A stretch of 49,379 bases of DNA from Clostridiales bacterium (GTDB lineage: Bacteria; Bacillota; Clostridia; Christensenellales; Borkfalkiaceae), in assembly GCA_015055805.1 (NCBI GenBank), contig SVHN01000013.1:1-49379 (forward strand), given 5' to 3'. The position numbers and the translations under genes were made by a program. The notes beneath the pieces are model-generated. The model searched no databases. It saw only the letters and a list, made by a program, of their open reading frames with translations, and was not told where the DNA came from. This document shows positions 1 through 49,379 of the stretch, piece after piece. Each line of letters opens with the position of its first letter. The first letter of the stretch is position 1.

Positions 1-203
1 TAACCTTTCTTAGTATTATTTAAGTCTTTTTTGCTCTTTGCCTTAATGTACTTATTAAAGTCTTTTCTCGATTGATATTTGACATATCTCTCTTTCTTTC
101 TTCTATGCAGTTGTCAATCTACTGTGCTCTGACGACGGTCAAAGTGAAATTTTTGATTAAAAATTTCTTAAAAATGCATACCCCTCAAAGCGGTAGCCTA
201 AAT

Positions 204-232
204 ATATTAGCACTTATGATTTTTTAAGTCAA
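204..232 (-). promoter_or_regulatory. Promoter reading off the left edge
   Basis: On the minus strand TTGACT (232-227) is followed after 17 bp by TAATAT (209-204). The transcript would run left through 1-200, which contains an AAATTTTT/AAAAATTT hairpin. I find no convincing gene in 1-200 on either strand. A minus frame reading Lys/Asp/Asn-rich residues from about position 95 to the edge, and a 21-codon ORF starting with ATG near position 90, are both too short to call. The gene served lies outside the window. Confidence 0.5.
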
Positions 233-291
233 GCAATTTACAAAAGTTTTTCTACATTTTTTTGAAATTTTTTAGAATTTTTTTTGCGCCC

Positions 292-349
292 CGTTTTTAA
301 GCAAAAACGCTTACTTTTAAACATTATATATATTGTGCGCACGCGCGCG
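292..349. other. Small hairpin and alternating Py-Pu tract
   Basis: A 7-bp hairpin CGTTTTT-aagc-AAAAACG (292-309) is followed by a short TATATATA stretch and then 16 bp of strictly alternating pyrimidine-purine (334-349, ending CGCGCGCG). This GC-rich alternating tract is out of character with the AT-rich surroundings and has Z-DNA-forming composition. It lies about 50 bp upstream of the promoter at 400-427. No coding sequence is apparent in 1-435. Confidence 0.5.
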
Positions 350-399
350 AAGAGAACACAAAATACGGCAGTTGCGATTAATTTTTATATTAAATTTCT

Positions 400-427
400 T
401 TGCAAATCGTTTTTAGTGTGCTATAAT
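400..427 (+). promoter_or_regulatory. Promoter of the UPF0340 gene
   Basis: TTGCAA (400-405), 16-bp spacer and TATAAT (422-427) with an extended -10 TG at 419-420. The predicted transcription start near 433-435 falls at or just before the ribosome site AGGTGA (434-439), so the 5' leader would be only about 10 nt. Confidence 0.65.
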
Positions 428-444
428 GATTTTAGGTGATAAAT

Positions 445-984
445 ATGGATATAAAAACTCAATGCCAAGCGGCAACTAAAGAATTAATTGAAAAAGCAAA
501 ACTAAAAAAGGGCGATGTTTTGGTGGTCGGTTGTTCGACTAGCGAAGTTGTCGGCTCTAAAATAGGCACAAACTCAGACCCCGATACCGCCAAGAATATT
601 TTCGACGGTATTTATTCGGTATTAGAACCTAACGGTATTTATCTTGCGGTGCAATGCTGCGAACACTTAAATCGAGCAATCGTTATTGAACGTTCCGCCC
701 TACCTTTTGCGGAAATTGTAAACGTAGTCCCACAGAAAAAAGCAGGCGGATCACTTGCAACCGTTGCTTACGGTGAATTTAGCGATCCTATCGTCGTTGA
801 AGAAATCAAAGCCGACGCAGGCATGGATATCGGCGACACGTTTATCGGCATGCACCTTAAAAAAGTTGCAGTCCCCGTACGCCTCAGCACCAATAAAATC
901 GGTGAGGCACACCTAACCTGCGCAAGAGTTCGTCCGAAGTTTATCGGCGGAATTCGCGCAATATATAATGAAGAATTGTTGTAA
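445..984 (+). CDS. UPF0340 / TIGR01440 family protein (YwlG-like)
   Basis: A 179-residue soluble protein of the conserved Firmicutes YwlG/UPF0340 family; its molecular function is not established. The hallmark N-terminal segment with GCSTSEVVGSKIGTNS (about residues 30-45) is present, followed by a stretch with an NRAIVIE motif and a Gly-rich C-terminus (PKFIGGIRA). Length fits the family (about 180). I place the start at ATG 445 because AGGTGA sits 5 nt upstream; a GTG at 436 in the same frame overlaps that ribosome site. It is monocistronic: its own promoter is at 400-427 and a strong hairpin follows 13 nt after the stop, facing a convergent gene. Confidence 0.85.
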   Translation: MDIKTQCQAATKELIEKAKLKKGDVLVVGCSTSEVVGSKIGTNSDPDTAKNIFDGIYSVLEPNGIYLAVQCCEHLNRAIVIERSALPFAEIVNVVPQKKAGGSLATVAYGEFSDPIVVEEIKADAGMDIGDTFIGMHLKKVAVPVRLSTNKIGEAHLTCARVRPKFIGGIRAIYNEELL

Positions 985-997
985 AAATAATCAATAG

Positions 998-1038
998 CAA
1001 ACGCCGTCTGCGGAAATTCCGCAGACGGCGTTTGTTTT
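998..1038. terminator. Bidirectional intrinsic terminator
   Basis: Perfect palindrome with arms 998-1013 and 1019-1034 around AAATT, flanked by T-rich sequence on both strands. It lies between the convergent UPF0340 gene (stop 984) and the BspA-type gene (stop 1050) and should serve both. The stem core is nearly identical to the terminator at 4223-4253. Confidence 0.85.
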
Positions 1039-1049
1039 ACCATTATCAA

Positions 1050-3899
1050 TTACTCTATCACCCAAACTGTTGGCACCCCGTCAACGTAATGCCAGTAGTC
1101 GCCGTTATAAGCAGGGACATCTAACTGATTTTCATAATAGAAACGAGGAGTTCTGTTGAGATTATTTGTAGCAACTGAATCCCATTCTATTGCCGTGCCC
1201 TTATAATATATTAATCCAGGACAATTATAAAACGCATTAAAGCCTATACTTTTTATACTTTTACTAATTATTATTGTTGTAATATTTGGTCTTGCACCAT
1301 GTACTAGATAGTCATAACATAATAAATATGCTGGGATATATTCCACTTTATCACCAAAACAAAGCGTAATACCGTCCCCATCTTCTCCTGCATGTTCAAA
1401 TGTAAAAGCATATCCACTAGATACAACATCTGCGCAATTTACCGCATTAAAGTTTATCTCGGTTAAACCTGTACATAGATTAAAAGCACCTCTTCCTATT
1501 ATTGATACGTTTTCACCTATAGTCAAACTTTTTAACGCCTTACAATAATAAAAAGCGAACTCTCCTATACTTTTTACATTGTTTCCTATGTCAACGCTTA
1601 CAATATTATTAGTACCGAATAAAGAATTAAATCTATCATAAAATAGATACGCAGGCACTCTTTCAACCTTATCTCCGAATTTTACGTTTAACCCTACTCC
1701 GTCTATTCCCGCATTAATAAACACACCATTTCCAACAGCTGAGCTCTCGCCTGAACTTAAATCTTCGCAATTTATCGCATTAAAGTTTATTTCAGTTAAA
1801 GCTACACAACATGTAAACGCACATACACCTATACTTTTTACTCCTTCGCCTATAGTAATACTTGTTAATGAATCACAATCGCTGAACGCATTATCATCAA
1901 TACTTGTCACGCTATTTGGTATTTCTATACTTTTTAATGAATCACACTCTTCAAAAGCAAAATAACCTATACTCGTTATACTGTTTGGTATTTTCACGCT
2001 TTTTAATAGGCCGCAATTACGAAATGAAAAAGCACCTATATTGGTCACAGGTTTTCCGTTATACTGGGCTGGAATTATAATGTCCAAGTCTGTACACACA
2101 CCTATACCAATAACACTATATTCTGTTTCATTGTTTATTAACTCGTACAATAATCCTTGGCTAAACTTTTCAATCCTACAAGCAGAACAAAAATCACCTG
2201 CGAAATCATGCCATGCAAAGTCACCATATTTACCATTACAAACTTGGCAAATTGCCTTTTCGGTACAAGTTGCCACTCCACCTGAACAATTTTTCATTTC
2301 AGTATGCTTACTATCATTGATACAAACTCTTATATGTGTATCGTTACCATTTGAATTCCACGCCCCATAATTATGTCCGAGTGAATTCCCATATTCAGCA
2401 TTGCAATCTTTACAAATTGCCTTTTTGTCACAAGTTGCAGTTCCACCTGAACAATTTTTCATTTCTGTATGCTTACTATCGTTAACGCAAACTCTTGTAT
2501 GCGTGTTATCACCATTTGAATTCCACACCCCATAATTATGTCCGAGTGAATTCCCATATTCAGTATTACAATCTTTACAAATCGCCTTTTCGGTACAAGT
2601 TGCCGTTCCGCCTGAACAATTCTTCGTTTCTGTATGATTACTATTATTAACGCAAACCCTTGTATGCGTGTTATTATCATTCGAACTCCATGCTCCATAA
2701 TTATGTTCAAGTAGTTCTCCGTGTTTAGCATTGCATTCGGTACAAGTTGCTCTTTCAAAACAAGTTGCAGTTCCACCTGAACAATTCTTCGTTTCTGTAT
2801 GATTACTATTATTAATGCAAACCCTTGTATGTGTATCATTGCCGTTAGAACTCCACTCCCCATAATCATGTCCTAACGGCTCCCCAATTGAAACAATCTC
2901 CGTCTGTTCAGCAAAAGCGGAATTAGAAAACATTGCTTTACATTGCCCTTTTTCAGGCTCGTCACACGTTGCGTCGGTATCTTTAACATAATTTCCTTGC
3001 GCGGTTTCAGTAATTACGTGAGTACTATCGTGAACGCAAGTTATGGTTGCAGTACAAGTTGTATCATTCCAAGTATAAACTGGTGCAGAATAAGAATGCC
3101 CTAATTTTTCACCGACGATAAACTGTTCGGAATATTGAGTAGGAAAATCGTATTCATCATCATAAAAAGTTGCCATATAACGCCCTTTTTCAGGCTCGTC
3201 ACACGTTGCATCAGCATCTTTAACATAACTGGTTGCCGCAGGAACAAAACGATACAACACGTGATTTGAATTATTTTTGCAAGTCTGGAACACACGGCAT
3301 GTCATTCCTTCCCACTCAAACTCAAATTCACCATAATCATGCGGCGTCGTTGAACCTATCTCTGAATTTGTCGCAGTTGCTTGCTTTTCAAAAACAGTAT
3401 TAGTAAAATTCGCCTCTAAATGACCTTTTTCAGGCTCAGAGCAAGACGCGTCGGTATCTTTAACGTATTCTGCTATTGCACTTTCAACAATATTATGCGC
3501 ACTATTGTTTTGACAAATCATTTCAGCCAAACACACGTTGCCTTGCCAAACGTAGCGCGGTTCAGTAAAATTGTGATTTAATTTAGTATTAGTCTTAATT
3601 CTAGTATCAAGCATGCCACAACCGTTCTCACAACGACCAGTTTCTGTTCCGTCTTGGGTGCAAGTAGCGTCATCGTTATAGGTATAAACATAATCATGTC
3701 CTAATTCGTCAACATAATTATCGACGTAACTTTCCCCACATGCACAATAAAACTTAGTATAACCTTTTTCTGTACACGTTGGGTTTGTAATTTGTTCACT
3801 ATACTCATGCACATGACTGGTTTCCCCACACCCTGCAAGAGTGAAAATAAAACATATTACAGCAACTATCATTAAAAGTGTTCTTAATAGTTTTTTCAT
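1050..3899 (-). CDS. Secreted lipoprotein with Cys-rich repeats and BspA-type LRRs
   Basis: A 949-residue surface lipoprotein. I start it at ATG 3899, not at upstream in-frame codons, because AGGAGA sits 5 nt before it and the protein then begins with a lipoprotein signal (MKKLLRTLL, hydrophobic core, TLAGC lipobox, Cys24). After the signal come three units of about 80 residues sharing YVKDxDAxCxEPEKG, then four 55-residue Cys/His-rich units (NCSGGxATC, HTRVC, LGHNYG), then a BspA-like LRR_5 region with I(P/G)xxVxSIGxxAFxxC repeats (about residues 615-900). BspA-type LRRs are known from adhesins of gut and oral bacteria; binding here is inference. The regular CxxC/H pattern could bind metal or form disulfides. 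It is transcribed from a consensus promoter in the divergent region 3921-4001, so the small regulator next door probably controls it. Confidence 0.85.
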   Translation of the reverse strand: MKKLLRTLLMIVAVICFIFTLAGCGETSHVHEYSEQITNPTCTEKGYTKFYCACGESYVDNYVDELGHDYVYTYNDDATCTQDGTETGRCENGCGMLDTRIKTNTKLNHNFTEPRYVWQGNVCLAEMICQNNSAHNIVESAIAEYVKDTDASCSEPEKGHLEANFTNTVFEKQATATNSEIGSTTPHDYGEFEFEWEGMTCRVFQTCKNNSNHVLYRFVPAATSYVKDADATCDEPEKGRYMATFYDDEYDFPTQYSEQFIVGEKLGHSYSAPVYTWNDTTCTATITCVHDSTHVITETAQGNYVKDTDATCDEPEKGQCKAMFSNSAFAEQTEIVSIGEPLGHDYGEWSSNGNDTHTRVCINNSNHTETKNCSGGTATCFERATCTECNAKHGELLEHNYGAWSSNDNNTHTRVCVNNSNHTETKNCSGGTATCTEKAICKDCNTEYGNSLGHNYGVWNSNGDNTHTRVCVNDSKHTEMKNCSGGTATCDKKAICKDCNAEYGNSLGHNYGAWNSNGNDTHIRVCINDSKHTEMKNCSGGVATCTEKAICQVCNGKYGDFAWHDFAGDFCSACRIEKFSQGLLYELINNETEYSVIGIGVCTDLDIIIPAQYNGKPVTNIGAFSFRNCGLLKSVKIPNSITSIGYFAFEECDSLKSIEIPNSVTSIDDNAFSDCDSLTSITIGEGVKSIGVCAFTCCVALTEINFNAINCEDLSSGESSAVGNGVFINAGIDGVGLNVKFGDKVERVPAYLFYDRFNSLFGTNNIVSVDIGNNVKSIGEFAFYYCKALKSLTIGENVSIIGRGAFNLCTGLTEINFNAVNCADVVSSGYAFTFEHAGEDGDGITLCFGDKVEYIPAYLLCYDYLVHGARPNITTIIISKSIKSIGFNAFYNCPGLIYYKGTAIEWDSVATNNLNRTPRFYYENQLDVPAYNGDYWHYVDGVPTVWVIE
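2215..2875 (-). repeat. Four tandem 165-bp (55-aa) coding repeats
   Basis: The anchor CCTGAACAATT recurs at 2281, 2446, 2611 and 2776, exactly 165 bp apart, inside the lipoprotein gene. Copies differ by scattered substitutions but stay in frame. Each encodes one Cys/His-rich unit ending near LGHNYG. Exact repeat borders are arbitrary because the array is cyclic. Such arrays often change copy number by slippage or recombination. Confidence 0.85.
2945..3500 (-). repeat. Three degenerate ~240-bp coding repeats
   Basis: The string TTTTTCAGGCTC recurs near 2954, 3191 and 3431 (237 and 240 bp apart) and encodes the EPEKG motif of three units of about 79-80 residues. They are more diverged than the 165-bp array and lie N-terminal to it in the protein. 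Confidence 0.7.
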
Positions 3900-3920
3900 A
3901 GTCTTCTCCTTTTTGCAAAA

Positions 3921-4001
3921 GATATCTAATGTAAACATTATATAATCTACAAGTCTATTTGTCAAATAAATAAACAATATATAATGTAGGCATTAGATAT
4001 C
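3921..4001. promoter_or_regulatory. Divergent promoters with paired operators
   Basis: Two palindromic boxes, TAATGTAAACATTA (3928-3941) and TAATGTAGGCATTA (3982-3995), sit inside a larger inverted repeat whose outer arms are GATATCTAATG (3921-3931) and CATTAGATATC (3991-4001). On the minus strand TTGACA (3965-3960), 17 bp and TATAAT (3942-3937) form a consensus promoter for the lipoprotein. On the plus strand TTGTCA (3959-3964) and TATAAT (3980-3985) serve the regulator with a shorter 15-bp spacer. The two -35 boxes overlap and each -10 overlaps one operator, the layout expected of a repressor acting on itself and on its neighbour. The regulator at 4016 is the obvious ligand; that is inference. 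Confidence 0.75.
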
Positions 4002-4015
4002 GTGGAGGTGGGATT

Positions 4016-4219
4016 ATGAAACTGCGCATATTGGACATCTTGAAAGAAAAAGGAAAGACAAAATATTGGCTATATATTCAACTTGGAACGAGTTATCAAA
4101 ATTTCAACAAAATAGTCAACAATCAAACTACTGCTATAAAATTTGAGAACTTAAAAAATCTTTGCGACATATTAGAATGTACGCCAAACGATCTATTTGA
4201 AGAGTATTACAAAGCATAA
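4016..4219 (+). CDS. Small Cro/CI-type HTH regulator
   Basis: A 67-residue protein consisting of little more than one XRE/Cro-CI helix-turn-helix domain (YozG-like size). The fold is suggested by an N-terminal helix, a recognition segment around LGTSYQNFNKIVNNQ (about residues 23-37), and the family ending LCDILECTPNDLFE. GGAGGTGG lies 4-7 nt before ATG 4016. It diverges from the large lipoprotein gene across paired palindromes, so autoregulation and repression of the lipoprotein are likely. A terminator hairpin follows directly, so it is monocistronic. Confidence 0.8.
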   Translation: MKLRILDILKEKGKTKYWLYIQLGTSYQNFNKIVNNQTTAIKFENLKNLCDILECTPNDLFEEYYKA

Positions 4220-4222
4220 AAC

Positions 4223-4259
4223 AAGCCGTCTACGGTATTTCCGCAGACGGCTTATTACT
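4223..4259. terminator. Bidirectional intrinsic terminator
   Basis: Arms 4223-4235 and 4241-4253 around TATTT with one A-C mismatch on the plus strand; T-rich flanks on both sides. It separates the convergent HTH gene and phosphohexomutase gene and shares the GCCGTCTGCGGAAAT core with the terminator at 998-1034. Confidence 0.8.
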
Positions 4260-4274
4260 TTTTATATGTATTAG

Positions 4275-5987
4275 TTATTTAATCAATTCTTCAAAAGCGG
4301 ATTTTAAGGCGTCAAAATCTTGTCTTGCAATATCTCTATCCGCGCTCTTTACCGAGTAATAAACTTTTAATTTTGGTTCTGTTCCGCTAGGACGGATACA
4401 GATAAAACTTCCGCCTTCTAGTTCGTAGTAAACGGCGTTTGCCTTTGCGCAATCTATCTTTTCGACCGTGCCGTCAGCGAGTTTTCTTTCTAATTTTGAG
4501 TAGTCCCTAGTAGCAACAACTTTTTTACCACCGATATCAGTCAAAGTTATCGTCTTAATTTTATCGACTACTGCGCTCATTTCTTTCATTGCGTTAAGTC
4601 CAGAATACGCAACCGAAACGCTTTGATCTAAAACAAAACCGTAGTGTGCGTAAAGTTCTTGCAACTTTCCGTAAACACTAACGTTATTATAAGTATAATA
4701 ACAAACCATTTCTGCAAACAGCATACTTGCAACGACTGCGTCTTTATCCCTGCAATGCGTTCCGCGAAGATAGCCACAACTCTCTTCAAACCCGAAGATA
4801 AAGGTACGCAATCCCGTATCGTCAAGTTGTTTAATCTTTTCGCCGATAAACTTAAACCCAACGGGCGTTTCAATGAGTTCTACGCCGTAAGCGTCCGCAA
4901 TGAGTTTTGCCATACTAGTTGAAACGAAACTTTTAACGACAAACCCTTTACTGTTCAATTTACCGCTGTCTTGTAATCTAGACAAGACGTAATCGAGAAG
5001 AAGTGCGCCTATTTGGTTGCCTGAAAGCGCAAGGAATTCACCCTTATCGTCACGGATAACAACGCCTAATCTATCACAATCGGGATCTGTGCCAAACACG
5101 ACGTCCGCGCCCTTAAAGTCTGCCATTTTTATACCAAGCGTAAGCGTTTCTTTATACTCGGGATTAGGAACTTCAACGGTAGAAAATTCGGTATCTTTCT
5201 GGGTTTGTTCGGGAACTAACGTTGCTGAAATTCCCATCTTTTTAAGTATAGTAGTTACAGGGATATAACCGCTGCCGTGTACGGGGGTATAAACAAGTTT
5301 AATCTGTTTACCTACCGCCTTAACTTCTTTTGGTGAAAGCGAAAGCTTGCGTATAATTTTATAATATTTTCTGTCAACTGATTTAGGAACTTTAAGAATC
5401 TTTTTAGCAGCCTTGTCGTCACACAAAACCTTATCAGACAACGGATCGCCCACTTCTTCAATAAACTTTACCACTTTATCAGTAGCCTCAGGCGACATCT
5501 GCGCGCCGTCTTCACCGTAAACCTTATAGCCGTTGTATTCTTTGGGGTTATGACTTGCTGTAATCATTATACCTGCAACAGTTTTTAACTCCCTTACCGC
5601 AAACGACAACATAGGAACGGGGTGAACCTCGTCGAATAAGTATGCTTTTATACCGTTCGAAACAAGAACGTTCGCAGCTGCATACGCAAACTCTTCGGAC
5701 ATACGCCTTGTGTCATACGATATTACAACACCACGTGCCATCGCTTTATTCCCAAGTGTCTTAATATATTCTGCAAGACCTTGCGTAGCGCGCTTAACGG
5801 TATAAAGGTTCATCATGTTCGTTCCAAGCCCGATAAGCCCACGCATGCCAGCCGTGCCAAACTCAAGGTCTTTGCCAAAGCGATATTCTATTTCCTTTTC
5901 GTCATCAGCAATGCCGTTTAGCTCCTTAATTTCCTTTTCGTTTAGTTTTCTATTTTCTAACCATGCATTAAAAACGTCTTTATACAT
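4275..5987 (-). CDS. pgcA: Alpha-phosphohexomutase (phosphoglucomutase/phosphomannomutase)
   Basis: A cytosolic enzyme interconverting hexose 1- and 6-phosphates, linking glycolysis to nucleotide-sugar and polysaccharide synthesis. All four family signatures are visible in 570 residues: phosphoserine loop TASHNPKEYNG with Ser145, Mg site GTDPDCDRLG (Asp301/303/305), sugar-specificity loop GFEES (399-403), and phosphate-binding RPSGTEPK (532-539). Length matches the PgcA-type enzymes of Firmicutes. GAAGGT precedes ATG 5987, and a perfect TTGACA-17-TATAAT promoter lies 47-75 bp upstream. It is monocistronic and ends at the bidirectional hairpin. Glucose versus mannose preference cannot be read from the sequence. 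Confidence 0.92.
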   Translation of the reverse strand: MYKDVFNAWLENRKLNEKEIKELNGIADDEKEIEYRFGKDLEFGTAGMRGLIGLGTNMMNLYTVKRATQGLAEYIKTLGNKAMARGVVISYDTRRMSEEFAYAAANVLVSNGIKAYLFDEVHPVPMLSFAVRELKTVAGIMITASHNPKEYNGYKVYGEDGAQMSPEATDKVVKFIEEVGDPLSDKVLCDDKAAKKILKVPKSVDRKYYKIIRKLSLSPKEVKAVGKQIKLVYTPVHGSGYIPVTTILKKMGISATLVPEQTQKDTEFSTVEVPNPEYKETLTLGIKMADFKGADVVFGTDPDCDRLGVVIRDDKGEFLALSGNQIGALLLDYVLSRLQDSGKLNSKGFVVKSFVSTSMAKLIADAYGVELIETPVGFKFIGEKIKQLDDTGLRTFIFGFEESCGYLRGTHCRDKDAVVASMLFAEMVCYYTYNNVSVYGKLQELYAHYGFVLDQSVSVAYSGLNAMKEMSAVVDKIKTITLTDIGGKKVVATRDYSKLERKLADGTVEKIDCAKANAVYYELEGGSFICIRPSGTEPKLKVYYSVKSADRDIARQDFDALKSAFEELIK

Positions 5988-6033
5988 ATATTTTACCTTC
6001 TCATTAAAAGATTATATTTTAATTCATAGTATA

Positions 6034-6062
6034 ATTATACATAGAATAGGTACAGTTGTCAA
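6034..6062 (-). promoter_or_regulatory. Promoter of the phosphohexomutase gene
   Basis: Minus-strand TTGACA (6062-6057), 17-bp spacer, TATAAT (6039-6034): full consensus, with a leader of about 40 nt before ATG 5987. Confidence 0.85.
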
Positions 6063-6153
6063 AGAATTTTCTTTTTTTTAGGTTTAAGATAAAGAAAAAT
6101 CTTTGCTCTAAGTTTATTTTCGATAAATTTTTTAAAAAACAATTTACAAACAG

Positions 6154-6182
6154 TTGACATTAAAAAAACATTTTGGTACAAT
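6154..6182 (+). promoter_or_regulatory. Promoter of the tRNA array
   Basis: TTGACA (6154-6159), 17-bp spacer, TACAAT (6177-6182), 28 bp upstream of the first tRNA. It diverges from the phosphohexomutase promoter and is the only good promoter ahead of the six tRNAs, so the array is probably one transcript. Confidence 0.8.
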
Positions 6183-6210
6183 TTATAAGCGTTGTCTACG
6201 GAAAGATGTC

Positions 6211-6284
<74 letters not shown>

Positions 6285-6320
6285 AATAATCTTTGTTTTT
6301 AGGGACGAAGGCTTTTATAT

Positions 6321-6397
6321 GCACCTGTAGCTCAGTTGGATAGAGCATCGGCCTTCTAAGCCGAGGGTCAGGGGTTCGAATCCCTTCAGGCGCACCA
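6321..6397 (+). tRNA. tRNA-Arg (TCT)
   Basis: Anticodon loop CTTCTAA gives TCT; T arm GGGTTCGAATCCC and encoded CCA are present. The acceptor arms GCACCTG/CAGGCGC leave an A3-C70 mismatch, the only unpaired position of the stem. Confidence 0.93.
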
Positions 6398-6401
6398 AAA
6401 C

Positions 6402-6479
6402 GGCGGGCGTAGCTCAGTTGGTTAGAGCGCAAGATTGTGGTCCTTGAGGTCGTGGGTTCGATTCCCATCGCCCGCCCCA
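6402..6479 (+). tRNA. tRNA-His (GTG)
   Basis: Acceptor GCGGGCG/CGCCCGC, anticodon GTG, discriminator C73 and encoded CCA. An extra G at 6402 opposite C73 matches the G-1 required for histidyl-tRNA identity. Confidence 0.95.
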
Positions 6480-6490
6480 GCAAAATAAAT

Positions 6491-6565
6491 AGGGGTGTCG
6501 CCAAGCGGTAAGGCACGGGATTTTGATTCCCGCATTCGTAGGTTCAAATCCTGCCACCCCTGCCA
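6491..6565 (+). tRNA. tRNA-Gln (TTG)
   Basis: Acceptor AGGGGTG/CACCCCT, anticodon loop TTTTGAT with anticodon TTG, discriminator G73 and encoded CCA. D arm GCCAAGCGGTAAGGC is typical of tRNA-Gln. Confidence 0.95.
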
Positions 6566-6578
6566 AAACAAAAGTTTT

Positions 6579-6654
6579 GTACCTTTAGCTCAGTTGGTAG
6601 AGCAACTGACTCTTAATCAGTGGGTCCAGGGTTCGAGTCCCTGAAGGTGCACCA
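6579..6654 (+). tRNA. tRNA-Lys (CTT)
   Basis: Acceptor GTACCTT/AAGGTGC (one G-U pair), anticodon loop CTCTTAA with anticodon CTT, discriminator A73 and encoded CCA. Confidence 0.95.
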
Positions 6655-6660
6655 AAATAT

Positions 6661-6736
6661 GATTCATTAGCTCAGCCGGTAGAGCACGTGACTTTTAATC
6701 ACGGTGTCCGGGGTTCGATTCCCCGATGGATCACCA
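6661..6736 (+). tRNA. tRNA-Lys (TTT)
   Basis: Acceptor GATTCAT/ATGGATC (one G-U pair), anticodon loop CTTTTAA with anticodon TTT, discriminator A73 and encoded CCA. Last gene of the array. Eleven bases of its 3' part (TTCCCCGATGG) recur at 6875-6885 next to the integrated island. Confidence 0.95.
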
Positions 6737-6740
6737 GAGA

Positions 6741-6780
6741 AAGCATAATCAACCATTTGTGTTGGTTATGCTTTTTCTTT
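6741..6780 (+). terminator. Terminator of the tRNA array
   Basis: Stem AAGCATAATCAAC (6741-6753) with GTTGGTTATGCTT (6761-6773), one G-U pair, then TTTTCTTT. Four bases after the last tRNA. Confidence 0.88.
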
Positions 6781-6784
6781 GTAA

Positions 6785-6890
6785 TTTACTGGGGATTTGA
6801 ACCGTAGGTTCGCCCGTCATATGACGGACTTTCTTTGATGGACGAGGGCTCGGTAGTGCTCCGCACGGACGAGTTTCCCCGATGGTTTTT
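6785..6890. other. Structured non-coding segment of unknown origin
   Basis: Between the tRNA terminator and the integrated island there is no gene. The segment has a perfect 14-bp palindrome CCGTCATATGACGG (6814-6827), a GTGC-tcc-GCAC hairpin near 6857-6867 nested in CTCG/CGAG arms, a minus-strand GGTTCAAATCCCC string resembling a tRNA T arm, and at 6875-6885 an 11-base copy of the tRNA-Lys(TTT) 3' part. It may be a decayed tRNA-like or attachment-site remnant. 6890-7021 is AT-rich and shows nothing recognisable. Confidence 0.35.
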
Positions 6891-7021
6891 CCCAATTTTT
6901 ACAACGAAATTTTTTAGCCGCTTTTTGCGACAAAAATCACTAGTTTTGCCAGTTTTGTCGCATAATTTGTCGCAAGATTTTCGCATATTTTTACCGATTT
7001 TTTTAGTATTTACTTTGTCTT

Positions 7022-7046
7022 TTTTAAAATTGTTAAGTGCAATTTA
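7022..7046 (+). repeat. Putative left attachment site (attL)
   Basis: 25 bp: TTTTAAAAT, a 4-bp variable part, then AAGTGCAATTTA. It matches 25367-25391 at 22 of 25 positions in the same orientation with no gap, and identity stops at both edges. It lies 11 bp beyond the integrase stop codon, the usual place for an attachment site. Confidence 0.6.
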
Positions 7047-7057
7047 TTCAAGATTTT

Positions 7058-8341
7058 TTACCAGTCTAGTTTTTCTGCTTCCTTCAATAAATACTCGTCC
7101 GATAAATCTCTATACGCATCAGTCAGCGCACCGCCACTATGCCCTACAAATTCATCCCTTGCCGCCATCGAAACTCCGCACTCATCACACCTTGTATAAA
7201 AGGTTCTTCGTAAGTCGTAAAGTATATGCTTGGGCAAAATTGAATTAAACTTATCACGCACGTTGCAAATATTCGGAATATCAAATTCCGTCACGCCTTC
7301 AAGATACGGCTTAAACTTTTTTATTATCGGAATTTTCTTATACTCAATCTTTCCGCCCTTGCGTTTTGAGTTCTTTGCAACGATAAAATCGCCCTCAATT
7401 CTTGCCGTATAATACTCGTTTGGTCTTAATCCCGTATACAATGCAAGCGCAAACGCAACTTCGTATCTCGTCCCCTTAACGCCGTCAAGAAGCGTTTTTT
7501 CTTCTTGCTTGGTTAGTGCCTTGCCGTGAGTACTCTTATGCTTTTCTACAATAACTATTGCCATAGGATTGCGTTTAATTACGCCGTGTGCCAAAGCGTT
7601 CTTCATAATATTGTTTAATATAGAGTGAATTTCGTTGTTTGTCTTTCCTAATCCACGTTCTTGCAAGTCGTCAAGCAATTCTTGACACATATCAGGGCGA
7701 ATAGCCTTTAATCGCATATCACCAAAATACGGTTTTAAGTGCTTGTTATACCTATACATATCGTTGGTATAAGTCAGTTCGGACACCTTGCGCTTTCTGT
7801 ATTTTTCAAAATAATACATAGCGAACTTATGAAAAGTTTCGGGAACGCCAAAATCTTCATCGTCGTCGTAATAGTCGTCCCACCTATCGTAATCGTAAGT
7901 TCTTCTGCGCCTTGCCCTTGCCATTGCAGGAAATCTCGCATCTCGCCTTGCGTCCGCACTCCACAACTGTTCAATAAATTTGCGCTTGGCTTCTTCTAAA
8001 TCATTACTGCTGGCGTAAATATTGTAGCCGTTTTTGCGGTAACGTATTTCGTAATTGACAGTTTTCTCACTGCATTGTCTTCTGTAACATCTTACAAGTT
8101 TATCTCTTATGTAAAATTCTCTTCTAAATCTCATGGGTAATTCTTTAATCTCCTTTGTAGTTAATTTAAGATATAACCCATCTCCGTCTTTTTCAATCAG
8201 TCCTTTTTGTTTGTATCCCACGACGGGTTTTTTTTGTTCAACACTTTTATTCGTAAGAACAAGTTTTAACATTTTATCTCTATCGCCGTCGGGTAACTTC
8301 TCTAAAATGTCAATCGTTTCTTTTAATTCCTTATAATCCAA
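7058..8341 (-). CDS. Tyrosine recombinase / phage-type integrase
   Basis: Catalyses site-specific integration and excision by the island. In 427 residues there is an N-terminal part with a basic ARARRRR stretch and an acidic DDYYDDDED run (about 140-165), a core-binding SAM-like domain (about 165-265) and a C-terminal catalytic domain with TGLRPNE (Arg306), YDLRRTF (Arg378, Tyr in place of the usual His), FVGHS (His401) and nucleophile Tyr410 in TDAYRDL. The start is uncertain: TTG 8341 is only 2 nt from AAGGAG, and no ATG occurs before residue 24. The putative attachment repeat follows the stop by 11 bp. Confidence 0.88.
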   Translation of the reverse strand: MDYKELKETIDILEKLPDGDRDKMLKLVLTNKSVEQKKPVVGYKQKGLIEKDGDGLYLKLTTKEIKELPMRFRREFYIRDKLVRCYRRQCSEKTVNYEIRYRKNGYNIYASSNDLEEAKRKFIEQLWSADARRDARFPAMARARRRRTYDYDRWDDYYDDDEDFGVPETFHKFAMYYFEKYRKRKVSELTYTNDMYRYNKHLKPYFGDMRLKAIRPDMCQELLDDLQERGLGKTNNEIHSILNNIMKNALAHGVIKRNPMAIVIVEKHKSTHGKALTKQEEKTLLDGVKGTRYEVAFALALYTGLRPNEYYTARIEGDFIVAKNSKRKGGKIEYKKIPIIKKFKPYLEGVTEFDIPNICNVRDKFNSILPKHILYDLRRTFYTRCDECGVSMAARDEFVGHSGGALTDAYRDLSDEYLLKEAEKLDW

Positions 8342-8483
8342 ATCTCCTTATTTTTTATCGTGTGGACGAATTTTTTCGTTTGAACGTGTTTTAACACAAC
8401 CACCCTGCCCCTATTTTTATTTCCGCAAGTGGAGGGGCTCGGCTCGTCTAATTCTTCTGGCTTGTCGGCACCATCTTACGGAG

Positions 8484-8849
8484 TTAATCTACATACACTA
8501 TTTCGTTTAATATTTCTTCTTCTATTATTATTTGCTTTTCAGTTTCAACTTGCAAGTCGTATACGTACTCACCCGTTTTACTGAACTTTGGGCTATTTGA
8601 TAATTTCTCATACATTTTCATATATAGCCTATCCGCTTGCTTGTCCACGTTATGTAAATACTCAGGTAAACTTCCCGCTAACGCCCAATACTTTCCTACG
8701 TTATGTTCTTTTAAGTATTCAAGAGCCAAATTTCCATACTTACCATAAACATGTTTTACTGGTTTAACAATCTTTTGATATTCTATTATTTCCTCAACTG
8801 TTAAACCTTCGTTCGCCTTGACTTTTTTTAATTGTTCTCTTTTATTCAT
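8484..8849 (-). CDS. TnpV-family transposon-encoded protein
   Basis: A 121-residue protein of the TnpV family, found on Tn4451/Tn4551-like and other mobile elements of Clostridia; its role in transfer is not established. The family core GKYGNLALEYLKEH, the SLPEYLHNVDKQAD segment and the C-terminal ending EEILNEIVYVD are recognisable. I start at ATG 8849 because GGAGG lies 5 nt upstream; an in-frame extension to 8882 lacks a ribosome site. It is directly upstream of the integrase (142-bp gap) and probably cotranscribed. A CGTGTTAATACG palindrome-like box lies 17-30 bp before the start. Confidence 0.75.
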   Translation of the reverse strand: MNKREQLKKVKANEGLTVEEIIEYQKIVKPVKHVYGKYGNLALEYLKEHNVGKYWALAGSLPEYLHNVDKQADRLYMKMYEKLSNSPKFSKTGEYVYDLQVETEKQIIIEEEILNEIVYVD

Positions 8850-8941
8850 AACTAACCTCCATTTGCGTATTAACACGAACAATACAAAATTAGCATTAAA
8901 AAGTCAAGCGTTTTCATAAAATTTTCAACCAATTTTATGCG

Positions 8942-8965
8942 ACAAAAAAAGTGGGTCTCCCACTT
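8942..8965 (-). terminator. Intrinsic terminator, minus strand
   Basis: AAGTGGG/CCCACTT with a 3-nt loop, followed on the minus strand by TTTTTTTG. It lies 263 bp downstream of the YgjP-type gene and 95 bp before the TnpV start. Confidence 0.7.
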
Positions 8966-8968
8966 CTT

Positions 8969-9064
8969 TTATTTTCTCAAAAGTGCCATTTGTTGCACTT
9001 TTCTTATCCTGCCTACTAAAATCAAAAATTCGCAACAAAAAGTAGTACCCACTCTTTGCCTCAT
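8969..9064 (-). CDS. Possible 31-residue micro-ORF
   Basis: ATG 9064 with AGGGA 4 nt upstream, 31 codons, stop at 8969. The peptide starts MRQRVGTTFCCEF and ends KVQQMALLRK; I recognise no family. Its last third is the coding side of the 8979-9002 hairpin, so the conserved object may be RNA rather than peptide. Confidence 0.2.
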   Translation of the reverse strand: MRQRVGTTFCCEFLILVGRIRKVQQMALLRK

Positions 9065-9227
9065 TTTCCCTAAAAATTAATCATTTTAGTCGCAATATTT
9101 AGTTGTTTTTTTCCCTAATTTCACACCTCCTTTTTTAATAAATTTAACAAATAATTTTAAGTTTCAATTGCTCGTGTTAACACATATTCTCGGTCAACTT
9201 AATCCAACAAGTCACAGTGTTTTTCAC

Positions 9228-9944
9228 TCACAAGATTATTGAAATCTTTTGTAATTTCTTTTTTCTTTCCTTATATTCTGGCAAGAAATTTGATAACGCT
9301 AAATAAAACTTTTTTGAATGATTAGGTTCAATGAAATGCGTGAATTCGTGATAGATAACGTATTCAACACACTCTATCGGCGCATTGATTAGAGCATAGT
9401 TGAAAGTCAAAATTTTACGCACGAAGTTGCAACTGCCCCACCTTGAAGTCATTTTTCTAAACTTTATCGTGGGAAAATCACCACAGTATTTTTTGAACAA
9501 AGGATATACTTTTTCGCAAATGCTTGTTACTATTTCCTCAACTTGTTTATACAGCCACTTATCCAAAACTTTTTTCTTTAGCGATAAATCGTCTATACTT
9601 CTTACGTATAGTTTGATAAAAGAATCGCCTATTTCAACGTAATTCTTTTTAGACAAAAAAACTTTTAACGTCAAATCTTGCCCGAACACCTTAACCGTTT
9701 CCCCGTCAATATACTGTTTAGGTTTCGGCAAAGACACTTGCACCTTATCGTATTTTTCTAATGCACTTAAAATAAAATCTTGCTTTTCTAATATAAACCT
9801 TTCAATTCTGCTTTCGGGAACTCTTGGATTTGCGGAAACGGTAATGCTTTTATCTGGCTTAATCCTCAGGTTTATATTTTTAACCCTTTTTCTCTGCAAG
9901 TCGTATTCAATTTCTCGGTCTAATAATTTAATGCGTTTAATCAT
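9228..9944 (-). CDS. YgjP-type zinc metallopeptidase (M48-related, DUF45)
   Basis: A 238-residue soluble protein of the YgjP/DUF45 family, related to SprT/WLM-type zinc peptidases. The family hallmark SRWGSC (167-172), zinc motif HEFTH (199-203) and third ligand in NHSKKFY (His209) are all present, so it should be catalytically competent. Family members are often encoded beside type I restriction genes, which fits this island; substrates are unknown. Its ATG overlaps the upstream stop codon by 4 nt (ATGA type), so it is translationally coupled to the HTH-nucleotidyltransferase. Confidence 0.82.
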   Translation of the reverse strand: MIKRIKLLDREIEYDLQRKRVKNINLRIKPDKSITVSANPRVPESRIERFILEKQDFILSALEKYDKVQVSLPKPKQYIDGETVKVFGQDLTLKVFLSKKNYVEIGDSFIKLYVRSIDDLSLKKKVLDKWLYKQVEEIVTSICEKVYPLFKKYCGDFPTIKFRKMTSRWGSCNFVRKILTFNYALINAPIECVEYVIYHEFTHFIEPNHSKKFYLALSNFLPEYKERKKKLQKISIIL

Positions 9945-10423
9945 TTTTCGCCATGTACGTAAATCTTTATTCCATCTCTTAAAACATCTTGAACTAAATC
10001 AATATTATTTTTCAAATTCAAAATATCAAGCAGATTTATTTTTTTCTTTAAGTTTTCACGCAAAATTTCAACCATCTCATCAAGATTATAATTATCTTCT
10101 CTTACCAGCACAAATATATCAACGTTGCTTGTCTCGTTTTCTTCGCCTTTAGCATAAGAACCAACGAGATATGCGCATTCGATATTATATTCCTTAAAGA
10201 TACTCTCACACACTTCTTTAATTTTTTCAATACTTAAAAGTCCGTGCTCTTCATCCACGTAGCCATATTGCTCTAAAACTTGACACATAAACTTATACTT
10301 TAAATCATGCCACCTACTCTCGTCGTTCTCATATTTAGCATAAGTTCTTCTAGTTATCCCCAACAATGATGCCGCTTCTTCTTGCGTTAGACCTTTTGCC
10401 CACCTGATAGTTTTAAGTTTCAT
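9941..10423 (-). CDS. HTH-MNT fusion: regulator with nucleotidyltransferase domain
   Basis: 160 residues: an XRE-type helix-turn-helix (about 5-35, GLTQEEAASLLGITRRTYAKYE) and a MNT-type nucleotidyltransferase domain (about 65-155). The GSX10DXD signature is recognisable as GSY (88-90) but reads NVD at 100-102, so the first metal-binding Asp is Asn and activity may be lost or altered. MNT domains usually act as antitoxins that modify HEPN toxins; here the partner is instead a YgjP peptidase overlapping by 4 nt. The promoter upstream carries repeated ATTTCCCATT boxes, consistent with autoregulation. Start ATG 10423 has GAGGTGGT upstream. Confidence 0.75.
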   Translation of the reverse strand: MKLKTIRWAKGLTQEEAASLLGITRRTYAKYENDESRWHDLKYKFMCQVLEQYGYVDEEHGLLSIEKIKEVCESIFKEYNIECAYLVGSYAKGEENETSNVDIFVLVREDNYNLDEMVEILRENLKKKINLLDILNLKNNIDLVQDVLRDGIKIYVHGEK

Positions 10424-10440
10424 AAGACCACCTCAGCGTC

Positions 10441-10494
10441 ATTATACACCATTTCCCATTTTAAATCAAGCGTTTTAGGAAAATATTTCCCATT
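10441..10494 (-). promoter_or_regulatory. Promoter with repeated boxes for the HTH-MNT operon
   Basis: Minus-strand TTGATT (10469-10464), 17-bp spacer and TATAAT (10446-10441). The decamer ATTTCCCATT occurs at 10451-10460 inside the spacer and again at 10485-10494, 34 bp apart and in direct orientation, upstream of the -35. These are likely operators, probably for the HTH domain of the gene they precede. Confidence 0.65.
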
Positions 10495-10556
10495 ATTTTA
10501 AAATTTTTTGAGAAATTTTTTCTCATCACTCATTTTCGACAATTTCCCTAATAATA

Positions 10557-10593
10557 AAACATAACAGAGGCAACCCTTGCCTCTGTTATGTTT
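10557..10593. terminator. Strong terminator after hsdR
   Basis: Perfect 17-bp stem (10557-10573 with 10577-10593) around a 3-nt loop, T-runs on both sides. It closes the long restriction array, whose last gene hsdR stops at 10624. Confidence 0.9.
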
Positions 10594-10623
10594 TTATCTA
10601 ATTATTATCTTTAAATACAAACT

Positions 10624-13600
10624 CTAACTTGCTATCCAGCCGTAGCCTTGGATTGCCATGTCGATAAAGTGGTTAAGTAAAAGATTAATCTTTGACTCGA
10701 AAGCTTCTTTATCGTAACTTTCTGGCAAATCTTCGTTAAGAGCATATTCAATAGCCGACTTGACTTTTAATCTCGGTTGGTCGTCCTTGTACCAATCAAC
10801 AACTAAAAGTTCATCTTTTTCTGTAGTAAGTTTCTTGAATAAATTCTTTGCTGCAAGTTTTACTTTTTGCTCTTCCGCTTTGGTAAGTTTTTTACCACGA
10901 ACAAGTAAATCGTAAACTTCAAGCTCTTCTTCTGTTAACCCCTCAACGTTTGGTCTCTCTTGCTCTTTTTGTAAATCTTCTAAGAGTTTTACAAGTTGCT
11001 CATAGTAATCTTCATTCTCCGAACCGCCAGCATTATAGCGGTCAATAATGTTTTTAAACCTTTGCGAAAACTGCATTCTAGTACAATTTCGACTCAACAT
11101 ATCTTGCAAAGCTTTTTCAAGGAAAGCCTTTAAGTCGTCAATTTCAATAGCCTTATACGTAGCTTTTTTAATCTCTGAACGAAGTTCGTCAATATTGATT
11201 TTTGAAAGGTCAATAACTTTAGTTCCGTGAATAGCATATTCTTTTTGCGACTCTTCTGCTGAATCAGAAGAAACACTACTATCAAGCACCGCCGCCATAC
11301 GATTTCTTGCACGTTGAATCTTTTCATCATCGATTTTGTTGTGCATTAAACCATGAATATACGCCAAAGGCGCAAACTTTTCATTATCCCAATGGCGTTC
11401 AAAGATTTCAGGCTTTGACGCTTCATAAAGATTTATCATAGTGTTTGTTACAACCCTAAACTTATCTTTCGTTTCGTCGTTAGCAACTATTACGTCATAC
11501 GCCTCTCTTAATGCTTCAAGCTTATCAAAAGTAGCACTCTCTAATAGGACCTTATCTAAAGACACACCCAACGTTTGCAAGAACGCATCCCCTTCAGCAA
11601 TACAAGAATCAAGCAACACAATAAGCTCGTCAATCTTCTTTGCAGGCATAGCCCTGTCGTCATCAGGAACGGCGTAGTCAGATAAAGCCTTTTTCATAAA
11701 GCTGAACACGTTTACGTAGTCAACGATAATTCCGCACGGCTTGTTAGGATATACGCGGTTTGCCCTTGCAATAGCTTGCATAAGCGTATGCGATTTCATA
11801 GGCTTGTCAAGATAAAGCGTAGAAAGGCTTTTTACGTCAAAACCAGTAAGCCACATTGCACAAACAAATACAAGCTGAAGTTTATCGTTAGGGTCTTTGA
11901 ACCTATCTTCAATATCCTTTCCATCAACAGTAATGGCGCTCATTTTTGCCCTATGCGTAGCAATATCAAGCCCTTTGTCGCCAAACTTTTTAACTTCATC
12001 CGCTTCTTCAGAAATTACAACCGCCATTTCAACGTTATTCATATAATCAAGAATAGCAGAAAGCCTATCACGTTCTTCTTTAGTTTTTGCGTTGTTTCGC
12101 TCTTGAATAATCGTTTTCTTTTCTTCTGCCCAATAATGCTGAACTTTGTTATACATAGTAACAGCAGTATACTTGTCAACCGAAACAACCATGCCTTTGC
12201 CAAGGAATCCACGGCGAGGGAAGTGGTGAGCAATATCTTGAGCAATTTTTTCTAATCTATCATCACGCTTGATAACTTCTAAAATACGAGAAGAAGAATT
12301 TTCTAAAAGCCTTGCTTCGTCTTCGTTAAGGTTTTCCGTTTCAATAATATCCACAACGTCATCATCAAGGAAATCATTTTTGAGCCCAACTTCAGGGACA
12401 CGGCGAGAATAGAATAAAGGCACAGTTGAACCGTCTTCTACCGATTGCGCAAAGTTATACTCTGAAACGTAATCACCGAACCATTGATTAGTTAGCCTTT
12501 TTGACCCCAAAAGCGGAGTTCCTGTAAACGCTATAAAGTTAGCATTAGGAAGTGCAGAGCGCATATTTTCAGCTAAATCTTTATATTGAGTGCGGTGCGC
12601 TTCATCAACCAAAACAAAAATATCGTTTCGTGTTGAAAGTATAGGATATTTTTTAGTTTTATCATAACGGAATTTATGAATAAGCGTAAACACAAATTCC
12701 TTGTTCTTTTGTAAAAACTCTCTTAACTGTTCGCTATTTTTAGGCTGACATTCGTCATTGTTACCTATAACTTCCGTGCGAACAAAGTTTTTGTGTATCT
12801 GCGTGTCAAGGTCATCACGGTCAGTAATAATAAGGAAAGTAAAGTTTCCTGTAATCTTGCGCTTTACTTTGCGCGCAAACATTACCATTGAATAAGATTT
12901 ACCACTACCTTGCGTGTGCCAAAATACACCAAGTTTACCTTTTAACTCTTCCTTTTTCTCAACCGATTCAATTAAGTTGTTAACACCTAAATATTGATGG
13001 TTTTTAGCAATAATCTTATACTTTTGATTATCAAATAAAACAAAGTTTTCAACGTAATCTAATAAACGTTCTTTCTTTAACAAGCCTTCTATAAAATAAA
13101 CGATAGAAACGCCATTTTCTCTAATGTTATCGCGATTAGGCTTTTCCTTTTCGCTATCAACTTTGAGCCATTCAAAGAAATAATCATAAGTGGCGTTAAA
13201 CGCACCAAGCCTTGTTTCTAACCCATTAGACAAAACGCAAATTTGGTTGAACGCAAAAAGATTAGGCACGTCTTTTATGTAATCCTTTAGGTTTTTATTA
13301 TACGCTTCTTCAACTTTAACAACGCTATTTTTAAGTTCTATAAATACTATAGGAAGACCGTTTATAAATAATAAAACGTCTGGTCTTCGCCAATAAAGTT
13401 TACCTTGCACCCACATCTGCGATACGGCTGTAAACTTATTGTTTGAAGGCGTGTCAAAATCAATAAGCTTAACAAAATCAAAATCGTCTTTTCCGTTCCT
13501 ACGAACTTTTACCTTAATTTGGTTTCTTATTTTGTTATATAGTTCATAGTTAGTTGCAACAATATCGGTAGCAGAAAAATCACGAACAAGCGTTTTAATA

Positions 13601-13830
13601 ACGTCGTTTATGATTTCTTCTGGAATATGCGGGTTTATTTTCAAAAGAGATTCTTTTAATACGCATGGCAAAACACACTCTTTTTTAGAAGAGCGCCCTG
13701 TTCCGTCGTTTAAATCTTCTCTCTTGTTTGGGTCTGCGTCACATTTTATAATGTCATACCCAAAATCTTGCTGAGATAATTTCTCTAAAACGGCTATTTC
13801 AATATCATCTTCCGTAATATATTTCGCCAT
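10624..13830 (-). CDS. hsdR: Type I restriction enzyme, R subunit (HsdR)
   Basis: The motor and nuclease subunit of a type I restriction-modification complex; translocates DNA and cuts it when HsdS reports unmodified sites. In 1068 residues: PD-(D/E)xK nuclease domain with RRPD (148-151) and ELK (165-167), helicase motif I TQGSGKS (306-312), DEAH box (409-412), TGTPL (motif III), and the motif VI region with QAIARANR, followed by the C-terminal helical domain. Length is normal and intact. GGAGATAAAT precedes ATG 13830. The KAP gene upstream ends 10 bp before the start. A near-identical copy of the first 15 codons plus ribosome site is found at 15320-15370. Confidence 0.93.
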   Translation of the reverse strand: MAKYITEDDIEIAVLEKLSQQDFGYDIIKCDADPNKREDLNDGTGRSSKKECVLPCVLKESLLKINPHIPEEIINDVIKTLVRDFSATDIVATNYELYNKIRNQIKVKVRRNGKDDFDFVKLIDFDTPSNNKFTAVSQMWVQGKLYWRRPDVLLFINGLPIVFIELKNSVVKVEEAYNKNLKDYIKDVPNLFAFNQICVLSNGLETRLGAFNATYDYFFEWLKVDSEKEKPNRDNIRENGVSIVYFIEGLLKKERLLDYVENFVLFDNQKYKIIAKNHQYLGVNNLIESVEKKEELKGKLGVFWHTQGSGKSYSMVMFARKVKRKITGNFTFLIITDRDDLDTQIHKNFVRTEVIGNNDECQPKNSEQLREFLQKNKEFVFTLIHKFRYDKTKKYPILSTRNDIFVLVDEAHRTQYKDLAENMRSALPNANFIAFTGTPLLGSKRLTNQWFGDYVSEYNFAQSVEDGSTVPLFYSRRVPEVGLKNDFLDDDVVDIIETENLNEDEARLLENSSSRILEVIKRDDRLEKIAQDIAHHFPRRGFLGKGMVVSVDKYTAVTMYNKVQHYWAEEKKTIIQERNNAKTKEERDRLSAILDYMNNVEMAVVISEEADEVKKFGDKGLDIATHRAKMSAITVDGKDIEDRFKDPNDKLQLVFVCAMWLTGFDVKSLSTLYLDKPMKSHTLMQAIARANRVYPNKPCGIIVDYVNVFSFMKKALSDYAVPDDDRAMPAKKIDELIVLLDSCIAEGDAFLQTLGVSLDKVLLESATFDKLEALREAYDVIVANDETKDKFRVVTNTMINLYEASKPEIFERHWDNEKFAPLAYIHGLMHNKIDDEKIQRARNRMAAVLDSSVSSDSAEESQKEYAIHGTKVIDLSKINIDELRSEIKKATYKAIEIDDLKAFLEKALQDMLSRNCTRMQFSQRFKNIIDRYNAGGSENEDYYEQLVKLLEDLQKEQERPNVEGLTEEELEVYDLLVRGKKLTKAEEQKVKLAAKNLFKKLTTEKDELLVVDWYKDDQPRLKVKSAIEYALNEDLPESYDKEAFESKINLLLNHFIDMAIQGYGWIAS

Positions 13831-13840
13831 ATTTATCTCC

Positions 13841-15226
13841 TTATTTTATCACTTTAAGTAAACTAGAAAATTTTTGAAAATGTTCTTCATACTCTTTATA
13901 GTTTGAATAATCTGAAATAACCCAGTTAGAATAATTTGGAGATACTATTAATAAAGCAAACCACAAAAAACACCATAAATCAGTCAATTCAAACAAATAC
14001 TTACTGTTGTTCAAATTTTGTTGCACTCGACCATTAGACATATTCATATTTTCAGTCATTTTGTTTTTTAATACATTAAAATACTTATTATGGTCTACAA
14101 CTACACCAAAAATCTCTTGCGAGTAGGAACTTGGTTTGTATTTTTCTATTTTTTGCTCTTGCTTTACAACAAGCAATATCTCCATATACATATATGAAAT
14201 ATCCAAATTGGCGTTGTCTGTAACTATCAAATTATGTATTAAATTTGACTTCTCTATTATATTAATTTTCTCCCTAATGGTAAAATCACTAAATATCATT
14301 TCTAAATAGTCTTTCACGTCATTTTCATTTATGATTGAATTAGAAGTGAAAAGACTTTCATATTCGGCTATTTTCTCATGGAACTTTTCTTCATTCAGTT
14401 TGCCTTCATTTAAATATATTTCAAAACTAAAGAATTTTTTATAGTAACTATTAATGTATTCAAAATATGTTCTTTTGTCATTTTGGCTTTTGTGCATGCC
14501 TATGTTTGCCAAGTTATAAATTTTAGCAACGGCATTACTTAATTGTTCTTTATCAATAGAAAGAATAACCTGTAAATTATCCACATCATTAAAAACATGA
14601 TGTAATCTCTCCAAGACTTTAATTGAATATTCGGGCAAACATCTATCAAGTTCATCAACTAAAACAACTATAGGATAGTTTTCTGCCAATTCTCTTAACC
14701 CTGAAATTATTTGTTTTATTATTACTTGCAGATTTGCATTTTGGTCAAATGATGTATCAATTTTTTCTTTATCTTCTATTTTCTCTATATGCTTTTTAAA
14801 TTCTTTTGCTTTTTTAAGCCCTTTTCGCCCTAATTCTACAACGTCTACTCCGATTTTTGTCTTTATTATTTGTCCAACTATTGATAAAAAACCGTTAGCA
14901 ATTTTACTTAACAACTCTTTTTTTAAACCATTTACTATATTATCAGTTTTTTGCAAGTCGTTTAACTTGTTAGCAAAAGTGTAAAGAATAGCAATTAAAG
15001 GCTCTTCATAAAAATCGTTCTCCCAAGCATTATAACGAATTATCAAATAATCGTCTTTGATTTGTTCTTCTAACATATTGAGAACAAAAGATTTGCCTGA
15101 ACCCCACTCTCCATCTAAAGCAAATGAACAATTCTTTTTATTTTGTGATAACGTGGATAAAATGTTTTTAATATGGTCAACGTAATATTGTCTATTTAAT
15201 ATGTCTTTTTCTTTTGTATTAGTCAT
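13841..15226 (-). CDS. KAP family P-loop NTPase (copy 1)
   Basis: A 461-residue KAP-type NTPase (STAND-related P-loop class). Walker A GEWGSGKS at 39-46 and Walker B VVLVDELDRC with DELDR at 191-195; the downstream SIDKEQL and the KVLERLHHVF segment are typical. KAP proteins are frequent in phage-defence loci and act in signalling or membrane-associated complexes; this copy has no long transmembrane insert between Walker A and B. AGAGGTG lies 7 nt before ATG 15226. It aligns colinearly with copy 2, with identical motif positions but diverged elsewhere, particularly after residue 240. It sits between an orphan hsdR start and the real hsdR, so it looks like an inserted cassette. Confidence 0.8.
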   Translation of the reverse strand: MTNTKEKDILNRQYYVDHIKNILSTLSQNKKNCSFALDGEWGSGKSFVLNMLEEQIKDDYLIIRYNAWENDFYEEPLIAILYTFANKLNDLQKTDNIVNGLKKELLSKIANGFLSIVGQIIKTKIGVDVVELGRKGLKKAKEFKKHIEKIEDKEKIDTSFDQNANLQVIIKQIISGLRELAENYPIVVLVDELDRCLPEYSIKVLERLHHVFNDVDNLQVILSIDKEQLSNAVAKIYNLANIGMHKSQNDKRTYFEYINSYYKKFFSFEIYLNEGKLNEEKFHEKIAEYESLFTSNSIINENDVKDYLEMIFSDFTIREKINIIEKSNLIHNLIVTDNANLDISYMYMEILLVVKQEQKIEKYKPSSYSQEIFGVVVDHNKYFNVLKNKMTENMNMSNGRVQQNLNNSKYLFELTDLWCFLWFALLIVSPNYSNWVISDYSNYKEYEEHFQKFSSLLKVIK

Positions 15227-15319
15227 TTTGTTTCACCTCTAACTTGTTAAAGTTAGTTATTAATATTATTTAAAATTTCTAGAACTCGGTTTTTTTCTTT
15301 CTAAATTATCAATCTTGAA

Positions 15320-15370
15320 TTAATCTAAAACGGCTATTTCAATATCATCTTCCGTAATGTATTTCGCCAT
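15320..15370 (-). pseudogene. Orphan 16-codon hsdR 5' fragment
   Basis: ATG 15370, with AAGGAGA upstream, encodes MAKYITEDDIEIAVLD and stops. The first 15 residues equal those of HsdR, and about 57 of 60 bases match 13791-13850, including the ribosome site and spacer. It lies 18 bp downstream of KAP copy 2, just as the real hsdR lies 10 bp downstream of KAP copy 1. This is the scar of a duplication or recombination between two KAP-hsdR junctions. Confidence 0.88.
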
Positions 15371-15388
15371 ATCTTTCTCCTTAAATGT

Positions 15389-16750
15389 TTAGCTTAAAAG
15401 TTTCAATGTGTCAAAAAACTGTTTTGAATATTTAATTATTTGATTGACATATCTTTCTCTATAATAATCGTCCTTATACAACTCGTATTTAATCTTTTCT
15501 GAAGAATATTGTTTTAATAAAACTACAAATAATAACGCCCACGTGTCGGTTACATTAAAAAGTCCCCAGTCGTTTTCTCCTTGTGGTACAGCGTAACAAT
15601 TACTATTTTTGTCGAAAACTTTATTATATATTACACTCAGTTCTTTATCTAATTTTAGGTCTATTACTTGTTCAAAATTTTCAAGTTCAACGTTAAACTT
15701 TCGCTCTAAATCTTCATAAATAAACGACACCATAGTAAGCACTATCTCAACTGCAAAATCGTCAGGCGTAAAATCCCTTTCTGGTTCAATGGTTAACGAA
15801 TGAACAAGTTTAGCTTTTTCTAAAATTTTTATCTGCCGCCTAATATTTGTATTAGCAAATATTTCATTTATAAATTCGTTAATTGAATGAACTGTATTAT
15901 ACATAGGATTATCACTAAATTGATCAACGTAATCACTAAACACAAGTTCAAATCTTTGCTTATCTATTTTGCCACGTGGAAGTTTAATAGTAAAATCAAT
16001 AAATTTGGTTAAGTACCCTGCAACATTTACACTTTCACCAAAAATTGTTTTTACGGTTTTATCAAGTTGGTTTTTATCAATGGATAAAACAACTTGCAAA
16101 TTATTAACACCTTCAAAAACGTGATGCAATCTTTCCAAGACTTTTATTGCATATTCGGGTAAACATCTATCAAGCTCGTCAACACAAATTACTATAGAAT
16201 ATTTTTCTGCAAGTTTTATAAACTCATTTTTTAATTCAATTATAGTTTCCTTAAAATCATAAAATTTATCGAAACTATATTTTTCACGCTCTTCTTTCTT
16301 TGATTCGCTAGAAATATCCCTTATTTCATTTACCGCTTTTTCAATATTAACCCCTATAAAAGGCTGCACTAGGCTACTTCCCACCGAAAGCAGTTTTTTG
16401 CCTATTTTAGAAAAAACTTTTTTTACAGCACCTTTCGTTCTTGATGGCAAAATTTTTGTGCTTTCCACAAAATTCAACAATGCAGAAACAATGGCAATAA
16501 ACGGCTCTTCATAGTAGTCGTACTCCCAACAGTTATAATGAATAACTAAATAAGGCTTTTTGTCTTGTTCTTTAATAGATGAAAGAGTTTTCTCTATCTC
16601 TTCTAACACCCAAGTTTTACCCAAACCCCACTCACCATCAATAGCAAACACTCTATGTCCATTATTTTGAGCATTTGTTTCAATCAATTTAACTATTCTA
16701 CTTATAAAATTTCTTCGCTTTAATAAATCTATCTTTTGTTTTTCTTCCAT
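15389..16750 (-). CDS. KAP family P-loop NTPase (copy 2)
   Basis: 453 residues, same architecture as copy 1: Walker A GEWGLGKT at 39-46, DELDR at 191-195, then CLPEYAIKVLERLHHVFEG and SIDKNQL. The shared HYNCWEYDYYEEPFIAI-like segment before residue 90 is also conserved between the copies. No long hydrophobic insert is seen. It begins 4 nt after the ImmA-type peptidase stop, without a clear ribosome site, suggesting translational coupling. From position it was probably the original neighbour of hsdR before copy 1 arrived. Role is unknown; an accessory or regulatory NTPase for the restriction complex, or an independent defence effector, are both possible. Confidence 0.8.
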   Translation of the reverse strand: MEEKQKIDLLKRRNFISRIVKLIETNAQNNGHRVFAIDGEWGLGKTWVLEEIEKTLSSIKEQDKKPYLVIHYNCWEYDYYEEPFIAIVSALLNFVESTKILPSRTKGAVKKVFSKIGKKLLSVGSSLVQPFIGVNIEKAVNEIRDISSESKKEEREKYSFDKFYDFKETIIELKNEFIKLAEKYSIVICVDELDRCLPEYAIKVLERLHHVFEGVNNLQVVLSIDKNQLDKTVKTIFGESVNVAGYLTKFIDFTIKLPRGKIDKQRFELVFSDYVDQFSDNPMYNTVHSINEFINEIFANTNIRRQIKILEKAKLVHSLTIEPERDFTPDDFAVEIVLTMVSFIYEDLERKFNVELENFEQVIDLKLDKELSVIYNKVFDKNSNCYAVPQGENDWGLFNVTDTWALLFVVLLKQYSSEKIKYELYKDDYYRERYVNQIIKYSKQFFDTLKLLS

Positions 16751-16754
16751 AATT

Positions 16755-17330
16755 TTAATCTAAATTCCAGTTTAATAATCCTAAATTTTCTAATCTATAT
16801 CGCAATGCTTCGCTTGAAATGCCTAGTTCTGACCTAAAATACCAACAAAAAACTTTCCAGTCCTTATAATTGCACGGTTGCTTGTCCACGTATAACGGCT
16901 GTCTATACGACCTATTAGTAAGTGAACAAGCAGTTACAAAATGCTCCGCAATAAGTTCTTTCGGCATTAAGAAATATACTGCAAACTGGTCGGCTTGCCA
17001 CTCTTGTTTGTTGCTTTTAGAGTTTCCACCAACGTTAGAACAAATAAGTTTTTGTTCGTCTAAAGTGTGCTTTAAGAAATAATGTCCTAACTCGTGCGCT
17101 TTGGTAAAAACAGCCCTTTGCGGAAGTTTGTTAGAATTGTAAAATATAAACTTTTGCTCATCCATATTAGCAAACAGTCCATCCACCCCTTGCGATAAGT
17201 TCGCTGGGCGAAGTCTTATGTTTTCCCCTTTGCAAACTCTACTTATCGCTCTAAAAGGGCTTTTTGTAATTTTATACGTGGATAAAACTTCGTTTGCTAA
17301 TTTTTCAAAATCATTCGTCAAGGCTGTCAT
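16755..17330 (-). CDS. ImmA/IrrE-type metallopeptidase (M78, DUF955)
   Basis: A 191-residue single-domain zinc peptidase. The motif KAHELGHYFLKHT (about 90-102) supplies HExxH, and the following QEWQADQFAVYFLMP segment matches the family glutamate ligand region. ImmA/IrrE enzymes cleave repressors in response to signals, for example releasing mobile-element genes. No HTH is fused here, and no intact XRE repressor lies beside it, though a truncated one is at 21976-22092. The start is ATG 17330 (a GTG precedes it), overlapping the hsdS 3' end by 20 nt. Confidence 0.78.
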   Translation of the reverse strand: MTALTNDFEKLANEVLSTYKITKSPFRAISRVCKGENIRLRPANLSQGVDGLFANMDEQKFIFYNSNKLPQRAVFTKAHELGHYFLKHTLDEQKLICSNVGGNSKSNKQEWQADQFAVYFLMPKELIAEHFVTACSLTNRSYRQPLYVDKQPCNYKDWKVFCWYFRSELGISSEALRYRLENLGLLNWNLD

Positions 17331-18672
17331 CACAATACGCTTTATATAATTCTTCTAAATCTTGCTCGGTTAAGCCGCCATCTTTTCTTGCCGCCGCCTT
17401 AAACTCATTTTTAAATTCAATAAACGTCTTTTTGGGCTTAAATTCTAATACCTTTTCTTGTTTTTCTCCCACATCTAATTTACCGCTCATAAGCCTTGGC
17501 AAAAGCATATCTCTTTGCTTGATAAGATTTTGATTTGATTCCGCTAATTTATCGATTTGATTTTTTAATTGCTGAATATTGCAAGCAAAAGCTTTCATGA
17601 CTTCAGGGGTAGGCAATAAAACTTCTCCTTTTCTTAAAAAATACTCAAATTTAAAATTTATAATACCTGTTGATTGTAATTGAAATCTATCGATAATTCT
17701 TGTTTCATACAAATAATTCATCCAATAAATAAAGTAATTTGGTTGAATAATTTTCGTGTTAAGTCTAAGCATTTTACAAAAACTAGCACATATCACTTTG
17801 TTTCTCAACCGTTTTAAGGTGTTTTCTGTAACTATTATTGCCCTACCAACAGGTTGCTCTGCCGTTCCACCGGACACTTCTAAAATAATATCATTAAGTT
17901 GTAATTGTCTTGCAGAATAGTTACTTGATTTATGATACCTAAAAGGGCAGGTAGACAAGTCGCCTTTTTTAACGTTGGGAAAATCTGTTCCCCTAATTAC
18001 AAAAGCTCCTACAGGATAATTTTTATCTTCATCATCATTTCCCCAACCACCACCTATATAGTCATCTATAACATCTTTCATTCTCAAAACAGCAAAACCT
18101 TCTGGTATTAAACCTATTGCTGAATCTACAAATTTTACTTTTTCGTGACCTGGGAAACGGAAGCGGACAAACCATTCTTTATAAAGATTTTCTGCCATTT
18201 GCTCTAAAATCTTTATCCGCTTATTATTGTTTTCAATCAAGTTGTTATATTGATATACAATGGTTGCAATTTTAGTTTGGTTCTCTAATGAAGGTAATAA
18301 TATTTTTTGTTTTTTGAGCATTCCAACAGAAAGACCTGGTTGCGCCGCTTGCCCCGATAGTCTGTTCAGATTCAAACTTGAAAGGGCATAGTTCATAAAT
18401 TTGGCATTATGGTTTGATTTACAAACACCGACAATAGCATGGTCCGTCATATAACCTTCGCCTTTAAAATAGCGTACATTTCCGCACTTTGCTCCTTGAC
18501 GGCCAATTAAAACACATTCGCCCCTAAAATTTGATATTTCGGTGTATCCTCTTAATCCATTACCACCGTAAACAGGATAGTTGCCAGACTCTGATATCTT
18601 TTCCTCGGTTATATTTTTACCGCTACTAAAGCGATCAAAAACTTCTCCTATTCTGTATGTGTAAAATTCCAT
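17311..18672 (-). CDS. hsdS: Type I restriction enzyme, specificity subunit (HsdS)
   Basis: Recognises the bipartite target sequence for methylation and cleavage. 453 residues with two target-recognition domains: TRD1 (about 1-165, ending MAENLYKEWFVRFRFPG, the first conserved helical region) and TRD2 (about 175-390), followed by the second conserved region with LPRLMSGKLDV. GGGGGC lies 7 nt before ATG 18672, and the codon overlaps the reconstructed hsdM stop as TAATG. The C-terminal tail past residue 400 is acidic/basic and longer than in many HsdS. The target sequence cannot be predicted from sequence alone. Confidence 0.9.
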   Translation of the reverse strand: MEFYTYRIGEVFDRFSSGKNITEEKISESGNYPVYGGNGLRGYTEISNFRGECVLIGRQGAKCGNVRYFKGEGYMTDHAIVGVCKSNHNAKFMNYALSSLNLNRLSGQAAQPGLSVGMLKKQKILLPSLENQTKIATIVYQYNNLIENNNKRIKILEQMAENLYKEWFVRFRFPGHEKVKFVDSAIGLIPEGFAVLRMKDVIDDYIGGGWGNDDEDKNYPVGAFVIRGTDFPNVKKGDLSTCPFRYHKSSNYSARQLQLNDIILEVSGGTAEQPVGRAIIVTENTLKRLRNKVICASFCKMLRLNTKIIQPNYFIYWMNYLYETRIIDRFQLQSTGIINFKFEYFLRKGEVLLPTPEVMKAFACNIQQLKNQIDKLAESNQNLIKQRDMLLPRLMSGKLDVGEKQEKVLEFKPKKTFIEFKNEFKAAARKDGGLTEQDLEELYKAYCDDSLDE

Positions 18673-18708
18673 TATTTAGCCCCCAACATATTAAGACCAG
18701 CTATTAAA
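18672..18708 (-). pseudogene. Detached 3' end of hsdM
   Basis: Twelve codons reading LIAGLNMLGAK and a TAA that overlaps the hsdS ATG. If the IS110 element is removed at a shared CT dinucleotide (20245-20244 and 18710-18709), the hsdM frame continues from NISNNL straight into this tail. This in-frame reconstruction with TAATG coupling to hsdS is the evidence for the call. Confidence 0.65.
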
Positions 18709-18818
18709 AGTCAAGTAAAAAATGACACTAAAACAAGAAAAATTCAAATAATTTTTTTGGGCTAAAAAAGGCATAACAATAAACCGTCCCATTGGAACGG
18801 TGGCTGATTAAATCATGA

Positions 18819-19997
18819 TTAAATATTAGGACTATATGGTTGTTTGGAGTTTAATATAGCCCATACAATAATACATAATTTCCTAGCAACGGCAGTAACG
18901 CAAAGTCGATGTGATTTTCCTCTGGCTTTTAACCTGCAATAATAATTATACAGTGCTGGATCGCTTTGTAAAGACATGAAAGCAGCAAGCCATAACGCAC
19001 GTCGCAAATAAGATGAACCGCGTTTTGATATTTTGTTTTGACTAGCGTTAAATTCTCCTGACTGTTTAACTGAGGCGTCTAAACCGGCATAAGCTACGAG
19101 TTTGGAAGGGGATTCAAATCTGGATATGTCGCCGATTTCACTTACGATTATACAACCTAAAACGGGACCAATTCCACTAATTGTTGTAATTACTGAGTAT
19201 TCAGATTCTGCAAGTATTTTTTCCATTTCCTTATCAATATCTTCAATTTGCTTTTCGATAAAACCTATTTGTTCGATAAGTTGTTTGATTTGAAAGGAAA
19301 AAGAATCTGTAGCATAAGAAATTCCTATGGAAGAATGCGCCGCTGATTTAATTAGTTCAGCTTTTTCTCTACCATTTCTGCCTCTGCTAATTTTAGCGAT
19401 AAAATTAGTAAGTTTTGTAGTTGAAACGTCCATAAACTCTTCAGGGGTAGAAAATTTTTCCAATAGTTTTCTGCTAGTAATACCAAAAATATCTGAAAAT
19501 ATTGTTTCATATTCAGGGAAAACCTGATCCAAAAGGGCAATTGTTCGTTTCTTTAGGCTCGTACAAATATCCGTAACGGAAAAGCGATAGCGAGATAGAT
19601 TTTTTAATGCGAGTAAGCTCTCGTTTGGAATAATTGTTTCTGCAAATCGTCCGAAACGAATAAAGTCGGAAATCATTACGCTATCCAAATTATCGTTTTT
19701 AACTTTACGAATAGCAACATCACGAAAGGCTGCTGTTTGGATGGGGTTGAATACTTTTACGGTAAAACCTTTCTCTATTAAAAAGAAGTAAAGCGGATAC
19801 CAATAGTGCCCAGTAGATTCCATTCCGACTACGCAGTTATCCATAGAAATGGATTGAGAAGTTAGTTTCTCAATAAGAGAAGAGAAACCAAGAGAAGAGT
19901 TTTTAATGTTGAATGGTTTAATTACAATGTCTGCAGAATCGTTTGTGACTGCTACTTGGTGAGACCGCTTTGCAATATCTATTCCAACAAAAAACAT
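18819..19997 (-). CDS. IS110-family transposase (DEDD + Transposase_20)
   Basis: 392 residues. The N-terminal RuvC-like DEDD domain shows GIDIAKRSHQV (Asp7) and GMESTGHYW; the C-terminal Transposase_20 domain shows TISGIGPVLGCIIVSEIGD, YAGLDASVKQSG and KISKRGSSYLRRALW, which contains the conserved Ser. Start ATG 19997 has GGAGG 8 nt upstream; an in-frame TTG at 20012 overlaps that site and is rejected. The protein is full length with no visible lesion, so the element may be active. Confidence 0.9.
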   Translation of the reverse strand: MFFVGIDIAKRSHQVAVTNDSADIVIKPFNIKNSSLGFSSLIEKLTSQSISMDNCVVGMESTGHYWYPLYFFLIEKGFTVKVFNPIQTAAFRDVAIRKVKNDNLDSVMISDFIRFGRFAETIIPNESLLALKNLSRYRFSVTDICTSLKKRTIALLDQVFPEYETIFSDIFGITSRKLLEKFSTPEEFMDVSTTKLTNFIAKISRGRNGREKAELIKSAAHSSIGISYATDSFSFQIKQLIEQIGFIEKQIEDIDKEMEKILAESEYSVITTISGIGPVLGCIIVSEIGDISRFESPSKLVAYAGLDASVKQSGEFNASQNKISKRGSSYLRRALWLAAFMSLQSDPALYNYYCRLKARGKSHRLCVTAVARKLCIIVWAILNSKQPYSPNI

Positions 19998-20014
19998 AAA
20001 GGATACCTCCAAGG

Positions 20015-20240
20015 TAAGTGTGTATAGATAAAGAATCCACTTTTACTACGCAGGTACATACTGGTTGGAGAAAGGATAACAAAGTATCATCCAGCTCATT
20101 CGCACAAACACGTAGAGAAAGAGGCGTAACTCTTAGCAGGAAGAACAAAGTCTTAAGCAGGATAGCGACGACCTCTATCTATACCAAAAAAATTATAACA
20201 CAAAACACAATTTAAGTGTTGCGTTTTAGTACATTTTACC
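20015..20240 (-). ncRNA. Candidate bridge RNA of the IS110 element
   Basis: IS110-group elements are known to encode a bridge RNA in the noncoding end upstream of the transposase. This 225-bp stretch has the right place and size, with a TATAAT-like -10 on the minus strand near 20198 and at least two stem-loops, one with ATACT/AGTAT arms around a 20-nt loop (about 20055-20085) and one with CTTA/TAAG arms around an 18-nt loop (about 20130-20160). I could not match the loops convincingly to the target and donor sequences, so the call rests mainly on position. Confidence 0.4.
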
Positions 20241-20245
20241 AGCAG

Positions 20246-21962
20246 GTTATTAGAAATGTTTTGCTCAATCGCTCTTGCTTCTTGATTTAGTTTTTCAAGT
20301 TCGCTATTGAGTGATAGCATTTCTGCTTTGAACTCTTCTGCGGTTAAGCCGTCATCTTCAATAACAACTCCAACGTAACGCCCAGCGTTTAAGGAATAGT
20401 CTTGGTCTATAATTCCGTCTTCGCCGTCGAGTTTTGCAACTTTGCATAGCCCTATAACGTCTTGATATTCGCCGTTAGGGAATCTTTCCAATAGCCAATC
20501 AATTTGCGCCTTAAAGTAGTCTTTCGTTTTAACGTCTTTTTCATCAGCCGTTTCTGGCGCGTTTGCCATTAACTGTTTGTATTCTTCAATTAAATCAACA
20601 AAAGCTTGTTTATCACCTTCATAAAGGCGAGAGATTATGCCTAAATTTTTAATCTGTTCGTCGCTGAATTTACGGTGCGCCCTATCAACCTGCGCGAATA
20701 CGTTTCTCGCATCTACAAAAAGAATTTCGTTCTTTTTATCGGTATTTGCTTTAGCCTTATCAAAGAACCAAAGTGTTGCAGGAAGTGTTACGGAAGAGAA
20801 CATATTTGAAGGCAAAGTAACCATTTGAGAAATAATCCCTTCTTCTATCATTTTCTTTCTAATATCGTATTCGCTATTGCCAGCATCAGACGCAGAGTTT
20901 GCCATAACTAGAGCGGCTTTACCTGTTTCTTTTAGTGCTGATGCGAAGTAAGAAATCCACAAATAGTTTGCGTTAGGAACGGTTTCCTTTTTATCGCTAT
21001 CTTTTTTTGCGGTTTTAGATTTGTTTTTAGGTATGCCGTATGTATTAAACCTTGCATCATCCTTTACTCTCTCATAAACAACTTCGTCAACGTTGAAAGG
21101 TGGATTTGCCATAACGTAATCAAACTTACCAACAGCGTCATAAGGGTCTGCATAGAAAGAGTTTGCTTCGGTTATTTCACCACGGACGTTATTGAGTAAC
21201 AAGTTCATTTTTGCTAACTTTACGGTATCGGGTTCTTTTTCCACACCATAACAACGGAATTTCATCATATCCGATTCGCTTACGTTGTGGTTATGCATAT
21301 AGCGTGCAGCTTGAACAAACATACCACCCGAACCACATGCAGGGTCAAGGAACATTTTATCGCCAGAAGTAGGTTTTAACACTTCCACCATATATCTAAC
21401 AACTGTTGCTGGCGTATAGAACGTTCCGCCGTCTTTACCTTCTTGCAAAGCGAAACTGCCAAGAAAGAATTCGTAGATTTCACCAAAAAGGTCAACGCTA
21501 ATGTTTTCGGGTATATCTTTAAACACACGGACTATTTTAGATAAGAGTTCGGGTTCTTCTTCTGGAACAAGTTGACCATAAACTTCTTTAGGTAAAACGC
21601 CGTCCATTTTGTCGTTATTCTCTTCTATCGCAACCATTGCTTTTTTAACGAGTGTGGCTTTTTCGGCATTATCTGGTGCGTCGTTTATGTAATCATAATA
21701 AGCTTCGGGGGGGCAAATAGAAACCGCAAACTTCTATAGAAATCTCTTTCATAGATTTTTCCATACGAGTTCCCTTTAACTTATTATACTTTTCCTCTAT
21801 CTCTGCTTTATGTTGTTTATATAAAATATCCGCATAGCGAAGGAATATTAAGCCAAGTATAGGCTGCCCATATTTATTTGCAGCCAAGTGCGCACCTGCA
21901 CGAAGCATATCCGCAGAATGCCAAAGGTCATCTTTTAATTTCTTTAGTTCTTTATCAGTCAT
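20246..21962 (-). pseudogene. hsdM: hsdM, DNA methyltransferase subunit: frameshifted and truncated by IS110
   Basis: Encodes the N6-adenine methyltransferase subunit of the type I system. ATG 21962 has GGAGAAATAAG upstream. Codons 1-85 (N-terminal helical domain, LWHSADMLRAGAHLAANKYGQ) read to a C7 tract (21713-21707 on the minus strand), where the frame ends in PPRSLL-stop. Removing one C restores PPEAYYDYINDAPDN and joins the remaining methyltransferase: motif I DPACGSGGMF and motif IV NPPF are intact. The 3' end is interrupted by IS110, replacing the last dozen codons with about 30 IS-encoded residues. The frameshift could be a real null, a phase-variable tract or a sequencing error. Confidence 0.85.
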
Positions 21963-21975
21963 CTTATTTCTCCAT

Positions 21976-22092
21976 TTACACAGTCACTAGTAAATTAATG
22001 TTTTTCTTATCGCAAAAATCTTCAAATGCTTTTTTTGCTAAACGGCTAGGGTTATAGTTTCCGTTATCCCACCTATTAATAGTGGCAAAGGT
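21976..22092 (-). pseudogene. C-terminal remnant of an XRE-type HTH gene
   Basis: Thirty-eight codons ending just before hsdM. The segment TFATINRWDNGNYNPS is the recognition-helix region of an XRE/Cro-CI domain, followed by KKAFEDFCDKK. No start or first helices are present: the frame runs back into the 3' end of the Toprim gene, where the family similarity stops. It looks like an ancestral hsdM-proximal regulator cut off when the upstream module was inserted. Confidence 0.7.
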
Positions 22093-22121
22093 AATATAAA
22101 ACCATACATATCTACTATTAT

Positions 22122-22973
22122 CTAATACATAATAAGGCTTAGTTCATTTTCTACTTGATATTTTTTTAATTTGGCATATAGTTCTGTTTGCTTGAAATAA
22201 TGAGGTCCAAAAACACATGACAATAAATTAAACATGTTTCTTTTCCCTAAACTTTTGATACTTTTATTTTCACTAAAACAACTTTTTAAACTAATGCTCA
22301 AAGCTTCACAAAAATCATGTCCATTTGTAAAATTTAATAATTCTTCATTCTTTAAAGATTCTATAATATTATTACAAATTTCTTCTTTCTCCTTGTCAAA
22401 TTCATGATTTCTCTTAATACTTTCATACACATCTCTTCGATCAACATTATTAAACTTTAAAAAACAAGTTATTGGAAGCTTACTAAAGTTTATTCCCCAA
22501 TCATACATATAATTGGCTTTTCTCACCGCCGTAAGAACAATTAAGTCGAACAATACTTTTTTTCTAAATTCCAAGTAATCCATTTTTATATTCGTCAATT
22601 TAAAAATCAAAGCATTAAATGCGTCATTGTTTCCTACGATCATCATTTCTAAATTACAAAAATCATAATTAAATAATTGTAACTGTTCTTCGTTTAAATC
22701 AAAATCCTTATCCACAATACCAAACACTTGTTTCTCATCTAAAAACACTTCCGTTACCATTTTGACAATTTCTCTTTTCCCACCATACGACTCATATAAT
22801 ATAGTATTTTCATTATCAAAAAGCGTATCTAATACAGAAATATCATTTTGTCCTTCAACTAAAATAAATGACTTTTTTTTATTGTTGGGAACTGATAATT
22901 GCATTTTAATTTCATTTATAACAGTTGTTTTATCAAGCTTTGGTCTTATCGAATCAAAATATTCACTTGCCAT
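22122..22973 (-). CDS. DUF4435 Toprim protein, AriB-like effector of a PARIS-type system
   Basis: 283 residues of the DUF4435 family. Toprim residues are visible: VEGQND with Glu40 and GIVDKDFD with Asp88/90/92, and Glu109 in CNLEMMI. A C-terminal helical part contains FTNGHDFCEAL. In the PARIS defence system the AriB effector has this domain and is released by its ATPase partner when phage anti-restriction proteins are sensed, then cleaves tRNA-Lys. Pairing and order match: its ATG overlaps the 3' end of the AAA ATPase by 11 nt. Assignment to PARIS rather than another AAA/DUF4435 pair is inference from domains and context. Confidence 0.72.
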   Translation of the reverse strand: MASEYFDSIRPKLDKTTVINEIKMQLSVPNNKKKSFILVEGQNDISVLDTLFDNENTILYESYGGKREIVKMVTEVFLDEKQVFGIVDKDFDLNEEQLQLFNYDFCNLEMMIVGNNDAFNALIFKLTNIKMDYLEFRKKVLFDLIVLTAVRKANYMYDWGINFSKLPITCFLKFNNVDRRDVYESIKRNHEFDKEKEEICNNIIESLKNEELLNFTNGHDFCEALSISLKSCFSENKSIKSLGKRNMFNLLSCVFGPHYFKQTELYAKLKKYQVENELSLIMY

Positions 22974-24300
22974 TTATATCTCCCAAATCAACTACCATGT
23001 CCCAATGATTATTAATAAGTTGAGGAGAATGAGTAGCAATAACAATACTAAAAGAATCTTGTCTTAATTCAACAATCTTGTTAAAATCATTTAACATTTC
23101 TCTTTGCCAAGCAACATGTAAAGATATTTCTGGTTCATCAATTAACAAAACAAGCTTATTCTCTACACCAAAAATTAAATCATAGTATAATACTATAATT
23201 TGTTTCTCGCCCGAAGATAATTTCTCCAAAGGCAATTCAACACCATCTTCACGTAAAATTCTCAATCCAAAAGCACTTGATACTTCAACATGCTTATTGA
23301 AAAGCTTTTTATCAATAATCTCTTTATATAAATCAAGTTTTTTAATTAAATCATCAAAAACTTCTAATTTTGTTCTTGTATCATCCAAATAAATGCTTAA
23401 TGCAGTAGATAAATCTCTCCTATATTTGTGCTGAGTACTAGTAGTTGAACCACGCATATCTTTGAGTAGATTATAATCAGATATCTTTTCTTGTTTTAAA
23501 ATTATTTCCCCTAATTTATCTAAATACTCTCTTTGTGAAAGTTCAATATTTGTATCAAACAATCTTTTTGGGAAGGAACTATCGAGTTTAGAGGATATTT
23601 GCGAATAATTAATAATTATTTCTTTTATCTGTGTTTCTAATTTCTTGGGAATTTCTTTTATAACTTCTATTACTTGCGATTGTTCCTCTCCATAATATCT
23701 ACTTTCAGATTTTTCTTCTCGTATCAACCTTTGTTCTTTTATAAATTTAATTTCTCCTAATGACTTTTTGAATTCACTATAATAATTATCCAATTCTATA
23801 AAAGAACCTTCCGCTTTCTGTTCTCTTTTTGCTCTCATATGATTAACCCATATTAAGCGATCTTTTATTTGTTCATCATTAACCACATATCTTTCTCTTA
23901 GTGTCGCCATTTCTCTTTCATTAAGTATGTCACCAGTTCTTCTATCAAAGAATTGATTAGGACCTATTTCTTCGAAATATTTAAATGGGAATCTTTTTGA
24001 ATATCTCTCAGCTTCTCTAGGAGAAATTAATAGTAATTTTATATCATTAACACTTATTTCAGATGCGCTAATTTTATCCACAAAAATTCTTTTTCCATCA
24101 TTAGACTCTATCGTTAATGACTTAAAAGGATATTGTCCCAACTCATACAATCCCTCTTCAACAACTGAATATATAATTTTTAAAATAGTGCTTTTCCCGT
24201 ACCCATTAGGACCTGTTAAAATCGATATTCCTGTCGGCTTAAAATCAATTTCATATGTAAATTGACCAAATAAATCTGTAACATTTAATTTTTTTATCAT
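22963..24300 (-). CDS. ABC-class ATPase, AriA-like sensor of a PARIS-type system
   Basis: 445 residues. Walker A GPNGYGKST (30-38), ABC signature LSSGEKQ (361-367), Walker B LVLLIDEP (383-390) and H-loop ATHSPQ (422-427), with a long charged helical insert (about 130-340) between the lobes, as in AAA15/AAA21 ATPases of the OLD/Rad50-like class. GAGAGG precedes ATG 24300. In PARIS the ATPase AriA holds the Toprim partner until triggered. It follows the Fic gene by 47 bp without a terminator, so it is likely cotranscribed. Confidence 0.75.
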   Translation of the reverse strand: MIKKLNVTDLFGQFTYEIDFKPTGISILTGPNGYGKSTILKIIYSVVEEGLYELGQYPFKSLTIESNDGKRIFVDKISASEISVNDIKLLLISPREAERYSKRFPFKYFEEIGPNQFFDRRTGDILNEREMATLRERYVVNDEQIKDRLIWVNHMRAKREQKAEGSFIELDNYYSEFKKSLGEIKFIKEQRLIREEKSESRYYGEEQSQVIEVIKEIPKKLETQIKEIIINYSQISSKLDSSFPKRLFDTNIELSQREYLDKLGEIILKQEKISDYNLLKDMRGSTTSTQHKYRRDLSTALSIYLDDTRTKLEVFDDLIKKLDLYKEIIDKKLFNKHVEVSSAFGLRILREDGVELPLEKLSSGEKQIIVLYYDLIFGVENKLVLLIDEPEISLHVAWQREMLNDFNKIVELRQDSFSIVIATHSPQLINNHWDMVVDLGDINGK

Positions 24301-24347
24301 ATTAACCTCTCTTATAACAACTTTTTTATTAATACATTTATTTTTAT

Positions 24348-25256
24348 CTATTGTTCATCACAGATATCTTTTAACACACTTAAGTAATCGTCTAATCTTG
24401 CGTTTAGATATTCTGCGAAAAGTTTTGTCATTGCTGATAAATCTTTTTTAACGTGATAAGCGTCAAATGCGTCGTAATATCTCTTTCTATCCGTAAACTT
24501 TATATCTATCGGTGGATAGCCTGCTTTCATAAGTTCTAAATTGACAAGTAGTCTACCCGTTCTACCGTTTCCATCAATAAAAGGGTGTATCCCCTCAAAC
24601 TGAATATGAAAATAAGCAAGTTTTTCAGCGATATTTCTATTATCATTTTTATAGTCAGCAAGCAATTCGTTCATTTTTGGCTCTATTAAATAAGGTTGAA
24701 CAGGCTCGTGATAAGCGCCCATAATACGAACGGGAACTTTTCTATACGTGCCTTTATCCATCGGCTTATCGGCAAGAACAAGCGAATGTATCTGCTTAAT
24801 AACGTATTCGGTAAGTTCGGCTTTTTCTTTAACCAAGTCAACCACAAAATAGAAAGCGTCTTTATGACCTACCGCTTCCATATGGTCTTTAAGTGGCTTT
24901 TGGTCAATGGTAAGTCCACGAAGTACCATGTCCGTTTCACGAAGTGTTAAGGTATTCCCCTCAATAGCGTTTGAGTTATAAGTGTACTCAATCATAAAAT
25001 CTTCGTAAAGCCTTTGAACTTCGCCTTCGGTTAGCGGACGACAAGCATCAAGTTCCACCTTTTTCTTTTCTATTAAGGAAACTAAACTTTCACTCGTCTT
25101 AATCCTTCCGTCCTTAGGCTTATCCGCACCGTCGGGTATATACCAAATCTTGCCGATACGATACGCGCCGTTAATTTGACCGTTAGCGCAAAGCGTTCTA
25201 ACACGCCTATCTGAAATATTCCATTTTTCAGCCGCTTGTTTTGAATTCATTGCCAT
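24348..25256 (-). CDS. Fic-domain protein with N-terminal DNA-binding-like domain
   Basis: 302 residues. Residues 1-45 form a MerR/excisionase-like winged helix (AAEKWNISDRRVRTLCANGQI, then GKIWYIP). The Fic core carries the full active site HPFIDGNGRTGR (224-235), so AMP transfer is likely. The inhibitory helix motif SNAIEGN (95-101) precedes it, the class II arrangement in which Glu99 blocks ATP until released. Fic genes are common inside type I restriction loci; targets are unknown. AGGAGA lies 8 nt before ATG 25256. It is the first gene of the defence array and lies behind a promoter with four phased direct repeats, which its own DNA-binding domain may recognise. Confidence 0.85.
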   Translation of the reverse strand: MAMNSKQAAEKWNISDRRVRTLCANGQINGAYRIGKIWYIPDGADKPKDGRIKTSESLVSLIEKKKVELDACRPLTEGEVQRLYEDFMIEYTYNSNAIEGNTLTLRETDMVLRGLTIDQKPLKDHMEAVGHKDAFYFVVDLVKEKAELTEYVIKQIHSLVLADKPMDKGTYRKVPVRIMGAYHEPVQPYLIEPKMNELLADYKNDNRNIAEKLAYFHIQFEGIHPFIDGNGRTGRLLVNLELMKAGYPPIDIKFTDRKRYYDAFDAYHVKKDLSAMTKLFAEYLNARLDDYLSVLKDICDEQ

Positions 25257-25270
25257 AAAAATTTCTCCTT

Positions 25271-25347
25271 ATACGGAATATTATACTCTTTTTGCGGAAC
25301 AATGTCAATATGTTTACGGAATATTTATTTCGTTTTTGCGGAATAAT
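25271..25347 (-). promoter_or_regulatory. Consensus promoter with four phased operator repeats
   Basis: Minus-strand TTGACA (25308-25303), 17-bp spacer and TATAAT (25285-25280). Four direct copies of TTRCGGAAYAWT (plus strand) start at 25271, 25292, 25314 and 25336, spaced 21, 22 and 22 bp, i.e. two helical turns. One copy lies between -35 and -10 and one covers the start region, so bound protein should block transcription. Confidence 0.8.
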
Positions 25348-25366
25348 GTATAATGCCGAATTTTTA

Positions 25367-25391
25367 TTTTAAAATCTTAAAGTGCAATTTA
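25367..25391 (+). repeat. Putative right attachment site (attR)
   Basis: 25 bp matching 7022-7046 at 22 positions (differences at the 10th, 11th and 13th bases). It overlaps the downstream arm of the sugar-operon terminator. AAGTGCAATTT also recurs inverted at 25412-25422, giving the inverted-arm layout usual for tyrosine recombinase core sites. Confidence 0.55.
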
Positions 25392-25425
25392 AAAATGCGT
25401 TTTGCACTTTAAAATTGCACTTTAA
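25377..25425 (-). terminator. Terminator of the sugar operon
   Basis: Perfect 14-bp arms TTAAAGTGCAATTT (25377-25390) and AAATTGCACTTTAA (25412-25425) around a 21-nt loop, 15 bp after the stop of the last operon gene, then an AT-rich run. It is AT-rich for a terminator, so efficiency is uncertain. Confidence 0.5.
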
Positions 25426-25439
25426 ATTAAGCTGATTTT

Positions 25440-27395
25440 TTATGAACGGTTTATCTTTTCTAAACATTCGGATATTATTACCGCCGCTACCGACGCAAAC
25501 CCGTGATTACAACTTGCCGTTGGTCTATTGTGTTCCCAAAGCGTTCCCGTCTTTTTTGCCATTTCATAAAAATAATCAAGGCACTCGTCAAGGACTCTTT
25601 GATATTCACCTTCGCTACATAACCAAAACAATCGCAAATAATTCCCGATAAACATATTGCTTTTTCCGATGTCAGGGTATTCATTCTTCCTTTTAGGTCC
25701 AAACTCAGTAATCATTTTATTCTTAAATTCTTCGCTTGGACAAAGCCCTGTAAACAATGCGTAGTATTGACAAGTTTCACTTATATGGTCTTCTCTGCGC
25801 ATCAACGAGCCATTTTCACGGGTAGAATTATCACAAAAAAATTCACCATTAAAAGACATTTCAACTATTTTGTTTTTAAGTTTTTGAGCTTTTTCTTTTG
25901 CCGCCGTATCTTCATATAAACGATAAATACACTCAAGCACATACGCATAAAGCATATTTGATGGATAATTTACCCCACGAGTGTATTCAGGTGTATTACA
26001 AACACTCCATTCAATAAACACCCAACTTGGCAAATTTTCCAAAAGGCCTATTTCATTCTCGTAACTTTTGAAAAAATCCACAACGCCGTAAACTTTATCT
26101 TTAGCTTTATTAACCGTTTCCATGTCACCCGTTCTATCGTAATAATCTAAAATTTCCACGATAAACCACATTGCCCAGTTAGGTATATAAAGATTTCTTC
26201 TATGTTCGGCAGGAAAGCATTTAGGAAGCATACCCCTATCAATTTCTGGCGTTTCTGCAATAAGTACGTTTTCAATAAAAGCTTTTTCTATGACGTTATT
26301 ACCACAAAAAAATTTTTCCGCCTTGCCCGTAAAATACGAATCGCATAACCATCCTGCACGTTCTCTTGACGGACAATCCATAAAGATATCAATAGCATTT
26401 TGCCTAAACGTATGCTTGGCCGCATCTATAACCACTTTCGCTTTTGGGTTGTTTAACGCCATTTCAACTTTTGCGTTTTTATTTTCAAGCGTGATAATAG
26501 CAGGGGAAAAATTTGCCGAGCCTTCCGTTTTATAAACAATCTTTAAATGCTTACAGGAATACGGCTCAAAAGTTAAAATTTCAAATTCGCCTTGCGGAAG
26601 TTTTAACAATATAAATTCATTACACCCACTACGCCTTAACGTCCATTTTCCGCCTTCACAGTATTCTTCAAAAAATATCAACACGTCCGTAGACTTTGTA
26701 ACGTTCCCCTTAATCGAAATAAACCCTGTATGAATTCGGTCATATTCATATTCTTTATAACAGTAACCGCACCAGTCTTTTTCAATCAAATCATTTTTAA
26801 CAGAAAAACAACTTTGATAAGAATCATAAGAAGTTACAATATCTCTAATATTTTTAAAACCATAAAAAACGCCTTCGTCCTTTTTTCTAGGTTCAACGCA
26901 AGCGTAATTTCCAAAATCTTCTATTTCATCTATGATTTTAGGCCCAGCAACAGAAAAGGTTTCAACGGAAGTGAAGGTTTTTTGAGTTAAATCGAAGATT
27001 TCAACAAACCCCCTTTGCGCACTAAATCTTGGCGAAGCCGTTACTATACTATTATCTATGTAACAATCAAAATCTGATGCAGAGTATATAATTTTTTGGT
27101 CTTTTTTTAGTTCAGCTCCAAAAAACGGTTTTTGCAAATCGCACATATAATTGGCAATGCCGTAAGATACAACTTTTATTTTTATATTCTTTACACCGCC
27201 AACGTTTATAGTTCGTGGACGCACGTAACCAGACGCAGTACGAGCAGGTCCGTAACAGTTAAATTTCCCATCCAAATAAACCTGATAAAAATCGACCGCA
27301 CAAACTACTAGCGTATCGCAATTTTCTTTAATGTATAAATTAAATTCAAGTCGTTGATTCTTTTGATTTGGTAAATCTCCCCAAATAAATTCCAT
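25440..27395 (-). CDS. GH78-like alpha-L-rhamnosidase
   Basis: 651 residues, no signal peptide, so cytosolic. N-terminal beta-sandwich domains (about 1-320) precede an (alpha/alpha)6-barrel with the GH78-type signature DCPSRERAGWLCDSY (340-354), where an Asp/Glu cluster supplies the general acid, and RGMLPKCFP and NWAMWFIVEILDYY segments. Inverting cleavage of terminal alpha-L-rhamnose is the family reaction; true substrate is not proven. GAGG lies 6 nt before ATG 27395. It is the last gene of the apparent ten-gene operon starting at 43593. Confidence 0.78.
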   Translation of the reverse strand: MEFIWGDLPNQKNQRLEFNLYIKENCDTLVVCAVDFYQVYLDGKFNCYGPARTASGYVRPRTINVGGVKNIKIKVVSYGIANYMCDLQKPFFGAELKKDQKIIYSASDFDCYIDNSIVTASPRFSAQRGFVEIFDLTQKTFTSVETFSVAGPKIIDEIEDFGNYACVEPRKKDEGVFYGFKNIRDIVTSYDSYQSCFSVKNDLIEKDWCGYCYKEYEYDRIHTGFISIKGNVTKSTDVLIFFEEYCEGGKWTLRRSGCNEFILLKLPQGEFEILTFEPYSCKHLKIVYKTEGSANFSPAIITLENKNAKVEMALNNPKAKVVIDAAKHTFRQNAIDIFMDCPSRERAGWLCDSYFTGKAEKFFCGNNVIEKAFIENVLIAETPEIDRGMLPKCFPAEHRRNLYIPNWAMWFIVEILDYYDRTGDMETVNKAKDKVYGVVDFFKSYENEIGLLENLPSWVFIEWSVCNTPEYTRGVNYPSNMLYAYVLECIYRLYEDTAAKEKAQKLKNKIVEMSFNGEFFCDNSTRENGSLMRREDHISETCQYYALFTGLCPSEEFKNKMITEFGPKRKNEYPDIGKSNMFIGNYLRLFWLCSEGEYQRVLDECLDYFYEMAKKTGTLWEHNRPTASCNHGFASVAAVIISECLEKINRS

Positions 27396-27410
27396 AATTG
27401 CCTCATTAAA

Positions 27411-28841
27411 TTATTTTTTGAGTGGTACGAAATAGACAGCCTCACCCTGCGATAACTTCCAAGTAATCTTTCCGTTATCAAGTTCTTTTTCCGTCCATTT
27501 ACCGTTTATAAACGCATTTACGCTTTTAAATTCGGGCTTTAACCATACGTCAACGTTCATTGCCGACGGATCAATTTTGTAAGGGCTATCTATGGCGTTA
27601 AGCACCATATAAATATAAGTATTATCGCCGTTTTTTTCTAATTCCGTTATGAGTAAAACGTCTTTATCACAAGAAAAATTGCTTACGCATTTAAATTCAT
27701 AAGTATTGTCGAAAGGCGCGGTTGGCTCTAAAATTTTATTGCCATCAAAAATTCCTTCGCTTGCTAAATAATCTTTTTCGCACCGCTTTACGCTGTCGTG
27801 AATAAGTATTCTTGCCCCTGTATAATCATAGTTAAATAACACTGGTTCTAACGATTTAGCGTGTTCAATCGCCGATTGCGCAAAGTAAAATATATGTGTT
27901 TTTTCACACCCTTCGGTTATAAATGAACTCCCGTCTTGTGTTCTATAAGGTGACTCTGGTTCAGAATTCATAGTTTCAAAAGTATAGAACGCTACGTCAC
28001 GAACGCCAAACCCTAACACACTATTCATTTGTAAAAACATTTCGTTAACAGTCGCAATACGCCTATAACCTGCTTGCGCAGTAATGTTTGTTTTATGATA
28101 CATTTCAAACGACTGAATAACGAAAGCTAATCGCGCACCGTGTTTTTTACAAACCTTGTTTAGAATTTGCAAACTCGAATAATAACCTGCTAAAAATCTA
28201 CCGCCTATATTACTCGGTCTAAACGGATAATTGTCAACGCATACAATATCCGCTCCTGTACTCTCCAAGAAAGCGTCTACGTAATTTTCATACAGTTGGC
28301 TTTCCGTCATATTCTTATAATCGGGGTGCATTAAGAAGTACGCATTTAAAATCATAGGATTGAGATTCATCTGAATATAAAAATCATCTCGTCCGTATTC
28401 TTTTGCAACTTTTTTTATCGCGCGGTAGACGTACCCAAAACTATTAACGTACCCGATATCAGGCTCGTCGTGAAGCCCAAGCCCTAAAAGCATAGGTTCT
28501 TTAACGTAATCTTTCATGCAAAAACGAACGTAGTCTAAAAGTTCGTCTTCGGTTTGAAAACGGAAATCTTTGCCCTTGCCGATAAGATTATCTTTTAAAT
28601 CCACCAACCCTTCGTATAATCTTTGGTCGCGAATTATAATCTTTTCTATGCCGACTTCTTTTGCTAGTTCAAAGCATTTTTGCGCAGAAGAACCAGCCCA
28701 AGGCTCGTCACCATTAAGACAATATGACAACCACCCCGTAAGATATAGAGTTGTAAGACCACTTTCCTTATAAGCCGTAAATCTTTCTTTGTTTGCCTCA
28801 GCGCTCTTTGCCCCTGGCACGTTGTACGCATACAAGTTCAT
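27411..28841 (-). CDS. TIM-barrel-like glycoside hydrolase of unknown family
   Basis: 476 residues, cytosolic. The sequence alternates beta strands and helices in a way that suggests a (beta/alpha)8 barrel, with candidate catalytic acids in LHDEPD (about 115-120 region) and FYTFETM (about 300), then a C-terminal beta domain (from about 385). I cannot name a family; clan GH-A (GH2/GH42/GH39-like) is the nearest idea. I prefer ATG 28841 as start because GGGAG lies 7 nt upstream; the in-frame ATG at 28862 has no ribosome site. A hairpin lies between this gene and the preceding one. Confidence 0.65.
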   Translation of the reverse strand: MNLYAYNVPGAKSAEANKERFTAYKESGLTTLYLTGWLSYCLNGDEPWAGSSAQKCFELAKEVGIEKIIIRDQRLYEGLVDLKDNLIGKGKDFRFQTEDELLDYVRFCMKDYVKEPMLLGLGLHDEPDIGYVNSFGYVYRAIKKVAKEYGRDDFYIQMNLNPMILNAYFLMHPDYKNMTESQLYENYVDAFLESTGADIVCVDNYPFRPSNIGGRFLAGYYSSLQILNKVCKKHGARLAFVIQSFEMYHKTNITAQAGYRRIATVNEMFLQMNSVLGFGVRDVAFYTFETMNSEPESPYRTQDGSSFITEGCEKTHIFYFAQSAIEHAKSLEPVLFNYDYTGARILIHDSVKRCEKDYLASEGIFDGNKILEPTAPFDNTYEFKCVSNFSCDKDVLLITELEKNGDNTYIYMVLNAIDSPYKIDPSAMNVDVWLKPEFKSVNAFINGKWTEKELDNGKITWKLSQGEAVYFVPLKK

Positions 28842-28864
28842 ATCCGTTCTCCCGTGTTTCATTA

Positions 28865-28897
28865 GAATACACGGATTATTCTTTAACCCGTGTATTC
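28865..28897 (-). other. Intergenic hairpin with possible alternative pairing
   Basis: Perfect 10-bp arms (28865-28874 with 28888-28897), not followed by a T-run on the transcribed strand. The arm CCGTGTATTC can also pair with ACACGGG next to the ribosome site of the downstream gene (28851-28857). It may protect or stabilise the upstream message or tune translation of the next gene. Confidence 0.5.
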
Positions 28898-28907
28898 GCT
28901 TTTGCTT

Positions 28908-31900
28908 TTATGACAATTTTATAATACCGTCTTTTGAAACGTAACTATTCGCTCCAAGGACTTCCATCCAACCACGAACAGTTAAAGTTTCGTATGTTCC
29001 CGTGCCACCGCGGTTATCCCATAGCCATTGCGGCGTGGGCCACAATGCTACTGACGGATTAATGAGTTGATAACAATCTTGTCTAACGCCGTTTTGTCCG
29101 TGATGCGCCATTTGAACTATATCTGAAGAAAGTTCTTCTGCCTTGTTTGCAACCAGCCAGTTGCCTAAATCAGTTCCTGCATCACCAAGGAATAATACCG
29201 ACTTTTCGGTAGTGATAAGTTTATAGATTACCGAAGTATTGTTTCCGTAATTTTTGGTAAACGTGCCGTTATCGGTAGGTGTGTATAATATATCAAACGT
29301 TGCCGAACCAAAAACTATGCTCTGTCCTGTAACAGGGCGTATTACTGGAATGTTTGCCGTTTCAAGCGCGTTGAAAAGATTAGTTCTTGCAGTAGCATCA
29401 GCCTCGCCACTACCTGAATCATACCCAGCACCAGCTGCTGCCTCCCATTTATCATTAGTGGGGATATCGTGATATACGCTTAAAATCTCAACTTCGCCAC
29501 GATTAATAACTTCGCTTATCGCACTTATATGATCAATGTGTCCGTGAGTTAAAAGCCATGCGGTTACAACGGGTTTTTCAACATTTGGCTGTAAAACTTT
29601 TAGCATATCTATTATGTTCTCAGCATCTTCTGTATATCCACCGTCAATCACGATAATCTCTCCGTCAGAATTAACGACGATAAAACTCATATTTTGAGTA
29701 GAAGTTGCGCACGGCAACATATAAACGGTGTTACCACCTAGACCTTGTTCTGAACGAATAAAAGAATATTCTAAAAGATTATTATACTTAATTTTAACGT
29801 TGTCCACAAAAACGTTCACCCCACTCAAATCCCCTATTCCGTCCACCTTAAATGAAAGATCAAGATAGTTTTCAATATCGGTAGATACTGGAATATCAAC
29901 GGTAATTTCCGTCCACGCACCGCTTTCAACTGCTGTTTGCGCATTGTCTAAATAGGTGTAAGGCTCACCATTAGCGTTTGTAATCTTTAGGTTAGACCCA
30001 GCAGGCGCATCTAAATACACCTGCATATTAAGGGAAATTATATCTCCTTTAACGTAACTTGCAATAGGTTTAAATCCATAAAGATTAAATTTTGCCACTT
30101 GACTTAAATTAGAAATTTTAAGCGAACGCGCACCCTTGAACGCCTTTTCAGAACTTATTTCAGCGACTCCACCGTTTTTAGCGGTAAAAGTTGTGCCGAT
30201 ATCCGTTTCAAAATCAATCTCGTTAGTGTTTACCGCGCCTGAAAAATACGGCTGACTATAACTAAAAGTCGTCTTATTACTTGCGCCTTTTACTGCACCG
30301 TAAAGAACTATGCTACCAGCGTCTACTTCACCTGCCATAAGTGAAGTTTCAATCATTTCGTCGTAAATAACGCTATCCGCTGTCACACTATAAAGATAAA
30401 TATCAATCATAAGTTTACCTAAATCGCTTACAGCAGTACCTACCGTTAATTTATAGGTAGTATCAGGCGTAGTATCTAGTCCCATTTGCGATAAATAGGG
30501 ATAAGACGCTTCATCATAACTGCTCGTGCCTGAATTCCAACTGTACCCAAGCAATTTTGCTATTTGTCCACCGTGATCGGAATAGGCATTATTGCTAGTA
30601 ACCCCGTCACCTAAATCGTTTATTCTATTAGGTCCATAAATTGCTAATGCGCGAATATAGTTAGAATTTGTATTTGCACAAACAATACCGTTCATTAGTA
30701 TTACGCCCTTACCGCCATCGCTAGTTAAATCACCATTAATTTGATCAGCAAAGAACATAACGTTTGGCATATTGTTACCAGTATAAGTTAAATCAATATA
30801 AGTACCTATACCATAATCACCTTTAAGGGCAACGTAGCTATTACTATGTTGACCAACGTGATATACGTAACCACCAGCAGAAACGTTTCCATCAAGAGTA
30901 ACCAACCCGTCACTGTTAAAGGTTGCACCACTTGTCATAAGGTTGTTTTCTACTTGATACGGTTTTGTGTAACTAAACGTTGTAGTGTTAGCACTTGGCA
31001 TCCCGTATACAACAATGTTATCCGCAGTCACGTCAGTAGTTTTTAGCGAAGTCACTTTATAAATACTATAAATTAATTCGCCTGTTTCCGCATTATAAAG
31101 TTTTGCATCTACACCCAAGTAGCCATTATTATCAAACGTTCCTACTACGTATTTAAGTTTAGTGGTTGCATAAGTAGTGCTTAATTGAGTATATGACATT
31201 GCACATCCATCATCTTCTTTCGTCAAATACCCTGCCTTATCTTTGTACGCCCCCGTAACATTATCGTTTGTAACTTTTATTCTATCTGGCCCCCAAATCC
31301 TAAACGTTTCTTTGCCGTGATTTATGTTTGAATTAGGTAGCCATATACCATTAGAGAATAACAATCCCTTATTATCCGTTACGTCACCAGTTCTGGTCGT
31401 TGAAGTACCATTAGTTGTTGCCGTGAACGACTCATAATTGAGAATATAACCGTTAATATTGTTTGCAAAGAACATTACTTGCGGCATATTTGCGCCAGTA
31501 AAATAGAAATCCATATACGTTCCGACACCATATTCACCCTTAAACGCAATATATCTATGCGTATCGCCCACTCTTTGGAATAGGTGATTAACACCACCAT
31601 CACCACCTACAGTAGATCCGGCAAGCGTTACTGAACCATCAGCATTAAAGGTTGCGCCGTCGGTAACAAAATCAGCACCTGAATTATACGGTTTAGAGTA
31701 GGTAAACTGTGTGGTTGTGCTTGCACCTTTAACCGCACCGTAAATAACGATATTACCTGCATCAATAGAACTTGTTGCAAGCCCTGTAGATTCTCTAACA
31801 ACACCGATAATATCGTTAGTTTCGGCATTAAAAAGTGTTGCATCAATCATAAGTTCGCCTTGATTGTCGTAAGTTCCCACAGTATATTTTAAGTTTGTAG

Positions 31901-33620
31901 ACGCATATTGATTTTTTAGTCCCGTATGTGTAAATACGTTATATCCAGCATCAGTTTCATTGTACTCTTTGTAAACGAGCGACGTAGTTTTGACTTTACT
32001 GCCTAACAACGAGTTATAGAAATCCGTAGAATTTACGTTTATTCTATTAGGTCCGTAAACCATAAAGTAATTGCGCGTACCATTACTTACAGCATTATTA
32101 TTCTCGCCTTCAAAACCGTTGGTTATAATTAAGCCTTTTTCATTTGATGGTGCACCAACCGTATCTGCACCTGTTCCAGAGTATGAAGAATATCCGGTCA
32201 TGTTGCCGTTTATCTTATCTGCAAAAAACATAACTGACGGCATATTGTTTCCCGTAAAGTAAAAATCGATATACGTTCCAACACCGTATTCACCGGCAAT
32301 AGCAACGTAATTATTATTTGATATAGCATCAAACGTTTGATAAAATCTTCCCGGCGCTTTAACTACGTCAACACCGTCAATAGTTGCACCGTTCTCCGTG
32401 ATAATCGCACCCTTTGCGATAGTTGCGCTTACCTTAATATCACCGTCAACAGCATACTTGTCCGTTTTCCTTTCTCCGTTATAAAGCATTGCTTTAGGAT
32501 TAGAATAAACGTAATAATTATCTCCGTCCTTAGATATAGAATATGGTGAAGTATAATATTCTGTATTATTTGCTACGACGATAGAACTGTTTTCGAGTTT
32601 AACGTCTGCAACGCCGTCCATATAGGTTTTGGCAATCTTAAGACCGTCGCTGTCTAAGGTAGTAAATTTACCATTTACTTCGTACGAATACTTTTCTTGG
32701 TCGTATTCATTAGACCTATCGTTATATACCAAACTTGAAACTTCGTAAATATTCCTTGCGTAACCTACGTTTCTTTCCGCATACAGATAATATTTTTCGT
32801 TATAAACTTCTGCGCCACTAACAACTTCGTCACTTTCTATTTCAATATACACTATACCTTCAAAGTCTGTCGTGTAGTTGTGATCTTTTAAATTGGTTAT
32901 ACCGAAGATAGTTTCAATCAGCGAGTGTGCGAAAAGCCAGTGCATATCGCGAACAGGGTGATTTAGTTTGTTTGCGAGAATTTCCGTAGTTTTTACGCCG
33001 TTCTCGTTCAAAATCTTCCATTTTCTGTAACAATCACACACTTTAACGCCGTGTTCTTTTGCCGTTTTAATTCCCGCCTCAACGTATTTATCAAGATCGC
33101 CTTGGTTTTGAATATTTGAAAACCAGTCTGCAAGCCTTAAAAAGAGCGGTGCAGTCAAGTGACAACTTGTTTCAGTATTCATCATGTTAGGCGTCATAAA
33201 GATCACTTCACTACCCGACGCGGTTAGCCTATCGAATATATCGCCTAGCGCAGAAGTGTAGTCGCTTATTTTATCCAAGCCGTGCGTACTGTCGTTTAGC
33301 CCAAAACAAACAATCGTCAAATCGGGGTGATATCTTAAAACGTCGCGTTCCAACCTTATTGCGCCGTTAGCTGCCGAGCCACCACTTATACCGCTGTCAA
33401 TAATATTTACTTGCACGTTGGGAAAAAGGGTAGCAAAAATCTTTTTGAGTTTATACGCATAAGAATTTTCATTATCGAAAACCGTTTCTAAAGTTTCGGG
33501 GCTTGTGAGATAACACTCAAAACAACCCTGTGTTACGCTATCGCCTAAAAAGGCTATGGTAACGCTTTCCTGCCCGTACAAATCGCCTTGTTTCAACCTA
33601 AACTTTTCTAAAACTTTCAT
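28908..33620 (-). CDS. SGNH hydrolase / triple beta-repeat / metallo-beta-lactamase fusion
   Basis: 1570 residues. N-terminal SGNH/GDSL hydrolase (about 18-240): GDSVTQG with Ser28, block III GLND (107-110), and NHP His221. Then an all-beta linker region (about 250-420), three related units of about 240-250 residues each with a GEYGVGTYxDFYxTGxNMPxVMFFA motif (near 443, 695 and 934), a carbohydrate-binding-like sandwich (about 1130-1290), and a ComEC/Rec2-like metallo-beta-lactamase domain with HGHIDH (1359-1364), GDAG (about 1479) and MAHHG (about 1507). Both catalytic domains look complete. There is no signal peptide, unusual for such beta-rich architecture. Deacetylation of a sugar and a hydrolytic second step are plausible; nothing proves it. 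Confidence 0.78.
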   Translation of the reverse strand: MKVLEKFRLKQGDLYGQESVTIAFLGDSVTQGCFECYLTSPETLETVFDNENSYAYKLKKIFATLFPNVQVNIIDSGISGGSAANGAIRLERDVLRYHPDLTIVCFGLNDSTHGLDKISDYTSALGDIFDRLTASGSEVIFMTPNMMNTETSCHLTAPLFLRLADWFSNIQNQGDLDKYVEAGIKTAKEHGVKVCDCYRKWKILNENGVKTTEILANKLNHPVRDMHWLFAHSLIETIFGITNLKDHNYTTDFEGIVYIEIESDEVVSGAEVYNEKYYLYAERNVGYARNIYEVSSLVYNDRSNEYDQEKYSYEVNGKFTTLDSDGLKIAKTYMDGVADVKLENSSIVVANNTEYYTSPYSISKDGDNYYVYSNPKAMLYNGERKTDKYAVDGDIKVSATIAKGAIITENGATIDGVDVVKAPGRFYQTFDAISNNNYVAIAGEYGVGTYIDFYFTGNNMPSVMFFADKINGNMTGYSSYSGTGADTVGAPSNEKGLIITNGFEGENNNAVSNGTRNYFMVYGPNRINVNSTDFYNSLLGSKVKTTSLVYKEYNETDAGYNVFTHTGLKNQYASTNLKYTVGTYDNQGELMIDATLFNAETNDIIGVVRESTGLATSSIDAGNIVIYGAVKGASTTTQFTYSKPYNSGADFVTDGATFNADGSVTLAGSTVGGDGGVNHLFQRVGDTHRYIAFKGEYGVGTYMDFYFTGANMPQVMFFANNINGYILNYESFTATTNGTSTTRTGDVTDNKGLLFSNGIWLPNSNINHGKETFRIWGPDRIKVTNDNVTGAYKDKAGYLTKEDDGCAMSYTQLSTTYATTKLKYVVGTFDNNGYLGVDAKLYNAETGELIYSIYKVTSLKTTDVTADNIVVYGMPSANTTTFSYTKPYQVENNLMTSGATFNSDGLVTLDGNVSAGGYVYHVGQHSNSYVALKGDYGIGTYIDLTYTGNNMPNVMFFADQINGDLTSDGGKGVILMNGIVCANTNSNYIRALAIYGPNRINDLGDGVTSNNAYSDHGGQIAKLLGYSWNSGTSSYDEASYPYLSQMGLDTTPDTTYKLTVGTAVSDLGKLMIDIYLYSVTADSVIYDEMIETSLMAGEVDAGSIVLYGAVKGASNKTTFSYSQPYFSGAVNTNEIDFETDIGTTFTAKNGGVAEISSEKAFKGARSLKISNLSQVAKFNLYGFKPIASYVKGDIISLNMQVYLDAPAGSNLKITNANGEPYTYLDNAQTAVESGAWTEITVDIPVSTDIENYLDLSFKVDGIGDLSGVNVFVDNVKIKYNNLLEYSFIRSEQGLGGNTVYMLPCATSTQNMSFIVVNSDGEIIVIDGGYTEDAENIIDMLKVLQPNVEKPVVTAWLLTHGHIDHISAISEVINRGEVEILSVYHDIPTNDKWEAAAGAGYDSGSGEADATARTNLFNALETANIPVIRPVTGQSIVFGSATFDILYTPTDNGTFTKNYGNNTSVIYKLITTEKSVLFLGDAGTDLGNWLVANKAEELSSDIVQMAHHGQNGVRQDCYQLINPSVALWPTPQWLWDNRGGTGTYETLTVRGWMEVLGANSYVSKDGIIKLS

Positions 33621-33624
33621 AATA

Positions 33625-34905
33625 TTAAACGCTTTCTACTTTTACGACTTTGTTGGTCTTCATTGCTTCGTCTGCAGCGTACACGCAAAGATGTCCGTTT
33701 ACCGAGTCGCTAATGGACGTATACGCTATCGACGGTTTTTGCCCTGATACTATTTTGATGAAGTCTTCAACCAGTCTTCCGTCGCCACCCATATGTCCGT
33801 AATTTACGCCGTCAAGCTCATTGAAGTCATATACTTTCTCGGTGTAAAATCCACCGACGTCATCAAACTGTCTGTAATAGAATTTATTGCTCTCTAAGTA
33901 GCCTTGGATTTCGCCTTTTGTGCCGAGAATATGTATATCACGACCTGGACGGTATGCACCTAGCGTCATATTGAGAGCTGCAGTACTGCCGTTTGCAAAC
34001 TTAATGTTCACCATTTGGTGATCCACTAGGTCCATATCACTCTTAAATGCACACATACCGTGAGAATTGTCTGTTTTAAGCGATTCGATACGTTCTTTTT
34101 CAGTTATCTTATCTAGATCTTTATCAATCGTTTCAAAAGCGTAATAGCCGAACAAATCGTTCTTTATATAATCCTTATACGCCGACCATTGACACTTATT
34201 CTCTACGTATGCTGGGCAATCGACAAGGCATCTCGTCCCTGCACATTCGGGTGCTTTTTCGGGGGTTAAGAAATCTCTGCCGCCGAACGACGATATGTAA
34301 AGGGGTTTAGTCTTATTGTTTAACCAGCAAAGATAGTCTAGGTCATGACAACATTTTGCCATTAAAAGTGATGAACCACACTCTGATTCCTTTCTCCATT
34401 TTCCACGGATAAACGCGCTTGATGAGTGAATAATTGCAACGTTTTCACTTGCCATAATGGACATTATTTCTCCGAGTTTACCTTCTTCGATAAGCTCTTT
34501 AATCTTTCCGTAGAAAGGTGTATATCTTAAAAGGTGGCAAATCATAAAGTGCACTTTATTCTTCTCTGCCGTCTCACGAAGTTTTAGTAATTCTTCCTTG
34601 TTTGACGTTACCGGTTTTTCAAGCAATACGTGATAGCCCTGTTCTAAAAGCGGCATGGTAGTTTCATAGTGAAACTGATCCATCGTTCCGTTTATCGCGC
34701 AATCGGCGATTTTTCCTTTTTTGAGCATATCGTCAAGGGTTTTATAGCACTCTTCGTCCTTTAACCCCAAAACCTTTTTTGCCATTTCACGTCTATGATC
34801 GTTTGGCTCTACAACGGCAACGATCTTTACGTCTTCTCTGTTTGCTATAAACTGTGAATAACATCTTACTCTGTTTCCGTAGGAAATCAACGCTACTTTT
34901 ACCAT
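33625..34905 (-). CDS. Gfo/Idh/MocA family oxidoreductase
   Basis: 426 residues: N-terminal Rossmann domain beginning VKVALISYGNRVR, with EKP (HVLLEKPVTS) as the nucleotide/substrate loop, then a C-terminal alpha/beta substrate domain. A run of cysteines (CAGTRCLVDCPAYVENKC, around 215-235) is unusual for the family and could bind metal. Likely NAD(P)-dependent sugar dehydrogenase in the same pathway as the operon. AGGAGA precedes ATG 34905; the next gene begins 4 bp after its stop. Confidence 0.85.
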   Translation of the reverse strand: MVKVALISYGNRVRCYSQFIANREDVKIVAVVEPNDHRREMAKKVLGLKDEECYKTLDDMLKKGKIADCAINGTMDQFHYETTMPLLEQGYHVLLEKPVTSNKEELLKLRETAEKNKVHFMICHLLRYTPFYGKIKELIEEGKLGEIMSIMASENVAIIHSSSAFIRGKWRKESECGSSLLMAKCCHDLDYLCWLNNKTKPLYISSFGGRDFLTPEKAPECAGTRCLVDCPAYVENKCQWSAYKDYIKNDLFGYYAFETIDKDLDKITEKERIESLKTDNSHGMCAFKSDMDLVDHQMVNIKFANGSTAALNMTLGAYRPGRDIHILGTKGEIQGYLESNKFYYRQFDDVGGFYTEKVYDFNELDGVNYGHMGGDGRLVEDFIKIVSGQKPSIAYTSISDSVNGHLCVYAADEAMKTNKVVKVESV

Positions 34906-34934
34906 TTTTCTTCTCCTAATTCTAATCGCTATAA

Positions 34935-36560
34935 TTATTTCATGTTCTGGTTAAGGTATTCTAAAACTTTATCCGCTTTGTAGCTAATCAATCTGCTATC
35001 AAGAAGTGCTTTTGCCTCTTCCTGTTCGGTAGCGTTACCGCCGATTACCGAAATAGTATACTGCTCGACTGCGTCCATAATTTTGGTATTATACGAGTTG
35101 ACGTCGGGATCGGCAATGATCTTGGTCAATCCGCCGGGAACACTATTTTTCGCCGTCAATTCACGTGAAAGCGTCTGCCACTTGGGATATTCGGAAGTTC
35201 CCACGGGATAGTTCTCTACTAGTTTGCCGTCAACAACGGTAAACGGACAAGGCATAAATTGTGAACCAACTCTATATCTACCTAAAAGTGAACCTGTTGC
35301 TCCGTCGCCCTTGTTTTCCCAAACCTTTTCCGCGCCGTCAGCCTTTCTGCCGTCGTGGTTAGGAAGTATCGTTCCGTCGTCAGCTACGGTATAGTGTACG
35401 TCTTTCACGCCGTGCACCATAAGGTTTTGCCCTTCTTGGCTGTAAAGATAGTCTAATATCTTGAATATTCTCATAGGTTCTTCAGCCGTTGCGGAAACAG
35501 CCCAGCCACCCCAGTAGAAGTTAAAGCTTTGGAACGCGCCCTTATACGTCCCGTCATCGCTGTTCGGCGGCGTAATAAGTGCGATTAAGTCGTCGGCACT
35601 TGCACCGTTTGTCGTTTCAACCCCTTTTATAAGCCCGTCTATCATGGTGCTTCCGTTGGAAAGTATCGCACCGACTTTGCCCGTCGAGAAAGCGTTTATA
35701 GCCTCGGCTTCTGATAAACTGTAAAATTCAGGATAAAGGTAAGTTCCGTCACCATCTCTGAACCATTTGATAAAGTTTTCGTAATTTTCGCTGTTTACGG
35801 AAAGTTGATAGTTTCCGTCACCATCTAGATAGTAATCGGGTTTTACGCCGAAAGTTGCCATAAAATCTTCATAGAAGTCGAAATCGGGGTTCAACGCCAT
35901 ACCGTAGGTTTTTGAACCGCTTAAACTCTTGCTGTTAAAGAATTTAAGCATTGCGGTAAACTCGGAAAGCGTCTGTGGCTCTAAATAAACGTCGTCGCCC
36001 GTCTTACCCCTTTCTTCTTCGTTCCATTTTTTCATCCAGTCTTTTCTTACCATTAGTACACGATTCGTCGTGCCTACGGTTTGCGGAATAAAATAGTTGA
36101 GTCCGTTAATTTTAACGTTATCGCCAAACTGTTCCGCGCCAAGAACTTCACTTAACGTTGCTAAATCTTCGGGTGAATTTTCAATAAACGCGTTTGCGTC
36201 GTACACTACTTCTTTCTTTATATAGTCGGTCATCGTCGACGTATTGGGCAGTATAAAGAATAGGTCGGGTGTTTCTTGGTCAGCAACCAAGTTAGCTAAG
36301 TTTTGCTGCCAGTTAGAATTAGTTGCGCCGATCATATTTAGTTTTACGTTAAACTTTTCTTCGATTGACTGTAAAACCTTGTCGTTTGTGGTGGGAAGCC
36401 CGTTCCAGTTGGGTGAAAAGAAAGAGTATTCCACCGTTTTATCCGAAACGTTAAAATCGTATTCGAGTCCGGTATCGTCTTTTTTACCACAGCCGCCGAT
36501 ACAGCTTACCGCCATTACCGCAACGAAAAGTAGCGATAATATCTTGTTGAATTTTTTCAT
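34935..36560 (-). CDS. Sugar ABC transporter solute-binding lipoprotein (LplA-like)
   Basis: 541 residues; lipoprotein signal peptide with Cys20 or Cys24 as the lipidated residue (VSCIGGC), GGAGG upstream of ATG 36560. Family 1 extracellular solute-binding protein of the long LplA type typical of Firmicutes oligosaccharide systems. It delivers a saccharide to the two permeases encoded next. The ligand is unknown; operon content points to a rhamnose- or galactose-containing glycan. Confidence 0.88.
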   Translation of the reverse strand: MKKFNKILSLLFVAVMAVSCIGGCGKKDDTGLEYDFNVSDKTVEYSFFSPNWNGLPTTNDKVLQSIEEKFNVKLNMIGATNSNWQQNLANLVADQETPDLFFILPNTSTMTDYIKKEVVYDANAFIENSPEDLATLSEVLGAEQFGDNVKINGLNYFIPQTVGTTNRVLMVRKDWMKKWNEEERGKTGDDVYLEPQTLSEFTAMLKFFNSKSLSGSKTYGMALNPDFDFYEDFMATFGVKPDYYLDGDGNYQLSVNSENYENFIKWFRDGDGTYLYPEFYSLSEAEAINAFSTGKVGAILSNGSTMIDGLIKGVETTNGASADDLIALITPPNSDDGTYKGAFQSFNFYWGGWAVSATAEEPMRIFKILDYLYSQEGQNLMVHGVKDVHYTVADDGTILPNHDGRKADGAEKVWENKGDGATGSLLGRYRVGSQFMPCPFTVVDGKLVENYPVGTSEYPKWQTLSRELTAKNSVPGGLTKIIADPDVNSYNTKIMDAVEQYTISVIGGNATEQEEAKALLDSRLISYKADKVLEYLNQNMK

Positions 36561-36580
36561 CTTTTAGTCCTCCTAACTTT

Positions 36581-37459
36581 TTATTCTTTGACTGAGCCGA
36601 TAAACAGCCCTTTTACCAAATATTTCTGAGTAAGTATATACAGCGCGATTATAGGCACTAACGCTATAACTATGAGCGCGTTGCTAAACGCTGCGCCGTA
36701 TTCTGATAAGTCCATGCCTGCCGCGTTAGACGTGTCGGGATTTACCACAATGTCTTGCAAGACGTTCTGGAAGGGTTTAAGCCATTGAACCCTACTTGCA
36801 AACATAAACCAACTAGTCCAGTCGTTCCATTTACCTATCGCGCAGAACAGACTTAGCGTTGCTACGACTGGTATACATAACGGCAAAACTATATGCAAAA
36901 ATACGGTGAACGGATTCGCCCCGTCTATTTCCGCCGCCTCGGTCAAACCCTTGGGCATATTGCAGATATGGTTTCTAATCAGTATTACGTTATAACCGTT
37001 TACGGCGTTTGGAAGTACCATTACCCAAAACGTATTTATCATGCCGTACGACGACAAGGTTAGGTAAGTTGGGATAAGTCCACCGCTAAACAATACCGTA
37101 AACAGTACGAACAGTACCATTACCTTTCTTCCGGGTAGGTCGTTCTTTGATACTGCAAACCCAACCATAAGGGTTAAAGACATATGAATTAACGTCGTCA
37201 CGACGACTACTAATAGCGATGCAAGTAAACTTGTATAAATCGCCGTACTCTTCAACACCGCCTTATAAGCCACGAAACTTACGTGCTTAAAGTCGGGAAA
37301 TAACCTTGCGGGGTTTGTAATCGCCGCATACTCGTCGGATATAGAAAGCGAGAGTATGTTAAAGAGTGGCACGAAAGATATCGAAACCATTAATATAAAG
37401 AATACAACAATAAGCACGTCCACGAAATTTGCAGAGTGCAACTTTTTCACTTTTCTCAT
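36581..37459 (-). CDS. Carbohydrate ABC transporter permease (LplC/YtcP-like)
   Basis: 292 residues with about six hydrophobic segments and the EAA loop EAAEIDGANPFTVFLHIVLP (about 175-194) that contacts the ATPase. Its ATG overlaps the upstream permease stop as TAATG, so they are translated together. Confidence 0.9.
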   Translation of the reverse strand: MRKVKKLHSANFVDVLIVVFFILMVSISFVPLFNILSLSISDEYAAITNPARLFPDFKHVSFVAYKAVLKSTAIYTSLLASLLVVVVTTLIHMSLTLMVGFAVSKNDLPGRKVMVLFVLFTVLFSGGLIPTYLTLSSYGMINTFWVMVLPNAVNGYNVILIRNHICNMPKGLTEAAEIDGANPFTVFLHIVLPLCIPVVATLSLFCAIGKWNDWTSWFMFASRVQWLKPFQNVLQDIVVNPDTSNAAGMDLSEYGAAFSNALIVIALVPIIALYILTQKYLVKGLFIGSVKE

Positions 37460-38391
37460 TAAAGTACACTCTCCTCGTTAAGTTTATTAGACACCTTATT
37501 TGCCGCAAGTATCAGCACAAACCCGATAACCGACTTGAACAGTCCCACCGCCGTTGACAACGAGTGGTCTTGTTCCTCGCCGAAACTTATTCTAAATAAG
37601 TAGGTATCTAGTATATCCGCCACGTCACGAACGGGAACGGAATACATATTGTAAATCTGATCAAAGCCACCGTTAAGTATTCCCGAGAAAGACATAACCA
37701 GCTGCATAGATATCAGAAGTTTTAGTCCGGGAAGAGTGACGTGTAACATCTTGGTCAAGCGGTTACCGCCGTCAATCTCAACCGCCTCGTACAATTCATA
37801 GTTTATCGCGGACATAGACGCGATATATAAAACCATACCGTATCCAACGCCTTTCCAGATATCCACGGCAATGAGAAGTATCATAAACGGAACATCGTCA
37901 CTCATAAAACTTATACCGCTTATGCCTATCCTATTTAGCATAGTATCGACCATACCGTCTGCACCGAACACTTTTTTAACAATACCCGAGATTATAACCC
38001 AAGATATAAAGTACGGAATGAACAGTATGGTTTGAACGAACTTTGAAAAGGTTTTAGAACGAAGTTCGTTAAACAACAAGGCAACGAATATAGTGAACGG
38101 AAACGACGTTGCAAACCTTAGCACGGAAATTATCAACGTGTTTTTTACAACCGTCCAAAAATACACGTCTTCAAACAATACGGCGAAGTTTTTATAAAAC
38201 GGCTCTGCCCAAGGACTGCCAAACATACCGTGCTTGGGCCAGTAGTCCTTAAACGCAAGCACTAATCCGCCCATAGGAACGTAGTTAAAAAGCAGCAAGA
38301 ACAATCCGCCCGGCAAAAACATTGCGTAATAAATCCAGTATTTTTTGAACCAGCCCTTGCGTAACTTAGTAATGTCTGTTCTTTTAACCAT
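37459..38391 (-). CDS. Carbohydrate ABC transporter permease (LplB-like)
   Basis: 310 residues, six predicted membrane segments, with the long-form N-terminus (KKYWIYYAMFLPG) of LplB-type permeases and the EAA loop YEAVEIDGGNRLTKMLHVTLP. It forms the channel with the LplC-type partner. No ATPase gene is in the window, so a shared MsmX-like ATPase must serve the system. Confidence 0.9.
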   Translation of the reverse strand: MVKRTDITKLRKGWFKKYWIYYAMFLPGGLFLLLFNYVPMGGLVLAFKDYWPKHGMFGSPWAEPFYKNFAVLFEDVYFWTVVKNTLIISVLRFATSFPFTIFVALLFNELRSKTFSKFVQTILFIPYFISWVIISGIVKKVFGADGMVDTMLNRIGISGISFMSDDVPFMILLIAVDIWKGVGYGMVLYIASMSAINYELYEAVEIDGGNRLTKMLHVTLPGLKLLISMQLVMSFSGILNGGFDQIYNMYSVPVRDVADILDTYLFRISFGEEQDHSLSTAVGLFKSVIGFVLILAANKVSNKLNEESVL

Positions 38392-38396
38392 CTTTA

Positions 38397-40130
38397 TTAG
38401 AACACCTCCCCGATAGTGAAGGTAGCCACCTTATAAATCTTCCTACCGTTCTCATCTTGATTATCGAGCGGAAGATTATAGTATGGTTCTCCGTCAACCG
38501 TTACCGCAACGGCAAGATAATATCTGCCCGTTTGGTCTTTATAGAACTGTTTGGGAAGTTGCATCATTGCCGTTCCCGTGGATTCTGGGGCCTTGGTAAC
38601 GTCAGCTTTAACCACTAAATCCTTAACGTCAAATTCACTTGTCGTTTCGCAAAGAATTTGACCTGAACTGTCGATTATATAGAAAGTTGGATTACCGCCC
38701 TGATAACAAGGTGCTGCGCCCGTGTTTTTCATCTTAAACTCAATTTTTAGTTTACTTCCCATCTGAAGTTTAGAAAAACTTACTTCGGTAAAGTTCAATC
38801 TATATCCAAGCCTTAAAGTTATAGCATCCGCCCACTCGGTATCTAGATACGCCTGCGGATCGTAATGTATTCTCGCATAACTTGCATGGCATTGATTAAC
38901 GCTTTCTAATAGTGCAGAAGTACACGCCATACCGAAATGGTTCTCTAACATAACTATCTCGTCACGCCAGAAAAGGTCGGTTACCGCAACATTGCCGATA
39001 TTACCGGGCGCGCCGTATTTTATGTCTTCGCTTATAGCGACGCTGCAATCGACTACGCCGACGTCGTTTTCTATGCAATACTCTGAAAACCCTTCGCCGT
39101 AATACGGTTCGCAGTCATCATTTATTACTATCGGGGTTTTTGTAAAGTATTTTCTGTATAGGTCAATATGTTTTCTTATGGTATCAGCCTTAAACTTGTT
39201 TCCTCTTGTGTACGCACTGTGGCCTTCCCCCCAGTCGCCGAGAGAACAAATATCAACAACGTCAAGATAGTCCGTTCCGTCGTATCTTTCGGCAGCCGCC
39301 TCTAAGAATTTTCCAAACTTGTCTAAAAACACCGGATCGTCGTAGTTTACAACCCAAGTCGGGCGCAAATTTTTATAACCGTCTAATGCTGACAAATCGA
39401 CTTCTTGACCGTTATTCCACGCGGAATCTTTCTTGGTATTAAGTCCCCAAGCGACCGCCTCGGTAGTCGACCCTAAAAAATCTTGCTGGCTCTGCCAAGT
39501 TGGATCTAACCAACCGTCGCCGTTAGGATCGGTTTCGCCTTCGTCAAGTCTTCCGTTCTGGTTAAGGTCGTATTCGCTGTAAGAGAGAACGTACTTAGGC
39601 TGTCCGGCAAAGCGCGAACCAGGTTCGTAAACTTCGTCCGTATATTCAACTTTTCCGTCTGTTAAAACGGCGTATCCGCTTTTATCAATTTTAACCGTTC
39701 TATCCCAGTAGTACATAATGCCGTTAGCACCAGCATCTTTTACCCAAAGGGGCGTGTTTTGATCGCCCGGGTGGGTTGCAACAAACCCTAAAACAACCCT
39801 TTTACCACGATCCCACCAAGGTTTGAGAACTTCTTCAAAACTGTCCCATGCATACTCGTTCTCAGCAGGATTCCAGTAACTCCAACCCACGCGCATAAAT
39901 AACACGTCGCATGGAAATTCGTCCAAATAATCGTTGTTCCCTAGATACTGATTAAATTCAGTAAACGTATTGCTGTAATACGCAAAGTTCCAACCCATAT
40001 TAGGGTTGGTTATAAGCGCGCCGTTATCTTCTAGAGTAACGGTTGTATAGTCCTTTTTTGAACAGGATACCAAAGAAAAACAAAACACTAACGCCAAAAG
40101 GATAGCCAACGCCTTTATAAGTCTTTTCAT
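38397..40130 (-). CDS. DUF4832-like glycosidase-related lipoprotein with EF-hand loops
   Basis: 577 residues. Lipoprotein signal with SLVSC (Cys23). The N-terminal part starts TNPNMGWNF, like DUF4832 proteins that resemble TIM-barrel glycoside hydrolases, and includes DICSLGDWGEGH with candidate acids. Between about 185 and 210 there is a canonical EF-hand loop DLNQNGRLDEGE (188-199) and a dockerin-like half DPNGDGWLD (201-209), probably a calcium-binding insert. The C-terminal part (about 440-577) is a beta sandwich. Membrane-tethered processing of a glycan outside the cell is inferred. It overlaps the upstream gene by 4 nt. Confidence 0.68.
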   Translation of the reverse strand: MKRLIKALAILLALVFCFSLVSCSKKDYTTVTLEDNGALITNPNMGWNFAYYSNTFTEFNQYLGNNDYLDEFPCDVLFMRVGWSYWNPAENEYAWDSFEEVLKPWWDRGKRVVLGFVATHPGDQNTPLWVKDAGANGIMYYWDRTVKIDKSGYAVLTDGKVEYTDEVYEPGSRFAGQPKYVLSYSEYDLNQNGRLDEGETDPNGDGWLDPTWQSQQDFLGSTTEAVAWGLNTKKDSAWNNGQEVDLSALDGYKNLRPTWVVNYDDPVFLDKFGKFLEAAAERYDGTDYLDVVDICSLGDWGEGHSAYTRGNKFKADTIRKHIDLYRKYFTKTPIVINDDCEPYYGEGFSEYCIENDVGVVDCSVAISEDIKYGAPGNIGNVAVTDLFWRDEIVMLENHFGMACTSALLESVNQCHASYARIHYDPQAYLDTEWADAITLRLGYRLNFTEVSFSKLQMGSKLKIEFKMKNTGAAPCYQGGNPTFYIIDSSGQILCETTSEFDVKDLVVKADVTKAPESTGTAMMQLPKQFYKDQTGRYYLAVAVTVDGEPYYNLPLDNQDENGRKIYKVATFTIGEVF

Positions 40131-42265
40131 CCTTTTCTCCTCCTAACAATTATGACTACAAACACCGCCACAACCGCAACGACAACGATTGCCGCTACGC
40201 CGATAACGATTATCCAAACGTTACTAAAAAATCCGCCTTCGTGCATGGTTATCTCAGCAAGTTCGGTCTGTTCACCGCCAAAATATCTGCTCGTCTCTTC
40301 CTTTTCTTCTTTTATGCCGTAAAATTCAAATGGTGAGTTTTCTTCCAGCATCATTTTAGACATATCGTATCTTGTCGTGAAGTTCTTTCCGTCCAAAGCA
40401 AAGTCGTAGATCAATCTTAAATTTATAGTATCGAACTCACCGTTATCCTTGGTGTCTAAAACCAAAAGCAATGTATCGCCCTCGGTTATAGTGAACGCGC
40501 CTAAATCTATGGTAGCAATATCCGTCCCCTTAGTTTCCGCCCATTCACCCGTCGTCGGATAGATTTGATATTTATTGTTAAGAAGTATTTTAAAACCTAC
40601 GCCGTCCCTATCCGTTCCTTGCGCTTCTGGCGCATCGTAATTGCCGTTCAATAAGGTGACGTTCGATAACGACAGTCTTCCCGACTGCGGCGCAGTCCAC
40701 TTAATAGCAAGCATATGCTTTTCGGACGGCTGAACGAACGTCGGATTCGCTATTAAATGCCTAGTGTCACCCGAAATAGTAAAGCCCGTTTCTTCGTCGT
40801 TAAGTCTCATTTGTACAAAACGGTCTTTTTTATACCCTTCAACTTCCTTTTTCTCTATATCCGTTGCCGCTGGGATAGGGTCTTCCACCGAAAGGTAGAT
40901 ATAGTTTAAAACTTGGTTCTTTTTATATCCGTTAATAGCCGATGGCGTGTCGCCGTTACTGCCGTCGTAGAAATTTTCTCCAAAAGAAAACCACACGCCG
41001 TCTGGGTTAAGTGCGTCCACCCATAAAAATCCCCAGTTATCAAAACGCACGTTGTCGTTACTATTGTTTAAGTTTCCACCGCTATCAACTACGTAATAAA
41101 GTTTGTCGCCAGCATTAACGGTTAAATCGTTAAAAGCAATCTTTATAGGCTCTTCCGACTTATTTTCCTCAGGAAGATCCTGCCAAACTCCCGCGCTTGG
41201 GAATATTACTTGTTCGTTTTTAATAATAGTAAGCCTTGCCTTCTCTGCCGTACCTTCTATATATTCACCCGCCCTTATCGCAGAACCTAAACCAAAATCA
41301 TTTTTAATAGTTCCGTCGCAAGGCGCAGTAAACTCTAAGCCTATTGCCGAATACATGCCTGGCGTCATAAATTCACCGTTTGAACTGTGGTCGTAATATA
41401 AGTAAACGTCAGTAGCAGAGCCACACCAAAAATCGGTGTCGTTTATGCTTGACCATTTAAGGTTGTCTTTTAACACGGCAACGGGGCTGCCGTTTTCTTG
41501 AAGTGTAGGCATATCCTTGCCCGTCAAAATCTCAACGTATTCGTATTTTATTAAATCGCTTTTTTTATAGTCGGCAAGTCCTGCTGACGTTTCAGCGTCC
41601 GCAGTACTTGCATAGGTTAGACCTTGGGTGATACTGACGTAAGTATCCGTCGTAACTTGGGTATCACTATACATACCTTCGCCGTTTATATAGACCGAGT
41701 CCCAACTATTATTTCCTGCCCCGCCGTTATCAATAATATAGCGAAGTTTATCCCCTTGGTTCAAATTGAGCGTACCTATATCAACCCACATAGGATTACT
41801 GCCGTCACATGACGTTACTTCAGCAAACAAGTCGTCGCCAGTAGGGTAAATCTTTTGGTCGTTTAAAAACACACAAAATCTAACACCGTCGTCGTTATGA
41901 TCGGGCAAAACAGGGTTAGTTCTGTATATAGCAATAGATTTACCACTATAAATCGACGGCTTTAAGGTAGCGTTTGACGGCGCGGTAAAAGTTATGCTTA
42001 GAGCACCCGTTTTTGCAGGAGAAACCAAACAGTTACTAGTAGGCGCGTATTTTACTACGTAACCATCGCCAGCACTTGGATTAGTACCGGTTTTTTCAGA
42101 CTGATAATATCCTTCCGCGCCATAGCTATCAATAAGTGTTTCGGTACGCAGTAAATATTTAGTTTGTTCCGACTGAGAGTCTGCAACGCCTAGCGACGCC
42201 GTACCCATAAATACGGTCGCCACTAACAACAGACCAAGCAGAACTGTTGATATAATCTTTTTCAT
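40127..42265 (-). CDS. Secreted, C-terminally membrane-anchored triple beta-domain protein
   Basis: 712 residues: signal peptide (1-28, cleavage near GVADS), three related beta-sandwich units of about 200 residues with a recurring L(N/T)xGD(K/T)LxxxxD motif, then a spacer and a single transmembrane helix with RRRKG stop-transfer tail (about 682-712). No LPXTG. It probably presents carbohydrate-binding domains at the cell surface for the adjacent transporter. GGGG lies upstream of ATG 42265. I cannot name a CBM family. Confidence 0.7.
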   Translation of the reverse strand: MKKIISTVLLGLLLVATVFMGTASLGVADSQSEQTKYLLRTETLIDSYGAEGYYQSEKTGTNPSAGDGYVVKYAPTSNCLVSPAKTGALSITFTAPSNATLKPSIYSGKSIAIYRTNPVLPDHNDDGVRFCVFLNDQKIYPTGDDLFAEVTSCDGSNPMWVDIGTLNLNQGDKLRYIIDNGGAGNNSWDSVYINGEGMYSDTQVTTDTYVSITQGLTYASTADAETSAGLADYKKSDLIKYEYVEILTGKDMPTLQENGSPVAVLKDNLKWSSINDTDFWCGSATDVYLYYDHSSNGEFMTPGMYSAIGLEFTAPCDGTIKNDFGLGSAIRAGEYIEGTAEKARLTIIKNEQVIFPSAGVWQDLPEENKSEEPIKIAFNDLTVNAGDKLYYVVDSGGNLNNSNDNVRFDNWGFLWVDALNPDGVWFSFGENFYDGSNGDTPSAINGYKKNQVLNYIYLSVEDPIPAATDIEKKEVEGYKKDRFVQMRLNDEETGFTISGDTRHLIANPTFVQPSEKHMLAIKWTAPQSGRLSLSNVTLLNGNYDAPEAQGTDRDGVGFKILLNNKYQIYPTTGEWAETKGTDIATIDLGAFTITEGDTLLLVLDTKDNGEFDTINLRLIYDFALDGKNFTTRYDMSKMMLEENSPFEFYGIKEEKEETSRYFGGEQTELAEITMHEGGFFSNVWIIVIGVAAIVVVAVVAVFVVIIVRRRKG

Positions 42266-42282
42266 TTTCTTTCCCCGAATTG

Positions 42283-43593
42283 TTAATTGAACTTAGGCAA
42301 CCAGTTGCCGTGAGCCTCAATCAAGTCGTCGCAAACGGCGCGTATATCGTCCATTGAAAGTTCTGCGCTCGTATGTGGGTCAAGGTATGCCGCCATATAT
42401 AAATCTTCCTTCTTTCTCGTGCGGTATGCATTGATAGTTAGCAATTGAACGTTTACGTTGGTACGGTTAAGTGCGGCAAGTTGTTCGGGTAACGCACCGA
42501 CTTGACAGGGGTGGATACCCGCTCTGTTTACCAAGCACGGAACTTCGACGCAAGCGTTTGAGGGAAGATTGGTGATAAGCCCGTTGTTTATGACGTTTGC
42601 ATTTATTTCGTATGGTGTGTTAGTGCATACCGAGTGAATAATGTTTGCGCTATACTCAATACTCTTAGTATGTTCAACGTCGCCTTTTTCAACAATCTTA
42701 TCGCGCAATTCGTTCCACTCTTTAATTTGAAGTCTGCAACGGCGCGGATATTCGTCGATATTAATTTTATACCTATCGAGCAATTCGGGATATTTATCCT
42801 TGATAAAGTACGGGAAGTATTCTGCGGAGTGAACGCTTGATTCGGTGACGTAGTAGCCGAAACGATGCATAAGTTCGTGACGAACTAAGTCCCACTCTAT
42901 TCCCTTTTGATGTTCTTGGCTTAACGAACGGCGTTTGATTTCGGGATAGAGATCATTGCCGTCCTTGTCGTAAATGTTAAGTAACCACGCCTGATGGTTT
43001 ATTCCTGCTATTTCATACTTTGCGCCCTCGTTATAACTAAGCATACCGATAGAATCCAAAAGGTTGGGAACGCACACTTGAACGCTGTGGCAAAGACCTA
43101 TGGTTTTAACGCCTGTAAATCTTTGCATATAACCCGTGAGCATTGCCATAGGATTGACGTAGTTTAAGAACAACGCGTCGGGACAAACTTCTTCAATATC
43201 TTTTGCAAAACCGTCGAGAACAGGCATAGTTCTTAACGCGCGGAAAATTCCGCCTATACCCAGAGTATCGCCGATAGTCTGTTTTAAGCCGTGTCTTTTA
43301 GGCACTTCAAAGTCGGTCAACGTACAAGGCTCATATCCACCGACCTGTATAGCGTTTATTATAAAATCTGCGCCGCGTAAACTTTCCTTTCTATCGGTGT
43401 ACTTGCGCGCTTTTGCTTTGCCTTGGTATTTATTGTTAAGATGCTCGATCATTCTGAACGAATCTTCTAGCCTTTGCATATCAATATCGAATAGCGCGAC
43501 TTCAAATTCACCTATATCTTTGGTTAAAATAAGATCTCCAACGACGTTCTTTACAAAAACTGTACTGCCTGCTCCAAGAAATGTAATTTTCAT
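42283..43593 (-). CDS. GH4 glycosidase (alpha-galactosidase/MelA-like)
   Basis: 436 residues; NAD- and Mn-dependent family 4 hydrolase. N-terminal Rossmann fold KITFLGAGST, then NAIQVGG, GIGGIFRALRT, NYVNPMAMLT and metal-site GLCHSVQ (about 170-176), followed by GINHQAW and the catalytic region. The GLCHS motif and length fit the alpha-galactosidase branch, but specificity within GH4 varies. First gene of the operon, divergent from the AraC gene. AAAGGT precedes ATG 43593. Confidence 0.88.
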   Translation of the reverse strand: MKITFLGAGSTVFVKNVVGDLILTKDIGEFEVALFDIDMQRLEDSFRMIEHLNNKYQGKAKARKYTDRKESLRGADFIINAIQVGGYEPCTLTDFEVPKRHGLKQTIGDTLGIGGIFRALRTMPVLDGFAKDIEEVCPDALFLNYVNPMAMLTGYMQRFTGVKTIGLCHSVQVCVPNLLDSIGMLSYNEGAKYEIAGINHQAWLLNIYDKDGNDLYPEIKRRSLSQEHQKGIEWDLVRHELMHRFGYYVTESSVHSAEYFPYFIKDKYPELLDRYKINIDEYPRRCRLQIKEWNELRDKIVEKGDVEHTKSIEYSANIIHSVCTNTPYEINANVINNGLITNLPSNACVEVPCLVNRAGIHPCQVGALPEQLAALNRTNVNVQLLTINAYRTRKKEDLYMAAYLDPHTSAELSMDDIRAVCDDLIEAHGNWLPKFN

Positions 43594-43685
43594 ACCTTTG
43601 CCTCTACTCCGTTTTTAGTTTTTTTAAGTGCTAAACTCACCACTTTTTTTGATAGTTTACACACTTTACGCATTTTAGTACATTA

Positions 43686-43756
43686 ATCTTAAACCCTGCT
43701 TGGATTAAAGTCAATTGCAACCGATGACAAGTTTATGTACTTTTGTGACATTTAAC
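43686..43756 (-). promoter_or_regulatory. Sugar-operon promoter and putative AraC sites
   Basis: Minus-strand TTGACT (43714-43709), 17-bp spacer and TAAGAT (43691-43686). Upstream lie TTTTGTGACATTTA (43741-43754) and a related ATGACAAGTTTATG (43725-43738). The first motif recurs almost exactly at 46746-46759, upstream of the second GH78 gene. The weak -10 suits an activator-dependent promoter. Confidence 0.55.
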
Positions 43757-43798
43757 TGCGATATATGTTCAATTTTTCTATTTTAATCAAATAATCGC

Positions 43799-43827
43799 TT
43801 GACATTTACGAATTGTAGCGATATGCT
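43799..43827 (+). promoter_or_regulatory. Promoter of the AraC-family gene
   Basis: TTGACA (43799-43804), 17-bp spacer, TATGCT (43822-43827). Predicted start is at or within a base or two of the ATG at 43834, so the message would be leaderless; no ribosome site is present. Confidence 0.65.
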
Positions 43828-43833
43828 TTTTAT

Positions 43834-44721
43834 ATGAAAACTTATCACTCTATCCCAAAAAGAAAAAAACAGTCTATTCTGCCTACGGTTGTTGAGAAAA
43901 ATTTTCCGTCCATACCAAACCTATCGGATATGACCATCTACGAAAGTGGGTGGGAAAACAACGCGCCTGGAAAGAGTTTTGGGCCGTACGTTAGGAACTA
44001 TTATCTTTTGCACTTCGTTCTAGAAGGAAAAGGTACTTATATCATAGACGGAAAAGAACTTGCCGTAAAAAGCAATCAGGTCTTTCTTATTCCGCCAAAC
44101 GTCACTACCACGTATTTTGCACACTCGGAAGATCCGTGGAAGTATTTCTGGATAGGTTTTAACGCTAATCAATGCAAGGACCTTATGGAATCTTGCGGAT
44201 TTTACGACGGCATTTATATCCTACCTTTTACCGATATGCCGATTGTTAAACAACAGATTAAAAAATTGTACTCTATCAAGACGGATATGATTGCTTACGA
44301 CTATTTTGCACACGGCGCGCTGTACGAACTTTTAGGGTGTTTGCTACACAACTCACAAAAAGATTTTCTACCACTCAAAAACGATATCTACGTTATCAAC
44401 GCCAAGAACTATATTGAAAACCACTTTGACGAAAAAATTACCATTACCGATATCGCCCGTCACGTTGGGCTTGACCGCAGTTATTTTTCTAGATTTTTCA
44501 AACTTAAAACCAAGGTTTCACCGCAAACCTATCTAATCGACACTAGACTTAAACACGCGCTTCTTCTTATTTCTCAAACAAACCTTTCTTTCAGCGAGAT
44601 ATCACAAAAATGCGCTTTCAACGACTATTCACACTTTTACAAGTCCTTTCAAAAAAAATATGTGCGCACCCCTAAACAAATGCGCGACGTAATGCAAAAA
44701 AACAAGAAGTCCGATTCCTAA
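43834..44721 (+). CDS. AraC-family transcriptional regulator
   Basis: 295 residues: N-terminal cupin-like arabinose-binding domain (about 20-160, EGKGTYIIDGKEL, VFLIPPN) and C-terminal double helix-turn-helix (about 185-290, ITDIARHVGLDRSYFSRFFK and FSEISQKCAFNDYSHFYKSFQKKY broken across two helices, PKQMR). Sits divergently to the GH4 operon and convergently to the second GH78 gene, so it is the likely activator of both. No ribosome site. The last codons form the left arm of the terminator. Confidence 0.9.
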   Translation: MKTYHSIPKRKKQSILPTVVEKNFPSIPNLSDMTIYESGWENNAPGKSFGPYVRNYYLLHFVLEGKGTYIIDGKELAVKSNQVFLIPPNVTTTYFAHSEDPWKYFWIGFNANQCKDLMESCGFYDGIYILPFTDMPIVKQQIKKLYSIKTDMIAYDYFAHGALYELLGCLLHNSQKDFLPLKNDIYVINAKNYIENHFDEKITITDIARHVGLDRSYFSRFFKLKTKVSPQTYLIDTRLKHALLLISQTNLSFSEISQKCAFNDYSHFYKSFQKKYVRTPKQMRDVMQKNKKSDS

Positions 44722-44738
44722 AAATCGGACTTCTTTCA
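44704..44738. terminator. Bidirectional terminator overlapping the AraC stop
   Basis: Arms AAGAAGTCCGATT (44704-44716) and AATCGGACTTCTT (44723-44735) around CCTAAA; the AraC stop codon TAA (44719-44721) lies in the loop. Serves the convergent GH78-like gene as well. Confidence 0.82.
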
Positions 44739-44747
44739 TCAATGTTT

Positions 44748-46604
44748 TTATTTTATCAGTTTGTTAAAGTAATATATCGGCATTGCACTCCAACCGTGAC
44801 ACAAACTTCCCGCCCCGTCAAAGTCCGCTTCTCCCTTTTCGGTTTCCCAAAAAGACGTCGCTCCACAATCCAACATTTTTTTGTATCTTTCTCTGATATC
44901 TTTAAGTACGAACTCTTTATATTCGTCACCGCCTAACAGCAGCGCGTCGTAAAGGAAAGCGCGCATTGAAAGGGTTGCCTCAACCAAGCTCTTGTCTTCT
45001 ACAATCTTGGCTTTTAGCCCTGCAACTTCTAACCCTGCAAGTATTGCAAGCGAGTTTCCTAACTGACTGCAAAGTTGATCGTCGGTGGATAGTTTATATA
45101 CGCCTTTATCTTCAAGATAGAAAGTTTTTCTTATCGCGTTAAGATGGTCTGTGTAGTCGTTATTAAATCCAAAAAGTTCATCGTATTTTCTTGCAACAAA
45201 TACGAACATACAGTTAAGGTTTAAGTCGTACTGTTTATTATTCTCTTCACCCTTTGGTACGCAGCCTCTGTTTCCGCCCTCGTTCCACTCGTAAAAATTC
45301 CAGAACGGTTGTGGAAATCTTGGGATTAATCCTGTTTTATCTATTGCAGCCTTAAAGGTATTCATCACCGTGTGCAAGGTATTACCTATCTCGTCAAGTA
45401 TACCTTTATCGCCTGAGTATTGAACGTATTCGTAGACCTGCAAAAAGTACGCCAAACTAAACGACGGAATAGGCAGATCCAAGCCTGACGGATAACAGAT
45501 AGTCAACAATCCGTCTTTCCTTAAACCTTTGCTAATTAGCACCAGATTATACCTTTGGTAATCAAAACCATTGTAAGCGTAATACCCTGCAAGCATTTGA
45601 TTCCTACTATCCATACAATAAAGTGCTTGTTCACGCCACGGGCAGTCTTCATAATGTTCGTGCATACAGAGTCTTAACGTTTCCACCGACACGTCATATA
45701 TCTTGCGGTCAAGTTCGTCTTTAAACTTGTTTTTCTTTAACGTTACTGGATAATACGCCGCGCGAACGCCTACGTAATTTATTTGCAGTTCCTTTTCGCA
45801 ATGAACTTCTATATATCTTCCGGCTATACGGCGCAAGTGGTTATGGAAAAGATTTGCGCCTTGCTTTGCTATAAACTCAAAGCTAAAATCTCTTTGGTCG
45901 ATAATATACCTTACCTTACCGTCAACTATATGTTCACCGTAGGCAAAAAGTATTTTTTGTTCACACGAGCTTATAAAGTCTAAATCTACGTATCCGGCAA
46001 CTTCCCTACCCATGTCAACAAGATATCCGTACTCGGTCTTTTTTAGTTCTATCGGAACTCGTTCGGTAAGTTGCATTTGCCCGATAGGACGTTTATTAAA
46101 TCTATATGGTTTATCTACTATTCTACTACTTTCATACGGCAAAGCATTTTTGGTATTGTCGAATAAAAAACTAAACCCTAGCTGAGAAGTTATGATTTTG
46201 CAATATCCACTTTTATATCCAAAATCCGTTCTTGACGATGTTTTATCGCTGCTTTGCGCCAAGATTTTTTCCTGGCTTTTAACTTCAAATATAAGTCCTG
46301 CCGTATCCTTAATATAAATCTGAGAATCTTGCCCCCAGTACCAGACTATAATTTTTAGGCTGTTCTTTTCCTTTACCTTATCGCTTAAATCAATGCTATC
46401 AAAGTATTTATAATAAGGATAATCAGAGCATTGCGAAAAGGCGCAGATTTCACCGTTTAAATACACTGCGTACACACTGTCACAAGAAAGATTTAATGTG
46501 ACTGTCTCTGCCTTTTGGCAGTCAAATTCGGCAAAAAACTCGGCATAGTCGTCCTTTACCGCCTCTTTCTTTGCCCATATCCATTTGGCCGAACTAAATT
46601 CCAT
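44748..46604 (-). CDS. GH78-like alpha-L-rhamnosidase (second)
   Basis: 618 residues, no signal peptide. N-terminal beta domains (about 1-290), then an (alpha/alpha)6 barrel with DCPWREQALYCMDSR (320-334), the GH78-family acid motif, and later a PFWNFYEWNEGG segment (around 420) with further acidic residues. It differs clearly from the other GH78-like protein at 25440, so the pair probably acts on different linkages. Monocistronic with its own consensus promoter; a shared AraC-type motif lies upstream. Confidence 0.78.
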   Translation of the reverse strand: MEFSSAKWIWAKKEAVKDDYAEFFAEFDCQKAETVTLNLSCDSVYAVYLNGEICAFSQCSDYPYYKYFDSIDLSDKVKEKNSLKIIVWYWGQDSQIYIKDTAGLIFEVKSQEKILAQSSDKTSSRTDFGYKSGYCKIITSQLGFSFLFDNTKNALPYESSRIVDKPYRFNKRPIGQMQLTERVPIELKKTEYGYLVDMGREVAGYVDLDFISSCEQKILFAYGEHIVDGKVRYIIDQRDFSFEFIAKQGANLFHNHLRRIAGRYIEVHCEKELQINYVGVRAAYYPVTLKKNKFKDELDRKIYDVSVETLRLCMHEHYEDCPWREQALYCMDSRNQMLAGYYAYNGFDYQRYNLVLISKGLRKDGLLTICYPSGLDLPIPSFSLAYFLQVYEYVQYSGDKGILDEIGNTLHTVMNTFKAAIDKTGLIPRFPQPFWNFYEWNEGGNRGCVPKGEENNKQYDLNLNCMFVFVARKYDELFGFNNDYTDHLNAIRKTFYLEDKGVYKLSTDDQLCSQLGNSLAILAGLEVAGLKAKIVEDKSLVEATLSMRAFLYDALLLGGDEYKEFVLKDIRERYKKMLDCGATSFWETEKGEADFDGAGSLCHGWSAMPIYYFNKLIK

Positions 46605-46652
46605 TTTTTCTTTTCTCCACGCTAAAATTATACTTAGTTTTTGTACGGCTAG

Positions 46653-46760
46653 ATTATATCAGCAACGATTTTCAAAGTCAATAATTTATTAAAATTTAAA
46701 ATAATAAAAGCCGTAATTGTCACTTTATGCAATTTTATATTCGGGTTTTGTCACATTTAG
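46653..46760 (-). promoter_or_regulatory. Promoter of the second GH78 gene with putative AraC motifs
   Basis: Minus-strand TTGACT (46681-46676), 17-bp spacer, TATAAT (46658-46653). Upstream copies of the shared motif: TTGTCACTTTATG (46718-46730) and TTTTGTCACATTTA (46746-46759), the second differing from that at 43741 by one base. Confidence 0.65.
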
Positions 46761-46819
46761 CAAAGCAAGATATTTTATCGTTCGCTAAAATTTAAGGCGT
46801 TTTATCCCTATAAAGTATT

Positions 46820-46850
46820 AAACGCGCGAAAGACTATCTTTCGCGCGTTT
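46820..46850 (-). terminator. Terminator of the manA/M20 operon
   Basis: Perfect 13-bp stem AAACGCGCGAAAG/CTTTCGCGCGTTT around a 5-nt loop, 33 bp after the M20 stop, followed on the minus strand by TTTAATACTTTAT. Confidence 0.78.
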
Positions 46851-46883
46851 ATTGCGTTATTAATTTTAATCTTGTATCCAAGA

Positions 46884-48233
46884 TTAATTTTTATAACAAA
46901 GTGAAACTGTTCCGTCATCATTAAATTTTACAGTTTCTTTACTCATATTTATAGAACGTTTGTGCTCCAAATACTCGTCTACGCTTTTAAAGACAGGCGT
47001 GAAATTATTAATAACTTCTTTTGCTTTTTCTCCACCGTTTGTTAAAAGTGAATCAATCAAGCCGACTGAAAATTTTGCAGCGTCTACACAAGCATTTATT
47101 GGGTCAACAATTTTATAATCAATACCGTGTGGTTTTCCGTCCGCACCACAAGCATAGGCGTGTATCGATGGAAATAACGAACTGATATCCCCCATATCAG
47201 TAGAAGATGCTAGCCATTCGTCATCAACGATAATGCTACCTTTTCCATAATATTTTTCTGCCACTTCCACCGCAAATTTACTTAGCGTTTTATCTTCTCT
47301 TAATGCTTCCGAGCCCGCCATATCCGTGATTTCCACAGTCGAACCTAAAGCAGCTGCACACGCTGAAATTGTAAGATTAACTCTTTCATTTATTTTTCTA
47401 TGCATTACGGGATTTGCCGCACGAACGTAACTTTCAATAACAACTTCGTCTGGCACAGCGTTTACCGAATCACCGCCCTTAGTAATTATAGAATGAATTC
47501 TAACGTAATCTTTTTCTTGAAAAGTTTCACGAAGAGAATTAATAGCAAGTAAAATTAAATTTGCTGCATTTAAAGCGTTTACCCCTTCGTGCGGATTTGC
47601 GCCTGCATGCGCCGCCACGCCTTTTACAACCGTGCGTTTTCTAATGACACCGTTATGCCCTGCCGTCAATTTGAACTTACAATCTTTTGCTGGTGACGTG
47701 TGCACCATAAACGCCAAATCAACGTCGTTAAATATTCCACGACGAATAAACTCTGGCTTACCAGAAGTGAACTCTATTATCCCTTTCTTGACTAGTTCTT
47801 GTCGATAACTAATTTCTATGCCTTCTTCTGCGGGAACACAGCACAACTTAATTTTTCCACACAAATTACCCAAAACTTCTTTATTAGCCAGCGCTGCCGC
47901 AACACCTAGCATTGTAGCGCATTGTGCGTGATGCCCACAATTATGGATTGCACCCGTTTTCTTGTCACAGTCTGGATGTTTAAAATTGATAAGCGAATCT
48001 AGTTCTGCTATAAATAATAAGGTTGGACCTGGCTTTCCTGTATCAATATCAGTATAAAACCCAGTTACGTTTTCCACACGATTGACTTTATAACCCATCT
48101 TTTCAAAATTGGCTATCATATATTCGTTTGTTTTATATTCTTTATAGCCAGATTCTGGGTTGAGCCAAATATACCTTTCTGCGTCTAAAATTAAGTCCTT
48201 ATTTTCGTCAATTACCTTAATAAACTCTTTCAT
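46884..48233 (-). CDS. M20-family amidohydrolase (AbgB/M20D-like)
   Basis: 449 residues from ATG 48233; an in-frame TTG at 48284 would overlap the upstream gene by 29 nt without a ribosome site, so I reject it. The zinc enzyme motifs are present: AELDS (about 76-80), HNCGHH (97-102), VPAEEG (about 135-140) and HTSPA; the dimerisation lid domain contains GVAAHAGANPHEGVNA. Known relatives remove acyl or aminobenzoyl-glutamate groups from amino acids or peptides; substrate here is unknown. It follows manA by 22 bp, so the two are probably cotranscribed. Confidence 0.85.
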   Translation of the reverse strand: MKEFIKVIDENKDLILDAERYIWLNPESGYKEYKTNEYMIANFEKMGYKVNRVENVTGFYTDIDTGKPGPTLLFIAELDSLINFKHPDCDKKTGAIHNCGHHAQCATMLGVAAALANKEVLGNLCGKIKLCCVPAEEGIEISYRQELVKKGIIEFTSGKPEFIRRGIFNDVDLAFMVHTSPAKDCKFKLTAGHNGVIRKRTVVKGVAAHAGANPHEGVNALNAANLILLAINSLRETFQEKDYVRIHSIITKGGDSVNAVPDEVVIESYVRAANPVMHRKINERVNLTISACAAALGSTVEITDMAGSEALREDKTLSKFAVEVAEKYYGKGSIIVDDEWLASSTDMGDISSLFPSIHAYACGADGKPHGIDYKIVDPINACVDAAKFSVGLIDSLLTNGGEKAKEVINNFTPVFKSVDEYLEHKRSINMSKETVKFNDDGTVSLCYKN

Positions 48234-48255
48234 TTTCACACCGGTTTCTTTTTTA

Positions 48256-49329
48256 TCAATCCTGTTTGCTTGGTAAACATTCAATTAGCGTTGCTCTCGT
48301 TTCGGTTGATACGGTAAATTTATTTTCTGCAACGAAAGGTAAATAAAAATAATCGCCTTTCTTTATTTCTTTTCTGTAATTCTCACCCGTTATTACTGCG
48401 TTTCCGTCAAGACAGATATATACGCTTGGTGCATAGTCCATAACGAAACTTCCACCGTTTTTAATAGTATGACGGTTTTCGCCAAAGCACGGCGTATCAT
48501 CATAACTGATCATTACTTCTTTTTTGTAAGTTGGCGTGTCTATTTCAACCTTTGGCGTTACTTTAGCGTAAGCTTTTGCCGCATCACCATATATATCGTA
48601 ATTAATAGCATTAAGAGCCGTGTCTTTATCTAGACCGATATATTCTTCTTCATAAGATATATGATAATCGTTACACCATCTTTCCGGTTGAATAGTAAAG
48701 TCGGTGGGTTCTTGAACTTCTACTATCGTACAGCCTGCACCGATTGCGTGAATAAGCCCTGCTTTAATCAGCCATATATCACCTACGTTTACGTCTACAC
48801 CTGCTAAAAGGTTACCCATTATATCCTTTTCAATTTCACTTCTTTCTTCAAGTTCTGATAGTTGTTCTTTGGTGATTTTATCCTTAAACCCAAAGTAAAG
48901 TTTTGCGTTAGGGCGTTTTGCTACTACTAACCACGCTTCGGTCTTGCCGTAGTCGCTATTAAAGTGCTTTCTTGAAAATTCTTTGGTGGGGTGCACTTGG
49001 AACGGAAGTCTTACTGCGCTATCTAAAAACTTTACTAAACAGTCGTACTTTCTATTGCCTAAGAGTTCGTCTTTATAATCGTTTAGCAGGTCGTCAAAAA
49101 AGATATCCGTATCTTTAATTTTAGATACGCCATCACGTTCGCCGAAGTATTTGGGGTTGATTGCTTTTACTTTACTTGCAATCCATTCTTCGGGGAACAT
49201 ATTATCCGTACCATCGTCAACCCCGTCGTTAAAGAGTTCTTTATACGGCATTCCGCCTTTGTATATTCTATACACCCTATTTCTTTCAAAAAAGATAGGT
49301 TCTTTTACAAGTTGCTTTATATCTTTCAT
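48256..49329 (-). CDS. manA: Class I mannose-6-phosphate isomerase
   Basis: 357 residues, type I phosphomannose isomerase (cupin fold, zinc). Metal ligands are visible in PFQVHPTKE (Gln111, His113), KTEAW (Glu131) and GLIHAIGAG (His194); TIQPERW is the family ending of the catalytic part. Converts mannose 6-phosphate and fructose 6-phosphate. AGGAGC lies 11 nt before ATG 49329. The promoter must lie beyond the right edge; only 50 bp of upstream sequence are in the window. Confidence 0.9.
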   Translation of the reverse strand: MKDIKQLVKEPIFFERNRVYRIYKGGMPYKELFNDGVDDGTDNMFPEEWIASKVKAINPKYFGERDGVSKIKDTDIFFDDLLNDYKDELLGNRKYDCLVKFLDSAVRLPFQVHPTKEFSRKHFNSDYGKTEAWLVVAKRPNAKLYFGFKDKITKEQLSELEERSEIEKDIMGNLLAGVDVNVGDIWLIKAGLIHAIGAGCTIVEVQEPTDFTIQPERWCNDYHISYEEEYIGLDKDTALNAINYDIYGDAAKAYAKVTPKVEIDTPTYKKEVMISYDDTPCFGENRHTIKNGGSFVMDYAPSVYICLDGNAVITGENYRKEIKKGDYFYLPFVAENKFTVSTETRATLIECLPSKQD

Positions 49330-49379
49330 AGTTTTACCGCTCCTAAAAACTGCGTGGTGTCTGCTCCCGCTTTGTTTGC

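Follow-up and report, generated by a model that had tools for sequence, protein, structure and literature searches.

The question raised by this locus is whether a peptidase gene and two KAP NTPase genes, lying between hsdS and hsdR of a type I R-M operon, represent a functional accessory module or debris. To address it, we analysed the whole stretch of 49,379 nucleotides, here called the window, and compared it with related loci in other genomes. The order hsdS - M78 peptidase - KAP-A - KAP-B - hsdR given in a preliminary description was confirmed by gene coordinates and Pfam assignments, with every gene on the minus strand (Table 1). The coordinates also agreed with the 20-nt overlap of the M78 gene with hsdS and the 4-nt gap between M78 and KAP-A reported there. 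The tight packing claimed for the entire module holds for these two junctions; the KAP genes, however, are 162 bp apart and separated by a copy of the hsdR 5' end (the scar). The gap between hsdR and KAP-B is 10 nt.

Table 1. Features of the R-M operon in the window.
Feature	Position	Strand	Evidence
hsdR, type I restriction motor subunit, 1068 aa, full-length	10624..13830	-	Pfam HSDR_N, SWI2_SNF2; PADLOC REase_I 7.6e-173
KAP-B, KAP NTPase (PDC-S20), 461 aa	13841..15226	-	PF07693 5e-26; PDLC04958 6e-96; Walker A 39-46, DELDR 191-195
97 bp, unassigned, between hsdR scar and KAP-B	15227..15323	-	
Scar, copy of hsdR 5' end, 60 nt (57/60), ribosome site included	15324..15383	-	blastn of hsdR 5' end vs window; alignment; translation
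KAP-A, KAP NTPase (PDC-S20), 453 aa	15389..16750	-	PF07693 6e-30; PDLC04957 1e-108
M78 (ImmA/IrrE-type) zinc peptidase, no HTH domain, 191 aa, HELGH	16755..17330	-	PF06114 5e-18; PADLOC capP 2.5e-22; CapP structure 7t5t E 1e-7
hsdS specificity subunit, 453 aa	17311..18672	-	Methylase_S 7e-23
IS110-family transposase at hsdM 3' end	18819..20012	-	PF01548, PF02371
hsdM main frame (N6_Mtase), without N-terminus and last codons	20153..21637	-	
hsdM N-terminal part, other frame	21693..21962	-	tblastn with hsdM of L026; run scan
Replaceable R-M cassette, extent	10594..24379		blastn of window vs L009 (congener G043)

Both KAPs scored well above the Pfam KAP_NTPase cut-off of 20 bits (105 and 92 bits) and combine the KAP domain of PF07693 with Walker A and a DxxDR Walker B; the Walker A and DELDR motifs were located in each protein at the positions claimed. 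Among 58 KAPs, Gly42 and Lys45 of Walker A as well as Asp191, Asp194, Arg195, Cys196 and Pro198 are invariant. With a mutual identity of 33-36%, the two proteins are indeed diverged. Both match the PADLOC phage-defence candidate PDC-S20 (best E-values 1e-108 and 6e-96) and cover its profile PDLC04957 nearly at full length (3-445 of 446). No paper naming PDC-S20 was found in the literature collection searched, and no function is known to us. The KAP-related defence proteins QatA and PifA gave weaker HMM matches to both KAPs (1e-15 to 1e-21), far under PDC-S20, and none of qatB, qatC and qatD was present among the scanned neighbours (M78, hsdS, hsdR). Pfam domains were limited to KAP and AAA_22, plus NPHP3_N in KAP-B, and a sequence search with the C-terminal half against solved structures returned no significant match. 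In KAPs, membrane segments commonly interrupt the NTPase domain, though they are not required. Kyte-Doolittle hydropathy revealed no strong membrane segment in either protein, the top 19-residue means being 1.46 at residue 84 of KAP-A and 1.78 at residue 411 of KAP-B, the latter outside the NTPase domain.

Tandem duplication would be the simplest source of a KAP pair. It was set aside because the identity of KAP-A to KAP-B (33%) does not exceed that found with other KAPs (up to 35%) and because the two are not grouped in the KAP tree. The scar between them, 95% identical to the hsdR start, comprises the ribosome site and first codons and runs into a stop after 16 codons. This hsdR remnant, together with the KAP tree, supports a separate arrival of KAP-A and KAP-B.

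KAP genes were found beside hsd genes in many other genomes. In 25 of 79 named PDC-S20 loci hsdM, hsdS or hsdR directly adjoined the KAP gene, and in 35 of the 79 such a gene lay on the same strand within 5 kb. One-kb bins were filled by hsd genes in 107 of 432 cases at 0-3 kb vs 15 of 312 at 6-9 kb. From 85 places matching HSDR_N in a set of 101 genomes, the chance of KAP-hsd adjacency can be roughly estimated at 0.4%. The association was weaker in two samples less selected than the named loci: type I genes lay beside 2 of 20 KAP matches in the phylum sample (none of the four strong ones) and in one of nine regions examined in the class sample. KAPs in type I operons occur in Clostridia, Erysipelotrichaceae, Treponema, Fibrobacter, Bacteroidales and other clades, and the KAP tree requires at least ten changes of the hsd label, forced by starred branches, a number as low as which was reached in none of 500 shuffles. 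In the named set, KAPs are thus present in type I R-M operons much more often than expected by chance, which makes them look like retained cargo. The proposal of an accessory module rather than debris is partly supported: it fits the KAPs as putative accessory genes, while the trio as a unit is not supported.

The M78 gene starts with ATG, with an alternative GTG at 17333; it scored 65.5 bits with Peptidase_M78, and in the 192-aa protein read from the GTG, HELGH begins at residue 80. At E≤1e-10 a search of 398 phylum genomes with this protein gave a match in no genome but its own; at E≤1e-5 two of 101 genomes matched, one of them again its own. M78-domain genes (Pfam E≤0.001) were present at eight of the 79 KAP loci, fused either to HTH (L043, L044, L045, L046, L049, L072) or to an Mrr domain (L076, L077); these eight include the near-copies L043/L046 and L076/L077, and the M78 of L045 scores slightly below the curated Pfam cut-off. 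At L045 the end of the M78 gene is separated by 18 bp from the following KAP, which is broken into two pieces. As M78-like genes, recognised by motif match only, also occurred in two of 40 type I stretches not picked for KAP (L241, L246), there is no clear M78 excess at KAP loci. We rejected a conserved M78-KAP-KAP trio, of which no second copy was found; the idea of one peptidase-KAP-KAP module is not supported, the lone M78 being nearly confined to its own genome among those searched and the KAPs being split by the scar. KAP and peptidase nevertheless do accompany hsd genes elsewhere: five Treponema/Spirochaetaceae loci (L043-L046, L049) combine an HTH-fused M78, a KAP and hsdS, whole or as a 73-aa fragment. 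The co-occurrence across genomes that the preliminary description suggested examining exists for KAP and hsd in the named set, but was not seen for the trio. Probably a separate piece of cargo, the M78 peptidase shares the M78 domain and HExxH with CapP and RmrA, CapP being its best solved relative. In contrast to CapP-CapH and RmrA, which have an HTH domain or HTH partner, it is flanked by hsdS and KAP, with no CapH-like gene.

Duplicated hsd ends beside cargo were found at five loci besides the window: an hsdR-start/hsdS-end chimera ahead of KAP (L012), duplicated hsdS ends (L014, L040, L281), and an hsdS start with an hsdM end ahead of KAP (L065). Repeated ends were modestly more frequent for hsd genes (8/240) than for other gene ends (6/782; p 0.007). 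Counted among the eight were two doubtful cases that were set aside, a 22-nt hsdS match inside KAP-A of the window and a weak candidate at L045; without them p rises to 0.04. Further Treponema and Fibrobacter loci gave no excess (2/128 hsd ends vs 9/404 others), and KAP 5' ends are likewise repeated (4/48, one in a KAP fragment). Another candidate, L274, was set aside; the 133-bp spacing of its stubs resembles that of a tandem repeat. The duplicated hsd ends are compatible with stacking by one-sided recombination: an incoming operon fragment would pair by homology in one hsd gene, while its other side would join without homology, so that a duplicated hsd end is left and cargo may accumulate.

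PrrC is an NTPase whose gene lies between hsdS and hsdR. It belongs to the type IC system ecoprrI, and passages in two papers describe its gene as embedded in the type I operon (PMC12707154, PMC3874165), a placement shared by the KAPs of the window. PrrC is an anticodon nuclease, whereas the KAPs have a KAP domain and no further Pfam domain suggesting such activity; no PrrC or RloC model was among the PADLOC matches of the window. According to passages in the literature, darTG2 and RloF also sit between hsdS and hsdR, a site that the RptR paper, in its passage on it, calls a potential recombination hotspot. DarTG2, TgvAB and rlo are likewise type I-embedded, but their proteins are unrelated, and the passages on these genes do not describe duplicated hsd ends. 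The statement that no named system has this content is only partly correct: the KAPs are catalogued as PDC-S20 and embedded genes as a kind are already known (prrC, darTG2, tgvAB, rlo). The window differs from the catalogue entry in that two diverged members are stacked in one operon with an hsdR scar between them.

We tentatively favour, at somewhat less than even confidence, the reading that both KAPs are PDC-S20 accessory NTPases carried as cargo of the type I operon, like prrC in ecoprrI, and would act as a latent guard switch. It is suggested by intact nucleotide-binding motifs, location on the same strand, close spacing and recurrence with many R-M systems. Each KAP would be an ATP-driven switch watching the R-M complex or phage-left damage; once restriction is evaded, it would trigger cell arrest or attack on phage DNA, possibly via its own C-terminal domain or an adjacent effector. 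CapP is a peptidase that cuts a repressor or partner, and the M78 protein may do likewise. A broader proposal, that PDC-S20 KAPs are general, interchangeable guards of type I, type III-like and methylase-linked R-M systems which sense enzyme failure, use swappable effectors (HNH, Mrr, TIR, M78) and are stacked by one-sided recombination with scars recording operon history, appears rather unlikely.

Each KAP could instead be an autonomous defence gene hitchhiking in an insertion-tolerant, expressed hsd site, with no link to the restriction enzyme. We regard this as a serious possibility, short of probable: 44 of the 79 KAP loci have no same-strand hsd gene within 5 kb (some contigs end early), unrelated cargo occurs at the same loci (AbiGi, HNH, Mrr, FRG and TIR domains by Pfam), and tgvAB, itself type I-embedded, gives protection in the absence of the hsd genes, albeit weaker than that of the complete cluster, as stated in passages of its description. 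However, several diverged type I operons contain a KAP, and KAP also occurs with a C5-methylase gene located 10 bp ahead of it (L020) and with a type III-like pair, which it follows at 338 bp on an L. reuteri plasmid. Moreover, both alternative systems in the same genus slot carry a KAP: in the congener G043 a different type I system, with an hsdR only 23% identical and its own KAP, lies between flanks matching those of the window (93% and 96%). The flanking nucleotidyltransferase was found in four other genomes of the genus (44 genomes, own included), with hsdR beside it only in G043.

That a KAP is a structural or regulatory subunit which tunes how the restriction enzyme is assembled, is expressed or translocates, e.g. 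by ATP-dependent control of HsdR, would suit five loci (L022, L035, L057, L062, L078) in which no other cargo occurs and hsd genes overlap or abut KAP on each side present. It is improbable, since most sampled type I operons lack a KAP (none in the 1.5-kb flank of 29 other hsdR loci; 0 of 40 type I stretches) and the position of KAP varies (M-K-S, S-K-R, R-K). Equally little weight is given to a decaying locus, in which a broken R-M operon without present function would retain leftover cargo. Besides the hsdR stub, the state of hsdM speaks for it: two frames, both 77% identical to hsdM of L026 by tblastn, meet at a 7-C run (21707-21713), longer than any other run of C or G in the window, and the similarity ends at 20243, residue 567 of 573, where an IS110 element takes the place of the last few codons. 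In this assembly hsdM, out of frame and IS-cut, looks broken. On the other hand, the genes hsdS, M78, KAP-A, KAP-B and hsdR retain full length and intact motifs, and the 7-C run may reflect an error of the assembly or serve as a slippage switch.

PrrC, DarTG2 and TgvAB are restriction-operon-embedded genes that proved to be defence genes, and a KAP family recurrent at such sites offers a specific and testable candidate for a guard that would back up restriction. A simple way in which defence genes may pile up in one operon is suggested by the duplicated hsd ends, and this bears on the growth of defence islands. The host of the window is a gut bacterium. Matches to KAP-A were present in 47 plasmid records, five of which were looked into, and matches to M78 in 22; seven loci on viral contigs were also retrieved.

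The preliminary description had proposed that M78, KAP-A and KAP-B, located between hsdS and hsdR, constitute a functional accessory module of the type I restriction-modification (R-M) operon. The arrangement is real and recurs elsewhere in its KAP part; the three genes are not a fixed trio. The window is one of 20 contigs (C14, 49379 bp) of a 1.73-Mb genome with a completeness of 95.7%, and its operon is organised on the minus strand as hsdM - (IS110) - hsdS - M78 - KAP-A - [hsdR scar] - KAP-B - hsdR. Coordinates, the 20-nt overlap, the 4-nt gap and the KAP motifs (Walker A at 39-46, DELDR at 191-195) proved correct on re-examination. PADLOC assigned both KAP proteins to the phage-defence-candidate family PDC-S20.

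Positions of the features in the window
Feature	Position	Strand	Remark
Flank shared with congener G043	8056-10593		93%
HTH-nucleotidyltransferase, YgjP-like peptidase and Fic genes	9228-10423, 24348-25256		
hsdR	10624-13830	minus	
KAP-B	13841-15226	minus	
KAP-A	15389-16750	minus	
M78 (zinc peptidase)	16755-17330	minus	
hsdS	17311-18672	minus	
Promoter-like TTGACT/TATGTT	18685-18714		just upstream of hsdS, near IS110 end
Run of seven C	21707-21713		longest C/G run of the window
AriA-like and AriB-like genes	22122-24300		adjoining R-M operon
Flank shared with congener G043	24380-25449		96%

The two frames over which hsdM is split meet at the run of seven C, which may be an assembly artefact, act as a slippage switch or mark a loss; the last codons of the gene are replaced by the IS110 element. 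The promoter-like site could drive hsdS and the cargo, i.e. the non-hsd genes of the operon; a scan gave 23 sites versus 34 in shuffled sequences, fewer than in the latter. A second hsdR of the same genome (L150, G000:C12) is 36% identical over residues 5-589, and no labelled hsdM or hsdS was found within the stretch taken.

A scan of named genomes with a profile of four KAPs, two of them taken from relatives' KAPs beside hsdM, yielded 80 loci, the best 80 of at least 117 confirmed. All but L074 carry a labelled KAP ORF, and the resulting 79 include the near-copies L043/L046, L068/L069 and L076/L077/L087. Among these best 80 of at least 117 loci, the next gene was hsdM, hsdS or hsdR on the same strand within 150 bp in 25 of 79 cases, hsd genes (some as a fragment only) were located on the same strand within 5 kb in 35 of 79, and one-kb bins were occupied by hsd genes more often at 0-3 kb (107/432) than at 6-9 kb (15/312). 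From 85 HSDR_N match places in 101 genomes of the phylum, we roughly estimated the chance of KAP-hsd adjacency at about 0.4%. Diverged hsd genes may be missed, because the hsd labels come from profiles built on these same loci. Two orders recurred: hsdS-(cargo)-KAP-hsdR (L014, L017, L018, L022, L023, L026, L035, L036, L053, L056, L057, L177) and hsdM-(cargo)-KAP-(cargo)-hsdS (G043, G052, G065, L062, L065, L067, L081, L084, L091).

Less selected samples gave a weaker association than the named set. A KAP match was found in 4 other genomes among 100 relatives; in the three strong ones (G043, G052, G065) the KAP directly follows hsdM and precedes hsdS, and the weak match in G061 is visible in a 3.9-kb stretch only. 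The KAP of G065 is identical to that of L078 in the named set. In the phylum sample (matches in 20 of 397 other genomes, one region taken per genome), 2 of 20 regions, including none of the 4 strong ones, were beside type I genes, and in the class sample (15 of 390; 9 regions from 8 genomes taken) the S-KAP-R order occurred in one of 9 (L177). Approached from the hsdR side, KAP was absent from the 1.5-kb flanks of 29 other hsdR loci and from 40 type I stretches. Taken from both sides, KAP is thus an accessory in a minority of type I systems only, yet a considerable part of the KAP family resides in them.

The genes accompanying KAP vary. It occurs with hsd genes and no other cargo in L022, L035, L057, L062 and L078; in other loci a variable gene lies upstream, overlapping KAP or separated from it by a short gap, namely an HNH nuclease (L044 by Pfam; for L040, according to the annotation of its locus on a named plasmid), an Mrr nuclease (L044), a C5 methylase (L020), a TIR gene (L079) or, in the window, M78. 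In Prevotella, KAP follows a 525-aa gene which appears methylase-like by eye and had no Pfam match, and precedes an Mrr-M78 fusion. Of all ORFs compared, this fusion alone was related to the window's M78 (33% identity across 133 aa at E<=1e-10). HTH-fused M78 genes occur in five KAP-hsdS loci. The cassette of L076, L077 and L087 (Prevotella/Bacteroidaceae) comprises a 225-aa gene, the 525-aa gene, KAP and, in L076 and L077, the fusion, while the L087 stretch stops at KAP; it is possibly an undescribed restriction operon. L044 (Treponema MAG) carries three KAPs, HNH and Mrr nucleases, HigB-like and HTH-M78 genes, with KAP 5'-end stubs between cargo genes. In L043 and L046, a 73-aa hsdS N-terminal fragment is all that remains upstream of HigB-like, HTH-M78, 316-aa and KAP genes.

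Mapped onto a tree of 84 KAPs, the R-M label requires 15 changes, at least 10 of them on starred branches, versus a shuffled mean of 28, in line with independent gains. KAP-A clusters with L012, L013, L014 and L028 (support 92, not starred), and KAP-B has no close sister. The R-M core of L026 (Eubacterium sp. MAG) is near that of the window (hsdR 72%, hsdM 77-78%; both hsdM pieces 77% identical), and the one KAP it carries shares 37% identity with both KAP-A and KAP-B, indicating that the core was retained while the KAP differs. G043 has a different type I operon between the shared flanks (hsdR 23% identical), with its own, apparently split KAP (295 + 162 aa in that assembly) between hsdM and hsdS. 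Two species of the genus have alternative R-M systems bordered by the genes for the HTH-nucleotidyltransferase, the YgjP-like peptidase and Fic. The AriA-like and AriB-like genes (best PADLOC values 1.8e-25 and 4.4e-12) make up a PARIS-like pair within the same replaceable cassette as the R-M operon.

Some operons contain scars, i.e. duplicated pieces of hsd gene ends beside cargo, which were sought as repeats of gene ends. The 162-bp spacer between KAP-A and KAP-B holds a second hsdR beginning (ribosome site, start and 16 codons; 57/60 nt identical to the true start). About 70 codons of the hsdR start are fused to the hsdS end in L012, with KAP 4 nt further; in L065, 37 nt of the hsdS start are followed by 124 nt of the hsdM end, with KAP 7 nt further. 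The hsdS end precedes cargo in L014, occurs twice in L040 (one copy of 25 nt) and, with 42 nt, precedes cargo in the KAP-less L281. Repeated ends were found for 8 of 240 hsd ends versus 6 of 782 ends of other genes (p 0.007; 0.04 without two doubtful cases; L011, a copy of L078, omitted) and for none of 120 hsd middles. Type I loci not picked for KAP had none in 246 ends, and additional stretches around hsdS from Treponema and Fibrobacter genomes showed no hsd-end excess (2/128, one a tandem repeat, versus 9/404 other ends; middles 1/64).

In L012 and L065 both halves of a join are present, the downstream-gene start being followed by the upstream-gene end and KAP; in the window the first half alone was recognised, and 97 unassigned bp precede KAP-B. 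The arrangement of L012 and L065 would result from a donor fragment composed of 'upstream end - KAP - downstream gene', provided that homologous pairing took place within its downstream gene and the opposite side was joined non-homologously. Such a mechanism is known as homology-facilitated illegitimate recombination; in the papers found to mention both it and restriction-modification, titles and abstract beginnings did not tie it to hsd operons.

KAP might watch the R-M complex, or it might be an autonomous defence gene merely located in the hsd operon; we consider the two functions nearly equally probable. For the former, passages of two papers describe a precedent in prrC, a gene within a type I operon that is set off by inhibition of restriction (PMC3874165, PMC12707154). 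In passages of two further papers, darTG2 between hsdS and hsdR and tgvAB within a type I cluster are both assigned to defence, and the site is termed a potential recombination hotspot (PMC12255303, PMC11411939). PDC denotes phage defence candidate (PMC11514479), and a passage of PMC8195603 names KAP as a player in anti-phage immunity. Titles and abstract beginnings on KAP NTPases and type I restriction gave no account of this arrangement, and literature searches gave no match for PDC-S20 or for KAP P-loop together with hsdS; the broader searches covered best matches only. KAPs within type I operons may already be listed in a Payne 2024 preprint on embedded defences and in Miller 2005.

Apart from the Treponema locus and L262 (below), three plasmid loci showed no R-M genes; for two of them this follows from the annotation, for the third it holds for the stretch taken. 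On a Limosilactobacillus reuteri plasmid (L262), a type III-like methyltransferase/DEAD-box helicase pair is followed at a distance of 338 bp by a P-loop NTPase gene, which is KAP by annotation, without implying PDC-S20 membership, and 25% identical to KAP-A. In a Vibrio furnissii record (L264), a DUF2971 gene is followed after 8 bp by a KAP-annotated gene, with a CI-like repressor and an integrase in the vicinity.
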